Assembly: GCA_018399995.1 (NCBI GenBank)
Contig: JAGYMU010000007.1
Coordinates: 1 to 50,654, forward strand
Direction: 5' to 3'
Length of the DNA: 50,654 nucleotides
DNA from: Halanaerobiales bacterium
GTDB taxonomy: Bacteria > Bacillota > Halanaerobiia > Halanaerobiales > M55B127
The notes under the pieces were generated by a model. The model worked only from the letters and a program-made list of their open reading frames with translations, did no database searches and had not been told where the DNA came from. Shown in pieces: positions 1-50,654 of this stretch. Position 1 is the first letter of the stretch; each line of letters begins with the position of its first letter. A program made the position numbers and the translations under genes.

Positions 1-1
1 C

Positions 2-940
2 GGTTATCCTGATAAAAGCAAAACTGACAAATACGATGCCTTTATAATTGCCGACAAACTAAGATTTGGTCGTCTACCTGAACCCTTCACTCCATTCAAT
101 GAATTTGTTTCTTTAAAAAGGCTTACTAGAACAAGATTTCACATTATTAAACAACTTGAAAGAGAAATGAATTATTTTCTTTCAAATCTTTACATTAAAT
201 TCAGTGAATACAAAAAACTACCTTTTTCCAACACTTTTGGTGCTACCTCTATCGCTTTAGTTACTGAATTTGATATTGAAGAACTAACTCAAGTTTCTAA
301 TGAAAAATTAATTAATTTTTTAATTGAAAAAGGTAAAAACCGTTTTACTGATCCAAAAGCCTATGCTAAGGAAATCAAAAAAATTGCACGACATTGTTAC
401 AGAATTGACAGATCTGTTAACAAAACTATTAATCTTATCTTGGAAGTATCTCTTAGTACCATTAAAGCTTTAAAAGAAAGCTTGAATAGAATTGATATTG
501 CTATTAACCGCGAAATCTCCAAATTTAAACATACTCTTGAATCCATTCCAGGTATTGGTCCTGTTTTTTCTGCTGGTTTACTTGCTGAAATTACTAATAT
601 TAATCTTTTTGATAATGATTCTAAACTTGCTAAATATGCAGGCCTCACCTGGCTTCATAAACAATCAAATCAATACAAAAGCGAAGAAACTCATATGAAT
701 AAATCTGGTAACAAATACCTTCGTTATTATTTTATTCAAGCTGCGGAATCTGTAAGAAAAAATTGTGATGAATATCGAGATTATTACAACAAAAAGTACA
801 GAGAATCTACCAAACACAAACACCGTAGAGCACTGGTTTTAAGTGCTAGAAAGTTAGTAAGGCTTATCTTTGTTCTGCTGCGCAAAAATACGCTTTATGA
901 CCCTTCTAGATATCTTAAAACCCGCGGAGGTGGTTGCTGA
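2..940 (+). CDS. IS110-family transposase, 5' end outside window
   Basis: The ORF track starts this gene at base 167, but the same frame is open to base 2 and encodes typical IS110 sequence (DKSKTDKYDAFIIADKLR), so the real gene begins upstream of the window. That piece is the end of the DEDD/RuvC-like catalytic domain. It is followed by a helical linker and the C-terminal Transposase_20 domain, recognised by ESIPGIGPVFSAGLLAE and KYAGLTWLHKQS. About 312 residues are visible of a family that is usually near 400. The reading frame has no break, so the element could be active. It ends about 300 bases downstream of argH, with no visible effect on it. Which IS110 subgroup it belongs to cannot be decided without the left end. 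Confidence 0.9.
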   Translation, partial: GYPDKSKTDKYDAFIIADKLRFGRLPEPFTPFNEFVSLKRLTRTRFHIIKQLEREMNYFLSNLYIKFSEYKKLPFSNTFGATSIALVTEFDIEELTQVSNEKLINFLIEKGKNRFTDPKAYAKEIKKIARHCYRIDRSVNKTINLILEVSLSTIKALKESLNRIDIAINREISKFKHTLESIPGIGPVFSAGLLAEITNINLFDNDSKLAKYAGLTWLHKQSNQYKSEETHMNKSGNKYLRYYFIQAAESVRKNCDEYRDYYNKKYRESTKHKHRRALVLSARKLVRLIFVLLRKNTLYDPSRYLKTRGGGC

Positions 941-1241
941 CTTAATAATGCTTTAAGACTTTTAGAAATTAGTCTATAAAGAATTTCTCTAAAGATAATT
1001 GTTTTATCTTCTCACCCAGGATAGAGTTAATTACCTTTAGTAATTTAAATTTTCTTAACCCTTTAAAAAATCATGTTTAAAGGGGATGGGTGAATTATGC
1101 CCTAAAAAGGGCATCAAATGAAATAGAAGATTTACTTGACATATTACCCTACCACTTTATTAACCTTTATTTGATAGTTATATTTTACACTATATTGAAT
1201 TAATATGCAAAATTTCAAGCTGAACAAATCCTTTTAACTAT
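941..1241. other. Intergenic: IS110 right flank and two hairpins
   Basis: No gene is visible. Two clean inverted repeats lie here. CCCTTTAAA/TTTAAAGGG spans 1059-1084 with an 8-base loop, and ATGCCCT/AGGGCAT spans 1097-1114 with a 4-base loop. They follow the leftward argH stop, so either could form the 3' end of the argGH transcript, but neither is followed by a good T-run in that direction. They could instead belong to the right end of the IS110 element, whose exact boundary I cannot place. Confidence 0.4.
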
Positions 1242-2645
1242 TTATATCTGCTCTTTTACAATATATTTTTCTGCTTTATCTATCTTACTTGTGATCTCTG
1301 TTGATGAAGGACCGCCATCTGTATCTGTATTATTAATCGAATTTTTAATATCCAGATAATTATAAATATCTTCATCGAAACACTCACTGTATTCAGGTAA
1401 AATCTTTTGTAACTCTTTTAAGGATAAATCTGTTAGGGACTTGCCCTCTTTTTCAACATAGATTACCAGCTTTCCTACCAGCTTATGAGCCTTGCGAAAA
1501 CTTATATTTCTTCTACTTAAATAATTAGCTAGTTCAGTTGCATTAATAAAACCTTTTTCACAGGCTAACTCCATTCTTTTTTTATTCACATTAATCTTTT
1601 TAACCATAGAAGGATACACCGCTAAAACCGCCTTTATTGTATCGATTGTATCAAAAACACTTTCCTTATCTTCCTGTAAATCTTTATTATAAGCTAAAGG
1701 TAAACCCTTAAGCATAATTAAAGACTGCATAAGATTTCCAAAAACTCGGCCGCTTTTACCCCTCGTTAGTTCTGCCAGATCAGGGTTTTTCTTCTGGGGC
1801 ATAATAGAACTGCCCGTAGTATAACTCTCATTAAGCTCTATAAAAGAAAACTCGCTTGTATTCCATATGATGATTTCTTCGCTTAAATTACTTAAATGCA
1901 ACATTAAAGTTGCAGCATTAAAGTTATATTCCAGTATATAATCTCTATCACTCACCCCATCTATGGTATTTTTATATATTTTAGAAAACCCGAGCTCTTC
2001 TGCCGTCATTTTACGATCTATATCAAAACTACTTCCTGATAAAGCACAGGAACCCAGAGGAGATACATTAATATTTCTTAGAGAGTTATCAAATCTTTCA
2101 TAATCCCTTTTAAATTTGTAAAAATAAGCCATCAAATGATGTGCAAATGTAATGGGTTGAGCTCTCTGTAAATGGGTATATCCAGGCATTATGGTAACAA
2201 TATTATCTTTAGAAATTTGGGTAATAGCTGACATCAAATTTAATAACAACCTTTTTGTATCCCTGATTACATCTTTCAGATATAACTTCATATCAACAGC
2301 AATCTGATCATTTCTACTGCGTGCAGTATGCATCTTGCCGGCTGTTTTCCCAATCTTTTTGAATAATCTATTTTCAATTAAAGTATGAATATCCTCTGTT
2401 TGCATATAATCAAATTTTTTATTTTTAATTTCTAATTCTAACTCTTTGTTTATTTCCTTCAAACCTTCTACAATCCTGCTTTTTTCTGATTGGCTAATTA
2501 TATCTTGCTCTGCAAGCATCTTGACATGAGCAATACTAACCCGTATATCATAATGATATAATCTGAAATCAAATGAAAGAGAAGAATTTATATTATATAA
2601 ACCTTCTGCTATTTGATTACTATATCTACCTCCCCAGAGACTCAT
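1242..2645 (-). CDS. argH: Argininosuccinate lyase
   Basis: This enzyme cleaves argininosuccinate to arginine and fumarate, the last step of arginine synthesis, in the cytoplasm. The fumarase/aspartase superfamily signature GSSIMPQKKNPD is present near residue 280, together with TARSRNDQIA and GYTHLQRAQPI, which are conserved in ArgH. The length of 467 residues is normal for the family. The ATG overlaps the argG stop as ATGA and is preceded by AAGGAGG, so the two genes are translationally coupled. Both should be controlled by the T-box leader upstream of argG. Confidence 0.97.
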   Translation of the reverse strand: MSLWGGRYSNQIAEGLYNINSSLSFDFRLYHYDIRVSIAHVKMLAEQDIISQSEKSRIVEGLKEINKELELEIKNKKFDYMQTEDIHTLIENRLFKKIGKTAGKMHTARSRNDQIAVDMKLYLKDVIRDTKRLLLNLMSAITQISKDNIVTIMPGYTHLQRAQPITFAHHLMAYFYKFKRDYERFDNSLRNINVSPLGSCALSGSSFDIDRKMTAEELGFSKIYKNTIDGVSDRDYILEYNFNAATLMLHLSNLSEEIIIWNTSEFSFIELNESYTTGSSIMPQKKNPDLAELTRGKSGRVFGNLMQSLIMLKGLPLAYNKDLQEDKESVFDTIDTIKAVLAVYPSMVKKINVNKKRMELACEKGFINATELANYLSRRNISFRKAHKLVGKLVIYVEKEGKSLTDLSLKELQKILPEYSECFDEDIYNYLDIKNSINNTDTDGGPSSTEITSKIDKAEKYIVKEQI

Positions 2646-3871
2646 TTAATAACCTCCTTATCTGGTCGTAATTCATTTTTTTTCTCATTAGCAATTTGAA
2701 TTGGTAAAGCCCAAAGATTAATAAAACCGGAGGCAGATTTATGATCGAATATATCGTTTTTATCATAAGTAGCCAGTCCATAATGATATAGTGAGCTATT
2801 GGACTTCCTGCCAACCACCCGGCAGTTGCCCTTATAGAGAATCAATTTAACTTGTCCAGAGACTACCTTTTGGGTTTTATCAATAAATTTATCTAGAGCC
2901 TTCCTTAGGGGGGAAAACCAAAATCCATTATAAATTAGTTCAGCATATTTGCTGCTAACATAATGTTTAAACTGCTTACTTTCCTTATCAAGAGTCAATT
3001 CTTCAATTGCAGTATGAGCTTTCATCAGAATTTCCGCTGCAGGTGCTTCATATATCTCATGTGATTTTATCCCCACTAATCTATTCTCAACCAAATCAAT
3101 CCTTCCAATTCCATACTTACCACCTATTTTATTTAATTTTTTAATCAGATTAACCTTCCCCATTACAATACCATTTATTGAAATAGGTATACCATTTTCA
3201 AAAGAGATCTCTAATTTGAATTCTTTCTCCGGTGTGTTCTTAAAAGACTGGGTCCATAAATATGCATCTTCAGGCGGTTCTTCCCAGGGATCTTCCAATA
3301 CACCACATTCTATACTTACCCCCCATAAATTTTGATCTATACTATAGGGGCTGTCTTTTTTAACACTTACAGGAATTTTATTCTTTAGGGCATATTCAAT
3401 CTCCTCTTCTCTACTTTTAAACTCCCAATCTCTTAAGGGAGCGATAACATTTAATTTTGGAGCCAAAGATTTAAAACCCACTTCGAATCTAACTTGATCA
3501 TTACCTTTACCTGTACAACCATGAGCAAGAGTATCAACCTCCTCTTTTTTAGCTATTTCAACCATTCTCTCCGCAATTAATGGCCTACCTAAAGCTGTTG
3601 CCAGTGGATATTTATTTTCATAAAGAGCATTTGCTTTAAGACCTTTAAAAACATACTCATTAACAAACTCTTTTTCTAAATTCTCCACATATGCCTTAGA
3701 TGCACCTGTTTGTATAGCTTTATCTTTAATCTCTTTTGGGTTTTGCTTTTGACCAAGGTTAGCTGTGTAAGTAATAACTTCCGTATCATATTTTTCTTTT
3801 AACCACTTTATAGAAACGGAAGTATCCAATCCACCTGAATATGCAAGTAATATTTTTTTTATGTTTTTCAT
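2642..3871 (-). CDS. argG: Argininosuccinate synthase
   Basis: ArgG joins citrulline and aspartate, with ATP cleaved to AMP, to give argininosuccinate. The N-terminal PP-loop motif LLAYSGGLDTSV and the family motif AHGCTGKGNDQVRFE are intact, and the 409-residue length is typical of the bacterial enzyme. AGGAGG lies 7 bases upstream of the ATG. It is the first gene of the argG-argH operon behind a T-box leader. No argF or carA/B is nearby. The carbamoyltransferase at 29239 is of the YgeW type and is unlikely to supply citrulline. Confidence 0.97.
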   Translation of the reverse strand: MKNIKKILLAYSGGLDTSVSIKWLKEKYDTEVITYTANLGQKQNPKEIKDKAIQTGASKAYVENLEKEFVNEYVFKGLKANALYENKYPLATALGRPLIAERMVEIAKKEEVDTLAHGCTGKGNDQVRFEVGFKSLAPKLNVIAPLRDWEFKSREEEIEYALKNKIPVSVKKDSPYSIDQNLWGVSIECGVLEDPWEEPPEDAYLWTQSFKNTPEKEFKLEISFENGIPISINGIVMGKVNLIKKLNKIGGKYGIGRIDLVENRLVGIKSHEIYEAPAAEILMKAHTAIEELTLDKESKQFKHYVSSKYAELIYNGFWFSPLRKALDKFIDKTQKVVSGQVKLILYKGNCRVVGRKSNSSLYHYGLATYDKNDIFDHKSASGFINLWALPIQIANEKKNELRPDKEVIK

Positions 3872-3989
3872 GTTTGTCCTCCTAATTTTTTTAATTTAAG
3901 TCATGACCAATTTTTTGTTTTAATACCCTAGACTTAAATTTATCGGAGGCGATTAAATTTTTTCATAATTTAAAATCCCCTTTTCTTAA

Positions 3990-4250
3990 AATAGAAAAAA
4001 TCCGCCACTACTATACAAACTGTAGAGACGGATTATTATCCGTGGTACCACTCTTGGTTGCCGAATTATACTTTATTTGACCACTCATTTGATTTTATAA
4101 CGTTTATCAAACGTTTTCCCCTACTTTTTGTTCGGAGAAACACCTCCAGTATGCGTTTCGAAAGATCAACTGGATGAGCTTACACCAAACCTCATCTCGC
4201 TATATCAGCTTCACTTTCTAATCTTACTTTCTCAGGCTTTTTTATATTTT
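3990..4250 (-). promoter_or_regulatory. T-box leader (tRNA-sensing riboswitch) of argGH
   Basis: Read leftward, the leader contains the canonical T-box core AGAGTGGTACCACGG (complement of 4040-4054). After it comes an intrinsic terminator: AATCCG...CGGATT with an inner stem and a run of six T's (about 3993-4034). A stem I region with AGTA and GAGGTTTGGTGTAAGC-like distal elements lies near 4160-4235. A CGC triplet (complement of 4153-4155) just before the CTGGAG that closes stem I could be an arginine specifier codon. I did not fold the RNA, so the specifier is tentative. Uncharged tRNA(Arg) would stabilise the antiterminator and let argGH be transcribed. Confidence 0.93.
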
Positions 4251-4255
4251 CTATA

Positions 4256-4284
4256 ATTATACACATAAATGAATATTAATGCAA
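4256..4284 (-). promoter_or_regulatory. Promoter of the argGH T-box transcript
   Basis: On the minus strand TTGCAT and TATAAT are separated by exactly 17 bases, ending just before the T-box leader begins. This is a near-consensus housekeeping sigma promoter in the right place. Confidence 0.75.
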
Positions 4285-4338
4285 GTAAAATATAAAATTA
4301 ATTTCTTATTTATTAGCTATTTTTTAATTTTTTTAAAA

Positions 4339-4749
4339 TTATTTGATGAAATTAAAATTCATGGCTATTATATAAGTCAAATAAGAGGTGACTCCACCCA
4401 AAAACGAACCCCAGGTTAAATCAATATAGGTTAGTTTTATCGGCCAATCCTTTAATGTAGACAAATTTGTAATATTATAAGTTCCATATGTGATAAAACC
4501 ATATAAAGCTCCAGCAAATAATGCATACTGCCAGCTTCCCATATTAATAGCCCTGTTTATAACGAAAAATACCAGACCAACTATATAAAAAAGATAAAAT
4601 ACCACAGCTGCTTTCATATTAAAATTATCCTTCATTATAAAACCAATCTGGTTTCTATAAAGATCTTTAGCAATATAGCCCAACCAGAAAAAATCAATAC
4701 CAATAAATATTGCAAAAGCCAGAACATATATTTTGACATAATCCATCAT
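4339..4749 (-). CDS. DUF2177 family membrane protein
   Basis: This small integral membrane protein of 136 residues has four predicted hydrophobic segments (near residues 5-25, 45-65, 72-95 and 110-132). The pattern IFIGIDFFWLGYIAKDLY near the N-terminus and the GALYGFITYGTYNITNL segment match the DUF2177 family, whose function is unknown. Two adjacent ATGs follow GGGTGTG, and either could be used. It lies 13 bases after the DUF1893 gene and is probably the last gene of this leftward group. Confidence 0.85.
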   Translation of the reverse strand: MMDYVKIYVLAFAIFIGIDFFWLGYIAKDLYRNQIGFIMKDNFNMKAAVVFYLFYIVGLVFFVINRAINMGSWQYALFAGALYGFITYGTYNITNLSTLKDWPIKLTYIDLTWGSFLGGVTSYLTYIIAMNFNFIK

Positions 4750-4762
4750 AATTTATCACACC

Positions 4763-5185
4763 CTATTTTTTATTTAAGAATTCTCTTATTTTTTTAACAC
4801 CTTCCAGGCTGTTTTCTACCTCAAGAGTCAATTTTTCCATCGGACACAGATCAGTATCATCCCTATTTCTAATAGTTTTAACTACTTTTTCAGCTTGATA
4901 AGGGAGTCCAACCTTATTGAAATGATCAACAGCTCCCTGACTTAAAATTAAACCATAACAAAAGCTAACTGAGGCATAGTCACAGATCATTGCTACAGCT
5001 CTGCCGATTATTTTATCAGCCACCACCGCCTTTTTTAGTAAATCTGCCCGGTTGACCATTAAATCTACAATTGAGCCAACACTTTCTTCCTTACTTTTAT
5101 ATTGAATCTTATTATTCTTAACAACAACTAAAGAATAAGAACTGTTTTTGAGTTTCTCTATTGCTAATTGCCTGTCTTTTTCCAT
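4763..5185 (-). CDS. DUF1893 domain protein
   Basis: The ORF track opens at a TTG at 5191. I prefer the ATG at 5185 because AAAGGAAA is well spaced from it. The protein of 140 residues matches DUF1893, a family with a cytidine-deaminase-like fold. The conserved stretches are SLVVVKNNKI, VADKIIGRAVA and the cysteine-containing DTDLCPMEKL. The complete deaminase zinc motif (HAE plus PCxxC) is absent, so catalysis is not implied. It sits between the TGS GTPase and a DUF2177 gene with short gaps, as in an operon. Confidence 0.82.
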   Translation of the reverse strand: MEKDRQLAIEKLKNSSYSLVVVKNNKIQYKSKEESVGSIVDLMVNRADLLKKAVVADKIIGRAVAMICDYASVSFCYGLILSQGAVDHFNKVGLPYQAEKVVKTIRNRDDTDLCPMEKLTLEVENSLEGVKKIREFLNKK

Positions 5186-5217
5186 TATCAATTTCCTTTC
5201 TATATCACTATTCCATC

Positions 5218-6195
5218 TTAATTATGCAGCTCTACCACATCTTGGTCCTCCAAAATATGATCTTTGGCGACTTTCTGTCCATCAAAACGAGCTGAACCCC
5301 AAATTCTAGCACTTTTTAAATTTTTAACAAAATCTTTATGAATCAGGCGAGCAAAATCTAAAACCGTACTGCCTTTACTTAATATAAAAGGCCTTTCATA
5401 ATCGGCTTCTTCACCCGGTTCTTTGCTATAAACCCTGACTATATTTAACTTTTTGTATAAAATCTCGGGTAATTTATTAAGATTTTTTCCACTTTTATTT
5501 GATATCTTAACAATATCTAGCTTAGGGTAAAATTCACTTATAATTTCCAGATTGTTAGAGCTGTTCGACAGATCAACCTTTGTCGCTATTATTAGAATAT
5601 CTTCCTGGTGATAGGCCCTTACATTTTCAGGTATTTCTTCTCTAATTATCCGCTTTTCTTTGAGAAAATCAATTGTATTAGACAATTGTTCTAAACAATT
5701 ATTTGCAGAAGAATCAATTACTATTATTATATAATCAGAGTTGAATATAGCGCTTATCATTGGTCCCGGAACATCTTCCGGTACTAGCGGCGGGGTGTCA
5801 ATTAGCTGAATTTGTACATCCTCATAAGGAACCATACCCGCTGTAGGTAAAGAAGTTGTAAAAGGATATTTAGCTACCTTAACATTAGCATTACTTAATG
5901 ACTTTACTACAGATGATTTTCCCACATTAGGATAACCCAATAATATGATCTGACCGGCCCCTTCTTTATCAATTAAATAAGGATTATAAGTACTCTGTGA
6001 TTTACTTTTCTTTTCCTTTTCTTCCTTTAGTTTTGATATCCTCTTTTTCAGATCTGCCTGTAATTTTTCCGTTCCTTTATGCTTAGGCATAATTGACAGC
6101 ATTTCTCTCAGTGCTACAATTTTTTCTTCAGGTGTTTGAGCCTTTCTAAAAATTTCCTCAGCATCATAATACTGAGGCGGTAAATTTGCAGGCAT
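5218..6195 (-). CDS. Obg/DRG-type GTPase with TGS domain
   Basis: A helical, lysine-rich N-terminal segment of about 75 residues precedes a GTPase domain. Visible motifs are the G1 loop GYPNVGKSS (near residue 88), G3 DTPP and G4 TKVD. The C-terminal ~65 residues (FILSKGSTVLDFARLIHKDF onward) form a TGS domain. This order matches the archaeal-DRG/Obg-like 'TGS domain GTPase' family found in some anaerobic bacteria, probably ribosome associated. The G3 motif reads DTPP rather than DTPG, as is common in this subfamily. AGGAGG precedes the ATG. The exact cellular role is unknown. Confidence 0.88.
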   Translation of the reverse strand: MPANLPPQYYDAEEIFRKAQTPEEKIVALREMLSIMPKHKGTEKLQADLKKRISKLKEEKEKKSKSQSTYNPYLIDKEGAGQIILLGYPNVGKSSVVKSLSNANVKVAKYPFTTSLPTAGMVPYEDVQIQLIDTPPLVPEDVPGPMISAIFNSDYIIIVIDSSANNCLEQLSNTIDFLKEKRIIREEIPENVRAYHQEDILIIATKVDLSNSSNNLEIISEFYPKLDIVKISNKSGKNLNKLPEILYKKLNIVRVYSKEPGEEADYERPFILSKGSTVLDFARLIHKDFVKNLKSARIWGSARFDGQKVAKDHILEDQDVVELHN

Positions 6196-6283
6196 GCTCA
6201 GAACCTCCTATCTAGAATTATTAATCACTTATATTAATAATTAAATAGAAGTAAGTCCAATTCCTCTTTATTAAATATAAAAA

Positions 6284-6814
6284 TTAACTCAATTTATTAT
6301 TTTTATACCGTTTCAAATATTTTAAAAAGATCGGTATTAAAATTAGTTGCCCGACTATACCAGGTAACCCTGCTGTTATCGTACCATAAATATAAATAAA
6401 GGGGTTGGCATTAAGTTGGGATAATCCGAATCCATAAACTAAAATCAAAACTACAAAAGAAGCAATTATTCGACCGAAAATCATCGTAACTAAAAGTGAG
6501 AGATAGACATTTAATTTTAGTTTAAAAAACAAATAACCCATAACTAAACCATATGTCCCTAATTCAAATACCATGATAGGAAGCATAGGTATAACCGGAG
6601 GCATACCAGTAAAAAATGAACTTAACAGAGGAGTAATCATACCCATGATCAGACCAGATAAAGGACCTAAAAAAGCACCTCCAATTAACACCGGTAAATG
6701 CATAGGTAATAATAATCTACCCAAACCTGGTCCACCGGTCATATGAAAAATTAAAGGAAATACAATTCCCAATGTAATAAAAAATGCTGTATAGACAACC
6801 TTTTTGATATCCAT
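6284..6814 (-). CDS. ECF transporter substrate-binding (S) component
   Basis: This 176-residue, highly hydrophobic protein has about six membrane segments. It carries the S-component pattern of a short N-terminal helix followed by GRLLLPMHLPVLIGGAFLGP and MITPLLSSFFTGMPP. S-components bind a vitamin or related micronutrient and dock on a shared EcfT-EcfA1-EcfA2 module, which is not in this window. The MHLPVL...SSFFTGMPP arrangement resembles niacin/folate-type S-components, but I cannot assign the ligand. GAAAGAGGGG precedes the ATG, and a possible promoter with an operator-like palindrome lies 50-90 bases upstream. Confidence 0.82.
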   Translation of the reverse strand: MDIKKVVYTAFFITLGIVFPLIFHMTGGPGLGRLLLPMHLPVLIGGAFLGPLSGLIMGMITPLLSSFFTGMPPVIPMLPIMVFELGTYGLVMGYLFFKLKLNVYLSLLVTMIFGRIIASFVVLILVYGFGLSQLNANPFIYIYGTITAGLPGIVGQLILIPIFLKYLKRYKNNKLS

Positions 6815-6861
6815 TTCTTCCCCTCTTTCATTAAATACATATTTTCAAAACTTTTCTAACT

Positions 6862-6900
6862 ATTATAGTCCAAAACCCTGTCAAAACAAGGATCTTGTTT
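6862..6900 (-). promoter_or_regulatory. Promoter with palindrome upstream of the ECF gene
   Basis: On the minus strand a TATAAT box (complement of 6862-6867) lies 16 bases after TTGTTT (complement of 6884-6889). The -35 region is embedded in the perfect palindrome AAACAAG-GAT-CTTGTTT at 6884-6900. A palindrome covering a -35 box is a typical repressor-site arrangement. No riboswitch was recognised in the 50-base leader. Confidence 0.5.
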
Positions 6901-7069
6901 AAACCCTTGCCACTCCCCTGTTTTTTGGATAAAGTGTATCTTTAAGAAACATAAAAAAAGAAAAGTGGCAAGAATTATGTCTCAAATTATTACCTGGCTT
7001 CTCGTTTACATAAAATTACAGGAAAAAATTATAATATGTTTTTTTGTCCTCTTAACCTGTAAAGGGTAT

Positions 7070-8631
7070 GGCTCTTCGCTAATTTGTATGGGTAAACCTT
7101 TTGGTATAATTTAACAATAATGGTAATTGAATTTCATTATTTTAGTCATTTATTCTCTTTTCTAACAGTATAAATCATTTTATAAATTTTAGTAAAGGCT
7201 ATATTGAACGGTCTATCGCCCGGCCTTGACAAAAATTTAAAAATGACTTCTATTTCAATTATGAGAATGAATTTATTTATGAGCTAAAGCTTCTGGTAGG
7301 TCAAACTCTAATTTACTACATCTCAAATATATAGCTGTGATAAAGTTCTTTGTATTTCTAAATCCTCTTGCTTTTCTTTTAACGGTTTGGATTACACTAT
7401 TTATACCTTCTAAAACACCATTATTTATTTTACTTGTAATATATTGCATTATTCCTTGCCAGTTTCTATTAATAAACTCTGCTGCTTCTTTCATAGGTTC
7501 TAAACGACTTCTAATACCCCATAAGTACCATTTTTGCAAGTAGCTGGCTGCTGTTGTAACATCGTCTATTTCCCAGAACTCTTGAAGTGCTAATTTGAGA
7601 TTATATGCCCTTAGAGTCTTTAAATTCATATTAGAAAGAGATGCAAATTTTTCTTTTTGTTTTTTAGTTAAATTCTCAGGGTTTTTAAGCCAAATATATC
7701 GGGTTTTTTTAAGAAAATCATTTTTATATCTTTCTTCACGTCTGACTTGATCTACTGCTTCATTGATTTTTTTCATAACATGAAATTTATCATAAGTAAT
7801 TGCAGCATGGGGAAAATTAACTTTACTACCCTTTATAAAGGCAGGTGACATATCACAGCAAATATTTTTTATAGACTCTGCTTTACCTTTATGTAAAATA
7901 TAATCAAGACAAAACCTATCAATAGTTGTGCTATCTTTACCTTCAGTAACATAAAGGACTTTAGATTCTTCTAAATCAACAAATAAGGTAATATAATTAT
8001 GGCCTTTTTTGCTGGATGTTTCATCAATACCAATGTTTTCAACATCAGAATAATCTTCTTGAGCTCTTGCTTTATCAACATAATGATTGATTATTCTCTG
8101 GAGCCTGGTATCATGTTCATCAACTAATTGTGCTATCTCATTTACAGTCATGCAAGCAGCTAATTCCATAACAAAGGCATCAAAAAGCAAAGTAAAGCCT
8201 GATCTTGGTCTCGACCATGGTACTTTTACCTGTAGGACTCCATGTTCTTCACATTCGATTCTGGGAATACTACAGTGAATAAAAGCTTTATGCTGAAAAA
8301 AATTTAAATGTCTCCAGGTTCTTTCTTTAGTAGTATCATAAATACCGTATTTATCATCACATACTTTGCAGGGGAATTTAGCTCCTTTAACATGAGAAAT
8401 ATATATGTCTAATTGTTTTGCATCTTTGTCAAAATTAATTTTGTCTATCTTCCATGGATTTTCTATACCCAAAGCTTGGGTAAATAAATCAATGTTATTA
8501 TACATTTAAGTTCATCCTTTCTGTTCCCTTTTAATATAGGTAAAGTATACCATATTTGGAAACAGAAAAGAACATTATTTATGAAATTTAAGCTTTAATA
8601 TGGAAATACCCACACTAAATAGCGAAGAGGC
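7070..8631 (-). mobile_element. ISL3-family insertion sequence
   Basis: The transposase gene is flanked by imperfect terminal inverted repeats of about 24 bases. The left end reads GGCTCTTCGCTAATTTGT. The right end, read inward, is GCCTCTTCGCTATTTAGT, and both continue into TGGGTA. The GGCTCTTC-type terminus is typical of ISL3. I see no convincing 8-bp target duplication outside the ends, so the copy may be old or the outermost bases may differ by a few. It sits between the ECF gene's control region and a gene-poor stretch. Confidence 0.88.
7273..8505 (-). CDS. ISL3-family transposase
   Basis: This full-length 410-residue DDE transposase has an N-terminal zinc-ribbon (CKVCDDKYG...C) and a helix-turn-helix (MTVNEIAQLVDEHDTRLQRII). 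The catalytic domain shows NIGIDETSSKKGHNYITL, CCDMSPAFIKG and NNGVLEGINSVIQTVKRKARGF, the usual ISL3 DDE landmarks. No frameshift or stop is present. It lies within the inverted repeats of the element and is likely functional. Confidence 0.95.
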   Translation of the reverse strand: MYNNIDLFTQALGIENPWKIDKINFDKDAKQLDIYISHVKGAKFPCKVCDDKYGIYDTTKERTWRHLNFFQHKAFIHCSIPRIECEEHGVLQVKVPWSRPRSGFTLLFDAFVMELAACMTVNEIAQLVDEHDTRLQRIINHYVDKARAQEDYSDVENIGIDETSSKKGHNYITLFVDLEESKVLYVTEGKDSTTIDRFCLDYILHKGKAESIKNICCDMSPAFIKGSKVNFPHAAITYDKFHVMKKINEAVDQVRREERYKNDFLKKTRYIWLKNPENLTKKQKEKFASLSNMNLKTLRAYNLKLALQEFWEIDDVTTAASYLQKWYLWGIRSRLEPMKEAAEFINRNWQGIMQYITSKINNGVLEGINSVIQTVKRKARGFRNTKNFITAIYLRCSKLEFDLPEALAHK

Positions 8632-8844
8632 AAAATTAAATTCCTATTATGATAGAAATGTTAAATTTGAAAACTAATTAAAATTTAATCTTTAAAATAT
8701 AAAGAACCTGTAAATACAAAGACCACCTCAAAAGAATTAAATGGGCAGTCTATGAAAAAAATATTTCATTATATATTGATACTAAAAGATTGTAATCAAA
8801 TTGTATTTACTGTTTTTTAAAATTATCAATCTATTATTTTTTTA

Positions 8845-9032
8845 TTAATGGTACTCTATATCATTTACATCAAAGTTGATTTCTACATCTTCTGTAGAAG
8901 ATAGATGTCTAAAAGAAATCACAAATGAAATCTCATCATATTTAACCAACTTTATAGTTCCGGATTCGATTTCATATTCTAAAATATTTTCTATTTCAAC
9001 AATGGTAAAATCATTATTTTTGCTTCAAACAT
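8845..9032 (-). pseudogene. Frameshifted small ORF remnant, unknown family
   Basis: On the minus strand the frame ending at the TAA at 8845 reads as protein-like sequence (NDFTIVEIENILEYEIESGT ... FVISFRHLSSTEDVEINF ... NDIEYH). A TGA blocks it just upstream. Adding one A to the A-run near 9016-9020 joins it to an upstream frame reading GLSHLREMFEAK, giving a continuous ~60-residue protein from an ATG at 9032 and possibly more before that. The charge and hydrophobic pattern looks coding, but I recognise no family. It could be a decayed gene or a sequencing slip in a homopolymer. Confidence 0.4.
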
Positions 9033-9398
9033 TTCCCGCAAATGACTTAATCCCACTTGTTTTAGTTTTAATATATCACACTCTACTAATAAACTATAAA
9101 ATGATGTAATTATAACAATAAAAAAACCTATCTCCTATTACTCCAAACCATTTGTGCTGAATGTCGAGTAAGCGGAATTTCTAATTCCAAATCCGCTATA
9201 GAACCTTAATTGCCATATTATAGCATATGGTTTTTCACTCGACCTTTCACAAAATTTGCCAATTATAAATCTTGCAAATTACGCTATTCTTTCAAGTTTT
9301 GTTCTCACATTTTCACTTATTTTTTGTCTATACTTTTTTTTGCGACCCAAAAGATTACCCCTCCATATGTAATATAGATGAATTTATTTATGGATATG

Positions 9399-9507
9399 CC
9401 GCTAATGTTAATAATGTGGACAATTAAAAAAACAAAATTGACACACATTATTAACAATTGCTTGGACAACTAAACTTCAAGTTGCCCACATATCAACAAT
9501 TACGGCT
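9399..9507. repeat. Three imperfect copies of a ~28-bp repeat
   Basis: One copy is on the minus strand (9399-9426, reading AATTGTCCACATTATTAAC) and two are on the plus strand (9436-9460, AATTGACACACATTATTAAC; 9480-9507, AGTTGCCCACATATCAAC). Copies one and three both continue into a GCCG/CGGC-containing end. The first pair can form an almost perfect ~18-bp stem. TTGTCCACA resembles a DnaA box with one mismatch. No protein gene overlaps. Confidence 0.6.
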
Positions 9508-9667
9508 AATAGTTTGTATAGATAAAATAGTTATTACAATTATTTATTTCTATTAATTATTTTCCATCTATCTATAATTATATCGAGGGTTTTAGGTCAA
9601 TGCAAACTTCCTAATAGTCCATATATCGGGAAAATAGACGATAAAATTTATTCCGGTTGAAGGTATT

Positions 9668-9688
9668 TAGTAGGTTCCACACCTACTA
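9668..9688. repeat. Perfect 8-bp hairpin, TAGTAGGT/ACCTACTA
   Basis: TAGTAGGT, a five-base loop (TCCAC) and ACCTACTA form a perfect stem, followed by TATGATATAAT. It lies about 95 bases beyond the 3' end of the leftward alcohol dehydrogenase gene. On the leftward transcript it could act as an RNA 3' structure, but no U-run follows. A similar sequence (GGGTTTCACCACACTTATTA, then TATGATATA) occurs at about 21632-21660. Confidence 0.5.
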
Positions 9689-9783
9689 TATGATATAATC
9701 TTCGCTTGGCGCACTGACACATTATCGTATTTCTAATCATCATTTTCCTCTATACTAAAGTATATATTTAAAAAACTGTTATT

Positions 9784-10923
9784 TCAAGTATCCTTAACCT
9801 TAAATGCCCGATGATATATCTTTTTAACATCTTCCAGCTCAGGTTTGCGGGGGTTTGTTTTACTATTAACATTCTCTACTGCCATTTTCGCCATACAGGG
9901 GATATCCCTTCTTTCAATTAAAATCTCTGTATTCAGACCCAGGTTATCATAAAACTCAAAAATACTTTCTGCCAAATCTTTATTATTACCTGTCTTAAAT
10001 AATTTATTTATATCATCCATCTTTTTCTCACAGGCCGGATAGTTATATTCAATTATATAGGGCAAAAGTAGAGCATTAAGCAGTCCGTGGTGATGATTAT
10101 AATAAGCACCTACCTGGTGGGACATTCCGTGAACTAGACCAAGTCCCACATTTTCCATAGCCCAGCCGGCCAGGTAACTGGCAAGAAGCATTTTTTCTCT
10201 TGCAAGAAGGTTTGAACCATCTTTAACTACTATTTCTAAATTATTTACCACATACTCCATAGCCAGATAGGCGATTTTGTTTACATAGTCATTACTAATA
10301 CTGGACAAATATGCTTCCAGGGCATGAATAAAGGCATCCATACCGGTCCATAATGTAAGTTTTGGTGATAAAGTAAGGGTCATTTCTGGATCAATTACTG
10401 CTAACTCCGGAGCAATACAGGTACCACCTATACTCACTTTTTCCGGTATATCTGGATCAGTAATTACAGACCAGGAAGTTACTTCGCTCCCCGTACCGGC
10501 AGTAGTGGGAATAGTAATTACGGGAAATTTACTATAACCTCCCTTTAGTTCCCCTGTTTCCCCTAATAGCGCCAAATCCGGATTACTATAATAAAATGCT
10601 ACCGCTTTTGCTGTATCAAGTACACTGCCACCACCGATAGCAATTATTATATCGGGTTCAAACTCAATTGTTTTCTTAATTCCTTTTCTTATAATAGATT
10701 TAAGGGGATTTGTTTCAATTTCAGCAAATATTTTATATTTTATTTTGTTTTCTCTTAATGAATTCTCTATTCTTTCCAGTACTCCGGCTTTTATAATCCC
10801 TTTATCTGTATAAATCAAAGCTTTATTCATTTTTTTATTTTTTAAAATACACCCTATCTCAGATGTTTCTCCCTTTCCGAAAATAATACCCGGTCTTGTA
10901 ATAAAATTTATTTCTTGTTGCAT
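9784..10923 (-). CDS. Iron-containing alcohol dehydrogenase
   Basis: This NAD(P)-dependent group III alcohol dehydrogenase has 379 residues, the normal length. The nucleotide-binding motif IIAIGGGSVLDTAKAVAFYY is near residue 95. The metal-ligand region includes HALEAYLSS, GLGLVHGMSHQVGAYYNHHHG and related histidines. It interconverts an aldehyde and an alcohol. The start overlaps the end of the upstream aldehyde ferredoxin oxidoreductase gene by 16 bases, so the two are co-translated. A shared substrate chain is likely: acid, aldehyde, alcohol. The specific substrate cannot be read from the sequence; ethanol or 1,3-propanediol-type enzymes are both in this family. Confidence 0.92.
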   Translation of the reverse strand: MQQEINFITRPGIIFGKGETSEIGCILKNKKMNKALIYTDKGIIKAGVLERIENSLRENKIKYKIFAEIETNPLKSIIRKGIKKTIEFEPDIIIAIGGGSVLDTAKAVAFYYSNPDLALLGETGELKGGYSKFPVITIPTTAGTGSEVTSWSVITDPDIPEKVSIGGTCIAPELAVIDPEMTLTLSPKLTLWTGMDAFIHALEAYLSSISNDYVNKIAYLAMEYVVNNLEIVVKDGSNLLAREKMLLASYLAGWAMENVGLGLVHGMSHQVGAYYNHHHGLLNALLLPYIIEYNYPACEKKMDDINKLFKTGNNKDLAESIFEFYDNLGLNTEILIERRDIPCMAKMAVENVNSKTNPRKPELEDVKKIYHRAFKVKDT

Positions 10924-12737
10924 TTAATATCACTTCCTGTTAATTTCTCTTCCTCTATCTCCAGCTCTTTTAAAAGTTCATTACCCGGTATACCATTATT
11001 ATCCCAGCCACGTATTTTATAATATTTTTGCAAACTTTCATAAAAATCACTTTCTGTTACCGGTTGTTGGCTGTTTTCATAAAATCGCTGTGGAATCCTA
11101 TCCTGTTTTTTATCAACACCGAAAAAAACATTAATCATCCGTTTTAAATTAAAAATCCTTTCTCCGGTTTTATAAAAACTATTCCAATCAATTTCATAAC
11201 CTGTGATTAAATTATACCAGTCCAGAAACTTTTCAAAGGGAAGTTTAGAATAGATTAAAAATTTACATATTTTCAGGGAATCAAAGAGGGTCATTATATT
11301 CTGCATCTTGACCGTCATTAAGGCCTTACCCTCAAGACCTATTCTGTCAAAAGTATTTTTATAACCTATTTCCGGAAAAACAGTTGCTCCTTCCAGAGCA
11401 TGTGTAAGACCCTGAACATGACAGGCACCTCTATTAGAAGTAGCATATCCAAGATAAAGACTGGCATAAGTTCGCGGATCATGAGCCGGTGGTTCAAGAC
11501 CCTTGATATGAATATTTAATTCGGGTGGAAGATCAAATTTTTTATTAATATATCTTGTTCCCTCTGCCAATAATTTGCCAATTCCTTTTCGCTTAATAAT
11601 TAATTTAATTATCTCTAATATATTTTCTCCATTACCCCAAACAAGTAATCTATTCTCTAAATACCCTTTTTCAGCAAGCTCTAAAGCTAAACCTATTACA
11701 TTACCCGTAGTTATTGTATCTATGCCACCTTTATTACACAAACTATTTGCCTTAATTACAGTAGCTAAATCATTAATAAGTAGATTGCTACCCAGGGTAC
11801 CGATAGTCTCATATTCAGGTCCTGCTTCATTTATTGAATTGATATTTATTTCTCTCCCACAGCCGATTATACACTGACCACAATAATAACTTTTTTCAAC
11901 ATATTTTTCATTTAATCTTATCCCGGAAAGACTCTTTCCCTCTTTTTCCCAATTTCTGATACGCCAGTTTTTAACTGGATAATCACCTGTTTTAAGAGCA
12001 TGATTAACTCCACAGGCAGTACCCAGATTTTTGATTGCTTCTGTTCCTTTCAAAACCTGTGGTATGGATTTTTTAATATCATTCTCCAGTACTTTTCTAT
12101 TAGAAATCGGTACTTGTTTTGTACCTTTAAAAACAACTACACTTTTTATATTTTTATTCCCCATAACTGTTCCTAGTCCACTTCGACCAAAAGCCCTCGC
12201 CTCTCTACCTCCAACCATTATTGAAGCAAATTTAACCCCATTTTCTCCTGCCTGTCCAATACTCATAATAGTAAATTTGCTATTATATTTTTCTTTAAAA
12301 AAATCCGATGTTTGATAAGTGTTTCTATTTTTTAATTCAGGGCATAATTTTATTTCAATCTTATCCTCTCTTACAACCAGATATGAAAGTTTTTCCGCCT
12401 TTCCCCTCAATATTATACCATCATAACCACATGAACGCAGAGTACTGCCTATTTTCCCACCCACATCAGATTCTGCCAAAATGCAGGTGAGTGGTGATAT
12501 AGAAGTAACATGAAGACGGTCGGAAGAGGGAACTTTTGTTCCACAGAAAGGGCCGGTACTAAAAATCAGGGGATAGTTATTAATATCAGTATTACCTGCA
12601 ATATTCTGGGCAAGAAGATATGTCCCAATTCCACTACCACCCAAATATTTTTTCAATATTTTTTCAGTTAAATAAAATTCACTTATATCTTTTTCTTTTA
12701 AATTAATATCTAGAAATCTATTAAAATAACCATCCAT
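10908..12737 (-). CDS. Aldehyde:ferredoxin oxidoreductase, tungsten type
   Basis: This 609-residue enzyme oxidises aldehydes to carboxylates with ferredoxin, or runs in reverse, and carries a tungsto-bispterin plus one [4Fe-4S] cluster. The N-terminal domain has the AOR pattern YLGGSGIGTYLL and GRSGLGTVMGNKNIK. The cluster cysteines appear as CGQCIIGC (CX2CX3C) near residue 286, with the fourth candidate in DSLKICKF. The pterin-binding segment DPRTYASLYLGYATSNRGAC is present. It lies upstream of and overlaps an iron alcohol dehydrogenase. Its need for W or Mo fits the molybdate/tungstate-type uptake genes at the right of the window. Confidence 0.95.
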   Translation of the reverse strand: MDGYFNRFLDINLKEKDISEFYLTEKILKKYLGGSGIGTYLLAQNIAGNTDINNYPLIFSTGPFCGTKVPSSDRLHVTSISPLTCILAESDVGGKIGSTLRSCGYDGIILRGKAEKLSYLVVREDKIEIKLCPELKNRNTYQTSDFFKEKYNSKFTIMSIGQAGENGVKFASIMVGGREARAFGRSGLGTVMGNKNIKSVVVFKGTKQVPISNRKVLENDIKKSIPQVLKGTEAIKNLGTACGVNHALKTGDYPVKNWRIRNWEKEGKSLSGIRLNEKYVEKSYYCGQCIIGCGREININSINEAGPEYETIGTLGSNLLINDLATVIKANSLCNKGGIDTITTGNVIGLALELAEKGYLENRLLVWGNGENILEIIKLIIKRKGIGKLLAEGTRYINKKFDLPPELNIHIKGLEPPAHDPRTYASLYLGYATSNRGACHVQGLTHALEGATVFPEIGYKNTFDRIGLEGKALMTVKMQNIMTLFDSLKICKFLIYSKLPFEKFLDWYNLITGYEIDWNSFYKTGERIFNLKRMINVFFGVDKKQDRIPQRFYENSQQPVTESDFYESLQKYYKIRGWDNNGIPGNELLKELEIEEEKLTGSDIKCNKK

Positions 12738-12780
12738 TATTTCCCAACTTTCTTTATGTTTTTATAATAATAATATAAAT

Positions 12781-12817
12781 AATCTAGCCCCTACTTGTTA
12801 TAAATAGGGACTAGATT
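12781..12817 (-). terminator. Terminator of the betaine ABC operon
   Basis: Thirteen-base arms (AATCTAGCCCCTA and TAGGGACTAGATT on the plus strand) flank an 11-base loop. The single mismatch is C/A on plus-strand RNA but U/G on minus-strand RNA. The hairpin is therefore fully paired only when read leftward, right after the binding-protein gene. The tail leftward is AT-rich (ATTATTTATATT) rather than a pure T-run; plus-strand reading has TTTTT. It also separates this operon from the oxidoreductase pair. Confidence 0.75.
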
Positions 12818-12843
12818 TTTATTGTCACAAATTTTAATCACCT

Positions 12844-13755
12844 TTAAATCAAATCATTTTCCATTAAAAATTCTTTTGCTACTTCTTCCGGTGTCTTACC
12901 CTCTAAATCAACAAGCGCATTTAATTTAGTCATATTTGCATCATCCATGTAGGGTATAACAGTTGCAAATATTTCTTCTAATTCAGGATATTTGTCATAT
13001 ACTTCTTCAGTTAAACATGGTGCCGCATTATATACGGGGTGAAATTGTTTATCATCAACAAGATTTACCAGTTCAAAGCCTTCTACACGTCCATCAGTAG
13101 CAAATCCCATGGCAACAGGTACTTTACCCTCTTTAAGTGCTCCATAGGTGATACCTACCTGCATTATTTTTACATCATCAAACTGAAACCCATAAAGCTC
13201 TTCCAAACCAACAAGCCCATCCTGTCGAATAGAATATTCATGATCAGTAGCAAAAACCCATTCATTGCCAACAGGAGATTCTACTCCTGAGTTAATAGCT
13301 TCTGCTAGATCACTAATAGTTTTTATCTCCAGTTCGTTAGCATCCTTTTGTCTCATCATCAATGTATAAGTATTGTTTACTTCACCATAATCAAGCCATA
13401 TAATCCCATTATTTTCATCTTCATCCTTTACTTTTTTATAACATTCTTCTGAATCTGTTAATGGGTTATCATGACCCAGATGTGTCATCCATCCTGTTCC
13501 CGTATATTCCCAGTACATATCAATTTCACCTGATTCCAGAGCCAAACGACAGACAGAAGAACCTCCCAATCCTGTTTTGTCAACAACATCAAAGCCCCTA
13601 TCTTCAAGAAGCAAAACTGTAATTTGACCGAGAATCAACTGTTCAGTAAACTGTTTTGAGCCAACTGTTATTTTTCCATCTGCAGCACCAACACTTAAAC
13701 AGACAGAAAAAATCAGCAAAGTAACTAATAAATAACTTATAACTTTTTTATTCAT
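12844..13755 (-). CDS. Betaine/choline-type ABC transporter binding protein (OpuAC)
   Basis: This is an extracytoplasmic solute-binding protein for quaternary amines. I place the start at the ATG at 13755 (MNKKVISYLLVTLL) rather than the track's 13803, because AAAGGGG lies just before it and a normal signal peptide then follows. The signal ends near SVGAA|DG with no lipobox, so a soluble periplasmic protein is predicted. The mature part begins KITVGSKQFTEQLILGQI, the hallmark of the OpuAC/glycine-betaine family. It is the last gene of an operon with two permeases and an ATPase, and a terminator follows. Confidence 0.93.
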   Translation of the reverse strand: MNKKVISYLLVTLLIFSVCLSVGAADGKITVGSKQFTEQLILGQITVLLLEDRGFDVVDKTGLGGSSVCRLALESGEIDMYWEYTGTGWMTHLGHDNPLTDSEECYKKVKDEDENNGIIWLDYGEVNNTYTLMMRQKDANELEIKTISDLAEAINSGVESPVGNEWVFATDHEYSIRQDGLVGLEELYGFQFDDVKIMQVGITYGALKEGKVPVAMGFATDGRVEGFELVNLVDDKQFHPVYNAAPCLTEEVYDKYPELEEIFATVIPYMDDANMTKLNALVDLEGKTPEEVAKEFLMENDLI

Positions 13756-13853
13756 AATACTTTTCCCCTTTCTTTCTTTTTTATAATTAAATTTAAATAC
13801 CATTAATTACTTTCTTATTAATCTTTATACTCCCCCCTTTTAATAAAATACTT

Positions 13854-14588
13854 TTACATATCAAAATTCCTTTTTGTCACCAGATATGATTCCAGAATTC
13901 CAAATATGCTATCAATAAACATACCAAAGAGTGCCGTCAAAATCCCTCCTGTAAAAATAATAGTATTCCTGGAAAGTGCAAGACCGGTTACAACTAGATC
14001 ACCCAGTCCACCAGCACCTATAAATGTTGCCAAGGCTGCAGCCCCTGTACAAACAACTGCTGAAACCCTAATCCCAGCCATAATTACCGGTAAGGCAAGT
14101 GGTAATTCTATCTTGTAAATAATATGTACAGGACTCATACCCATTCCCTTAGCTGCCTCTATTATTTCATCAGGAATAGCCTGTATACCTGCTGAAGTAT
14201 TGCGTAAAATTGGTAATAATGTATAAAGCCAGAGTGCAAAAAGACCCGTTTTAAATCCGAGACCAAGAGCCGTATAGACTAGAGCCAGAACAGCCAGACT
14301 AGGTACTGTCTGGGCAATGTTAGTTAGATTATCTACTATCGGTGCTATTGATTTAAATCTAGGTCTTGTTACTATAATACCCATGGGTACAGAAAAAAGT
14401 ATAGCACCAATAATTGAAATAATCACCAGTATAATATGCTCCCTACAAGTACGAATAATTTCATCATAATTCAATAAACGAGCCGCCATTGTTCCACCAG
14501 GATTATTAACAAAATATACAGCAGTTGCAATACCAAGTATTACAAGTATTATCGGATAATAAATATTATAATCTTTTTTTAAATGCAT
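13854..14588 (-). CDS. Betaine/choline ABC transporter permease 2
   Basis: This 244-residue membrane protein has an extra N-terminal segment before the transport domain (IILVILGIATAVYFV). The core has five or more helices and the coupling motif EAAKGMGMSPVHIIYKIELPLALPVI, which meets the ATPase. It pairs with the 209-residue permease encoded just upstream, as in OpuCB/OpuCD transporters. GAGAGG precedes the ATG. The gap to the binding-protein gene is about 100 bases. Confidence 0.93.
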   Translation of the reverse strand: MHLKKDYNIYYPIILVILGIATAVYFVNNPGGTMAARLLNYDEIIRTCREHIILVIISIIGAILFSVPMGIIVTRPRFKSIAPIVDNLTNIAQTVPSLAVLALVYTALGLGFKTGLFALWLYTLLPILRNTSAGIQAIPDEIIEAAKGMGMSPVHIIYKIELPLALPVIMAGIRVSAVVCTGAAALATFIGAGGLGDLVVTGLALSRNTIIFTGGILTALFGMFIDSIFGILESYLVTKRNFDM

Positions 14589-14608
14589 ATATATACACTA
14601 CCTCTCGG

Positions 14609-15238
14609 TTAAGAAGTTTTCTTGACAAAATAATTCTCCAATTTACCAAAGAAAAAATCTGTTACAATCGATAAAATGCTAACAAATATAGCACCTGTTA
14701 ATATCATATTCCGACTTGTACGTGCAATACCGCGGAAAATAAGATCACCCAGACCACCAACACCAATATAAGACATAATGGCACCAATACCAATAATCAT
14801 AACTATTGAAGTCCTTACCCCTGCAATTATTACAGGTAAAGCCAAAGGTAATTTGATTTTGAATAATATCCATCTTTTTGTCATTCCCATCCCCCGGGCA
14901 GCTTCAATATATTCTTCAGGTATTTCTTTTATTCCGGTATAGGTATTGCGCACTATAGATAATAATGAGTAAACCACTAGACAGATAATAGCATTTATCA
15001 TCCCAATTCCAACAAGGGGAATAAGTATACCCATAAGTGCTATACTGGGAACAGTCATCGTTATCTGGGTAAAAGGTAGTATGATTTTTGATATTATCGG
15101 ATAATAAGCTGATATCAACCCCAAAAAAACTCCTACAATTATGGCAATAATAATAGCAAATAAAACCAACCAGATATGTTCAAGAAGTAATCTTAACACC
15201 ATTTGATTACGGGTAAATAAAAATTCTATAAATCCCAC
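14609..15238 (-). CDS. Betaine/choline ABC transporter permease 1
   Basis: This 209-residue inner-membrane permease has the EAA motif EAARGMGMTKRWILFKIKLPLALPVI, matching the neighbouring permease. It begins at a GTG preceded by AAGGAGG at about 11 bases. The segment TYTGIKEIPEEYIEAARGMGM is characteristic of the OpuC type. It probably forms a heterodimeric channel with the product of the next gene. Confidence 0.93.
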   Translation of the reverse strand: MGFIEFLFTRNQMVLRLLLEHIWLVLFAIIIAIIVGVFLGLISAYYPIISKIILPFTQITMTVPSIALMGILIPLVGIGMINAIICLVVYSLLSIVRNTYTGIKEIPEEYIEAARGMGMTKRWILFKIKLPLALPVIIAGVRTSIVMIIGIGAIMSYIGVGGLGDLIFRGIARTSRNMILTGAIFVSILSIVTDFFFGKLENYFVKKTS

Positions 15239-15259
15239 AAATACATCTACCTCCTTTTT

Positions 15260-16372
15260 TTAACTATGAATTTCACTTTCGCTTTTGGCAGTATCAAGTA
15301 TATCCTGTAGAGAAATAACCCCTTTAAAGTTATTATCATCATCAACTACACATATCATACTATTACCAACACTTAGCATCTCTGATAATGCTTCACTTAA
15401 ACGAGTATAATCAGCAATTTTAGCTTTAACCGGTTGAATCAATGAATTTATACTGCCTTCCCGTTTTAATTGAGCATATGGTAGATAACCCATCAAAGTA
15501 TTTTCACTATCAGTAACATAAATTTTACTTTTCGGTTTATCACCTATTTTAGCCTTTATATCTGCTATAGAATCGGAATCACGTGCTACATATAAAGGGT
15601 TTTTCATAACTTCTTTAGCTAAAACAAGGTGTAACCTTTTCAGGGTAGAATCCCCACCAATCAGGTCTTCTACAAATTCATTCTCCGGTTGAGCCAGCAG
15701 TCCATCCGGAGAAGTATATTGAACAAGTTTACCTCCTCGCATTACAGCAATTTTTGTACCCATTTTTAATGCCTCATTAATATCATGAGTTACAAAAATT
15801 ATAGTCTTTTTTAATTTTTCCTGTAGATTTAGAAATTCATCCTGTAATCTACCGCGAGTTATAGGATCAACAGCACCAAATGGCTCATCCATTAACATTA
15901 CAGGAGGATTGGCAGCCATAGCCCGGGCAACTCCTACTCTCTGTCGCTGGCCTCCACTGAGATCTGATGGCCGGCGGTTCCTATATATTTCAGGATCCAG
16001 ATCCATCAATTCCATCAACTCATATACCCTATCTTTTATCTTATCTTTCGGCCAGTTTAATTCATTGGAAACGGTAGCAATATTTTCAAAGATCGTCATA
16101 TGGGGAAACAGACCTATTTCCTGAATTACATAGCCAATATTTCGCCTCAATTCTATAGGATCTACCTTCAGAACATTTTCACCATCAATAAGAATAGTTC
16201 CTTCTGTTGGTATAATAAGTTTATTAATCATTTTTAGCGTAGTCGTTTTACCACAACCAGAAGGTCCCACCAGGACACACGTTTCTCCTTCTCCGATTTC
16301 TAAATTCAGATTATCTACAGCCGGGATTTCAGCCCCTGGATATATCTTTGTGAGATTTTTGATTCTTATCAT
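15260..16372 (-). CDS. Betaine/choline ABC transporter ATPase with CBS domains
   Basis: I start this at the ATG at 16372 (MIRIKNLTKIYPG), preceded by AAGGAGG, rather than the track's 16426. The ABC domain shows Walker A VGPSGCGKTTT, the signature LSGGQRQRVGVARA and Walker B VMLMDEPFGAVDP. The C-terminal ~120 residues hold a CBS pair (KEVMKNPLYVARDSDS ... MICVVDDDNNFKGVISL). In OpuA-type transporters the CBS pair senses ionic strength and gates uptake under salt stress. The gene lies 96 bases after an MttB-family methyltransferase gene, which suggests the imported compound may also be demethylated. Confidence 0.94.
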   Translation of the reverse strand: MIRIKNLTKIYPGAEIPAVDNLNLEIGEGETCVLVGPSGCGKTTTLKMINKLIIPTEGTILIDGENVLKVDPIELRRNIGYVIQEIGLFPHMTIFENIATVSNELNWPKDKIKDRVYELMELMDLDPEIYRNRRPSDLSGGQRQRVGVARAMAANPPVMLMDEPFGAVDPITRGRLQDEFLNLQEKLKKTIIFVTHDINEALKMGTKIAVMRGGKLVQYTSPDGLLAQPENEFVEDLIGGDSTLKRLHLVLAKEVMKNPLYVARDSDSIADIKAKIGDKPKSKIYVTDSENTLMGYLPYAQLKREGSINSLIQPVKAKIADYTRLSEALSEMLSVGNSMICVVDDDNNFKGVISLQDILDTAKSESEIHS

Positions 16373-16468
16373 ATAAAGCCTCCTTTTTATTAATCTTTTT
16401 TGACAATTATATTTCCATAACCTCACGGTTACTACATCTCAATTTAAGAAAATATATTACTGACAAGA

Positions 16469-17896
16469 TTATAACGAATTTAGGTAAATACTTATTTCTC
16501 TATCTAAATTCTCGGGTAGCTTTTTTGGCTTTAAAGTAAATAGAATTTTTTTCACTTCATTTTTCAATAATTCAGAAATTTTTTTAAATTCTTTTTTATC
16601 AATATCTCTCAAACCACCTCTAAAAACATAAGAAGGTGGTATCCACAGATATTTCCTAAAATTATTAAAAGTATAGGGATGTGATGGGTAAATATCCCGT
16701 CCTAGGCTAACATCATCAATAGACTTCATAACTTCCTCTATCTCTTTCTCACTCAAGTCAGGGGCTTTAAGTAAATGTTTGCTTCTTTTAATCATTTCAT
16801 CTGTTAACACCAGCATTCTGGGATCATATAATTCACCATGCCCAAGAAAACCGACATCATGATTCATGGTAGAGTTTGAGAAAACAGCCATTTGAATAGA
16901 TTCCTGGGCTTCCCATGCCGCTTGGGCATCAAGATGGAAAGTGTCGGTACAACCTGCTGTACCCCAGTTAGGAAGATTATAATATCTACCCATATCAGCA
17001 TACATAGCAACTGTTTTTGCCCATTCAGGAGCACCGTAACAAACTATCATTTTTTTCATATCCATTGATGATGTATTTGCCCCAAAAACAAATTTGACAT
17101 CCCGATTCTTTAAATAGGCAAGAACCAATCCTGCCAGAGATTCTGCAGTACCCTGAATAACTCCCCCTTCCGGTGATATGGGAGCACCTGAACCAGAATT
17201 ATTACCGGCTGCATATAAAATAGGTATACCTTTTTCTACACAATACAGAAGTTTATCTATACCGGTTTTATCCATCTGCAGAGGAGAAATGGGTTCCATA
17301 TAAGCCAGAAAAAAAGGTTTCTCTTTGAAATTTTTTTCGCTCCCGGCAATCATTGCTGCAATCTTATGAGTATGTTTTACATCTGCTATCGTAGTTGAGG
17401 TAAACACCATTGGTTTTGTAGTGTTTCTGACCATCTCTGCAAATATTGATGGATATAATTTGTTTGTTGAAACATCATGGGGAAGGCCCATGGACATAAT
17501 AAAATCAAAATCAAGAGCATCAGCTATTTTTACATTACGGGCAATATCAGCCAATCTGGTTTCCCTTACAGACCAGTCTTCTATATCAATGTTATAAAGT
17601 GCATCTGAACCTGTACCAAAATAGTTTGCACCGTTTTTTAGTAGAAGAGATTTATTGCCTTCCCGATCATATAACTGCACTTCACTGTTTACACTTTCCA
17701 GTACTTCTTCAACCAGCGCGGGAGATATAAGTATCCTTCCTTCACTGTTTTTTTTAGCACCTGCTGTTAAAAATATTTTTTCTGCTTCTTTATGCTCCAC
17801 CTTCACCCCTGTCACGGAAAGTACTTTAAGTGCTGCCTTATGTATTTTATCTGCTCCACTTTTATTTAAAAATATTGAATAATCCGAACTATTCAT
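16469..17896 (-). CDS. Non-pyrrolysine MttB-family methyltransferase
   Basis: This 475-residue protein belongs to the trimethylamine methyltransferase (MttB) superfamily: HKAALKVLSVTGVKVEH at the start, then FGTGSDALYNID, PLQMDKTGIDKLLYC and GTAGCTDTFHLDAQAAWEA. The frame is open throughout, with no internal TAG, so there is no pyrrolysine and it is not a true trimethylamine enzyme. Non-pyl members move a methyl group from glycine betaine, proline betaine, carnitine or related amines to a corrinoid protein. It leads the betaine ABC operon, which supports a betaine-like substrate. No corrinoid protein or MtgA-type partner lies in the window. AAAGGAGG precedes the ATG. Confidence 0.9.
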   Translation of the reverse strand: MNSSDYSIFLNKSGADKIHKAALKVLSVTGVKVEHKEAEKIFLTAGAKKNSEGRILISPALVEEVLESVNSEVQLYDREGNKSLLLKNGANYFGTGSDALYNIDIEDWSVRETRLADIARNVKIADALDFDFIMSMGLPHDVSTNKLYPSIFAEMVRNTTKPMVFTSTTIADVKHTHKIAAMIAGSEKNFKEKPFFLAYMEPISPLQMDKTGIDKLLYCVEKGIPILYAAGNNSGSGAPISPEGGVIQGTAESLAGLVLAYLKNRDVKFVFGANTSSMDMKKMIVCYGAPEWAKTVAMYADMGRYYNLPNWGTAGCTDTFHLDAQAAWEAQESIQMAVFSNSTMNHDVGFLGHGELYDPRMLVLTDEMIKRSKHLLKAPDLSEKEIEEVMKSIDDVSLGRDIYPSHPYTFNNFRKYLWIPPSYVFRGGLRDIDKKEFKKISELLKNEVKKILFTLKPKKLPENLDREISIYLNSL

Positions 17897-18222
17897 TTTT
17901 GCCTCCTTTTATCCACAACTCACAATTTTCTTATAATTATACAGTTATATATTGTATTTATTCCTATTTTTAAATTTATGGATCTTCTCCATTTCCGTGG
18001 GTAAAAAAATGTGAAGTTTGTTTGCTACACTGATTAGTGGCCATCTTCTTAATTGAATAGGTTTTTTATACGATATTTATATTATCCTTTTATTGTTAAA
18101 AAGCCCATCAATTAAAGAAAATGACTATAGATAATTTTATGTATAATCATAAATTGACCCACTAATTTGGAGAAGAACCTTTTTTTAATAACTGTTGATT
18201 GATTATTTATAGAGGTGATTAT
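17897..18222. other. Divergent intergenic control region
   Basis: This 326-base gap separates the leftward methyltransferase-betaine operon from the rightward walJ-like gene, so both promoters should lie here. A leftward TATAAT-like box (complement near 17934-17942) is visible without a good -35. ATTAGTGG near 18035 and CCACTAAT near 18160 are inverted relative to each other, too far apart for an ordinary operator. No RNA element was recognised. Confidence 0.35.
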
Positions 18223-19014
18223 GTGCTAATAGAAGTCTCGATTCTTGCCAGCGGCAGTTCCGGCAATTCCATTTACATAAGTGATGGAGAGCATAGTTTT
18301 TTAATAGATGCTGGATTAAGCGGCAAAAAGATAATAAATAGATTAAAAAAAATTGATGTAGATTATAAAAAGATCAATGGAATTTTTGTAACCCATGAGC
18401 ATAAAGATCACACCAAAGGAGTGGGCATATTATCCCGCAGATTAGATGTACCAATATATGCAAATCAAAAAACCTGGGCAGCCTGTAAAGCCAGCATGGG
18501 TAAGGTTAAAGCAAAAAATATTAAAATATTCCAAGACGAATTTAGTTTTGGCGATTTTAATATTAAACCGATTGCTATTTCACATGATGCCTGTGCTCCA
18601 GTGGCTTATGTTGTATATAGAAAAAATAAGAAGTTGGTTTTTGCAACAGACATGGGTTATATTAAAGAGGAGTTAAAACAGGAACTTGTCAATGCAGATC
18701 TTTTACTACTGGAAGCCAATCATGATATAGATATGCTTATGTCGGGTAATTATCCTAATTTTTTAAAAAAGCGGATAAGGGGGAATAAGGGCCATTTATC
18801 CAATGATGCTGCTGCTGAAATATTGCCTAACCTGATCAATGGTAACTGCCCACAGATATTATTAGGTCATTTAAGTCAGGAAAATAACAACCCTAGAGTT
18901 GCCTATATAACTGTAAAAAATATGTTAAATGAAAAAGGCTTAATCGTAGATAAAGATTTAAAGCTAGATTTAACATACCAGGACAAGCCAACCAGAAAAT
19001 ATAAAATAAAATGA
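18223..19014 (+). CDS. walJ: WalJ/YycJ-type metallo-beta-lactamase-fold hydrolase
   Basis: A GTG at 18223 with AGAGGTG 5 bases upstream is a better start than the track's TTG at 18199. The protein starts VLIEVSILASGSSGNSIYI, a WalJ hallmark, and has the metal motif THEHKDH near residue 60 and later ATDMG and GHLS/DH-like ligands. WalJ homologues are DNA-processing exonuclease-like proteins linked to the WalRK system. WalRK is absent here, but rlmH follows 18 bases later, an order often seen in Firmicutes. Confidence 0.87.
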   Translation: MLIEVSILASGSSGNSIYISDGEHSFLIDAGLSGKKIINRLKKIDVDYKKINGIFVTHEHKDHTKGVGILSRRLDVPIYANQKTWAACKASMGKVKAKNIKIFQDEFSFGDFNIKPIAISHDACAPVAYVVYRKNKKLVFATDMGYIKEELKQELVNADLLLLEANHDIDMLMSGNYPNFLKKRIRGNKGHLSNDAAAEILPNLINGNCPQILLGHLSQENNNPRVAYITVKNMLNEKGLIVDKDLKLDLTYQDKPTRKYKIK

Positions 19015-19032
19015 TTATCAGGTGGGATCATA

Positions 19033-19515
19033 ATGGATATTAATATTATTTCTGTAGGAAAAATGAAAGAAACTTATTTAAAAGAGGGCCAAAAAGATTA
19101 TTCGAATCGACTCCAACATTATTGTAATCTCAATCTAATAGAAGTGGAATCTGAAAAAACAACACATAAGATTAATGATTCCCAGATTGAATTAATCAAA
19201 AATCGTGAAGGCGAGAGGATAATTGAAAAGTTACACAAAAAGAAAAATTATATAATTAGTTTGGACAGGCAGGGCAAGCCGGTTTCATCTGAAGGTTTAG
19301 CTAAATCAATCAAAAATCTTCGTCTCAGAGGGGAGAGCCTATTAACCTTTATCGTTGGTGGCTCTTATGGGCTGGCGGAAAATGTTCTTGACAAATCAGA
19401 TTATAAGATGTCTTTATCCTACCTAACGTTTACCCATCAGATGAGTCGTTTGATTTTACTTGAACAGATTTACAGGGCTTTTAAAATATTGAAAAAAGAG
19501 CCTTATCACAAGTAG
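19033..19515 (+). CDS. rlmH: 23S rRNA pseudouridine-1915 N3-methyltransferase
   Basis: This is a SPOUT-class methyltransferase of 160 residues, the standard length, that methylates pseudouridine in helix 69 of 23S rRNA. It begins MDINIISVGKMKETYLKEG and carries the SAM-knot sequence TFIVGGSYGL and the C-terminal LSLSYLTFTHQMSRLILLEQIYRAFKI-type tail ending in EPYHK. A GGTGGGAT ribosome site precedes the ATG. It is co-transcribed with the walJ-like gene. Confidence 0.97.
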   Translation: MDINIISVGKMKETYLKEGQKDYSNRLQHYCNLNLIEVESEKTTHKINDSQIELIKNREGERIIEKLHKKKNYIISLDRQGKPVSSEGLAKSIKNLRLRGESLLTFIVGGSYGLAENVLDKSDYKMSLSYLTFTHQMSRLILLEQIYRAFKILKKEPYHK

Positions 19516-19727
19516 ATATTTTTTTAAGTAGAAAGGTCTGTTTAGTAAATTTTTTAATTATCTAAAAAGCATCCTGATTTTAAATATAAGGCCAAAGATT
19601 TAAAAATAAAAAGACATAATATATATTAAAGTTTAATTCACAATGGTTTAAATTAATTGCTAGAAAAGAGTTTAAATCAATTTAAGTTGCTCAAATTTTT
19701 AAAAAATATTAGAAACGAGCTGATATT

Positions 19728-20171
19728 ATGGACCGCCCTGATTGGAATCAATATTTTATGCAGATGGCTGAATTAGCAGCTAAAAGGTCGACCTGTTTGC
19801 GGCGCAAAGTAGGTGCTGTTCTGGTAAAGGATAAAAGAATTTTGGCTACCGGTTATAACGGTGCACCTAAGAAATTACCTCACTGTGAAGATACAGGTTG
19901 TTTGAGAGAAAAAGAAGGTGTTCCCAGTGGTGAAAAACATGAAATATGCCGGGGAATTCACGCCGAACAGAATTTAATAGCTCAGTCCGCAGTGCACGGG
20001 GTTAAAACAGAGGGAGCTACCGTTTATTGTACGAATCAGCCCTGTAGTATTTGTGTTAAATTACTAATTAATTCTGGTATTAAGAGAATATATTATCAAG
20101 ATCCCTATGATGACGAATTTGCCACAAGGTTATTAGAGCAATCTGATATAGAGTACCATCAACTTACATAA
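19728..20171 (+). CDS. dCMP deaminase-like / ComE operon protein 2 family
   Basis: This zinc-dependent cytidine/deoxycytidylate deaminase of 147 residues has the HAE motif (GIHAEQNLIAQSA) and the zinc cysteines PCSIC. An extra cysteine/histidine insert (HCEDTGCLREKEG) is typical of the ComEB/dCMP deaminase group. It converts dCMP to dUMP for thymidylate synthesis. It stands alone, with 212 bases upstream in which I see no clear promoter or terminator. The ATG at 19728 aligns with the family start (MDRPDWNQYFMQMAELAAKRST). Confidence 0.92.
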   Translation: MDRPDWNQYFMQMAELAAKRSTCLRRKVGAVLVKDKRILATGYNGAPKKLPHCEDTGCLREKEGVPSGEKHEICRGIHAEQNLIAQSAVHGVKTEGATVYCTNQPCSICVKLLINSGIKRIYYQDPYDDEFATRLLEQSDIEYHQLT

Positions 20172-20182
20172 AAACATATATT

Positions 20183-20227
20183 TTGACATCATAATAAGAT
20201 GAAATATGGTATATAATATGTTATAAT
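20183..20227 (+). promoter_or_regulatory. Possible promoter of the OsmC gene
   Basis: TTGACA at 20183 is followed 16 bases later by TATGGT, and two TATAAT hexamers lie at 20212 and 20222 at unsuitable spacings of 23 and 33 bases. The region is clearly promoter-like, but the pair actually used cannot be fixed by eye. Confidence 0.4.
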
Positions 20228-20267
20228 TATTATTGAAATAATTAACAAATAAAGGGAGTTGTAGATA

Positions 20268-20681
20268 ATGAAGGCTTCAGTTAAATTAAAAGAAAATCTA
20301 AAATTAACAGCAGAATTAAAATCAGGGCATGATATTTTAATGGATGCATCTGAAAGTGCTGGTGGTGATGACAGTGCAGCCCGGCCGATGGAAATGCTTT
20401 TAGCGGGATTGGGCGGATGTACAGGTATAGATGTAATATTAATACTCAAGAAGATGAAGGCAGAAATAGCGGATTTCAGTATTGATATAGATGCTGAAAG
20501 AGCTGAGAAACACCCCAAAAAATTTGAGAAAATCCATTTAAAATATAAGATAAAAGGTAAAAACCTTAATGATAAAAAGGTTGAAAAGGCAATACATCTT
20601 TCAGAAAACAAGTATTGTTCTGCATCTGCTTCTTTGAAGGCAGAGATCACATCTTCTTATGAGATAGAGCAGACTAACTAA
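20268..20681 (+). CDS. OsmC-family peroxide/sulfur redox protein
   Basis: This 137-residue protein has the OsmC/Ohr fold. Both conserved cysteines are visible: MLLAGLGGCTGIDV near residue 52 and SENKYCSASASL near residue 116. The family uses them to reduce organic hydroperoxides or in related sulfur chemistry. The sequence is of the YhfA-like subgroup rather than Ohr. GGGAG lies 7-8 bases upstream of the ATG. It appears monocistronic, with a secreted unknown 50 bases downstream. Confidence 0.9.
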   Translation: MKASVKLKENLKLTAELKSGHDILMDASESAGGDDSAARPMEMLLAGLGGCTGIDVILILKKMKAEIADFSIDIDAERAEKHPKKFEKIHLKYKIKGKNLNDKKVEKAIHLSENKYCSASASLKAEITSSYEIEQTN

Positions 20682-20729
20682 AATAATTTTTAATTTTTTT
20701 AATGTATATTCAGGAGAGGAGGAAATAAT

Positions 20730-21539
20730 TTGAAAGAACGTTATATTTTAATATTTTTATTGATGTTTTTGCTTTTATTTGCTTTTCCCATTCATGCTCA
20801 AAATACGATGGGATATGATAGTTTAGAGTATATAGATCAAGAAAAAGACGTGGGTTCTTTATTCAAAGATGAAGAGATAGAGTTAAATTCTTTTAGGATT
20901 TTGCCTATTTTAGAAGATATAGGGATAGTCAGTGACCCGGAATATTATTTTGAAAGAGAGATAGATTTTCCTCTTGGAAATCGTTACTTTATCTTAAAAA
21001 TTGAAGAGGAGAAGGGAGAAAGAAAATATATACCGGTTGAATTTAGTAAATCAGACAATAAAAATGACAATGATTACTGGATTTATAAGGCGGAAACGCG
21101 AATATTTGATGCCAAAGTAGAAATAACATATCAATTTGCCAGAAAAGAATATACCAGTGATCCTCAGATTAATTACTTAGAATTAGTAGTTTTTCTTAAA
21201 AGTGATAAGAATATAAAAAGTGAGTTTAAATTTTCCAATTTTTTTCTGGCTAATCAATATATAAGGGGAAAAGGTTTCTTATATGGGTTGAGTAATTATG
21301 ACGACAAGCTGAATTCTTATCATAATATAATTATCAAAACATGGAGTGGTGATATCAAAAAAGCTTATAATGTTCAGGCACATTCGGGTGAAGATAAATA
21401 TGAAAGCGTCGAGTACACCATGGATATAGAAAGGGTTAGAGCTCATTTATATCTAAAATGTGGGAAGCTGGAATTATTTTATACACAACAGAAAGACCCC
21501 GAAGCGGCCATGGATTATTATGAAGATATGTTTTATTAG
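20730..21539 (+). CDS. Secreted protein of unknown function
   Basis: This starts at TTG with a strong GGAGAGGAGG upstream. The first 24 residues are a signal peptide (ILIFLLMFLLLFAFPIHA|QN) with no lipobox cysteine, so export to the periplasm or outside is predicted. The rest (about 245 residues) is rich in charged and aromatic residues and looks beta-rich (FILKIEEEKGERKYIPVEF, YWIYKAETRIFDAKVEITY). No domain family is recognised. It is likely transcribed with, or just after, the OsmC gene. There are no frame breaks. Confidence 0.75.
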   Translation: MKERYILIFLLMFLLLFAFPIHAQNTMGYDSLEYIDQEKDVGSLFKDEEIELNSFRILPILEDIGIVSDPEYYFEREIDFPLGNRYFILKIEEEKGERKYIPVEFSKSDNKNDNDYWIYKAETRIFDAKVEITYQFARKEYTSDPQINYLELVVFLKSDKNIKSEFKFSNFFLANQYIRGKGFLYGLSNYDDKLNSYHNIIIKTWSGDIKKAYNVQAHSGEDKYESVEYTMDIERVRAHLYLKCGKLELFYTQQKDPEAAMDYYEDMFY

Positions 21540-22372
21540 ATATTTTTACCAAATATTTAGTTAAGATTAATATATAAGCAAATTTCATACAAGCGAGCCT
21601 TGATATAACAGTATTGATAGAAATATATCATGGGTTTCACCACACTTATTATATGATATAGTTAATAAAGAAAGCAAAAATAAAAAAGCAGTGAAGCCTA
21701 TTAACTATATTCAGTAAATGATTTTTTAAAAAGTTTGTTTAATCTTTAAAGAAAATGAAATTAGAATTGATCTTTGAGAATTTTAACTGAAAGCTGTCGT
21801 TAAATTTTATGCAATAAAAAATTATTACTCGGATATAAAATCAGATCAATCATTAGGTTTTTTAGCTTAAAAAACAGTAAATATAAGTACCGGAGCCGCC
21901 TTGTTTGCAGGTTTAGAAAATATCCTGTATGCGGCTTCGGATTTTTTTATGCTAAGAATACTCTCGAGGTGACCTTAATCAGATAGTTCAAAAATCCTTT
22001 TTTAAAATCTAATAAACTAAGCTCAAAGAAACAGATATTATTGAAGCTAAGGCAACTAAAACTAATGTCTCAAAACGTAATTCTTAAAGATAGATAAAAT
22101 CAAAGATTGCTAAAGATAATACGAAAAACCTAATTGGAAGAGTAAACTTGTTTTATATAAAAATTTAGTCTATTGCGGCTGGAGAGTTTATCTGAAAGTG
22201 GATATTATCGAATTGTAGCCAAGAAAACCTCGTTTTTGAATTAGGGATGTGATGAATTGGCTATTTTAATTTTTAATCGACTTGAAAATTAAAAATATTT
22301 ATATATTTTTTTAGCACGAATTCCTTTTATAATATAATACAGATAACAACGTATATTAAGAGGCTTTTAATA
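21540..22372. other. Intergenic with terminator and IS-related debris
   Basis: No intact gene is visible in about 830 bases. TATATCAT/ATGATATA arms at 21624-21660 enclose TGGGTTTCACCACACTTATT, resembling the motif at 9670-9700. A strong terminator-like hairpin is at 21890-21948. The stretch 22030-22240 contains broken coding-like fragments and AAGAAAACCTCGTT, similar to the right end of the nearby IS200/IS605 element. TTTTTAAT/ATTAAAAA before tnpA may be part of that element's left end. Confidence 0.45.
21890..21948 (+). terminator. Rho-independent terminator-like hairpin
   Basis: CCGGAGCCGC (21890-21899) pairs with GCGGCTTCGG (21931-21940), with one G-U, and is followed by ATTTTTTTAT. The 31-base interior contains a smaller CAGG/CCTG stem. 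It lies 350 bases after the secreted-protein gene, far for a simple gene terminator, so it may end a small RNA or a longer 3' region. Confidence 0.75.
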
Positions 22373-22762
22373 ATGAATACCTATAAAAGAACAAGATACG
22401 CAAAGTTCCTTTTAAACTACCATTTTATATGGATATCTAAATATAGAAAACATATTTTAAATAATCCTGAAATCAAACAATTAACTTTAGATACCATTAA
22501 AGAATTAGCTGAGACACATAATTTTGAAGTGTTAGCCACTGAAATAATGCCAAACCACATACACCTTTTTATATTAGCTTTGCCTAAGTATTCTTCCAGT
22601 AAGTTAATGAATATTATTAAAGGTACTACTAAAAGAAGAATATCAAAGCACTTTCCAGAGTTGAACATTAAAAGTTCTTTTTGGACTAGAGCATATTTTG
22701 TAGCTACTGTTGGTAGTTTTAGTTCTGAAACTATCCAACAATATATTGAAAATAAACGGTGA
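22373..22762 (+). CDS. tnpA: IS200/IS605 TnpA, Y1 (HUH) transposase
   Basis: This 129-residue single-strand transposase appears complete. The HUH motif is seen as MPNHIHLFIL near residue 62. The catalytic tyrosine is the one in TIQQYIENKR near the C-terminus. Flanking motifs KYRKHIL and SSFWTRAYFVATVG match the family. It acts as a dimer, cutting and joining single-stranded ends folded into hairpins. The start ATG follows a modest AAGAGG. Confidence 0.93.
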   Translation: MNTYKRTRYAKFLLNYHFIWISKYRKHILNNPEIKQLTLDTIKELAETHNFEVLATEIMPNHIHLFILALPKYSSSKLMNIIKGTTKRRISKHFPELNIKSSFWTRAYFVATVGSFSSETIQQYIENKR

Positions 22763-22767
22763 TTAAT

Positions 22768-23797
22768 ATGATATTAACTTATATTCTAGAGTTGTTAAAA
22801 CCAACAAAAAGAAAACAGGATATATTTTTAGATAATATTATAGAAGTAGTTAAGAATCGTAAAGTTATAAGCTGATAAACTTAAAGCAGGAGAAACTAAG
22901 TTGAGTTCTGCTGGCTTTGAAGAGATAGACCTACCTTCAGCTATTAAAAATCAGGATATTAGAGAAGTTAAAGCATTGTATAAACTATTTTTAAAGTCTA
23001 GTTCTGATAAAGAGAATATTGAGTTTAAGGATAATCAACCAATTTGTTATAATAATCAAAATTATAAAATTGATAACCATATAAGCTCAACCTCTTTATA
23101 CTAACAAATATCAAAGATTTGCCTTCCCTGTCAAACAAATTAAAAAATTTGAAAAGTTGCAACGACATACCGAAAATGGTACTTTACTGTAACAATTAGA
23201 ATTGTTAATAAAGAATCCAATAACTCTAATGTAATAGGGTTTCGCCAATTAGCTGTTGTTAGTGTTAAAACTCCTAAAGGCAGAGAAGTTAATCGTCAAT
23301 TCTATAATGGTAAATAAGCAGGATTTATTCGTAAAGAATATCGTTTGTTAAGAAGAGAACTAGGTCAATTAAAGAAAGATAAAGCTATTAAAATTATTGA
23401 TGACAAAGAGCAGAGATGGATCATAGATTTAAACCATAAAATTAGTCGCCAAATAGTTAATCTTGCTGTGCAAGAGGAAGTTGGTACTATAATTATGGAG
23501 GATCTAGAAAATATCCGAGATACTGCTGAAAGTCTTAATAGGGCTGATAGAAATCTTGATAGCTGCTTTTTTTATCAGCTGCAACAATTTATTGAAGATA
23601 AGGCTGAGTTAGCTGGGATTAAGGTAGAATATATCAACCCCCAATATACCTCCAAGAGTTGTTCTAGATGTGCTAGAGTTAAAAAATCCAACCGTAAAGC
23701 TAATCTATATTCTTGTGAATGTTGTAATCATATCCACGCTGATTTAAATGTAAGCAGAAATATAGCTAATAAATATTTAGAACAACAATTTGCTTAG
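22768..23797 (+). pseudogene. tnpB: TnpB remnant (RNA-guided nuclease of IS605 type)
   Basis: Several frames must be joined to give a TnpB. The N-terminus MILTYILELLKPTKRKQDIF stops at a TGA. The next piece, 22901-23104, reads LSSAGFEEIDLPSAIKNQDI. A third reads GFRQLAVVSVKTPKGREVNR. The C-terminus 23345-23797 has the RuvC glutamate region IIMEDLENI and the zinc-ribbon CSRC...CECC. The expected RuvC-I aspartate (GIDxG) is replaced by sequence without Asp. The nuclease is therefore dead by frameshifts, stops and active-site loss, while tnpA is whole. Confidence 0.85.
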
Positions 23798-24006
23798 ATG
23801 GTAATAATCTAAGTGTCTGAGTGCTTATATCAGTATTTGATGCTGGGATTATACTATTAAAATGTATAGTCAGCTATCTTAGGAGGGCTGATGGCACAGC
23901 CTAAAGTCGAAGTTATATTGGACTACTAGAAATAGACTGTCCTCTAATCATTCGATAACCTCGTAAGTTCCTTTAAGAAATCCTCGTTCGTGAGTGTTAA
24001 CGAACG
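23798..24006 (+). ncRNA. Possible omega-RNA / right-end region of the IS
   Basis: In IS605-type elements the guide RNA of TnpB comes from the tnpB 3' end and the right end of the element. This stretch has GC-containing, structured segments (GGAGGGCTGATGGCACAGCC and the terminal hairpin) unlike its AT-rich surroundings. Assignment is by position only. With TnpB broken, the RNA would have no partner encoded here. Confidence 0.4.
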
Positions 24007-24642
24007 GGTGGGGAAAATGTCAATAAAGAAGGGTAATCATAGTTGTAAATATAGAAACTTTAACCAATCATCAGCCAAATATTATGATTTTAAAGAGACT
24101 TCAATTTTAGTGTTATTTGTAAGATAATCTTTATATAGCTGTATTAATATATGTGGTAAAGCAGATTTTGTATATAGATTTATTTGGTGTTTAGATTTTA
24201 ATGATGATTATCAAACTAAAATAAAATCAGGCAGACAATCTATAATAAAAGAATTAGTATTAAATGGTTTTATTTAATTTTAAAAAACAACGGTTTTAAT
24301 AAAATAAGAATTAAAGTAAAAAGAAAGTTATGACTCATTTATTATTAAACTGTTTGGGTTTAATTGTTGCTAAGATTACAATTGAAAAAACTTAGAGCTC
24401 AGTAAAAACAACGAACTACACAGGTTATATGAGGTTTTTTTATATGAAAATAATTCCTTTAAAAGTTTGAGAAAGTATAAATAAATTTTCTATATTTTAA
24501 ACTGATTTAGTCACATGAACTATACTAGTGAATCAACATATGGGGCAGGACATTATTAATTTATATTGAATATATACCTTAAGAATTAAATAAAATTTAA
24601 TATCTTATATTATTATAAAATTTAGGTAAAAGGGGGAGAAAG
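24007..24642. other. Upstream region of the purine island
   Basis: No intact gene is visible. A short coding-like fragment (CGKADFVYRFIWCLDFNDDY, then a stop near 24278) lies at about 24152-24278 and may be a relic. A weak promoter-like TTGAAT with an AT-rich -10 lies near 24567-24597. I looked for a purine or guanidine riboswitch before the first island gene and saw none. AGGGGGAGAAAG supplies a strong ribosome site for the gene at 24643. Confidence 0.4.
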
Positions 24643-26118
24643 ATGATTGATTTAGAGATTAATCAAGAACAATTAAAAAGAACTGTTCAGCGGGCCAGAG
24701 AAAAAAATATCATAATGCCCACATTTGAAGAAATGAAGAATCCAGAGTTAATTCCGGACAAGGTTAAAAAAAAGTTAAAAGATATCGGGTTATGGGATAT
24801 TAATTCATATAATCTGTTCAGGATAACCTGGAAAAATGAGCCCCAAAAAGAAGGCGGTTTATATAATGGGGTTAATTACTTAGAATTACCTTCGCAATTA
24901 ACGGGTGTTGATGCTCGAATCATCGGCTTGGTAGGGAAATGGATGCCAACTGGATCTCATAAAGTTGGTGCAACTTACGGTTGTTTAGTACCAAGGCTCA
25001 TTACCGGCCAGTTTGATCCTACTTATCATAAGGCCATCTGGCCTTCTACAGGCAACTACTGTCGGGGAGGAGCTTATAACGCTGAACTATTATCCTGTGA
25101 ATCAATTGCTATATTGCCGGAGGAGATGAGTCAGGAAAGATTTGAATGGTTGTCAAATGTTGCTGGAGAGGTGATTGCTACACCTGGAAGTGAAAGTAAT
25201 GTAAAAGAGATATTCGATAAAACATGGGAATTAAAAGAGAAGAGAGATAATGTGGTTGCCTTTAATCAGTTCAGTGAATTTGGTAACCATCTATGGCATT
25301 ATGAAGTAACGGGTAATGCTATGGAAGAGGTATTAAAAGCAGAGATGAGGCGGGATGAGAACTTCAGAGGAGTAACAATTACTTCCGGTTCTGCAGGGAC
25401 TCTGGGTTGTGGTGATTATCTAAAAGAAAAGTATCCTAACAGTAAGATTGCAGTAGGTGAAGCACTGCAGTGTCCAACTCTTTTAAATAATGGTTTTGGT
25501 GCTCATAAAATAGAAGGGATTGGAGATAAACATGTACCCTGGATACATAATGTAAAGAATACTGATATGGTTATTGCTGTTGATGATGAAGACAGTATGG
25601 GGTTAGTAAGGCTTTTTAATGAACCAGCCGGGCATCAGTATTTAAATGAAGAATTAGGACTTGATAAAGAACTAATTGATAAACTTGATTTGCTGGGTAT
25701 CTCTGGAGTGGCTAATATGATTTCTGCTATTAAGTTTGCCAAATACTATGAATTAGGAGAAAAAGATATTATTTTAACCGTATTTACTGATTCAATGGAA
25801 CTTTATAAATCAAGATTGGCAGAGATGGAAGAAAAGTTCGGTGAATATAATAAAATTGATGCTGCTGTTGATTATAATTCCCATTTAAAATCATTAACAA
25901 CTGATTATTTGGAAGAGTTGACATATGAAAGTAGAAAAAGAATCCATAATCTCAAATACTATACTTGGATTGAACAACAGGCTAAAGACTTAAAAGAGCT
26001 TAATGCTCAGTGGTATGATTATGATAATTACTGGGGTAATATACATAATATGACCGAGCAAATAGATAGTTTGATCAAAAAATTTAATAAGAAAGTGGGA
26101 CTACTTAAAGAGCTTTAA
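24643..26118 (+). CDS. PLP-dependent lyase/thiolase (OrtB/threonine-synthase-like fold)
   Basis: This 491-residue fold-type II PLP enzyme has its probable Schiff-base lysine in MPTGSHKVGATYG near residue 108 and a phosphate-binding loop TSGSAGTLGCGDY. It resembles proteins called 'PLP-dependent lyase/thiolase', a group including the beta subunit of 2-amino-4-oxopentanoate thiolase. It does not look like the shorter YgeX diaminopropionate ammonia-lyase normally found in this kind of cluster. It is first in the purine island, 22 bases before a second PLP enzyme. I infer that the two handle the amino-acid-like end product of purine ring opening. Substrate unknown. Confidence 0.75.
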   Translation: MIDLEINQEQLKRTVQRAREKNIIMPTFEEMKNPELIPDKVKKKLKDIGLWDINSYNLFRITWKNEPQKEGGLYNGVNYLELPSQLTGVDARIIGLVGKWMPTGSHKVGATYGCLVPRLITGQFDPTYHKAIWPSTGNYCRGGAYNAELLSCESIAILPEEMSQERFEWLSNVAGEVIATPGSESNVKEIFDKTWELKEKRDNVVAFNQFSEFGNHLWHYEVTGNAMEEVLKAEMRRDENFRGVTITSGSAGTLGCGDYLKEKYPNSKIAVGEALQCPTLLNNGFGAHKIEGIGDKHVPWIHNVKNTDMVIAVDDEDSMGLVRLFNEPAGHQYLNEELGLDKELIDKLDLLGISGVANMISAIKFAKYYELGEKDIILTVFTDSMELYKSRLAEMEEKFGEYNKIDAAVDYNSHLKSLTTDYLEELTYESRKRIHNLKYYTWIEQQAKDLKELNAQWYDYDNYWGNIHNMTEQIDSLIKKFNKKVGLLKEL

Positions 26119-26140
26119 TGAAAACGAAGAAGGTGAGAAA

Positions 26141-27397
26141 ATGAAGTATGTCAAGAACTTAAAATGTACTAATTGTGGTCAAACATATGAAGCTGTACCT
26201 GAAAGATATTTATGTGATACATGTGGTGAAAAGGGCATATTGGATGTTCAGTACAAATATGAAAAGATAAAAGAAGATTGGAATAAAGAAAAACTGAGTC
26301 AAAATAATGAGAGTTCAATATGGAGGTATATGCCTCTGCTGCCGGTTATAGAAACCACTCAAAAACCTGATTTAAGGATTGGTCATACTCCCTTTTATAA
26401 TTCAAAAAAGATGGCCAAAAAATTAGGCTTAAATAATTTAGTTATCAAAGATGATGGATTAAACCCAACAGGATCTCTCAAAGATAGGGCTTCTGCTATA
26501 GCAGCTGTTAAAGCAAAAGAATCAGGTGCAAAGACGGTTTCTTGTTCTTCTACAGGTAATGCAGCTTCATCTTTAGCAGGTAATGTAGCTGCGATGGAAA
26601 GTGAGATGAAAGCGATAATTTTTGTGCCAAAGAGAGCACCTGCCGGTAAAGTTGCTCAACTATTAGTGTATGGAGCAGAAGTGGTTTCTGTCCAGGATTC
26701 ATACGAAGAAACATATTATTTATCGGATCGAGCCATAAAAAAATGGGGTTGGTATAATCGGAATGCTGCTATTAACCCATATTTAGTAGAGGGTAAAAAA
26801 ACAGCAGTTTTAGAATTAGCAGAGCAGCTCAACTGGAATATGCCGGATTGGGTGGTATTTTCAGTTGGAGATGGTTGTACGATCGCTGGTGCGTATAAGG
26901 GATTGTATGATTTGAAACAGATCGGATTTATAGAAAGTATACCGAAATTACTCGGGGTTCAGGCTGAGGGTTGTGCTCCTATTACGAAGGCCTTTAAAAC
27001 AGGAAAGGAACTTGAAGTCACAGAAGAAAACACAATAGCGGATAGCATAGCTGTTGGAAGTCCCAGTAATTACAAAAAGGCCTTAACGGCTGTAAAGAAA
27101 TCCCGGGGGGATATGATAAATGTCAGTGATCAGGATATTTTAAAAATGATCAAAACCCTAGGAAGTACCACAGGAATATTTGGTGAACCAGCTGGTGTAG
27201 CAGGGTTAGCTGGTATAAAGAAGGCTGTAAGTTTGGAAATTATTACAGCTGATGATAATGTTGCGGCCGTAATAACGGGTAATGGCCTCAAAGATATTGA
27301 TAATGGGCGGAAAGCCACAGGTGATTTAATTAAAATTGAGTCTGATATTAATAAATTAGAAGAGATCTTTTATAAGAAGGGGGTAATTGATGTATGA
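26141..27397 (+). CDS. Threonine-synthase-like PLP enzyme with zinc finger
   Basis: This 418-residue enzyme begins with a four-cysteine zinc ribbon (CTNCGQ...LCDTCG). The PLP lysine is in NPTGSLKDRASA near residue 115, and CSSTGNAASSLAGNVA is the substrate/phosphate loop. It is the general architecture of threonine synthase, but no homoserine-pathway genes are near. Its position between another PLP enzyme and YgeY/YgeW homologues suggests a catabolic beta- or gamma-elimination role instead. GAAGGTGAG precedes the ATG. The stop overlaps the start of the next gene. Confidence 0.85.
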   Translation: MKYVKNLKCTNCGQTYEAVPERYLCDTCGEKGILDVQYKYEKIKEDWNKEKLSQNNESSIWRYMPLLPVIETTQKPDLRIGHTPFYNSKKMAKKLGLNNLVIKDDGLNPTGSLKDRASAIAAVKAKESGAKTVSCSSTGNAASSLAGNVAAMESEMKAIIFVPKRAPAGKVAQLLVYGAEVVSVQDSYEETYYLSDRAIKKWGWYNRNAAINPYLVEGKKTAVLELAEQLNWNMPDWVVFSVGDGCTIAGAYKGLYDLKQIGFIESIPKLLGVQAEGCAPITKAFKTGKELEVTEENTIADSIAVGSPSNYKKALTAVKKSRGDMINVSDQDILKMIKTLGSTTGIFGEPAGVAGLAGIKKAVSLEIITADDNVAAVITGNGLKDIDNGRKATGDLIKIESDINKLEEIFYKKGVIDV

Positions 27398-27945
27398 CAG
27401 ATAATTTGAAGATGGGCAAAAAGATCAGACATATTAGAAAGAAAAAAAATTTAAGCTTATCTGCTTTAGCATCTAAAATAGACAAAACTTCCAGTTATTT
27501 AAGCCAGGTTGAAAGAGGACTGGCTGAGCCATCTATCACAGCTCTCAGGGAAATATCAAGAGCCCTTGATGTACCTATCTTTTATTTTTTAATAGAAGAT
27601 AAAAAGCATAATGCTGTTGTAAGAAGAGAAGATCGTAAAACTTTAAAGTTTCCTAATTCACAGCTTACTTTTGAATTAATCTCTCCTGATTTAGATCATG
27701 ATATTGAGATGATTGAAGCCAGGCTAAAACCCGGGGCAAGCACTTTAGACCAGCCATTATCCCACAATGGAGAGGAAGTTAGTATTGTAATGAAAGGTAA
27801 AATGGAAATCACCATAGGAAATGAAAGCTATAAATTATCAGAGGGAGATAGTGTTTACTACAATGCAAATCTACCACATAAAATTACTAGTATAGGTGAA
27901 GATGACCTAATCTTTATATCTGCTATCACCCCACCTAATTTTTAA
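27394..27945 (+). CDS. XRE-family regulator with C-terminal cupin
   Basis: This 183-residue transcription factor has a helix-turn-helix at residues 8-62 (KKIRHIRKKKNLSLSALASKIDKTSSYLSQVERG) and a cupin ligand-binding barrel at about 105-180 (HNGEEVSIVMKGKMEITIGNE ... YYNANLPHKI). This design usually senses a small metabolite and controls adjacent catabolic or amino-acid genes. It overlaps the preceding gene by four bases (ATGA), so it is co-expressed with the enzymes it probably regulates. Confidence 0.92.
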   Translation: MTDNLKMGKKIRHIRKKKNLSLSALASKIDKTSSYLSQVERGLAEPSITALREISRALDVPIFYFLIEDKKHNAVVRREDRKTLKFPNSQLTFELISPDLDHDIEMIEARLKPGASTLDQPLSHNGEEVSIVMKGKMEITIGNESYKLSEGDSVYYNANLPHKITSIGEDDLIFISAITPPNF

Positions 27946-27974
27946 TATATTATTGTAACAGGAGGTATTAATAC

Positions 27975-29216
27975 ATGAAAGATTGTTCTAAAATTTTACA
28001 AAAGGCAGAAGAATATCGTGCAGATATGTCGCGTTTTTTGCGGGATATGATTGCAATTCCGAGTGAGAGTTGTCAGGAAGAGAGAGTGATCTTAAGAATT
28101 AAAGAAGAGATGGAGAAGCTTAATTTTGATAATATAGAAATTGATGAGATGGGAAATATATTGGGATATGTAGGACAAGGAAGTCATTTAATAGCCATGG
28201 ATGCTCATATAGATACAGTGGGAGTAGGAGATGAAGGTCTCTGGAACCATGACCCTTATAAAGGCTTTGAAGATCAAGAAATAATATTGGGAAGGGGTGC
28301 AAGTGACCAGGAGGGTGGAATGGCTTCTATGGTTTATGCGGCAAAGATTATGAAAGACTTGAATTTAGAAGATGATTACACTCTCTTAATTTCAGGAACG
28401 GTCCAGGAAGAAGATTGTGATGGTTTGTGCTGGCATTACATGATTGAAGAAGAGGATATTCGGCCTGAATTCGTTGTTATTACTGAGCCAACTTCCTGCA
28501 ATATTTACAGAGGGCATAGGGGCAGGATGGAGATAAAGGTCAGCACCCATGGGGTTAGTTGTCACGGTTCAGCACCCGAGCGGGGGGAAAATGCTATTTA
28601 CAAAATGGCACCTATCTTAAATGATCTGAAAGCACTTAATATGAAGCTTAAAAAGGATGATTTTTTAGGTAAAGGCAGTTTAACTGTCTCTGAAATATTT
28701 CATAGTTCTCCTTCCAGATGTGCGGTGGCAGATGGTTGTTCTATATCAATAGACAGGAGGTTAACTGCCGGGGAAACCTGGGAGTTTGCTCTAAATCAGA
28801 TACGTGAGCTTCCCTCAGTTAAGATAGCAAAGGCAGAGGTAGAAATGTATAAATATACCAGGCCTTCTTATACTAATTTGAAATATCCTGTTGAATCATA
28901 TTTCCCGACCTGGGTTATTGAAGAAGACCATCCGGTTTGTCAAACCCTGGTTGATTCTTATCAGGAGCTTTTTTCAGAAAAGCCCCTGGTTGATAAATGG
29001 ACCTTTTCGACTAATGGAGTTTCAATCATGGGCAGGCACGCAATACCCTGTATAGGTTTTGGTCCCGGTCATGAAGATCAGGCTCATGCTCCCAATGAAA
29101 AAACCTGGAAGGATGAATTAGTAAAAGCAGCAGCAATCTATGCTTTGATCCCAGGTACTTATCTCAATAAATACGTGGACAAAATGCCGAAAGTAACTAA
29201 AAATATTGTTGAGTAA
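27975..29216 (+). CDS. ygeY: YgeY-family zinc hydrolase (M20-like)
   Basis: This 413-residue M20-type amidohydrolase/peptidase has metal-binding segments [37 protein letters not shown] with the catalytic Glu, and [15 protein letters not shown] near the end. It matches the group annotated as 'YgeY family selenium metabolism-linked hydrolase'. In E. coli and Clostridia these sit with ygeW, ssnA and xanthine dehydrogenase genes and are linked to purine breakdown. A carbamoyl or amide bond of an opened purine product is a plausible target. AGGAGG precedes the ATG. Confidence 0.92.
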
Positions 29217-29238
29217 AAATAAGGAGGAATAAAAGAAG

Positions 29239-30222
29239 ATGAAGACAATTTTTAGGGATAAGAATTTTATAACCCTGCAGGACTGGTCAAAGGAAGAGAT
29301 AGATACATTACTGGAGGTATCATTTGATTTAAAGAAAAAATTTGCTTTAGGAGTGGACACACCCTATTTAAAAAACAAAACTGCCATGTTAATGTTTTTT
29401 GAACAGTCGACAAGAACCAGAAATTCTATGGAAGCTGGTCTGGCACAATTGGGAGGGCATGCTAACTTTTTGGATACCTCTACAATGCAGGTCTCACATG
29501 GAGAAGTAGCTAAAGATACTGCAATTATTCTTTCCAGGTATGGACATATGATTGCCTGCCGTTATTGTGATTGGGGTATTGGAAATGAATATTTAAACAA
29601 TTTGGCTAAATGGTCAACAGCACCTGTTTTGAGTCTGCAGGATGACCTATATCATCCTATGCAAGGCATTGCAGATTTAATGACTATTATAGAAAAAAGG
29701 GAGATTATCAAAAATTTAAAGGTTTCAATTATCTGGGCATATGCTACCAGTCATAAGAAGCCAATTTCTGTTCCTGTAACCCAATCACTACTTTTCCCAC
29801 GATATGGTATGGACGTTACTTTAGCTTATCCAGAAGGTTATGAGCTACCAGATTGGGTGGTTGAACAGGCCAGAAAAAATGCTGAGAAACAGGGGGGCTC
29901 TTTTAAGATAACTAATGATATGGAAGTGGCCTATACTGATGCTGATGTCGTAATACCCAAAAACTGGGGAAGCTGGGTTAATGATCAAAGTGATGAAATA
30001 ATTGATGATGAGCTTGAATCTTATAAAGATTGGAAATGCTCTGAGAAAATGTTAGCAAAGGCGGACGATAATGTTATTTATATGCATGCTTTGCCTGCAG
30101 ACAGGGGTAATGAAGTAGAAGATTCTGTAATTGATGGTCCACATTCTATAGTTTATGATGAAGCAGAAAATAGACTACATACCGCTAAGGCAGTTATGGC
30201 ACTTACGATGGGTGGCAAATAA
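29239..30222 (+). CDS. ygeW: YgeW-type knotted carbamoyltransferase
   Basis: This 327-residue member of the aspartate/ornithine carbamoyltransferase superfamily has the carbamoyl-phosphate loop STRTRNS, the second-site motif HPMQGIADLMT and the HALPADRGNEV region. The sequence between these (TSTMQVSHGEVAKDTA, CRYCDWGIGNEY) is of the YgeW type, not ArgF or PyrB. In catabolism it would run backwards, releasing carbamoyl phosphate from a ureido compound for ATP synthesis. It follows ygeY by 22 bases behind AAGGAGGAATAA. E. coli YgeW is somewhat longer. Confidence 0.93.
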   Translation: MKTIFRDKNFITLQDWSKEEIDTLLEVSFDLKKKFALGVDTPYLKNKTAMLMFFEQSTRTRNSMEAGLAQLGGHANFLDTSTMQVSHGEVAKDTAIILSRYGHMIACRYCDWGIGNEYLNNLAKWSTAPVLSLQDDLYHPMQGIADLMTIIEKREIIKNLKVSIIWAYATSHKKPISVPVTQSLLFPRYGMDVTLAYPEGYELPDWVVEQARKNAEKQGGSFKITNDMEVAYTDADVVIPKNWGSWVNDQSDEIIDDELESYKDWKCSEKMLAKADDNVIYMHALPADRGNEVEDSVIDGPHSIVYDEAENRLHTAKAVMALTMGGK

Positions 30223-30421
30223 TTTGTTTTAAAAATATCTATTAATGTAGGGTTTTCAGCAGAGACAATAGATTACTAAATGTAATTTATATCAAAAGAA
30301 AAAAGGTTTTGAACAACTTAAGTTATTTTCATTGTTTTATGATTTGTTTAATATAAAATTCATAATTTAAAAGATAAGGTTTGTGGATATTTAAAATAAG
30401 ATAAAAGAGGGGAGAAAATTC

Positions 30422-31438
30422 ATGAGCCGAGATATAGATGAACAGGACATTGAAGAAGATATTTATTATAGGTTTGAAGATAGACTCCCTCTAGGTGAAA
30501 CCATATTGTTGGGTTTTCAACACATGCTTATTATGTTTGTAGGAATAATTACACCTCCCTTAATAATTGTTGGTGTAGCCGGGCTAAATGCTGCTGATTC
30601 TGCATTTTTTGTAAACATGGCTCTGATTGTTTCAGGGGTAACTTCTTACATACAATGTCGAAAAATGATCCGGTTGGTTTTGGACTTTTAGGTGTGCATG
30701 TTACAAGTTTCACCTTTGTACCTATGGCCATAACTGCAGTAAATTCAGGGGGATTAGCTCTAGTATTTGGTATGGTTTTGGCTGTTTTTTTGGTAGAGAT
30801 AATTATCAGTAGATTGATCAAGGAAACCAAAAAATTATTCCCACCGGTTGTAAATGGTATAGTAGTTATGTTAATTGGATTGGGTTTAATGGAAACTGGT
30901 ATTACTAATTTTGGTGCAGAGGCAGAGGATTTTGGCAGTATTCAGAATTTATTATTGGGAAGCTTTTTACTTATAATTATCATTGCCACCAACCGTTTCG
31001 GCCGTGCTCTAGTCAAATTGGGTCAGTTGCAATTGGTTTAATAACCGGTTATCTTGTTTCAATACCATTGGGAATTGTTAATTTTAAATCTTTATTAGAG
31101 GCCAACTTGTGCCCTTTAAGTTTGGTATTGATTTTGAATTATTATATTATCTTCCCTGGGTGGTAGCAAATGTAATTACCTCAATAGAGTCGGTTGTTGT
31201 TCTTACGGCTGTTGCAGAAATATCGGGTGAGCCGGTCTCCGGTCAAATTCACAGAGATAGATTAAGCAAAAAAATATTAGCAGATGTGGTAGGTAATTTA
31301 ATAACGGCAATATTTATCAGTATGCCCAATACTACTTTTAGCCAGAAGGTTGGAGTGAGCCAGATGACAAAGGTAGACAGCCGTCTTGTTGGTTATGTAG
31401 TTGCAGGTATTTTAATATTACTTGTAAACAGAATATAG
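30422..31438 (+). pseudogene. Decayed NCS2 uracil-xanthine permease
   Basis: Three overlapping frames (30422-30691, 30655-31041, 31109-31438) together read as a nucleobase permease: LPLGETILLGFQHMLIMFVG, then DPVGFGLLGVHVTSF, FPPVVNGIVVMLIGLGL, and ESVVVLTAVAEISGEP. Three single-base losses explain the breaks, at the A-run near 30660, at GGTCAG near 31025 and at ACTTGTG near 31110. The frame order 2, 1, 0, 2 fits this exactly. It also ends at AGILILL, lacking about the last 100 residues of the family. A start with GAGGGGAG remains. AzgA at 44970 may be the surviving importer. Confidence 0.9.
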
Positions 31439-31471
31439 ATAGTTTTATGATTAAAAATTGGAGGTGTTCTA

Positions 31472-33763
31472 ATGGAATTTAACCATGTTCATAAATCAAA
31501 AAAAAGAGTAGATGTTTATGAAAAAGTAACCGGTAGAGCAAAGTATGGGGCAGATATGAGATTTCCAGATATGCTTTATGCTCAAACCCTATATACCAAA
31601 TATCCTTATGCAGAGATAAAGAATATAGATCTCGGCAGCGCCCAAAAACAAAACGATGTAGAAGCTATTATCACAGCCGAAGATGTTCCTAATAATAAGT
31701 TTGGTGTAATAATAGAAAACCAGCAGGTACTTGCTGAAGACAAATCCCTTTTTATAGGTGATGGAATCGCAGTAGTAGCAGCTAAAACTGCTAAAGCAGC
31801 CGGCAGAGCAGTAGAACTTATTGATGTACAATATAAAGAGCTTAAGGGTGTTTATGATTCTCTGGAAGCCAGAAAAGAAGGGTCTCAGTTGATACACGAA
31901 GAAAATGAAAGCAATCAGGTTATCCATCATCCTCTCAGAAAAGGTAATGTTAAGCAAGGATTTTTAGAATCTGATGTAATCATAAAAAGAGAATATGATA
32001 CTCCCTTTATTGAACAATCCTATATTGAACCGGAAGCAGTTGTGGCTGTTCCCTATCAAGAAAACTCTACTATAACGATATATGGATCTATTCAAAACCC
32101 CTTTGCCACCCAGGAGGCTGTGGCATCAGTTTTAAAAGAAAAACTGAATAAGGTAAGGATAGTTCAAAACCATATGGGTGGATCTTTTGGAGGTAAAGAC
32201 GAAGTAGTTTCTTCTATGGCAGCCAGGGCGGCTATCTTAGCTTTAAAGACAGAGAAGCCTGTAAGGCTGGTTAATACGAGAGATCAATCCATAAAAGAAA
32301 GCTATAAGAGGCATCCTTATAAGATGAAATATAAAATAGGGGCTACTCATGATGGTCGGCTTAAGGCCATGCAAATTGAAGCAGTTGCTGATAGTGGAGC
32401 TTATGCCTGTCAGACTCCTTTTGTTACCTGGAGATCAGTTGTACAGGCTACAGGCCCATACGAGGTAGAAAATGTAAAAACCGATACTTATGGTTTTTAT
32501 ACAAATAACATCTATACAGGAGCAATGAGGGGTTATGGTTCACCGCAAGTAATTTTTGCTCAGGAATCACTGATGGATGAATTGGCAGAAGAGCTGGACA
32601 TGGATCCCGTGCAGCTTAGACTAAAAAACATCTACCACAATAATTCTATTACAGCCAGTGGACAAAAGCTGGACAGCCATCAAGTAAGTCTAAAAGAAGT
32701 CCTGACAAAAGCAGTTGAAAAGAGCGATTTTATTGAAAAATATAATAGATATAAAAAAGAGCAACCCGGAGATAAAAAAAGAGGTATAGGGCTTTCCATC
32801 AGCTTCAGAGGCTGCAGTCTAGGCGCCGAGGCGATCGATGCAGCAGGTATTATTTTATCTCTAAAGAAAGATGGTAGTGTCAATCTTTACAGTGGATTAG
32901 CGGAAAATGGACAGGGCCTAAAAACTGTTTACTGTCAAATGGCAGGTGAAATACTGGGTTTGGATATAGATAGAATAAATTTTATGGAAGTAGATACGTT
33001 AATATCACCTGATAGTGGATCTACTGTAGCTTCACGCGCCACTTTAATTGGGGGTAATGCTGTAAAAAAAGCAGCCAATAACCTGGCAAATCGGATAAAG
33101 AAATTTATAGCAGAGAGGTATGAGCAAACTGAAGGGGATATTGTTTTAAAAGATGGTACAATTTACGGCAAAAAAGATATTGAAATAATGAGTATTGCAG
33201 AGATGTCATCTAAGGCTGCAATGGAAGGGGTTTATTTAACCTCCTATGGATGGTATGTTTCACCTGAAATCTCATGGGATGAAGAAACTGGACAAGGTAA
33301 TCCATATTTTACATATGTATATGGTTGTCAGGTAGCTGAGGTTGAGGTTGATATTAAAACAGGAGAGATCAGCGTCTTAAAGATGACGGCCGCTCATGAT
33401 GTAGGTCGCGCAATAAATCCAGCTAATGTTAAAGGTCAGATTTACGGGGGAGTCATGATGGGACTCGGTTACGGGATAATGGAAGAGTTAAAAACAAATC
33501 AGGGATATATTCAAAACACCAATTTTGATGAATATCTCATACCAACTGTTAAAGATATGCCTGATATAGATCCTATAATTGTTGAGAACCCCGATCCAGA
33601 TGGTCCTTTTGGAGCAAAATCTATAGGAGAACCAACCCTTGAATTAGGGGCTGCTGCCATTGCTAATGCTGTCGCAAATGCTACAGATAAAAGAATAAGA
33701 TCCCTTCCCATTAATCTTGAACAAATTATAGTAGGCAGAAAACTGTCTAAAGGAGGGGAGTAG
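31472..33763 (+). CDS. xdhA: Xanthine dehydrogenase, molybdenum-binding subunit
   Basis: This 763-residue large subunit of a three-gene molybdenum hydroxylase has molybdopterin contacts QNPFATQ, GGSFGGKDEV and AMRGYGSPQ. The catalytic glutamate lies in FGAKSIGEPTLE near the C-terminus. EQSYIEPEA carries a glutamate aligned by eye with the substrate-binding Glu of xanthine oxidoreductase, supporting a purine substrate such as hypoxanthine or xanthine. Clustered MocA-like and SsnA genes suggest a cytosine-dinucleotide, possibly selenium-containing, cofactor. TTGGAGGTG precedes the ATG. Confidence 0.93.
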   Translation: MEFNHVHKSKKRVDVYEKVTGRAKYGADMRFPDMLYAQTLYTKYPYAEIKNIDLGSAQKQNDVEAIITAEDVPNNKFGVIIENQQVLAEDKSLFIGDGIAVVAAKTAKAAGRAVELIDVQYKELKGVYDSLEARKEGSQLIHEENESNQVIHHPLRKGNVKQGFLESDVIIKREYDTPFIEQSYIEPEAVVAVPYQENSTITIYGSIQNPFATQEAVASVLKEKLNKVRIVQNHMGGSFGGKDEVVSSMAARAAILALKTEKPVRLVNTRDQSIKESYKRHPYKMKYKIGATHDGRLKAMQIEAVADSGAYACQTPFVTWRSVVQATGPYEVENVKTDTYGFYTNNIYTGAMRGYGSPQVIFAQESLMDELAEELDMDPVQLRLKNIYHNNSITASGQKLDSHQVSLKEVLTKAVEKSDFIEKYNRYKKEQPGDKKRGIGLSISFRGCSLGAEAIDAAGIILSLKKDGSVNLYSGLAENGQGLKTVYCQMAGEILGLDIDRINFMEVDTLISPDSGSTVASRATLIGGNAVKKAANNLANRIKKFIAERYEQTEGDIVLKDGTIYGKKDIEIMSIAEMSSKAAMEGVYLTSYGWYVSPEISWDEETGQGNPYFTYVYGCQVAEVEVDIKTGEISVLKMTAAHDVGRAINPANVKGQIYGGVMMGLGYGIMEELKTNQGYIQNTNFDEYLIPTVKDMPDIDPIIVENPDPDGPFGAKSIGEPTLELGAAAIANAVANATDKRIRSLPINLEQIIVGRKLSKGGE

Positions 33764-33765
33764 AA

Positions 33766-34635
33766 ATGATAGAATTTGAAGCATTAAAACCGCAAAACTT
33801 AAAAGAGGCTTTAGCTGTCCTAAAAGAAAAAGGCATGGATATAAAGATACTGGCCGGGGGAACAGATCTCTTGGTGGAAATTAATAATAATAGTGATAGA
33901 TTAGGCGATTTTAAGTACTTAATGGATATCAGTTCGATAAAAGGACTGGATGAAATTGAGAATAAAAAAGAACATCTAATAATAGGAGCACTCTGCACTC
34001 ATACTCAGATCAGCGAATCTGAATTAATTAAGCGCAATTTTCCGATATTGATTAGGGCTGCTAAAACTATTGGTTCCACTCAGATAAGGAATAGAGGAAC
34101 GATTGGCGGCAATATAAATAATGGCTCACCAGCTGCCGATTTAATTACTCCTCTTATTGCTCTCAAAGGTTCGGTAATACTAAAATCAAAAAATAAAAAA
34201 AGGGAGCTGCCTTTGCAGGACTTCATAACTGGGCCATATAAAACTGATCGAAAAGAAGATGAGATCATGACTAAAATCAAAATACCTAAAATTACTTCTG
34301 ATTATCAGAGTAGCTTTCAAAAAGTAAAGAGGCGGCAGGCAGTTGCTATTGCTCGAATTAATCTAGCAGTGGTTACAGATATAAAAAAGAAGAGGTTTAA
34401 TGATATAAGGGTTGTTTTTGGTTCAGCTACTCCCACCGCTATTCGGTTTTTAAAAATAGAGAAAAGGCTAAAACAAGCTCATATTAATGAACTGGATCTT
34501 GAATCTATTGCAGAACAAACAGGTCAGGAGATGGTGGAAATAACAGGAGAAAGATGGTCTACCCCTTATAAAAAACCTGTTGTCGGTAATCTTTTAATAA
34601 GAGCACTTCAAGAAATAATTAGGGAGGTGCAGTAA
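33766..34635 (+). CDS. xdhB: Xanthine dehydrogenase, FAD-binding subunit
   Basis: This 289-residue FAD subunit passes electrons from the iron-sulfur subunit to NAD or another acceptor. The FAD signature is seen as KILAGGTDLLVEI (residues ~30) and GSTQIRNRGTIGGNINNGSPAAD (~105-127). The C-terminal CO-dehydrogenase-flavoprotein domain is complete. AAAGGAGGGG precedes it, and it starts three bases after xdhA and overlaps xdhC by one base. Confidence 0.95.
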   Translation: MIEFEALKPQNLKEALAVLKEKGMDIKILAGGTDLLVEINNNSDRLGDFKYLMDISSIKGLDEIENKKEHLIIGALCTHTQISESELIKRNFPILIRAAKTIGSTQIRNRGTIGGNINNGSPAADLITPLIALKGSVILKSKNKKRELPLQDFITGPYKTDRKEDEIMTKIKIPKITSDYQSSFQKVKRRQAVAIARINLAVVTDIKKKRFNDIRVVFGSATPTAIRFLKIEKRLKQAHINELDLESIAEQTGQEMVEITGERWSTPYKKPVVGNLLIRALQEIIREVQ

Positions 34636-35111
34636 TGCAGAAAGTAAAAGTAAGTTTAACTGTTAATAGAAAAAAATATAATCTTAAGGTTGACCCTGAT
34701 GAAAGGCTACTTGATACCCTGAGAGATAGGCTGCATTTATTTGGGGTTAAAGAAGGATGTAGTATTGGAGAATGTGGAGCTTGTACTGTAATTTTAGATG
34801 GTAAAGCCGTCAACTCTTGTATGGTTTATACCTTTCAGATCGATGGTAGCCAGGTTTTAACAGTTGAGGGTTTAGAGATTGATGGTCGTCTAGATCCTTT
34901 ACAGTTGTCATTTATTGAACACCAGGCAGTTCAATGTGGATTTTGCACACCGGGTATGTTAATGTCAGCTAAAGCCCTCTTAAACAAAAACCCTAATCCC
35001 GATAAAGAAGCAATCAAAACAGCCATTGAAGGCAATTTATGCCGCTGTACCGGTTATCAGCAGATTATTGAGGCAATTGAAGCATCTACTAAAAAGGATG
35101 GAAGTGAATAA
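34635..35111 (+). CDS. xdhC: Xanthine dehydrogenase, [2Fe-2S] subunit
   Basis: This 158-residue protein carries two [2Fe-2S] clusters. The plant-ferredoxin-type cluster is GCSIGECGACTVILDG with a later C. The second, helical-domain cluster is CGFCTPG and CRCTGY. It relays electrons between the molybdenum centre and FAD. It overlaps xdhB by one base and lies one base from the next gene. The name follows the E. coli xdhABC order, not the XdhC maturation factor, which is absent here. Confidence 0.95.
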   Translation: MQKVKVSLTVNRKKYNLKVDPDERLLDTLRDRLHLFGVKEGCSIGECGACTVILDGKAVNSCMVYTFQIDGSQVLTVEGLEIDGRLDPLQLSFIEHQAVQCGFCTPGMLMSAKALLNKNPNPDKEAIKTAIEGNLCRCTGYQQIIEAIEASTKKDGSE

Positions 35112-35112
35112 G

Positions 35113-36480
35113 ATGTCTAAAATATTAATCAAAGATATTAAAGAATTAATCACAATGGACAAAGGTAAAAACAGACATAAAGATGTTGACATATTAATTG
35201 AGGATGAACAGATTAAACAGATCAAGCAAAATATTAAGATAGATAAAGATGAAGTGAACGAAATCATCGAAGGTAAAAGATATTTTGTCTTTCCGGGTTT
35301 GATAAACACTCATCACCACTTTTATCAGACCCTTACGAGGAATATTTATGAGGCTCAGGGTGTTGAACTATTTGATTGGCTTAAGTTCTTATATCCGATC
35401 TGGGCGAATCTGACTCCTGAGGCTGTATATTATAGTACACTCCTGGCCTCAGCTGAACTATTGAAAACAGGCTGTACTACTAGTGTTGACCATTTTTATG
35501 TCTTTCCTGAAAGCCAAACCGATAAATTAATGGACTATCAGTTTAAAGCTGCCCGCGAGATAGGTATAAGGTTTTATGGTAGTAGGGGAAGTATGTCATT
35601 AAGTGAAGAAGATGGAGGTTTACCGCCAGCTTCTATCGTTCAGAGCGAAGATGAAATTTTGCGGGATTCACAGAGGGTTATAGAAGAATTTCATGATAAC
35701 AGTAAATTTTCAATGCAGCGGGTTGTCCTGGCACCCTGTTCTCCCTTTTCTGTTTCCAAAGAACTTCTCAAAGAATCGATCAAGCTAGCCAGACAATATG
35801 GGGTATTAAGTCATACTCATCTGGCTGAAACTGTTGATGAAAACCAGTATTGCTTAGATAAATTCAATAAAAGGCCCTTAAAGTTCATGGAAGAATTGGG
35901 CTGGCTGGGTGATGATGTGTGGTATGCTCATGGAGTTCATTTTAATGAATTTGAAATAGCAAAATTAGCCGAAACTAAGACTGGAGTTGCGCACTGTCCA
36001 GCTTCAAATATGAAATTATCATCCGGTGTTGCCAAGATACCTCTCATGATTAAAAAAGATGTACCTGTTTCCTTGGCGGTTGATGGTAGTGCCAGTAATG
36101 ATGCCTCCAACATGATCATGGAATTAAGGCTGGGTTATCTACTTCATAAATTATTTCATGGGATTGACAGTATAACTTCTGAGCAGATACTTTCTATAGC
36201 TACAAATGGGGGCAGAGATGTTTTAAATCAGCCAGAGATAGGTAGTATTGAAGAGAACAAAGCTGCTGATTTATTTATGATTAGTAGTGATAGATTAGGT
36301 TTTGCTGGAGGATTAAGTGATTCTGTAGAAGCACTTGTAAACACAGGTATTACACAGACAGTTGATTATACAATTGTTAATGGGAATGTGGTGGTTCGCA
36401 AAGGAGAATTAACCACTATTAAAGAATATAATACAATAAGACAGCATAACCAAATTGCTCAAAAATTAATAAATAGTTAA
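35113..36480 (+). CDS. 8-oxoguanine deaminase-like amidohydrolase
   Basis: The real start is the ATG at 35113 (MSKILIKDIKELITMDKG); the track's 35026 runs into xdhC. This 455-residue amidohydrolase has the metal motif GLINTHHHFYQTLTRN, HTHLAE, a later HG and DGSASNDASNMIMELR. The segment FYGSRGSMSLSEEDGGLPP is characteristic of 8-oxoguanine deaminase, which yields uric acid. That would let xanthine dehydrogenase-made 8-oxoguanine enter the urate pool. Guanine deaminase or a related triazine-type hydrolase is possible. It follows the iron-sulfur subunit directly. Confidence 0.85.
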   Translation: MSKILIKDIKELITMDKGKNRHKDVDILIEDEQIKQIKQNIKIDKDEVNEIIEGKRYFVFPGLINTHHHFYQTLTRNIYEAQGVELFDWLKFLYPIWANLTPEAVYYSTLLASAELLKTGCTTSVDHFYVFPESQTDKLMDYQFKAAREIGIRFYGSRGSMSLSEEDGGLPPASIVQSEDEILRDSQRVIEEFHDNSKFSMQRVVLAPCSPFSVSKELLKESIKLARQYGVLSHTHLAETVDENQYCLDKFNKRPLKFMEELGWLGDDVWYAHGVHFNEFEIAKLAETKTGVAHCPASNMKLSSGVAKIPLMIKKDVPVSLAVDGSASNDASNMIMELRLGYLLHKLFHGIDSITSEQILSIATNGGRDVLNQPEIGSIEENKAADLFMISSDRLGFAGGLSDSVEALVNTGITQTVDYTIVNGNVVVRKGELTTIKEYNTIRQHNQIAQKLINS

Positions 36481-36493
36481 GGGGGAATTGGAA

Positions 36494-37825
36494 TTGAAGA
36501 TTTATGGGAATGGAATTTTATTTACTTTAAATTCAAAAGACCCTGTTATTAAAAATGGAGCAGTTTTAATTGACCAAGGTATAATAAAAGATTATGGAAA
36601 GACTAACTTATTAAAACAAAGGTATCAGGAGTCCGATTATTTTAATGTAAAAGATAAGATAATAATGCCCGGCATGATTAATACCCACATGCATTTTTAC
36701 AGTACTTTCGCCCGTGGTATGAACCTAAAGACAGATAGTCCACCGGAAAATTTCTCAGAGATTTTAGAAAAACTTTGGTGGCGTCTGGACCAAACTTTAA
36801 ATAGTGAAGATATATATTACAGTGCACTTTATGCCTTAATAGAGAGTATTAGAAATGGAACCACTACTATCTTTGACCATCATGCCAGCTATGGTTATAT
36901 AGAAAACAGTCTGGATATAATAACAGAAGCGGTCGTAAAATCCAAGTTGAGGGCTAACCTTTCTTTTGAAATATCTGACCGACATGGTAGCTTGAAATCA
37001 GAGGAAGCTTTAAAAGAAAATAGAAGATTTATTGAGAGGTCTGAAAAGCTAAATAATGACTTTCTAACTCCCAATATTGGAATACATGCCTCTTTTACAG
37101 TAGAAGACAAAACTCTTTTAGACATAGCTGAGCTGGCTGAAGCAACCGATACTCCAACTCATTTTCATATAGCAGAAGGGAAAATTGATCAAAAAGATAG
37201 TCAAAAACGAGGCTATAAAAATATTACAGAGCGGTTAAATAAGTTAAATATACTTAAAGAGAATTCTCTTGCTATTCACGGCGTTCATCTATCAGCCGAT
37301 GAGCTGCAAATTTTAAAGGAAAATAATGTTTATCTAATTCACAATCCGGAATCTAATATGGGTAATGCGGTTGGCGCTATTGACCTTAAGAACACCTTAA
37401 ATAAGAATTTAAAGGTAGGATTGGGAACTGATGGATATACAACAGATATGTTTAATGAGCTCAAAGTGGCTGATCTATTGCAAAAACATGATAGTTCAAA
37501 CCCTAATGTGGGAGGACTTGATATTAAAAAGTTGGTATTTGAAAATAATCGAGAGATTGCTCAGAAGTACTTCAAAAAAAGGCTGGGTATAATAAAAAAA
37601 GATGTACCGGCTGATCTAATTGTAATTGATTATAAATCTCCTACACCGATTACGAAAGAAAACTACTTTTTTCATATCTTATTTGGATTTAATGGCGGAA
37701 TGGTTGATACAACAATAGTCAATGGACAGGTCTTGATGGAAAATCGGGAGGTGGAAATTTTAGATTATGAAAAAACAATCAGAAAATGTAAAAGACAGGC
37801 CGAGGACTTCTGGAAGAGATTTTAA
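36494..37825 (+). CDS. ssnA: SsnA-family aminohydrolase
   Basis: I favour the TTG at 36494, which is 8 bases after AGGGGG; the track's TTG at 36488 is too close to it. The protein (443 residues) has GMINTHMHFYSTFARGM, TPTHFHIAEG, AIHGVHL and GLGTDGYTTDMF, the metal ligands of the amidohydrolase fold. The context and the MNLK/WWRLDQTL segment match SsnA, an uncharacterised enzyme always found with selenium-dependent molybdenum hydroxylases and purine genes. The exact substrate is unknown; it may deaminate or open an oxidised purine. The end overlaps the next gene by 59 bases. Confidence 0.9.
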   Translation: MKIYGNGILFTLNSKDPVIKNGAVLIDQGIIKDYGKTNLLKQRYQESDYFNVKDKIIMPGMINTHMHFYSTFARGMNLKTDSPPENFSEILEKLWWRLDQTLNSEDIYYSALYALIESIRNGTTTIFDHHASYGYIENSLDIITEAVVKSKLRANLSFEISDRHGSLKSEEALKENRRFIERSEKLNNDFLTPNIGIHASFTVEDKTLLDIAELAEATDTPTHFHIAEGKIDQKDSQKRGYKNITERLNKLNILKENSLAIHGVHLSADELQILKENNVYLIHNPESNMGNAVGAIDLKNTLNKNLKVGLGTDGYTTDMFNELKVADLLQKHDSSNPNVGGLDIKKLVFENNREIAQKYFKKRLGIIKKDVPADLIVIDYKSPTPITKENYFFHILFGFNGGMVDTTIVNGQVLMENREVEILDYEKTIRKCKRQAEDFWKRF

Positions 37826-38678
37826 GCAATATAAATATTTCAGACCAAAATCAAAAGAAGAGCTTATCAGAATCATAAATGATTTTCAAAAAGATCTAAC
37901 AATTATTGCAGGTGGGACTGATCTTTTAGTAGCAAATTATCAAAAACTGTATGAAATCAAGAACTGGCTTGATCTGAATCTTTTAAATGAGTTTAAAAAT
38001 ATAAAGATGTTTGATGATAAAGTAGAAATTGGTTCAATGGTTACTCATCAAAGATTAAGTAAATTAGATCAGATAAAAGAATTATTTCCTGTCCTACATC
38101 AAGCTGCTGCAGATGTAGGGTCACCTCAAATTAGAAGTCGAGGAACTATTGGTGGTAACATTGTTACATCTTCACCTGCTGGAGATTTACTTCCACCTCT
38201 TTTAATATATGATGCACAACTTAAGATAATTTCAGGAGAGGGCAGTAGGGTAGTTGATGCTAATGAATTTTTCACAGGGCCCAAAAAGAATATTTTAAAA
38301 GAAGGTGAAATATTAGAAAAAATTATCATACCTTTAAAAGAAGAAGTATACAGAGGGGCCTGGATCAAAGTTGGCAAGAGAAAGGCTCTGATAATTTCTT
38401 CTATCAGCCTTGCTTTGAACCTCAGCATAGATAGATCTAATCTAATCAAAAAAGCAAGGATCTGTATAGGCTCTGCTGCCCCTGTACCTCTTAGAATAAA
38501 AACAGCAGAACAGGCAATTTTGAAAAAAGAACTGACTGAAATTAATATAGAAGAGATTGCCCAAATTGTTTCTGAGGAGATATCTCCTATTGATGATATA
38601 AGGGGTACTGCAAAGTACCGCAGGCAGGTTGCGCTAAACATTACTAGGAAGGCTTTAAGTGAGGTGACGAATCAGTGA
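37767..38678 (+). CDS. Second Mo-hydroxylase, FAD subunit
   Basis: This 303-residue FAD-binding subunit has the same domain as xdhB. FAD motifs are IIAGGTDLLVANYQ and GSPQIRSRGTIGGNIVTSSPAGD. An ATG at 37767 lies 12 bases after GGAGGTGG, inside the end of ssnA, so translation is likely coupled. Together with the next three genes it forms a separate hydroxylase. Size and gene order match the FAD subunit of the four-subunit nicotinate dehydrogenase type. Confidence 0.93.
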   Translation: MKKQSENVKDRPRTSGRDFKQYKYFRPKSKEELIRIINDFQKDLTIIAGGTDLLVANYQKLYEIKNWLDLNLLNEFKNIKMFDDKVEIGSMVTHQRLSKLDQIKELFPVLHQAAADVGSPQIRSRGTIGGNIVTSSPAGDLLPPLLIYDAQLKIISGEGSRVVDANEFFTGPKKNILKEGEILEKIIIPLKEEVYRGAWIKVGKRKALIISSISLALNLSIDRSNLIKKARICIGSAAPVPLRIKTAEQAILKKELTEINIEEIAQIVSEEISPIDDIRGTAKYRRQVALNITRKALSEVTNQ

Positions 38679-39157
38679 AGATTACTTTAACAGTCAATGG
38701 AGAAAAACGAGAGGTCGAAGTCAAGCCCCAGACCAGGCTTTTAGATTTACTGAGAGAAGACCTGGGTTTAACAGGTACCAAAGAGGGTTGTGGTAAAGGC
38801 GAATGTGGAGCCTGTACTGTTATTATGAATAATAAGCTGGTTGCTTCCTGTCTTGTATTAGCTGTTCAGGCTGATCAATCTGAAATACTAACAATAGAAG
38901 GTTTAAACTGTCAGGATGAGCTTCATCCCATCCAAAATGCCTTTATTAATAAGGGGGCCGTTCAGTGCGGTTTTTGTATCCCAGGCATGATTATGTCGAG
39001 CAAACAACTTTTGGATGAAAATATAAATCCGACAGAGGCAGAAATAAAAAGAGGACTTTCCGGTAATATATGTAGATGCACCGGATATGTCAAGATAATT
39101 GATGCTGTCAAAGAAGCAGCTCATAAGATGAGAAGTAGGGGTGAAGATGATGTCTAA
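38675..39157 (+). CDS. Second Mo-hydroxylase, [2Fe-2S] subunit
   Basis: This 160-residue protein starts at a GTG that overlaps the previous stop (GTGA) behind GAGGTGA. Both clusters are present: GCGKGECGACTVIMNN and CGFCIPG with CRCTGY. It is clearly a paralogue of the subunit at 34635. The length equals the small subunit of nicotinate dehydrogenase-type enzymes. It overlaps the start of the large subunit gene. Confidence 0.95.
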   Translation: MKITLTVNGEKREVEVKPQTRLLDLLREDLGLTGTKEGCGKGECGACTVIMNNKLVASCLVLAVQADQSEILTIEGLNCQDELHPIQNAFINKGAVQCGFCIPGMIMSSKQLLDENINPTEAEIKRGLSGNICRCTGYVKIIDAVKEAAHKMRSRGEDDV

Positions 39158-40469
39158 AAGATATGTAGGAAAAGATATGCTTAAAGTAGATGCAGAGTCT
39201 AAAGTGACTGGGCGAGCTCAATATCCTTCAGATTTAAAATTTGATAACTGCTTACATGTTAAGATAAAAAGGGCAACTTATCCTCATGCGATTTTAAAAG
39301 ATTTGGATATTAATAGGGCAAAAAATATAGATGGTGTAGTAGATATTATAACTGCAAAAGATTATCCTAATCTTAATAAATTTGGCCTTATTATTAAAGA
39401 TCAAGATGTTTTAATAAAAATGGGAGAAAAGATGAAATTTATGGGAGATGCCCTTGCTATAATTATTGCTGAGACAGAAGAAATTGCTTTAAAGGCTCGC
39501 GATAAAATAGGGGTTGAGATAAAAAAATTAGAAGTAATTACTGATCCACTCCGGGCAATTGAAAAGGACGCACCTCCTATTCATGAAGATCTCAGTGGGT
39601 TATGTACTGATTATCTCAAACCAAATTTAAATCAAAAAAATATACTCGTCGATCACTACCTTAAAAAAGGTGATGTAAAAAAAGGTTTTACAGAGGCTGA
39701 CCTGATAGTGGAAAATGAATATAGAACACAGCATATTGACCAACTTCCCCTGCAAAATGAATCAGGTTACGCTTTGTATGATGACAAAAAAGATGAAATA
39801 AAAATCTGGGCAGCTTCTCAATGGCTGCATGATACTCAGGCTGATGTTGCACAATCTATAAATATGTCCAAAGAAAAAATTAGGATAATACAAACAGCTA
39901 TTGGAGGGGCTTTTGGAAAAAAAGAAGATGTTTCAGTCCATATTCACCTTGCTCTAGCAGCCTTACACACACAAAGGCCTGTAAAACTGGAGTATACAAG
40001 AGAAGAGTCAATGATTGCACAGTCTAAAAGACATCCCCTTATTATTAAAGCGAAGACAGGCGTCAGCAGCAATGGGTATTTAACAGCCTGGTCAGTGGAA
40101 GTTATTGGAGATACGGGTGCATATGCCTCGAGTGGCCCTGCAGTTGTTCATAAAGGGATGTATCACTGTACCGGCCCTTATAATGTGGAAAATATAGAAG
40201 GGACCTCATATGCTATATATACGAACAACACTTATGGTGGTGCTATGAGAGGATTTGGGACAACGCAAATGGCTTTTGCCTATGAGTCACAGATGGATAT
40301 TTTGGCACATAAACTGAATATCGACCCCGCCCAATTCAGATATCAAAATGCATATATTACGGGATCAGTTACTCCTAATGGGCAAAAATTGGGTAAAAGC
40401 GTAAATACGAAAAGGACAATCGAGTCTGTTATAGATTTAGCTAAATGGGAGGGGGAGATTAACAAATGA
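39147..40469 (+). CDS. Second Mo-hydroxylase, large Mo-subunit part (NdhL-like)
   Basis: This 440-residue protein corresponds to the first 55-60% of a usual molybdenum-binding subunit. The start is ATG 39147 or 39150, since the track's GTG at 39141 overlaps the ribosome site AGGGGTGAAG. It holds MPT-contact regions GGAFGKKEDV and AMRGFGTTQ but not the catalytic glutamate. Where XdhA reads QSYIEPEA, this reads QLPLQNES, so the substrate-binding Glu position is Gln. The rest of the subunit is encoded next, with an ATGA overlap. This division is the same as in nicotinate dehydrogenase (NdhL + NdhM). Confidence 0.88.
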   Translation: MMSKRYVGKDMLKVDAESKVTGRAQYPSDLKFDNCLHVKIKRATYPHAILKDLDINRAKNIDGVVDIITAKDYPNLNKFGLIIKDQDVLIKMGEKMKFMGDALAIIIAETEEIALKARDKIGVEIKKLEVITDPLRAIEKDAPPIHEDLSGLCTDYLKPNLNQKNILVDHYLKKGDVKKGFTEADLIVENEYRTQHIDQLPLQNESGYALYDDKKDEIKIWAASQWLHDTQADVAQSINMSKEKIRIIQTAIGGAFGKKEDVSVHIHLALAALHTQRPVKLEYTREESMIAQSKRHPLIIKAKTGVSSNGYLTAWSVEVIGDTGAYASSGPAVVHKGMYHCTGPYNVENIEGTSYAIYTNNTYGGAMRGFGTTQMAFAYESQMDILAHKLNIDPAQFRYQNAYITGSVTPNGQKLGKSVNTKRTIESVIDLAKWEGEINK

Positions 40470-41458
40470 GAAAAAAAGGTAGAGGAATGGCAACGATAAT
40501 GTTTGGTTTTGGTTATGGAGAAGGGTTTCCAGACCATTCAATAGCCGAAATTGAAATTACCACAGATCAGAAAATAAAGTTAAGGACAGCAGGGGCAGAT
40601 GTGGGTCAGGGATTTTTAACTACTATGATCCAAATTGCTGCTGAAGTTTTAAAGATTGATTCTTCTTACATAGAGATTGTAGGCCAGGATACACATCAGG
40701 CAAAAAATTCCGGGTCAACTTCAGCTACCCGACAGACTTTTTTTTCAGGCAATGCCGTAAGAGAAGCAGCTGAAGAAGTTATGGGTATGATTTATCATCA
40801 CGGGAGCATATATTTTAACAGTAACCATCCGGAATTGACTGTAAAGGATGGAGAAATATACGCTTGTGATAATAAAGAAGAGAAGATCAGTTACTGGGAG
40901 CTAGCTGAAATTGTGAAGCAAAAAGGTGATAACCTGCAGGCAGAAGCTTCTTTTTTCCCCAAAACCTATGTACCAGATGAGAAGACCGGGCAGTCCGAAA
41001 AAAATTATGTAGCTTATACTTTTATGACTCAAGTTATTGATATAGAGGTTGATACAGATACCGGGATTATCGAAGTAATGAATGTATATACTGCACTTGA
41101 TGTGGGTAAGGCTATAAATCCTCAGAATGTACATGGCCAAATTGAAGGCGGAACAGTTCAGGGTCTGGGGATGGCTTTGATGGAAGAGCAGGTAATAAAA
41201 AATGGTATTACTATTAATCCCGATATGACAAATTACTTAGTGCCCAGTATTCAGGATATACCTGAATTTGAAAGCACTTTAATTGAGAATGAAGATTCCG
41301 ATGGACCTTTTGGCGCAAAGGGAATCGGAGAGCCAACACTTATTGCAGCCTGTCCGGCCGTTGCCAATGCTGTCTATGATGCGATAGGTGTTAGAATTAC
41401 AAGTCTCCCCATCACACCTGAAATAATATTGAATTCTTTAGAGGAGAATAATAATTAA
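40466..41458 (+). CDS. Second Mo-hydroxylase, medium Mo-subunit part (NdhM-like)
   Basis: This 330-residue protein carries the C-terminal half of a molybdenum-binding subunit: GADVGQGFLTTMIQIAAEVL, ALDVGKAINPQNVHGQIEGG and the catalytic glutamate loop FGAKGIGEPTLIAA. The ATG overlaps the stop of the preceding gene (ATGA), so production is coupled and the two chains should assemble into one active site. Combined length (about 770) matches the unsplit XdhA at 31472. A frameshift is an alternative, but the clean overlap and known split homologues argue for a true gene fission. Confidence 0.88.
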   Translation: MRKKGRGMATIMFGFGYGEGFPDHSIAEIEITTDQKIKLRTAGADVGQGFLTTMIQIAAEVLKIDSSYIEIVGQDTHQAKNSGSTSATRQTFFSGNAVREAAEEVMGMIYHHGSIYFNSNHPELTVKDGEIYACDNKEEKISYWELAEIVKQKGDNLQAEASFFPKTYVPDEKTGQSEKNYVAYTFMTQVIDIEVDTDTGIIEVMNVYTALDVGKAINPQNVHGQIEGGTVQGLGMALMEEQVIKNGITINPDMTNYLVPSIQDIPEFESTLIENEDSDGPFGAKGIGEPTLIAACPAVANAVYDAIGVRITSLPITPEIILNSLEENNN

Positions 41459-42048
41459 TGATTAATAATATTTTTATAACTGGTGATAAGTATGTTGGTA
41501 AAAGTACTTTTTTAAAAAATAATATAAAGAAATTGAATTTAAAACCCGGGGGATTTGTTGTAGGTAGAACGGGTGATATAAATAAGTGGTTGAGTTTTTA
41601 TCTGATTGACCCCATTGACTATTATTACCACTGGCAGGGAGAAAAGTTTTCTAATTACAAAAAGAAGTGTCAGGTTTTTGCAGAAAGGGAAAAACCTGAG
41701 GATAAATGGACTGTTTATAAAGAAGTATTTGATGACAAGGGAGTCAATTTTTTAGAAACCGCCCAAAACTTCAGAGATATTGTGGTCATGGATGAATTGG
41801 GCAGATTTGAGCGTAATGCCATGAAGTTTCAAGCCAGTGTGTTTTCAACACTGGACAGCAGTAAACCTGTATTAGCTGTTATCAAAGATGAGCACAATGT
41901 ATTTTTAGACAGGTTGAGAGATAGAGAAGATAAAAAGATGTATAGGTTAACAAAGCAGAATCGAGAAAAAGTTTTTCATGAAGTTCATCGAGATCTGAAA
42001 AAGATCATTATGGGGCTAAGACAAAAAAGGAGTGATATAAATGGCTAA
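41458..42048 (+). CDS. P-loop nucleotide-binding protein of the purine island
   Basis: This 196-residue cytoplasmic protein has a Walker A motif GDKYVGKST at residues 8-16 and a Walker B-like DIVVMDELGRFE near residue 105. It resembles the NTPase_1 (THEP1-like nucleoside-triphosphatase) family. It overlaps genes on both sides (TAATG upstream, eight bases downstream), so it is embedded in the operon. A role in cofactor insertion or maturation of the neighbouring molybdenum hydroxylases, or in nucleotide handling, is possible. No function is proven. Confidence 0.7.
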   Translation: MINNIFITGDKYVGKSTFLKNNIKKLNLKPGGFVVGRTGDINKWLSFYLIDPIDYYYHWQGEKFSNYKKKCQVFAEREKPEDKWTVYKEVFDDKGVNFLETAQNFRDIVVMDELGRFERNAMKFQASVFSTLDSSKPVLAVIKDEHNVFLDRLRDREDKKMYRLTKQNREKVFHEVHRDLKKIIMGLRQKRSDING

Positions 42049-43129
42049 TTTAAGGACTGAATTTGCTGGTTTAAAGCTAAAAAATCCTGTGATGCCTGCT
42101 GCTGGACCACCGATCAAAGATGCACGGGCTGCTGTAAAAGCCAAGGAAGGTGGAGCAGGCGCTATTGTTACAAAAACAATTTCAACAACTGCTGCAGAAG
42201 TTCCCCGTCCCAATATGGCTCGAGTAAAGAACGGATTTCTTAATACAGAGCTCTGGTCTGAGTTGCCTCCAGAAAAATGGTTTAACGAGGAATATCCCAA
42301 AATTAAAAAATTAGGGTTGCCCGTGATTGCTGGTATAGGTTACACAAAGGATCAAATCAAAAGCTTAGCTAAAAAAGTGGAAAAATATGCAGATGCCTTA
42401 GAATTATCTACTCATTATTTAGGAGATGATACGACTCCCATGGAAGAGAGTATCAAAGCAGCTAAAGAAGAGGTAGAGATTCCTGTTTTTGTCAAGTTAA
42501 GTCCTCAGATTGATATACCTGAATTTGCTGATGCAGCTGAGAAAGCTGGAGCAGATGGTATAGTATTGATTAATTCATTTGGACCTACTTTGGATATTAA
42601 TCCTGAAACCGGGAAACCTTTAATGGGCAGTGAAAATGGATTCGGCTGGTTATCAGGTGAAGCAATATTCCCCTTGGCTTTAAGATCAGTATATCAGGCC
42701 GCCAAAAATGTTGATATACCAGTAATAGGGGTAGGGGGAATTGACAGTGGGATAAAGGTCGCAAAGATGTTCATGGCCGGTGCTTCGGCGGTACAGGTTT
42801 GTACGGAAGCTATTGTGAATGGTCCACATGTATATGAAAAAATCAATAATGAATTAAATAATTTTTTAGATAAAAATAACTATCAAAATTTAAAAGACAT
42901 TCAGGGTCTAACAGCAAAGGTTATGCAAAAAGAAGCTAATTACGATACAATTGTACCAACTGTAATCAAAGAAAATTGCACAACCTGTGGACTGTGTGTT
43001 ACCAGCTGTGTATATGAGGCTATTTCATTCAATGAAAGCAATGACTATATTGTGATAGATCCACAAAAATGTGAAGGCTGTGGACTTTGTATTACCCGCT
43101 GCAACTTCAATGCATTAGAGTTAGAGTGA
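42041..43129 (+). CDS. PreA/dihydroorotate-dehydrogenase-like iron-sulfur flavoprotein
   Basis: This 362-residue protein has an FMN-binding TIM barrel related to class 1B dihydroorotate and dihydropyrimidine dehydrogenases (AGLKLKNPVMPAAGP, PVFVKLSPQ, PVIGVGGIDSGIKVAKMFMAGA) followed by two [4Fe-4S] motifs, CTTCGLCVTSC and CEGCGLCITRC. PreA has the same order and reduces uracil using electrons from PreT; no PreT-like partner is here. In this purine island it is a candidate for a reductive step on an oxidised purine. The barrel could instead serve pyrimidine metabolism, but no pyr gene is near. Confidence 0.85.
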   Translation: MANLRTEFAGLKLKNPVMPAAGPPIKDARAAVKAKEGGAGAIVTKTISTTAAEVPRPNMARVKNGFLNTELWSELPPEKWFNEEYPKIKKLGLPVIAGIGYTKDQIKSLAKKVEKYADALELSTHYLGDDTTPMEESIKAAKEEVEIPVFVKLSPQIDIPEFADAAEKAGADGIVLINSFGPTLDINPETGKPLMGSENGFGWLSGEAIFPLALRSVYQAAKNVDIPVIGVGGIDSGIKVAKMFMAGASAVQVCTEAIVNGPHVYEKINNELNNFLDKNNYQNLKDIQGLTAKVMQKEANYDTIVPTVIKENCTTCGLCVTSCVYEAISFNESNDYIVIDPQKCEGCGLCITRCNFNALELE

Positions 43130-43170
43130 TCTTTGTAAAAAATAATTTTATCGGGAAAGGAGGTATTTAA

Positions 43171-44883
43171 GTGTTTAATAAGAAGATATTAAAAATGGCA
43201 AGGGGCGCAATTCCTGCTGAGTTAGTCTTAAAAAACGGCAGTATAGTTGATGTCTTTAATGAAAGATTGATCAAAAGTGATGTTGCAATAGCTGAAGGGA
43301 AAATACTTGGGATTGGAGATTATCAGGGTCTTAAAGAAATAGATTTAGCAGATAATATAATTTCCCCAGGTTTCATAGATGGACATCTTCATCTGGAAAG
43401 CGCAATGGTTAAAGTTGAAGAATTCGCTGCTTGGGTTATACCCAGGGGTACTACTACAATTTTTGCCGATCCACATGAAATTTCTAACGTAGCAGGTATA
43501 GAAGGTATAAAATACATTTTAGAATGTGGTAATCACCTGCCTTGGAACTTTAATTTGATGCTTCCTTCCTGTGTCCCAGCTACTTCTAATGAGACTTCGG
43601 GAGCCAGTTTATCAGCAGAAAAATTGGCTAAATTAATAGATGAAGAGGGTGTATATGGGCTGGGAGAAGTAATGGACTTTGTTGCTGTTATAAATGGAGA
43701 ACAAGGTTTATGGGATAAGATTGATTTAATGAAAGACAGGTTTATCGATGGACATGCGCCTGGGCTTAGTGGTAAAGATTTAAACACATACTTATTAGCA
43801 GGAATTAGAGCTGATCATGAATGTACAGTAAAGAGCGAAGCGATAGAAAAAGTTTCTAAAGGGATGTATGTAATGATCCGGGAGGGATCTGTTACCAGAG
43901 ATTTAATTAACCTCTTGCCGGCTGTTAATAACAGTAATTTAGCAAGATTTATGTTCGCAACTGATGATCGTAACCCGGGCGATCTTTATCATGATGGTCA
44001 CATGAATTTTGTAATAAAAAAAGCTGTTAATAATGGTATGTCTTGTTTGCGTGCTATAAAACTTGCTACTATTAATACAGCTAATGCATTAAGGTTGGAT
44101 AATGTTGGCGCTATTGCACCTGGTTATAAAGCTGACCTTGTAATATTAGATAACTTAAATGATTTTAATGTGAAAAAGGTATTTAAAGATGGGCGATTGG
44201 TGGCAGAAAATGAGAACCTAGTTGTAGGTTTACCAGAAAAAAAAGCAGGAAAAGCGGAAAAAATATTTAAGTCTGTTAATATTGGTAGTTTAAATAAAGA
44301 AAAATTTGACCTACCTGATTATAATAAATACCGGACAATGGTTCTTATCAAGGATAAGGTCATAACCGGTCAGGAGGAAATTGTTTTTAAAAACAAAGTT
44401 AAAAGTAGTGATCTTACTGCTCAAAACTTAGTAAAGATTGCTGTTGTGGAGAGGCATAAAAAAACCGGCAATGTAGGTTTGGGTTTGTTAAAGGGGTTTG
44501 GATTACAAAAAGGAGCTCTTGCTTTGTCGATTGGGCATGATTCTCATAATATTATTGTGGTTGGACTGAATTCTTTTGATATGTATAAAGCAGTTCAAAA
44601 AATTGATGATTTACAGGGAGGCATAGTAATTGTCAAACAGGGAGAAACAGTTGATTATCTTCCTCTGGAGATAGCAGGACTGATGTCAAAGAAATCCATA
44701 CCTGAGACGGCTAAAAAGTTAGAACAAATGAAAAAGATAATATCTTCTATGGGGGTAATACATAGAAATCCTTTTATGATCTTATCTTTTATGGCTTTAC
44801 CGGTAATACCTTCTTTGAAAATAACTGATCAGGGTTTATTTGATGTAGAAGAAAATAAATTTGTTAAATTGGGTGTACATTAA
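43171..44883 (+). CDS. ade: Adenine deaminase
   Basis: This enzyme converts adenine to hypoxanthine and ammonia, feeding the xanthine dehydrogenase. The 570-residue length is standard. Metal and catalytic motifs are PGFIDGHLHLESAMV, FADPHEISNVAG and the C-terminal SIGHDSHNI. The start is a GTG with a strong AAAGGAGG upstream. It lies 41 bases after the flavoprotein gene and probably belongs to the same transcript. It is the catabolic adenine deaminase type (Ade), not the adenosine-like one. Confidence 0.97.
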   Translation: MFNKKILKMARGAIPAELVLKNGSIVDVFNERLIKSDVAIAEGKILGIGDYQGLKEIDLADNIISPGFIDGHLHLESAMVKVEEFAAWVIPRGTTTIFADPHEISNVAGIEGIKYILECGNHLPWNFNLMLPSCVPATSNETSGASLSAEKLAKLIDEEGVYGLGEVMDFVAVINGEQGLWDKIDLMKDRFIDGHAPGLSGKDLNTYLLAGIRADHECTVKSEAIEKVSKGMYVMIREGSVTRDLINLLPAVNNSNLARFMFATDDRNPGDLYHDGHMNFVIKKAVNNGMSCLRAIKLATINTANALRLDNVGAIAPGYKADLVILDNLNDFNVKKVFKDGRLVAENENLVVGLPEKKAGKAEKIFKSVNIGSLNKEKFDLPDYNKYRTMVLIKDKVITGQEEIVFKNKVKSSDLTAQNLVKIAVVERHKKTGNVGLGLLKGFGLQKGALALSIGHDSHNIIVVGLNSFDMYKAVQKIDDLQGGIVIVKQGETVDYLPLEIAGLMSKKSIPETAKKLEQMKKIISSMGVIHRNPFMILSFMALPVIPSLKITDQGLFDVEENKFVKLGVH

Positions 44884-44969
44884 TAACAAGGAGGTGTTTG
44901 TCAGGAGAATACTATTATATTCTTTATTTTTCTGATTATTTAAGCAAACAAATATAAGGAGGGAACTTG

Positions 44970-46292
44970 ATGAACAAAATGAATAATGCAGGTTTTTTGG
45001 AAAACATGTTCGATCTTAAGGAAAATAATACTAATGTGAAGACTGAGATTATTGCGGGATTCACTACTTTTATGACCATGGCCTATATTATATTTGTAAA
45101 TCCGACTATTTTAAGTGATGCAGGTATGCCTTTTAATGGTGTTTTTATTGCTACAATTGCTGGTATTATTTTAGGTACTTTAGCTATGGCTTTTTTAACT
45201 AACTATCCATTTGCTCTTGCTTCAGGCATGGGTCTGAATGCATTTTTTGCATATTCTGTAGTAATAGGTATGGGGGTAACCTGGCAGGTTGCTTTAGGTA
45301 TAATTTTTCTTGAAGGGGTTATATTTATAGTTTTAAGTGTGACGCCTGTTCGTAAGATGATAGTTAATGCAATTCCTATGGGCTTAAAAACTGGTATCAG
45401 TACGGGTATTGGATTATTCATCGCCTTTATTGGATTACAAAATGCTGGTATTGTTGTGGCCGATCAGGCTACTTTAGTTGCTATGGGAGATATTTTTTCA
45501 GGGCCGGCATTGGTAGCCCTGGTAGGCTTGGTAGTGACAGGTATTTTACATGCACTTAAGATTAAGGGAGCATTACTCTGGGGAATTTTAATTGGAACTG
45601 TATTTGGTTGGACAAATGGAGTAACCCCAGCTTTTAATGGTGTGATTGCAATGCCCAGTATGGGAGATTGGAATCAGGTTCTATTTCAACTTGATATTGC
45701 TGGTGCATTTAAATTAAGTATGTTTGGTGTATTATTATCTTTCTTATTTGTCGATTTATTTGATACTGCAGGCACTCTGGTAGGAGTAAGCCAACAGGCA
45801 GGTTATTTGGATGAAGAGGGAAATTTACCCAAAGCCAGCAATGCATTATTGGCTGATGCTATTGGTACAACAGGTGGTGCTGTTTTTGGTACCAGTACAG
45901 TAACTACATATATTGAATCTGCTTCCGGTGTAGCTGAAGGTGGTAGAACTGGTTTAACTGGTGTAGTTGTAGCTATTCTCTTCTTTTTATCCTTATTTTT
46001 CAGGCCATTAATTGGCCTTGTGCCTGCTGCAGCGACTGCTCCGGCTTTAATTATTGTTGGTACAATGATGATGACCAATATTACAAAACTTGATTGGAAT
46101 GATTTTACAGAAATTCTACCGGCTTTTGTAGCAATGATAGCTATGCCTTTAACTTACTCAATTTCAAATGGTATTGCTCTCGGCTTTATTATTTATCCTC
46201 TGGTCAAACTATTTACAGGCAAGGGAGATAAAGTTCACTGGCTGGTATATGTATTAGGTATATTATTTGTTGCATATTTCATATGGGTATAA
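44970..46292 (+). CDS. AzgA-type adenine/guanine/hypoxanthine permease
   Basis: This 440-residue NCS2 permease has about 12-14 membrane helices. I choose the ATG at 44970, six bases after AAGGAGGG, over the track's TTG at 44967. AzgA signatures are TTFMTMAYIIFVNPTIL, GMGLNAFFAY, DTAGTLVGVSQQAGYLDEEG and GTSTVTTYIESASGVAEGG. It imports adenine, guanine or hypoxanthine by proton symport. It is the only intact purine transporter here, since the uracil-xanthine type at 30422 is broken. Confidence 0.94.
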   Translation: MNKMNNAGFLENMFDLKENNTNVKTEIIAGFTTFMTMAYIIFVNPTILSDAGMPFNGVFIATIAGIILGTLAMAFLTNYPFALASGMGLNAFFAYSVVIGMGVTWQVALGIIFLEGVIFIVLSVTPVRKMIVNAIPMGLKTGISTGIGLFIAFIGLQNAGIVVADQATLVAMGDIFSGPALVALVGLVVTGILHALKIKGALLWGILIGTVFGWTNGVTPAFNGVIAMPSMGDWNQVLFQLDIAGAFKLSMFGVLLSFLFVDLFDTAGTLVGVSQQAGYLDEEGNLPKASNALLADAIGTTGGAVFGTSTVTTYIESASGVAEGGRTGLTGVVVAILFFLSLFFRPLIGLVPAAATAPALIIVGTMMMTNITKLDWNDFTEILPAFVAMIAMPLTYSISNGIALGFIIYPLVKLFTGKGDKVHWLVYVLGILFVAYFIWV

Positions 46293-46307
46293 AAAAATAT
46301 TAAAATT

Positions 46308-46333
46308 AGAGGGGGGGTTATTTACTCCCCTCT
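46308..46333 (+). terminator. GC-rich hairpin between azgA and mocA
   Basis: AGAGGGG pairs with CCCCTCT across a 12-base loop. The following TATTAATAATG is only partly T-rich, so it may be a weak terminator or attenuator that lowers expression of the molybdenum genes relative to the permease. Confidence 0.45.
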
Positions 46334-46355
46334 TATTAATAATGAGGTGGTAATA

Positions 46356-46958
46356 ATGTATACAGCAGTTGTTTTGGCAGCAGGTAAAGCAGATAGAATG
46401 GGCAAACTTAAACAGTTATTACCCTGGAAAGAAAAAACGGTTCTCGAGACTGTAGTTGATAATGTATTGGATAGTGAGTATATTGATGATGAAGTTAGGG
46501 TCGTCTTAGGAGCTGAAGCAGATAGAATCAAAAAAAAGTTAACAAATTATTCAGATGCTCGCTTTAGAATCAAAGAAAACCCTGATTATGAAGAAGGCAT
46601 GAGCAGCAGTATAAAAAAGGGAGCAGAGGATTTGTCTAAAAACACAAAAGCCCTACTTGTGTTTTTGGGAGATCAACCATTGATTACTGCGGATATTTTT
46701 GATAATATTATTAAAGAATTTGAAAAATCATCTTCAGATATCATGCAGCCGGTTTATAATGAAAAGCCGGGACACCCCGTGCTAATCAGCACTGATTATC
46801 TTCCTGATATTAAAAAATTAAAAGGGCCTATGGGGCTAAAGCCTTTATTAGAAAAATATTCTAAGGAAGTTTATTATTTTTCTATTGATAATAAAAAGAT
46901 TATTATAGATTTGGATTATTATGATGATTATCTTTATTATAAAAACAAGTATGAATAG
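46356..46958 (+). CDS. mocA: MocA-like molybdenum cofactor cytidylyltransferase
   Basis: I start at the ATG at 46356, preceded by GAGGTGG, giving 200 residues. The nucleotidyltransferase motif VVLAAGKADRMGKLKQLLPW is the MobA/MocA GTP/CTP-binding loop, and FLGDQPLITADIF is the metal-binding site. Members of this group attach CMP to molybdopterin, making the cofactor used by xanthine dehydrogenase-type enzymes. The K-LKQLLPW pattern favours MocA (CTP) over MobA (GTP). Its place next to two molybdenum hydroxylases fits. Confidence 0.87.
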   Translation: MYTAVVLAAGKADRMGKLKQLLPWKEKTVLETVVDNVLDSEYIDDEVRVVLGAEADRIKKKLTNYSDARFRIKENPDYEEGMSSSIKKGAEDLSKNTKALLVFLGDQPLITADIFDNIIKEFEKSSSDIMQPVYNEKPGHPVLISTDYLPDIKKLKGPMGLKPLLEKYSKEVYYFSIDNKKIIIDLDYYDDYLYYKNKYE

Positions 46959-46969
46959 GGATGATATTT

Positions 46970-47326
46970 ATGAAGCTTAATTATAAGCTCTGGTTGGAAG
47001 AAGATAACAACAGATTATTTGGAGATGGTCCAGCTGATATATTAAGGCTGGTTGATAAATATGGTTCTTTAAGAAAGGCAGCAGCAAAAATCAATATGTC
47101 TTACAGCCAGGCCTGGCAGTTGATTGACAAGTTGGAGCATAAATTAGGGTTTAAGCTTTTAGAAAAACAGGTTGGCGGTAGAAATGGTGGCGGTTCTACA
47201 CTAACTGCTAAAGGTCGTTTATTAAAGGATACTTTTTTAAAGTTCCGCAGTGAAGCTAGACGGCAAATGTCGAAATTGGAAGTCAAACACTTCACAAAAA
47301 GTTTTAAAGAAAAACTAAAAGAATAA
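46970..47326 (+). CDS. ModE-type DNA-binding regulator, HTH domain only
   Basis: The track's 46961 start has no room for a ribosome site. The ATG at 46970 follows AGGG by 9 bases. The product (118 residues) is a winged helix of the LysR/ModE-N type: DILRLVDKYGSLRKAAAKINMSYSQAWQLIDKLEHKLGFKLLEKQVGG. The C-terminal molybdate-binding (TOBE) repeats of full ModE are absent, as in many short ModE-like proteins. A ModE-like operator lies 11-38 bases after its stop codon, before the ABC genes. That supports control of metal uptake. Confidence 0.9.
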   Translation: MKLNYKLWLEEDNNRLFGDGPADILRLVDKYGSLRKAAAKINMSYSQAWQLIDKLEHKLGFKLLEKQVGGRNGGGSTLTAKGRLLKDTFLKFRSEARRQMSKLEVKHFTKSFKEKLKE

Positions 47327-47336
47327 TTTTTTTCTT

Positions 47337-47364
47337 ATCGTTATATGTAGTTACAAATAACGAA
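47337..47364 (+). promoter_or_regulatory. ModE-like operator before the ABC uptake genes
   Basis: An almost perfect inverted repeat with half sites ATCGTTAT and ATAACGAA, centred on TGTAGTTACA, spans 28 bases. It sits 22 bases before the binding-protein ATG and right after the ModE-like gene. E. coli ModE boxes have the form ATCGNTATATA-N6-TATATAACGAT, which this resembles closely in both halves. Confidence 0.8.
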
Positions 47365-47385
47365 AATGATTGGAGGAATAAGATA

Positions 47386-48393
47386 ATGAAAGTATTCAAT
47401 AAGAAGTTAACTACATTTTTTTTATTATATGTTTTGATATCCATATTTTTTTCTTACTCTGTACTGGCAGGTGAAGTAATAACAGACATGGCAGGCAGGG
47501 AAGTAGAACTACCAGAAGAGGTCAATAGAATTGTGACATCCTACCGTTCAGCCACACAATTTGTGTTTTGTTTGGGTGTTCAGGAAAAATTGGTTGCCTC
47601 TGATCTTAGTTTTGAAAGGATATCATTATTTCAGAAACTTTATAATGGTGAAAAGCTGCCCAATGTAGGTTCGAAAAGACATGGATTGAATATAGAACAG
47701 ATTTTAGAGGTTGATCCAGATCTTGTCATATTATTTCCGCATAATGATGGACCTAAGGTGGCTGATAAGTTAGAGGAATTTAATGTAGCCTCAATTATAA
47801 TAGAACCAGAAAGTTATCAAAAAATACGTGAAGCCACTCAAATACTGGGTAGGGCTTTTGGAGTTGAAAAAAGGGCTTTAGATGTAATAAACCAATATGA
47901 TAGGATTAATGCCCTTGTTGTAGATAGAGATAAAATAGAAGAAAAAAAATCTGTGTATTTTGCTAATTCAGATTTATTTGACACAGTTGGCAAAAATATG
48001 CTGCAGACCAGTATGATCGAATTGGCTGGCGGAATTAATCCTGCCAAAGAAGTAAAAGATGGATTCATTAAAACATCTTTGGAAGAATTGATGAACTGGG
48101 ATCCAGATTATATAGTTGTATCGCAGTATTACAGCGGAACGATTGAAGAGCTAGCAAATAGAGTTGAATTACAGGCTTTAAAAGCTGTTAAAAACGGAAA
48201 CATCTACAGGTTTCCTTCCAGGGTAGAACCCTGGGATTTCCCCAGTCCTTCTTCTTATTTAGGGATTGTCTGGTTGGCTGAAAAATTGTATCCTGAAAAA
48301 TATACCGATTTAGATATAGAACAGGTTGTTGAAAAATATTATAATACCCTCTATGATAAGAGTTATTCTGAATTGGGGGGATCAAATCTTTAA
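47386..48393 (+). CDS. ABC-transporter binding protein, molybdate/tungstate or iron-chelate type
   Basis: This 335-residue periplasmic binding protein of the BtuF/FepB/MolA (TroA-like) class starts with a signal peptide ending near YSVLA|GEV and no lipobox. TDMAGREVELPEEVNRIVTSY and LNIEQILEVDPDLVIL are the typical first-domain landmarks, linked by a long helix to the second domain. The class carries iron-siderophore, B12 or, in MolA, molybdate/tungstate. The operator and neighbours suggest molybdate or tungstate here; this is an inference. No permease gene follows. Confidence 0.88.
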   Translation: MKVFNKKLTTFFLLYVLISIFFSYSVLAGEVITDMAGREVELPEEVNRIVTSYRSATQFVFCLGVQEKLVASDLSFERISLFQKLYNGEKLPNVGSKRHGLNIEQILEVDPDLVILFPHNDGPKVADKLEEFNVASIIIEPESYQKIREATQILGRAFGVEKRALDVINQYDRINALVVDRDKIEEKKSVYFANSDLFDTVGKNMLQTSMIELAGGINPAKEVKDGFIKTSLEELMNWDPDYIVVSQYYSGTIEELANRVELQALKAVKNGNIYRFPSRVEPWDFPSPSSYLGIVWLAEKLYPEKYTDLDIEQVVEKYYNTLYDKSYSELGGSNL

Positions 48394-48410
48394 TATAGAA
48401 GGTGAAGCAT

Positions 48411-49178
48411 ATGTTAAAAGTAAAGAACCTTAGTTTTTCTTATAATAGTGAATGGACTATTAAAAATATCAATTTTAGCATTCAAAAACAAGAATTCTCC
48501 TGCCTTCTGGGGGCAAATGGATCAGGGAAAACAACAATTTTAAAGTGTTTAAATAAAGTTCTCAACAAAGATGAGGGACAGATCAAAATAGATGAGGTTG
48601 ATATAGATAATTTAACTCAAAGTGAGATAGCAAGATATATTAGTATGGTCCCCCAGGAACACTCGATCGTTTTTTCTTATAAGGTTTTAGATGTTGTTAC
48701 GATGGGAGTTACACCCTATTTAAAGTTTGGTAAAATGCCCAAGAGCAGTGATTTTGAGAAGGCATTTTCAGTATTAGAGCAGCTGGATATAGAACATCTC
48801 TCTGATAGACAGTATAATCAATTGAGCGGAGGGGAAAAACAGCTGGTTTTAATTGCCAGAGCATTGATGCAAAACACAGGCTATTTGATTATGGATGAAC
48901 CTACAGCTCATCTGGATTTCAAAAATAAGAACTTATTGATGAGGGAGATAAGAAAGTTAACGAAAAATAGTCCTACAGGTGTTATTATGGCTTTACATGA
49001 CCCCAACTTAGCCTTGAAATACTGTGATCGTGTAATCATAATAAAAAACGGCAATATTATGGCTGATGGAGCTACAGAGCAGATTATGACAGGTACTAAC
49101 CTGGGGTCGGCTTATGATATTGATATAAAAATAAATCAAAATACAAGAGGAATTGAGATAGCCCTTCCCGAAATATAA
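48411..49178 (+). CDS. ABC-transporter ATPase, FepC/BtuD/MolC type
   Basis: I start at the ATG at 48411, six bases after GAAGGTG, not the track's GTG at 48402. This gives 255 residues with Walker A LLGANGSGKTT, signature LSGGEKQLVLIARA and Walker B GYLIMDEPTAHLD. It belongs to the cobalamin/Fe3+-siderophore class and should energise uptake of the ligand bound by the preceding gene's product. It lies 17 bases downstream. The usual FecCD permease gene is missing from this operon, so a permease must be encoded elsewhere. Confidence 0.92.
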   Translation: MLKVKNLSFSYNSEWTIKNINFSIQKQEFSCLLGANGSGKTTILKCLNKVLNKDEGQIKIDEVDIDNLTQSEIARYISMVPQEHSIVFSYKVLDVVTMGVTPYLKFGKMPKSSDFEKAFSVLEQLDIEHLSDRQYNQLSGGEKQLVLIARALMQNTGYLIMDEPTAHLDFKNKNLLMREIRKLTKNSPTGVIMALHDPNLALKYCDRVIIIKNGNIMADGATEQIMTGTNLGSAYDIDIKINQNTRGIEIALPEI

Positions 49179-49204
49179 TATAAATGGGAAGGGAGTTTTT
49201 TATT
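49162..49204 (+). terminator. Hairpin with T-run overlapping the azlC ribosome site
   Basis: CCCTTCCC (49162-49169) and GGGAAGGG (49186-49193) form a perfect 8-bp stem around a 16-base loop, followed by AGTTTTTTATTTT. This fits a terminator for the ABC genes. The 3' arm also contains the GGGAAGGGAG ribosome site of azlC, so the same hairpin would hide that start. Confidence 0.7.
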
Positions 49205-49888
49205 TTGAGCTACAAAAGCAGTATTAAATCCGCATTTAAATCTGCATTGCCAATTATCATGGGCTATATTCCGATTGGAATTAGTTATGGCATTCTAGCA
49301 TTAAGTACTGACTTATCACCCTACCTTATTGTTGGGATGTCGATATTTGTATTTGCTGGTTCTTCTCAACTGATAGCGGTAAATATGTTAACTGCTCAAG
49401 CCACTGTTATCCCAATAATCATGACTACTTTTTTAGTTAATTTAAGGCATATCTTGATGAGTGCCACTTTAAGTTTGCATTTTAAAAAAACACCCTCCAG
49501 ATTGCTCCCATTAATTGGTTTTTTAATTACCGATGAATCTTTTGCGGTTGGTAATACCCTTTTGCAAGATAAAAAAGAAAATAGAGGATTATATTTTTTA
49601 GTAATGGGTTTTAGTGCCTATATGGGATGGGTTTTAAGTAGTTTGATTGGTGTTTTAATAGGAAGATATTTTATAAACTTTAAAATTCCGGTCATAGATT
49701 TTGTTTTACCAGCTATGTTTATAATTCTTTTAATTATGCAGATTAGAGATAAAATGGATATAGCTGTATCGATAATAGCCGCTGTTCTTTCTATTATTTT
49801 CTTTTTTATATGCCCGGGTAATTGGAATATCATAATAGCTACCGTTTTGGCAGCCGTAATAGGGGTGATTTTAGAAGATGCAATATAA
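49205..49888 (+). CDS. azlC: AzlC-family branched-chain amino-acid exporter subunit
   Basis: I prefer the TTG at 49205, with AAGGGAG at good spacing, to the track's ATG at 49184, which has no ribosome site. The protein (227 residues) has about six membrane segments and the family stretches ALPIIMGYIPIGISYGIL, FVFAGSSQLIAVNML and FLITDESFAV. AzlC pairs with AzlD to export branched-chain amino acids or analogues. AzlD follows with an 11-base overlap. There is no obvious functional link to the purine genes, so this probably starts the next unit. Confidence 0.9.
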   Translation: MSYKSSIKSAFKSALPIIMGYIPIGISYGILALSTDLSPYLIVGMSIFVFAGSSQLIAVNMLTAQATVIPIIMTTFLVNLRHILMSATLSLHFKKTPSRLLPLIGFLITDESFAVGNTLLQDKKENRGLYFLVMGFSAYMGWVLSSLIGVLIGRYFINFKIPVIDFVLPAMFIILLIMQIRDKMDIAVSIIAAVLSIIFFFICPGNWNIIIATVLAAVIGVILEDAI

Positions 49889-50198
49889 ATACTTGTTGAT
49901 GGTTATCGGGATGGCCTTGGTTACCTATATTCCCAGAATGCTGCCCGTAACTTTACTATCCAGAATCAAAATACCTGATCTTTTAATAAGGATTTTAAAG
50001 TTTGTAGGGCCAGCTATTTTAGCTTCACTTTTAGCTCCAGCTATATTTATTTCTGATGGTGCAGTTGATATTTCTTTTAATAATATCTATTTAATAGCAG
50101 CAGTACCGACTTTTTTAACAGCATATTTAACAAAGAGTATTTTTACTACAGTATTTTTAGGTATGTTTTATTTATATATTTTTACAACAATAATCTAA
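49878..50198 (+). CDS. azlD: AzlD-family membrane subunit
   Basis: This 106-residue protein with about four membrane helices is the small partner of AzlC. It shows TYIPRMLPVTLLSRIKIPDLL and LKFVGPAILASLLAP, which are typical of AzlD. It overlaps azlC by 11 bases, with its ATG in the end of azlC, so the two are translated together. Confidence 0.92.
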   Translation: MQYKYLLMVIGMALVTYIPRMLPVTLLSRIKIPDLLIRILKFVGPAILASLLAPAIFISDGAVDISFNNIYLIAAVPTFLTAYLTKSIFTTVFLGMFYLYIFTTII

Positions 50199-50211
50199 AA
50201 GAGGTGAAAAC

Positions 50212-50654
50212 ATGAAAATTAAAATTGATCTTTTTAGTGATACCGGCACAAGGCCTTCAGATGAAATGAGAAAATTTATGGCCGAAGCCAAAGTAGGAGA
50301 TGAACAACTTTTAGAAGATCCCAGTGTTAATAAACTGACTTCGATGGCTGCAGAATTATTAGGCAAAGAGGGGGCAATCTATTTACCCTCGGGCCTGATG
50401 GCTAATCAAATTTCTTTTGCAGTCCACTGCAACCCAGGTGATGAGATCATAATGGATAGAAGTGCTCATCCTATTCACTATGAAGCAGGGGCTACTGCAG
50501 TGATCAGTGGGGCATCTATTCGGAGAATTGACGGAGTTAAGGGGGTATTCCAAACAGAGCAGTTCTTAGAGGCAGTTAGAACTGAGGAATACCATGACCC
50601 CCAAAGTAAAGTTTTATCGATTGAACAGACTTCTAATCTGGGAGGAGGAACAAT
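50212..50654 (+). CDS. Threonine-aldolase-family PLP enzyme, 3' end outside window
   Basis: This gene is missing from the ORF track because it runs off the edge. An ATG at 50212 follows AAAGAGGTG, and the frame is open to the last base (147 residues). It begins IDLFSDTGTRPSDEMRKFMA and has LLEDPSVNKLTSMAAELLGK and YLPSGLMANQISFAVHCNPGDEI. These are the N-terminal landmarks of low-specificity L-threonine aldolase, which splits threonine to glycine and acetaldehyde. The PLP lysine would lie beyond the window. A related beta-eliminating lyase is possible. Confidence 0.85.
   Translation, partial: MKIKIDLFSDTGTRPSDEMRKFMAEAKVGDEQLLEDPSVNKLTSMAAELLGKEGAIYLPSGLMANQISFAVHCNPGDEIIMDRSAHPIHYEAGATAVISGASIRRIDGVKGVFQTEQFLEAVRTEEYHDPQSKVLSIEQTSNLGGGT

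Follow-up and report, generated by a model that had tools for sequence, protein, structure and literature searches.

The reductive urate pathway, elucidated in 2025, was described with YgeX as the enzyme of the final step (PMC12507026), and the locus described here raises the question of which protein takes the last step when a cluster of this kind lacks YgeX. The window, i.e., the whole stretch of 50,654 nucleotides of Halanaerobiales DNA that was analysed, contains two fold-type-II PLP enzymes encoded side by side within a reductive urate cluster. We favour, with moderate confidence, the reading that this pair is a two-protein, non-orthologous stand-in that has displaced YgeX at the end of the pathway. 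The pair most likely turns 2,3-diaminopropionate (DAP), its putative substrate, into pyruvate in place of YgeX.

Two adjacent open reading frames occupy positions 24643–27397 of the forward strand, where the first-pass annotation had noted tandem PLP enzymes. The first (24643–26118) encodes a protein of 491 aa and the second (26141–27397), separated from it by 22 bp, a protein of 418 aa; these are referred to below as PLP491 and ThrCL. Both proteins match PF00291, with 47.7 and 241.8 bits, respectively. The XRE-cupin transcriptional regulator named as co-encoded is also present (27394–27945, forward strand; 183 aa, PuuR-like, with HTH_3 and Cupin_2 domains), its gene overlapping that of ThrCL by 4 bp. 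Also 3′ of the pair on the forward strand lie the genes for YgeY, the M20 ureido hydrolase of the urate pathway (27975–29216; 708 bits with TIGR03526 against a cut-off of 321.5), and for an OTC-family carbamoyltransferase (29239–30222), with overlaps or gaps of 30 bp or less.

The same strand further carries the first xanthine-dehydrogenase-type molybdenum hydroxylase (XdhA, XdhB and XdhC, 31472–35111), an 8-oxoguanine deaminase-like amidohydrolase with an uncertain start codon (35026–36480; NF006055, 584 against 532) and SsnA, a marker of the reductive urate pathway (36488–37825; NF005540, 553.5 against 444; TIGR03314, 522 against 455.5). These are followed by a second XdhB, XdhC and XdhA (37767–41458), the molybdenum subunit of which is represented by two ORFs (39141–40469 and 40466–41458), and by a UacX-like DHO-dehydrogenase/ferredoxin protein (42041–43129; PF01180 and Fer4), a candidate yanthine reductase. 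An NTPase gene is located between the second Xdh set and the UacX-like gene, and genes for an adenine deaminase and a permease come after them. A promoter scan yielded sites no more numerous than in shuffled sequences.

The presence of SsnA above its cut-off, YgeY, Xdh and the yanthine reductase candidate identifies the cluster as a reductive urate cluster according to the gene set of Li et al. (PMC12507026), the source of the role of UacX as well. Compared with the cluster of E. coli and C. difficile (PMC12507026), the window shares Xdh, the UacX-like protein, SsnA and YgeY; however, it has the PLP pair and no YgeX, and an OTC-type carbamoyltransferase replaces the knotted YgeW. A HyuA homologue is encoded outside the window in the same genome (G000:C183:8780-10153), so that the route to DAP looks complete.

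YgeX was called with the curated cut-off of the model NF006058 (276 bits). No protein above this value was found in the source genome, a MAG with 80% completeness, or in the 97% complete congener G003. The best matches to the YgeX model in the source genome were a DsdA-like protein (50.8 bits) and ThrCL (40.8 bits). Among 61 genomes of Halanaerobiia, the pair was found in 35 of the 38 that encode SsnA, a count that includes one genome (G045) with ThrCL alone, and in none of the 23 without SsnA. YgeX exceeded the cut-off in six of the 61 genomes: G044 and G057 have it inside the SsnA cluster and do not have the pair, G020, G026 and G029 have the pair and a YgeX gene outside the SsnA cluster, and G016 has YgeX without SsnA. 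In Clostridia, SsnA was encoded in 13 of 243 genomes; ten of these have YgeX, the other three have the full pair, and none combines YgeX with the full pair. The 51 SsnA-encoding genomes of the two classes are thus divided into 35 with the pair, 12 with YgeX, three with both (the Halanaerobiia genomes just named) and one with neither; in the last of these (G005, locus L184), the contig ends inside the cluster, just short of the expected slot. The pair and YgeX thus nearly exclude each other. The p values for the co-occurrence of the pair with SsnA in Halanaerobiia (Fisher p 7e-14) and for the distribution of the pair and YgeX over both classes (Fisher p 3e-8) are indicative only, because related genomes are not independent.

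The exchange is visible at locus L179 of genome G044, where an equivalog-grade YgeX (TIGR03528, 583 against 532) occupies the slot of the pair. It is followed, as in the window, by genes for the OTC-like protein, YgeY, a permease, XdhABC, 8-oxoguanine deaminase, SsnA and XdhBCA. Since L179 and the window have the same flanking DAP-making enzymes, DAP is most simply taken to be what the pair consumes, and the net reaction proposed for it is the same as that of YgeX. The pair and YgeX (TIGR03528, E. coli b2871) also share PLP fold type II (PF00291). However, the pair comprises two proteins instead of one, and the likeness to YgeX is at the superfamily level only (blastp scores of 33 and 40 bits). 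In addition, the Asp preceding GN in the TDGNHG motif of YgeX, which we take to be catalytic and paired with the Lys, is replaced by Thr in all aligned PLP491 and ThrCL sequences.

The suggestion that the pair stands in place of YgeX is supported by the co-occurrence data and the slot swap in L179, whereas strict replacement is weakened by three loci, L068 (Desulfosporosinus lacus), L070 (a Clostridiales MAG) and L091 (Diplocloster modestus), in which YgeX and the pair are encoded no more than about 10 kb apart. These loci mean that the pair may do something extra. Moreover, Clostridium thailandense (G074) encodes YgeX and PLP491 without ThrCL, and in G151 the pair is present and no SsnA was detected. 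In view of these genomes and the loci with both systems, the pair may have an extra function or may act on a different enantiomer.

The order PLP491, ThrCL, XRE-cupin recurs in the loci of 18 of 20 relatives, mostly followed by YgeY, an OTC-like gene, Xdh and SsnA, and for this reason the arrangement is not attributed to chance. Besides Halanaerobiia, the pair is found in Clostridia, Chloroflexota, Synergistota and Bipolaricaulota. A GTDB-wide scan returned at least 589 relatives; 80 loci were read, and in most clusters ThrCL and PLP491 lie close together, whichever of them comes first, with HyuA, YqeA, carbamoyltransferases or YgfK as frequent companions. In 20 genomes where PLP491 and ThrCL are not adjacent, a ThrCL-like protein of at least 250 bits was found elsewhere in 15 and one of at least 350 bits in nine, and such unlinked genes are often located beside SsnA, YgfK or YqeA. 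In G039 and G042, which belong to one family, the genes for ThrCL, XRE, YgeY, OTC and SsnA are together and PLP491 is far off. The neighbours of orphan PLP491 genes include FtsW and PGI in rumen Clostridia, a glycyl radical enzyme in G039 and an aminotransferase in G042; no consistent theme was seen among these loci, and the attempt to read a function from them was dropped.

This distribution bears on whether the two proteins form an obligate hetero-oligomer, as two-gene PLP enzymes do, with one catalytic subunit and one structural or substrate-channelling subunit. The adjoining position of the genes in most lineages is consistent with such a complex, as is the correlation of their distances over 22 loci (r 0.54, Mantel p 2e-4), although common ancestry would account for this correlation too. 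However, the genes lie at distant loci in G039, G042 and several other phyla. The Schiff-base Lys, the STGN loop and the glycine-rich loops are kept in every aligned PLP491 and ThrCL, so neither protein looks like a dead subunit, and obligate assembly is judged quite unlikely.

PLP491 is closest in sequence to cysteine synthase and cystathionine beta-synthase (CBS). The best PDB matches of its predicted structure (pLDDT 88.9) are all beta-substituted-alanine synthases, with a TMt of about 0.8, and extra segments of about 80 residues at the N-terminus and about 100 at the C-terminus are added to this core. The protein is far under every equivalog cut-off, with 90.7 bits for the cysteine synthase model TIGR01139 against 350.95. 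Identity within the family is 63–70% from Halanaerobiales to Chloroflexota, Synergistota, Bipolaricaulota and Asgard archaea. Lys107 (the Schiff-base residue, assigned by alignment), the STGN loop with Asn138, Gln209, the GSAGT loop and Ser384 are conserved and match the active site of cysteine synthase; judged by motif, the catalytic set of the cysteine synthase type is intact. PLP491 thus shares the core fold and the active-site Lys, Asn, Gln and Ser with CysK, CBS and Fn1055, but is distinguished from them by its length, by the motifs TG(S/A)HKVG and STGNYCRGG and by scores far below the CysK and CBS cut-offs.

Asp295 of PLP491, located within HRIEGIGDKHVP, is invariant in 40 of 40 sequences. 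It aligns with Asp232 of Fn1055 (HRIEGISDEFIP), which is Asn in PDB 5b55 (D232N, aminoacrylate complex), and the position is Ala in E. coli CysK. Fn1055 is the Fusobacterium cysteine (hydroxyl) lyase, which converts cysteine and water to serine and H2S (PMC9865163). The description of the 491-aa protein as thiolase-like did not hold up, as the OrtB model NF040741 gave no match at E 1e-3; for ThrCL, this model scored 48.9 against a cut-off of 550. An OrtB-like protein, assigned by eye, is encoded at another place in the genome (L005).

A core of the beta-substituted-alanine-synthase type would also suit a diversion of the pathway, in which DAP would serve PLP491 as donor for a beta-replacement, such as one with sulfide that yields cysteine, and ThrCL would form or break down the product; purine carbon and nitrogen would in this way be assimilated. 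The loci with YgeX and the pair together are compatible with such a role. However, no sulfur-metabolism genes were seen to recur beside the pair in the loci read, and 35 of the 38 SsnA-encoding genomes with the pair do not have YgeX, for which reason the pair would need a catabolic role too. We regard the diversion as unlikely.

ThrCL was described earlier as a zinc-finger, threonine-synthase-like protein, and this description agrees with its N-terminal Cys ribbon (C9, C12 and C25 are invariant), with its score for the threonine synthase profile TIGR00260 (220.8 bits, above the cut-off of 167.1) and with its predicted structure (pLDDT 92.3), the closest fold to which is threonine synthase (2zsj, TMt 0.89). 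Compared with ThrC (TIGR00260; PDB 2zsj and 1v7c), which is its closest relative in sequence and fold, ThrCL retains the catalytic Lys (Schiff-base Lys114 by alignment) and the STGN loop, but the motif NPYR(I/L)EGQK is changed to NPY(L/M/T)xEGKK, GNAGN to GDGC and TIATAI to T(I/L)ADSI, the last being closer to TLADG of E. coli TdcB. In the numbering of T. thermophilus ThrC, obtained by counting residues, the position of Arg160 is L, M or T in 30 of 30 aligned ThrCL sequences, and Ser155 is replaced by Ala or Gly. Both residues, which presumably bind the phosphate of phosphohomoserine, are kept in all seven canonical ThrC proteins from genomes of the same clade. The tree sets canonical ThrC cleanly apart from ThrCL, but it has long branches and does not resolve the deepest splits within ThrCL or the placement of some paralogues. 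A second ThrC, of the E. coli type, is encoded elsewhere in the same genome.

Because of the loss of Arg160 and Ser155, the altered TIATAI motif and the second ThrC, ThrCL is unlikely to be a threonine synthase, though annotation would call it so; a plain threonine synthase was rejected on the residue loss, the position outside the canonical clade and the second ThrC. Complementation of a threonine synthase mutant by ThrCL also appears unlikely, given the residue evidence and the E. coli-type enzyme in the genome. For the same reasons, it is very improbable that ThrCL is just a usual threonine synthase and PLP491 a usual cysteine synthase-like enzyme, both brought into the cluster by chance. 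The TIGR00260 score of ThrCL agrees with that explanation, but the linkage to SsnA clusters across phyla and the distance of PLP491 from every cysteine synthase cut-off speak against it.

What the pair acts on, and how its two proteins share the work, we infer as follows. Upstream, Xdh, UacX/YgfK, SsnA, HyuA, the carbamoyltransferase and YgeY would degrade the purine to DAP, from which the pair would form pyruvate and ammonia. The earlier suggestion that the two proteins may act in sequence is plausible and could take the form of a relay via serine, a tentative scheme that is possible but doubtful, in which PLP491 is a predicted DAP (hydroxyl) lyase and ThrCL a predicted serine deaminase derived from threonine synthase. 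PLP491 would eliminate the beta-amino group from DAP, leaving aminoacrylate bound to PLP, Asp295 would help the addition of water to the aminoacrylate with the release of serine, and ThrCL would then deaminate serine to pyruvate. Alternatively, the aminoacrylate might be released directly by either enzyme, and the net reaction would be unchanged.

The labour could also be split by stereochemistry, with D-DAP handled by one protein, as a lyase (or racemase), and L-DAP by its partner, so that the two would jointly equal YgeX. On this view, the D-hydantoinase route would produce one DAP enantiomer together with a portion of the opposite one. D- and L-DAP are used equally well by YgeX (PMC12507026), and according to a commentary (PMC12990295) the ureido intermediates are proposed to be R-configured, the origin of this configuration being unsettled. 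Serine racemases and D-specific lyases are members of fold type II, and the secondary matches of ThrCL are threonine/serine dehydratases and serine racemases. Against this, the Asp before GN of YgeX is absent in both proteins, no residue sign of a second catalytic base was seen in them, and the nearest characterised relatives, ThrC and CysK, act on L-amino acids. A split of this kind is conceivable, but we would not expect it.

With the displacement of YgeX by the pair as the preferred reading, a second, as yet uncharacterised, way to complete the reductive urate pathway probably exists, because YgeX is missing in many urate-degrading anaerobes and a conserved pair lies in its slot. If the pair does the job of YgeX, this step would have two unrelated solutions across several phyla, automated pipelines that label the 418-aa protein a threonine synthase would be in error in many genomes, and uricolysis would become predictable in YgeX-less Halanaerobiia, Chloroflexota, Bipolaricaulota, Synergistota and Clostridia. 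No description of the pair was found in the literature searched, and an earlier mention is possible. In the published survey (PMC12507026), YgeX was recognised by PF00291 near SsnA alone, which would hide the pair, since PF00291 covers YgeX and both proteins of the pair alike.

The pair had been placed before YgeY and YgeW, and only the first of these neighbours was recovered as named. The carbamoyltransferase at the YgeW position lies outside the knotted YgeW equivalog, membership of which was defined as more than 500 bits with TIGR03316 and a length of about 390 aa; with 327 aa and 179.8 bits, its identification as YgeW was rejected. The score with the ornithine carbamoyltransferase model is 251.7 against 280.85, and the protein, being below both cut-offs, is an OTC-family paralogue with no fitting equivalog.

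The gene following the YgeY hydrolase gene (window 29239-30222) had been taken for YgeW in the first-pass annotation, an assignment that is not retained; the product is instead a 327-residue carbamoyltransferase of the OTC family, without a YgeW equivalog score. Carbamoyltransferases of this type are the usual partner of YgeY in the clusters of Halanaerobiia. Relatives' loci from Bipolaricaulota and some Chloroflexota (L054, L056, L094, L099, L111 and L126) carry two different OTC-type carbamoyltransferases and a carbamate kinase, and YgeY is missing from their vicinity; such a gene set would fit the removal of both ureido groups by phosphorolysis, with a gain of ATP.

The second XdhA-type molybdenum subunit (window 39141-41458) is encoded by two ORFs of 442 and 330 residues with a 4-bp overlap, and the break falls between the two cofactor-binding halves. 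The subunit is divided identically in the relatives' loci L031, L176, L177, L179 and L184, and hence the division appears to be a conserved fission of the gene and not an error of sequencing. The xanthine permease gene, located between the carbamoyltransferase and XdhA genes (window 30422-31438), is broken up into three short ORFs; in the closest congener, G003, it is also fragmentary, but it is whole in genome G001 and other relatives. A second permease is encoded at window 44967-46292.

The 491-residue PLP enzyme, PLP491, is also encoded in Asgard archaea (Thorarchaeota, Hodarchaeota and Heimdallarchaeota; L082, L085, L100, L112, L121, L125 and L131), with 63-66% identity to the window protein. 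No recognisable urate cluster was found within 10 kb of these genes, and their presence in Asgard archaea is probably the result of horizontal transfer. In many Anaerolineae (L061, L075, L110, L113, L122, L127 and L128), the genes for the threonine-synthase-like enzyme and PLP491 are separated by a gene that belongs to a single family; the members that were scanned fall into glycosyltransferase family 2. The PLP491 gene is followed there by a family of about 200 residues without a Pfam match. In genome G039, PLP491 (L041, 10506-11972) adjoins a glycyl radical enzyme with its activase, as well as a BadF/HGD-D pair, rather than the urate cluster. Directly upstream of the operon in the window, positions 22373-23797 hold a transposase gene of the IS200/IS605 type together with the 3′ portion of a gene for TnpB.
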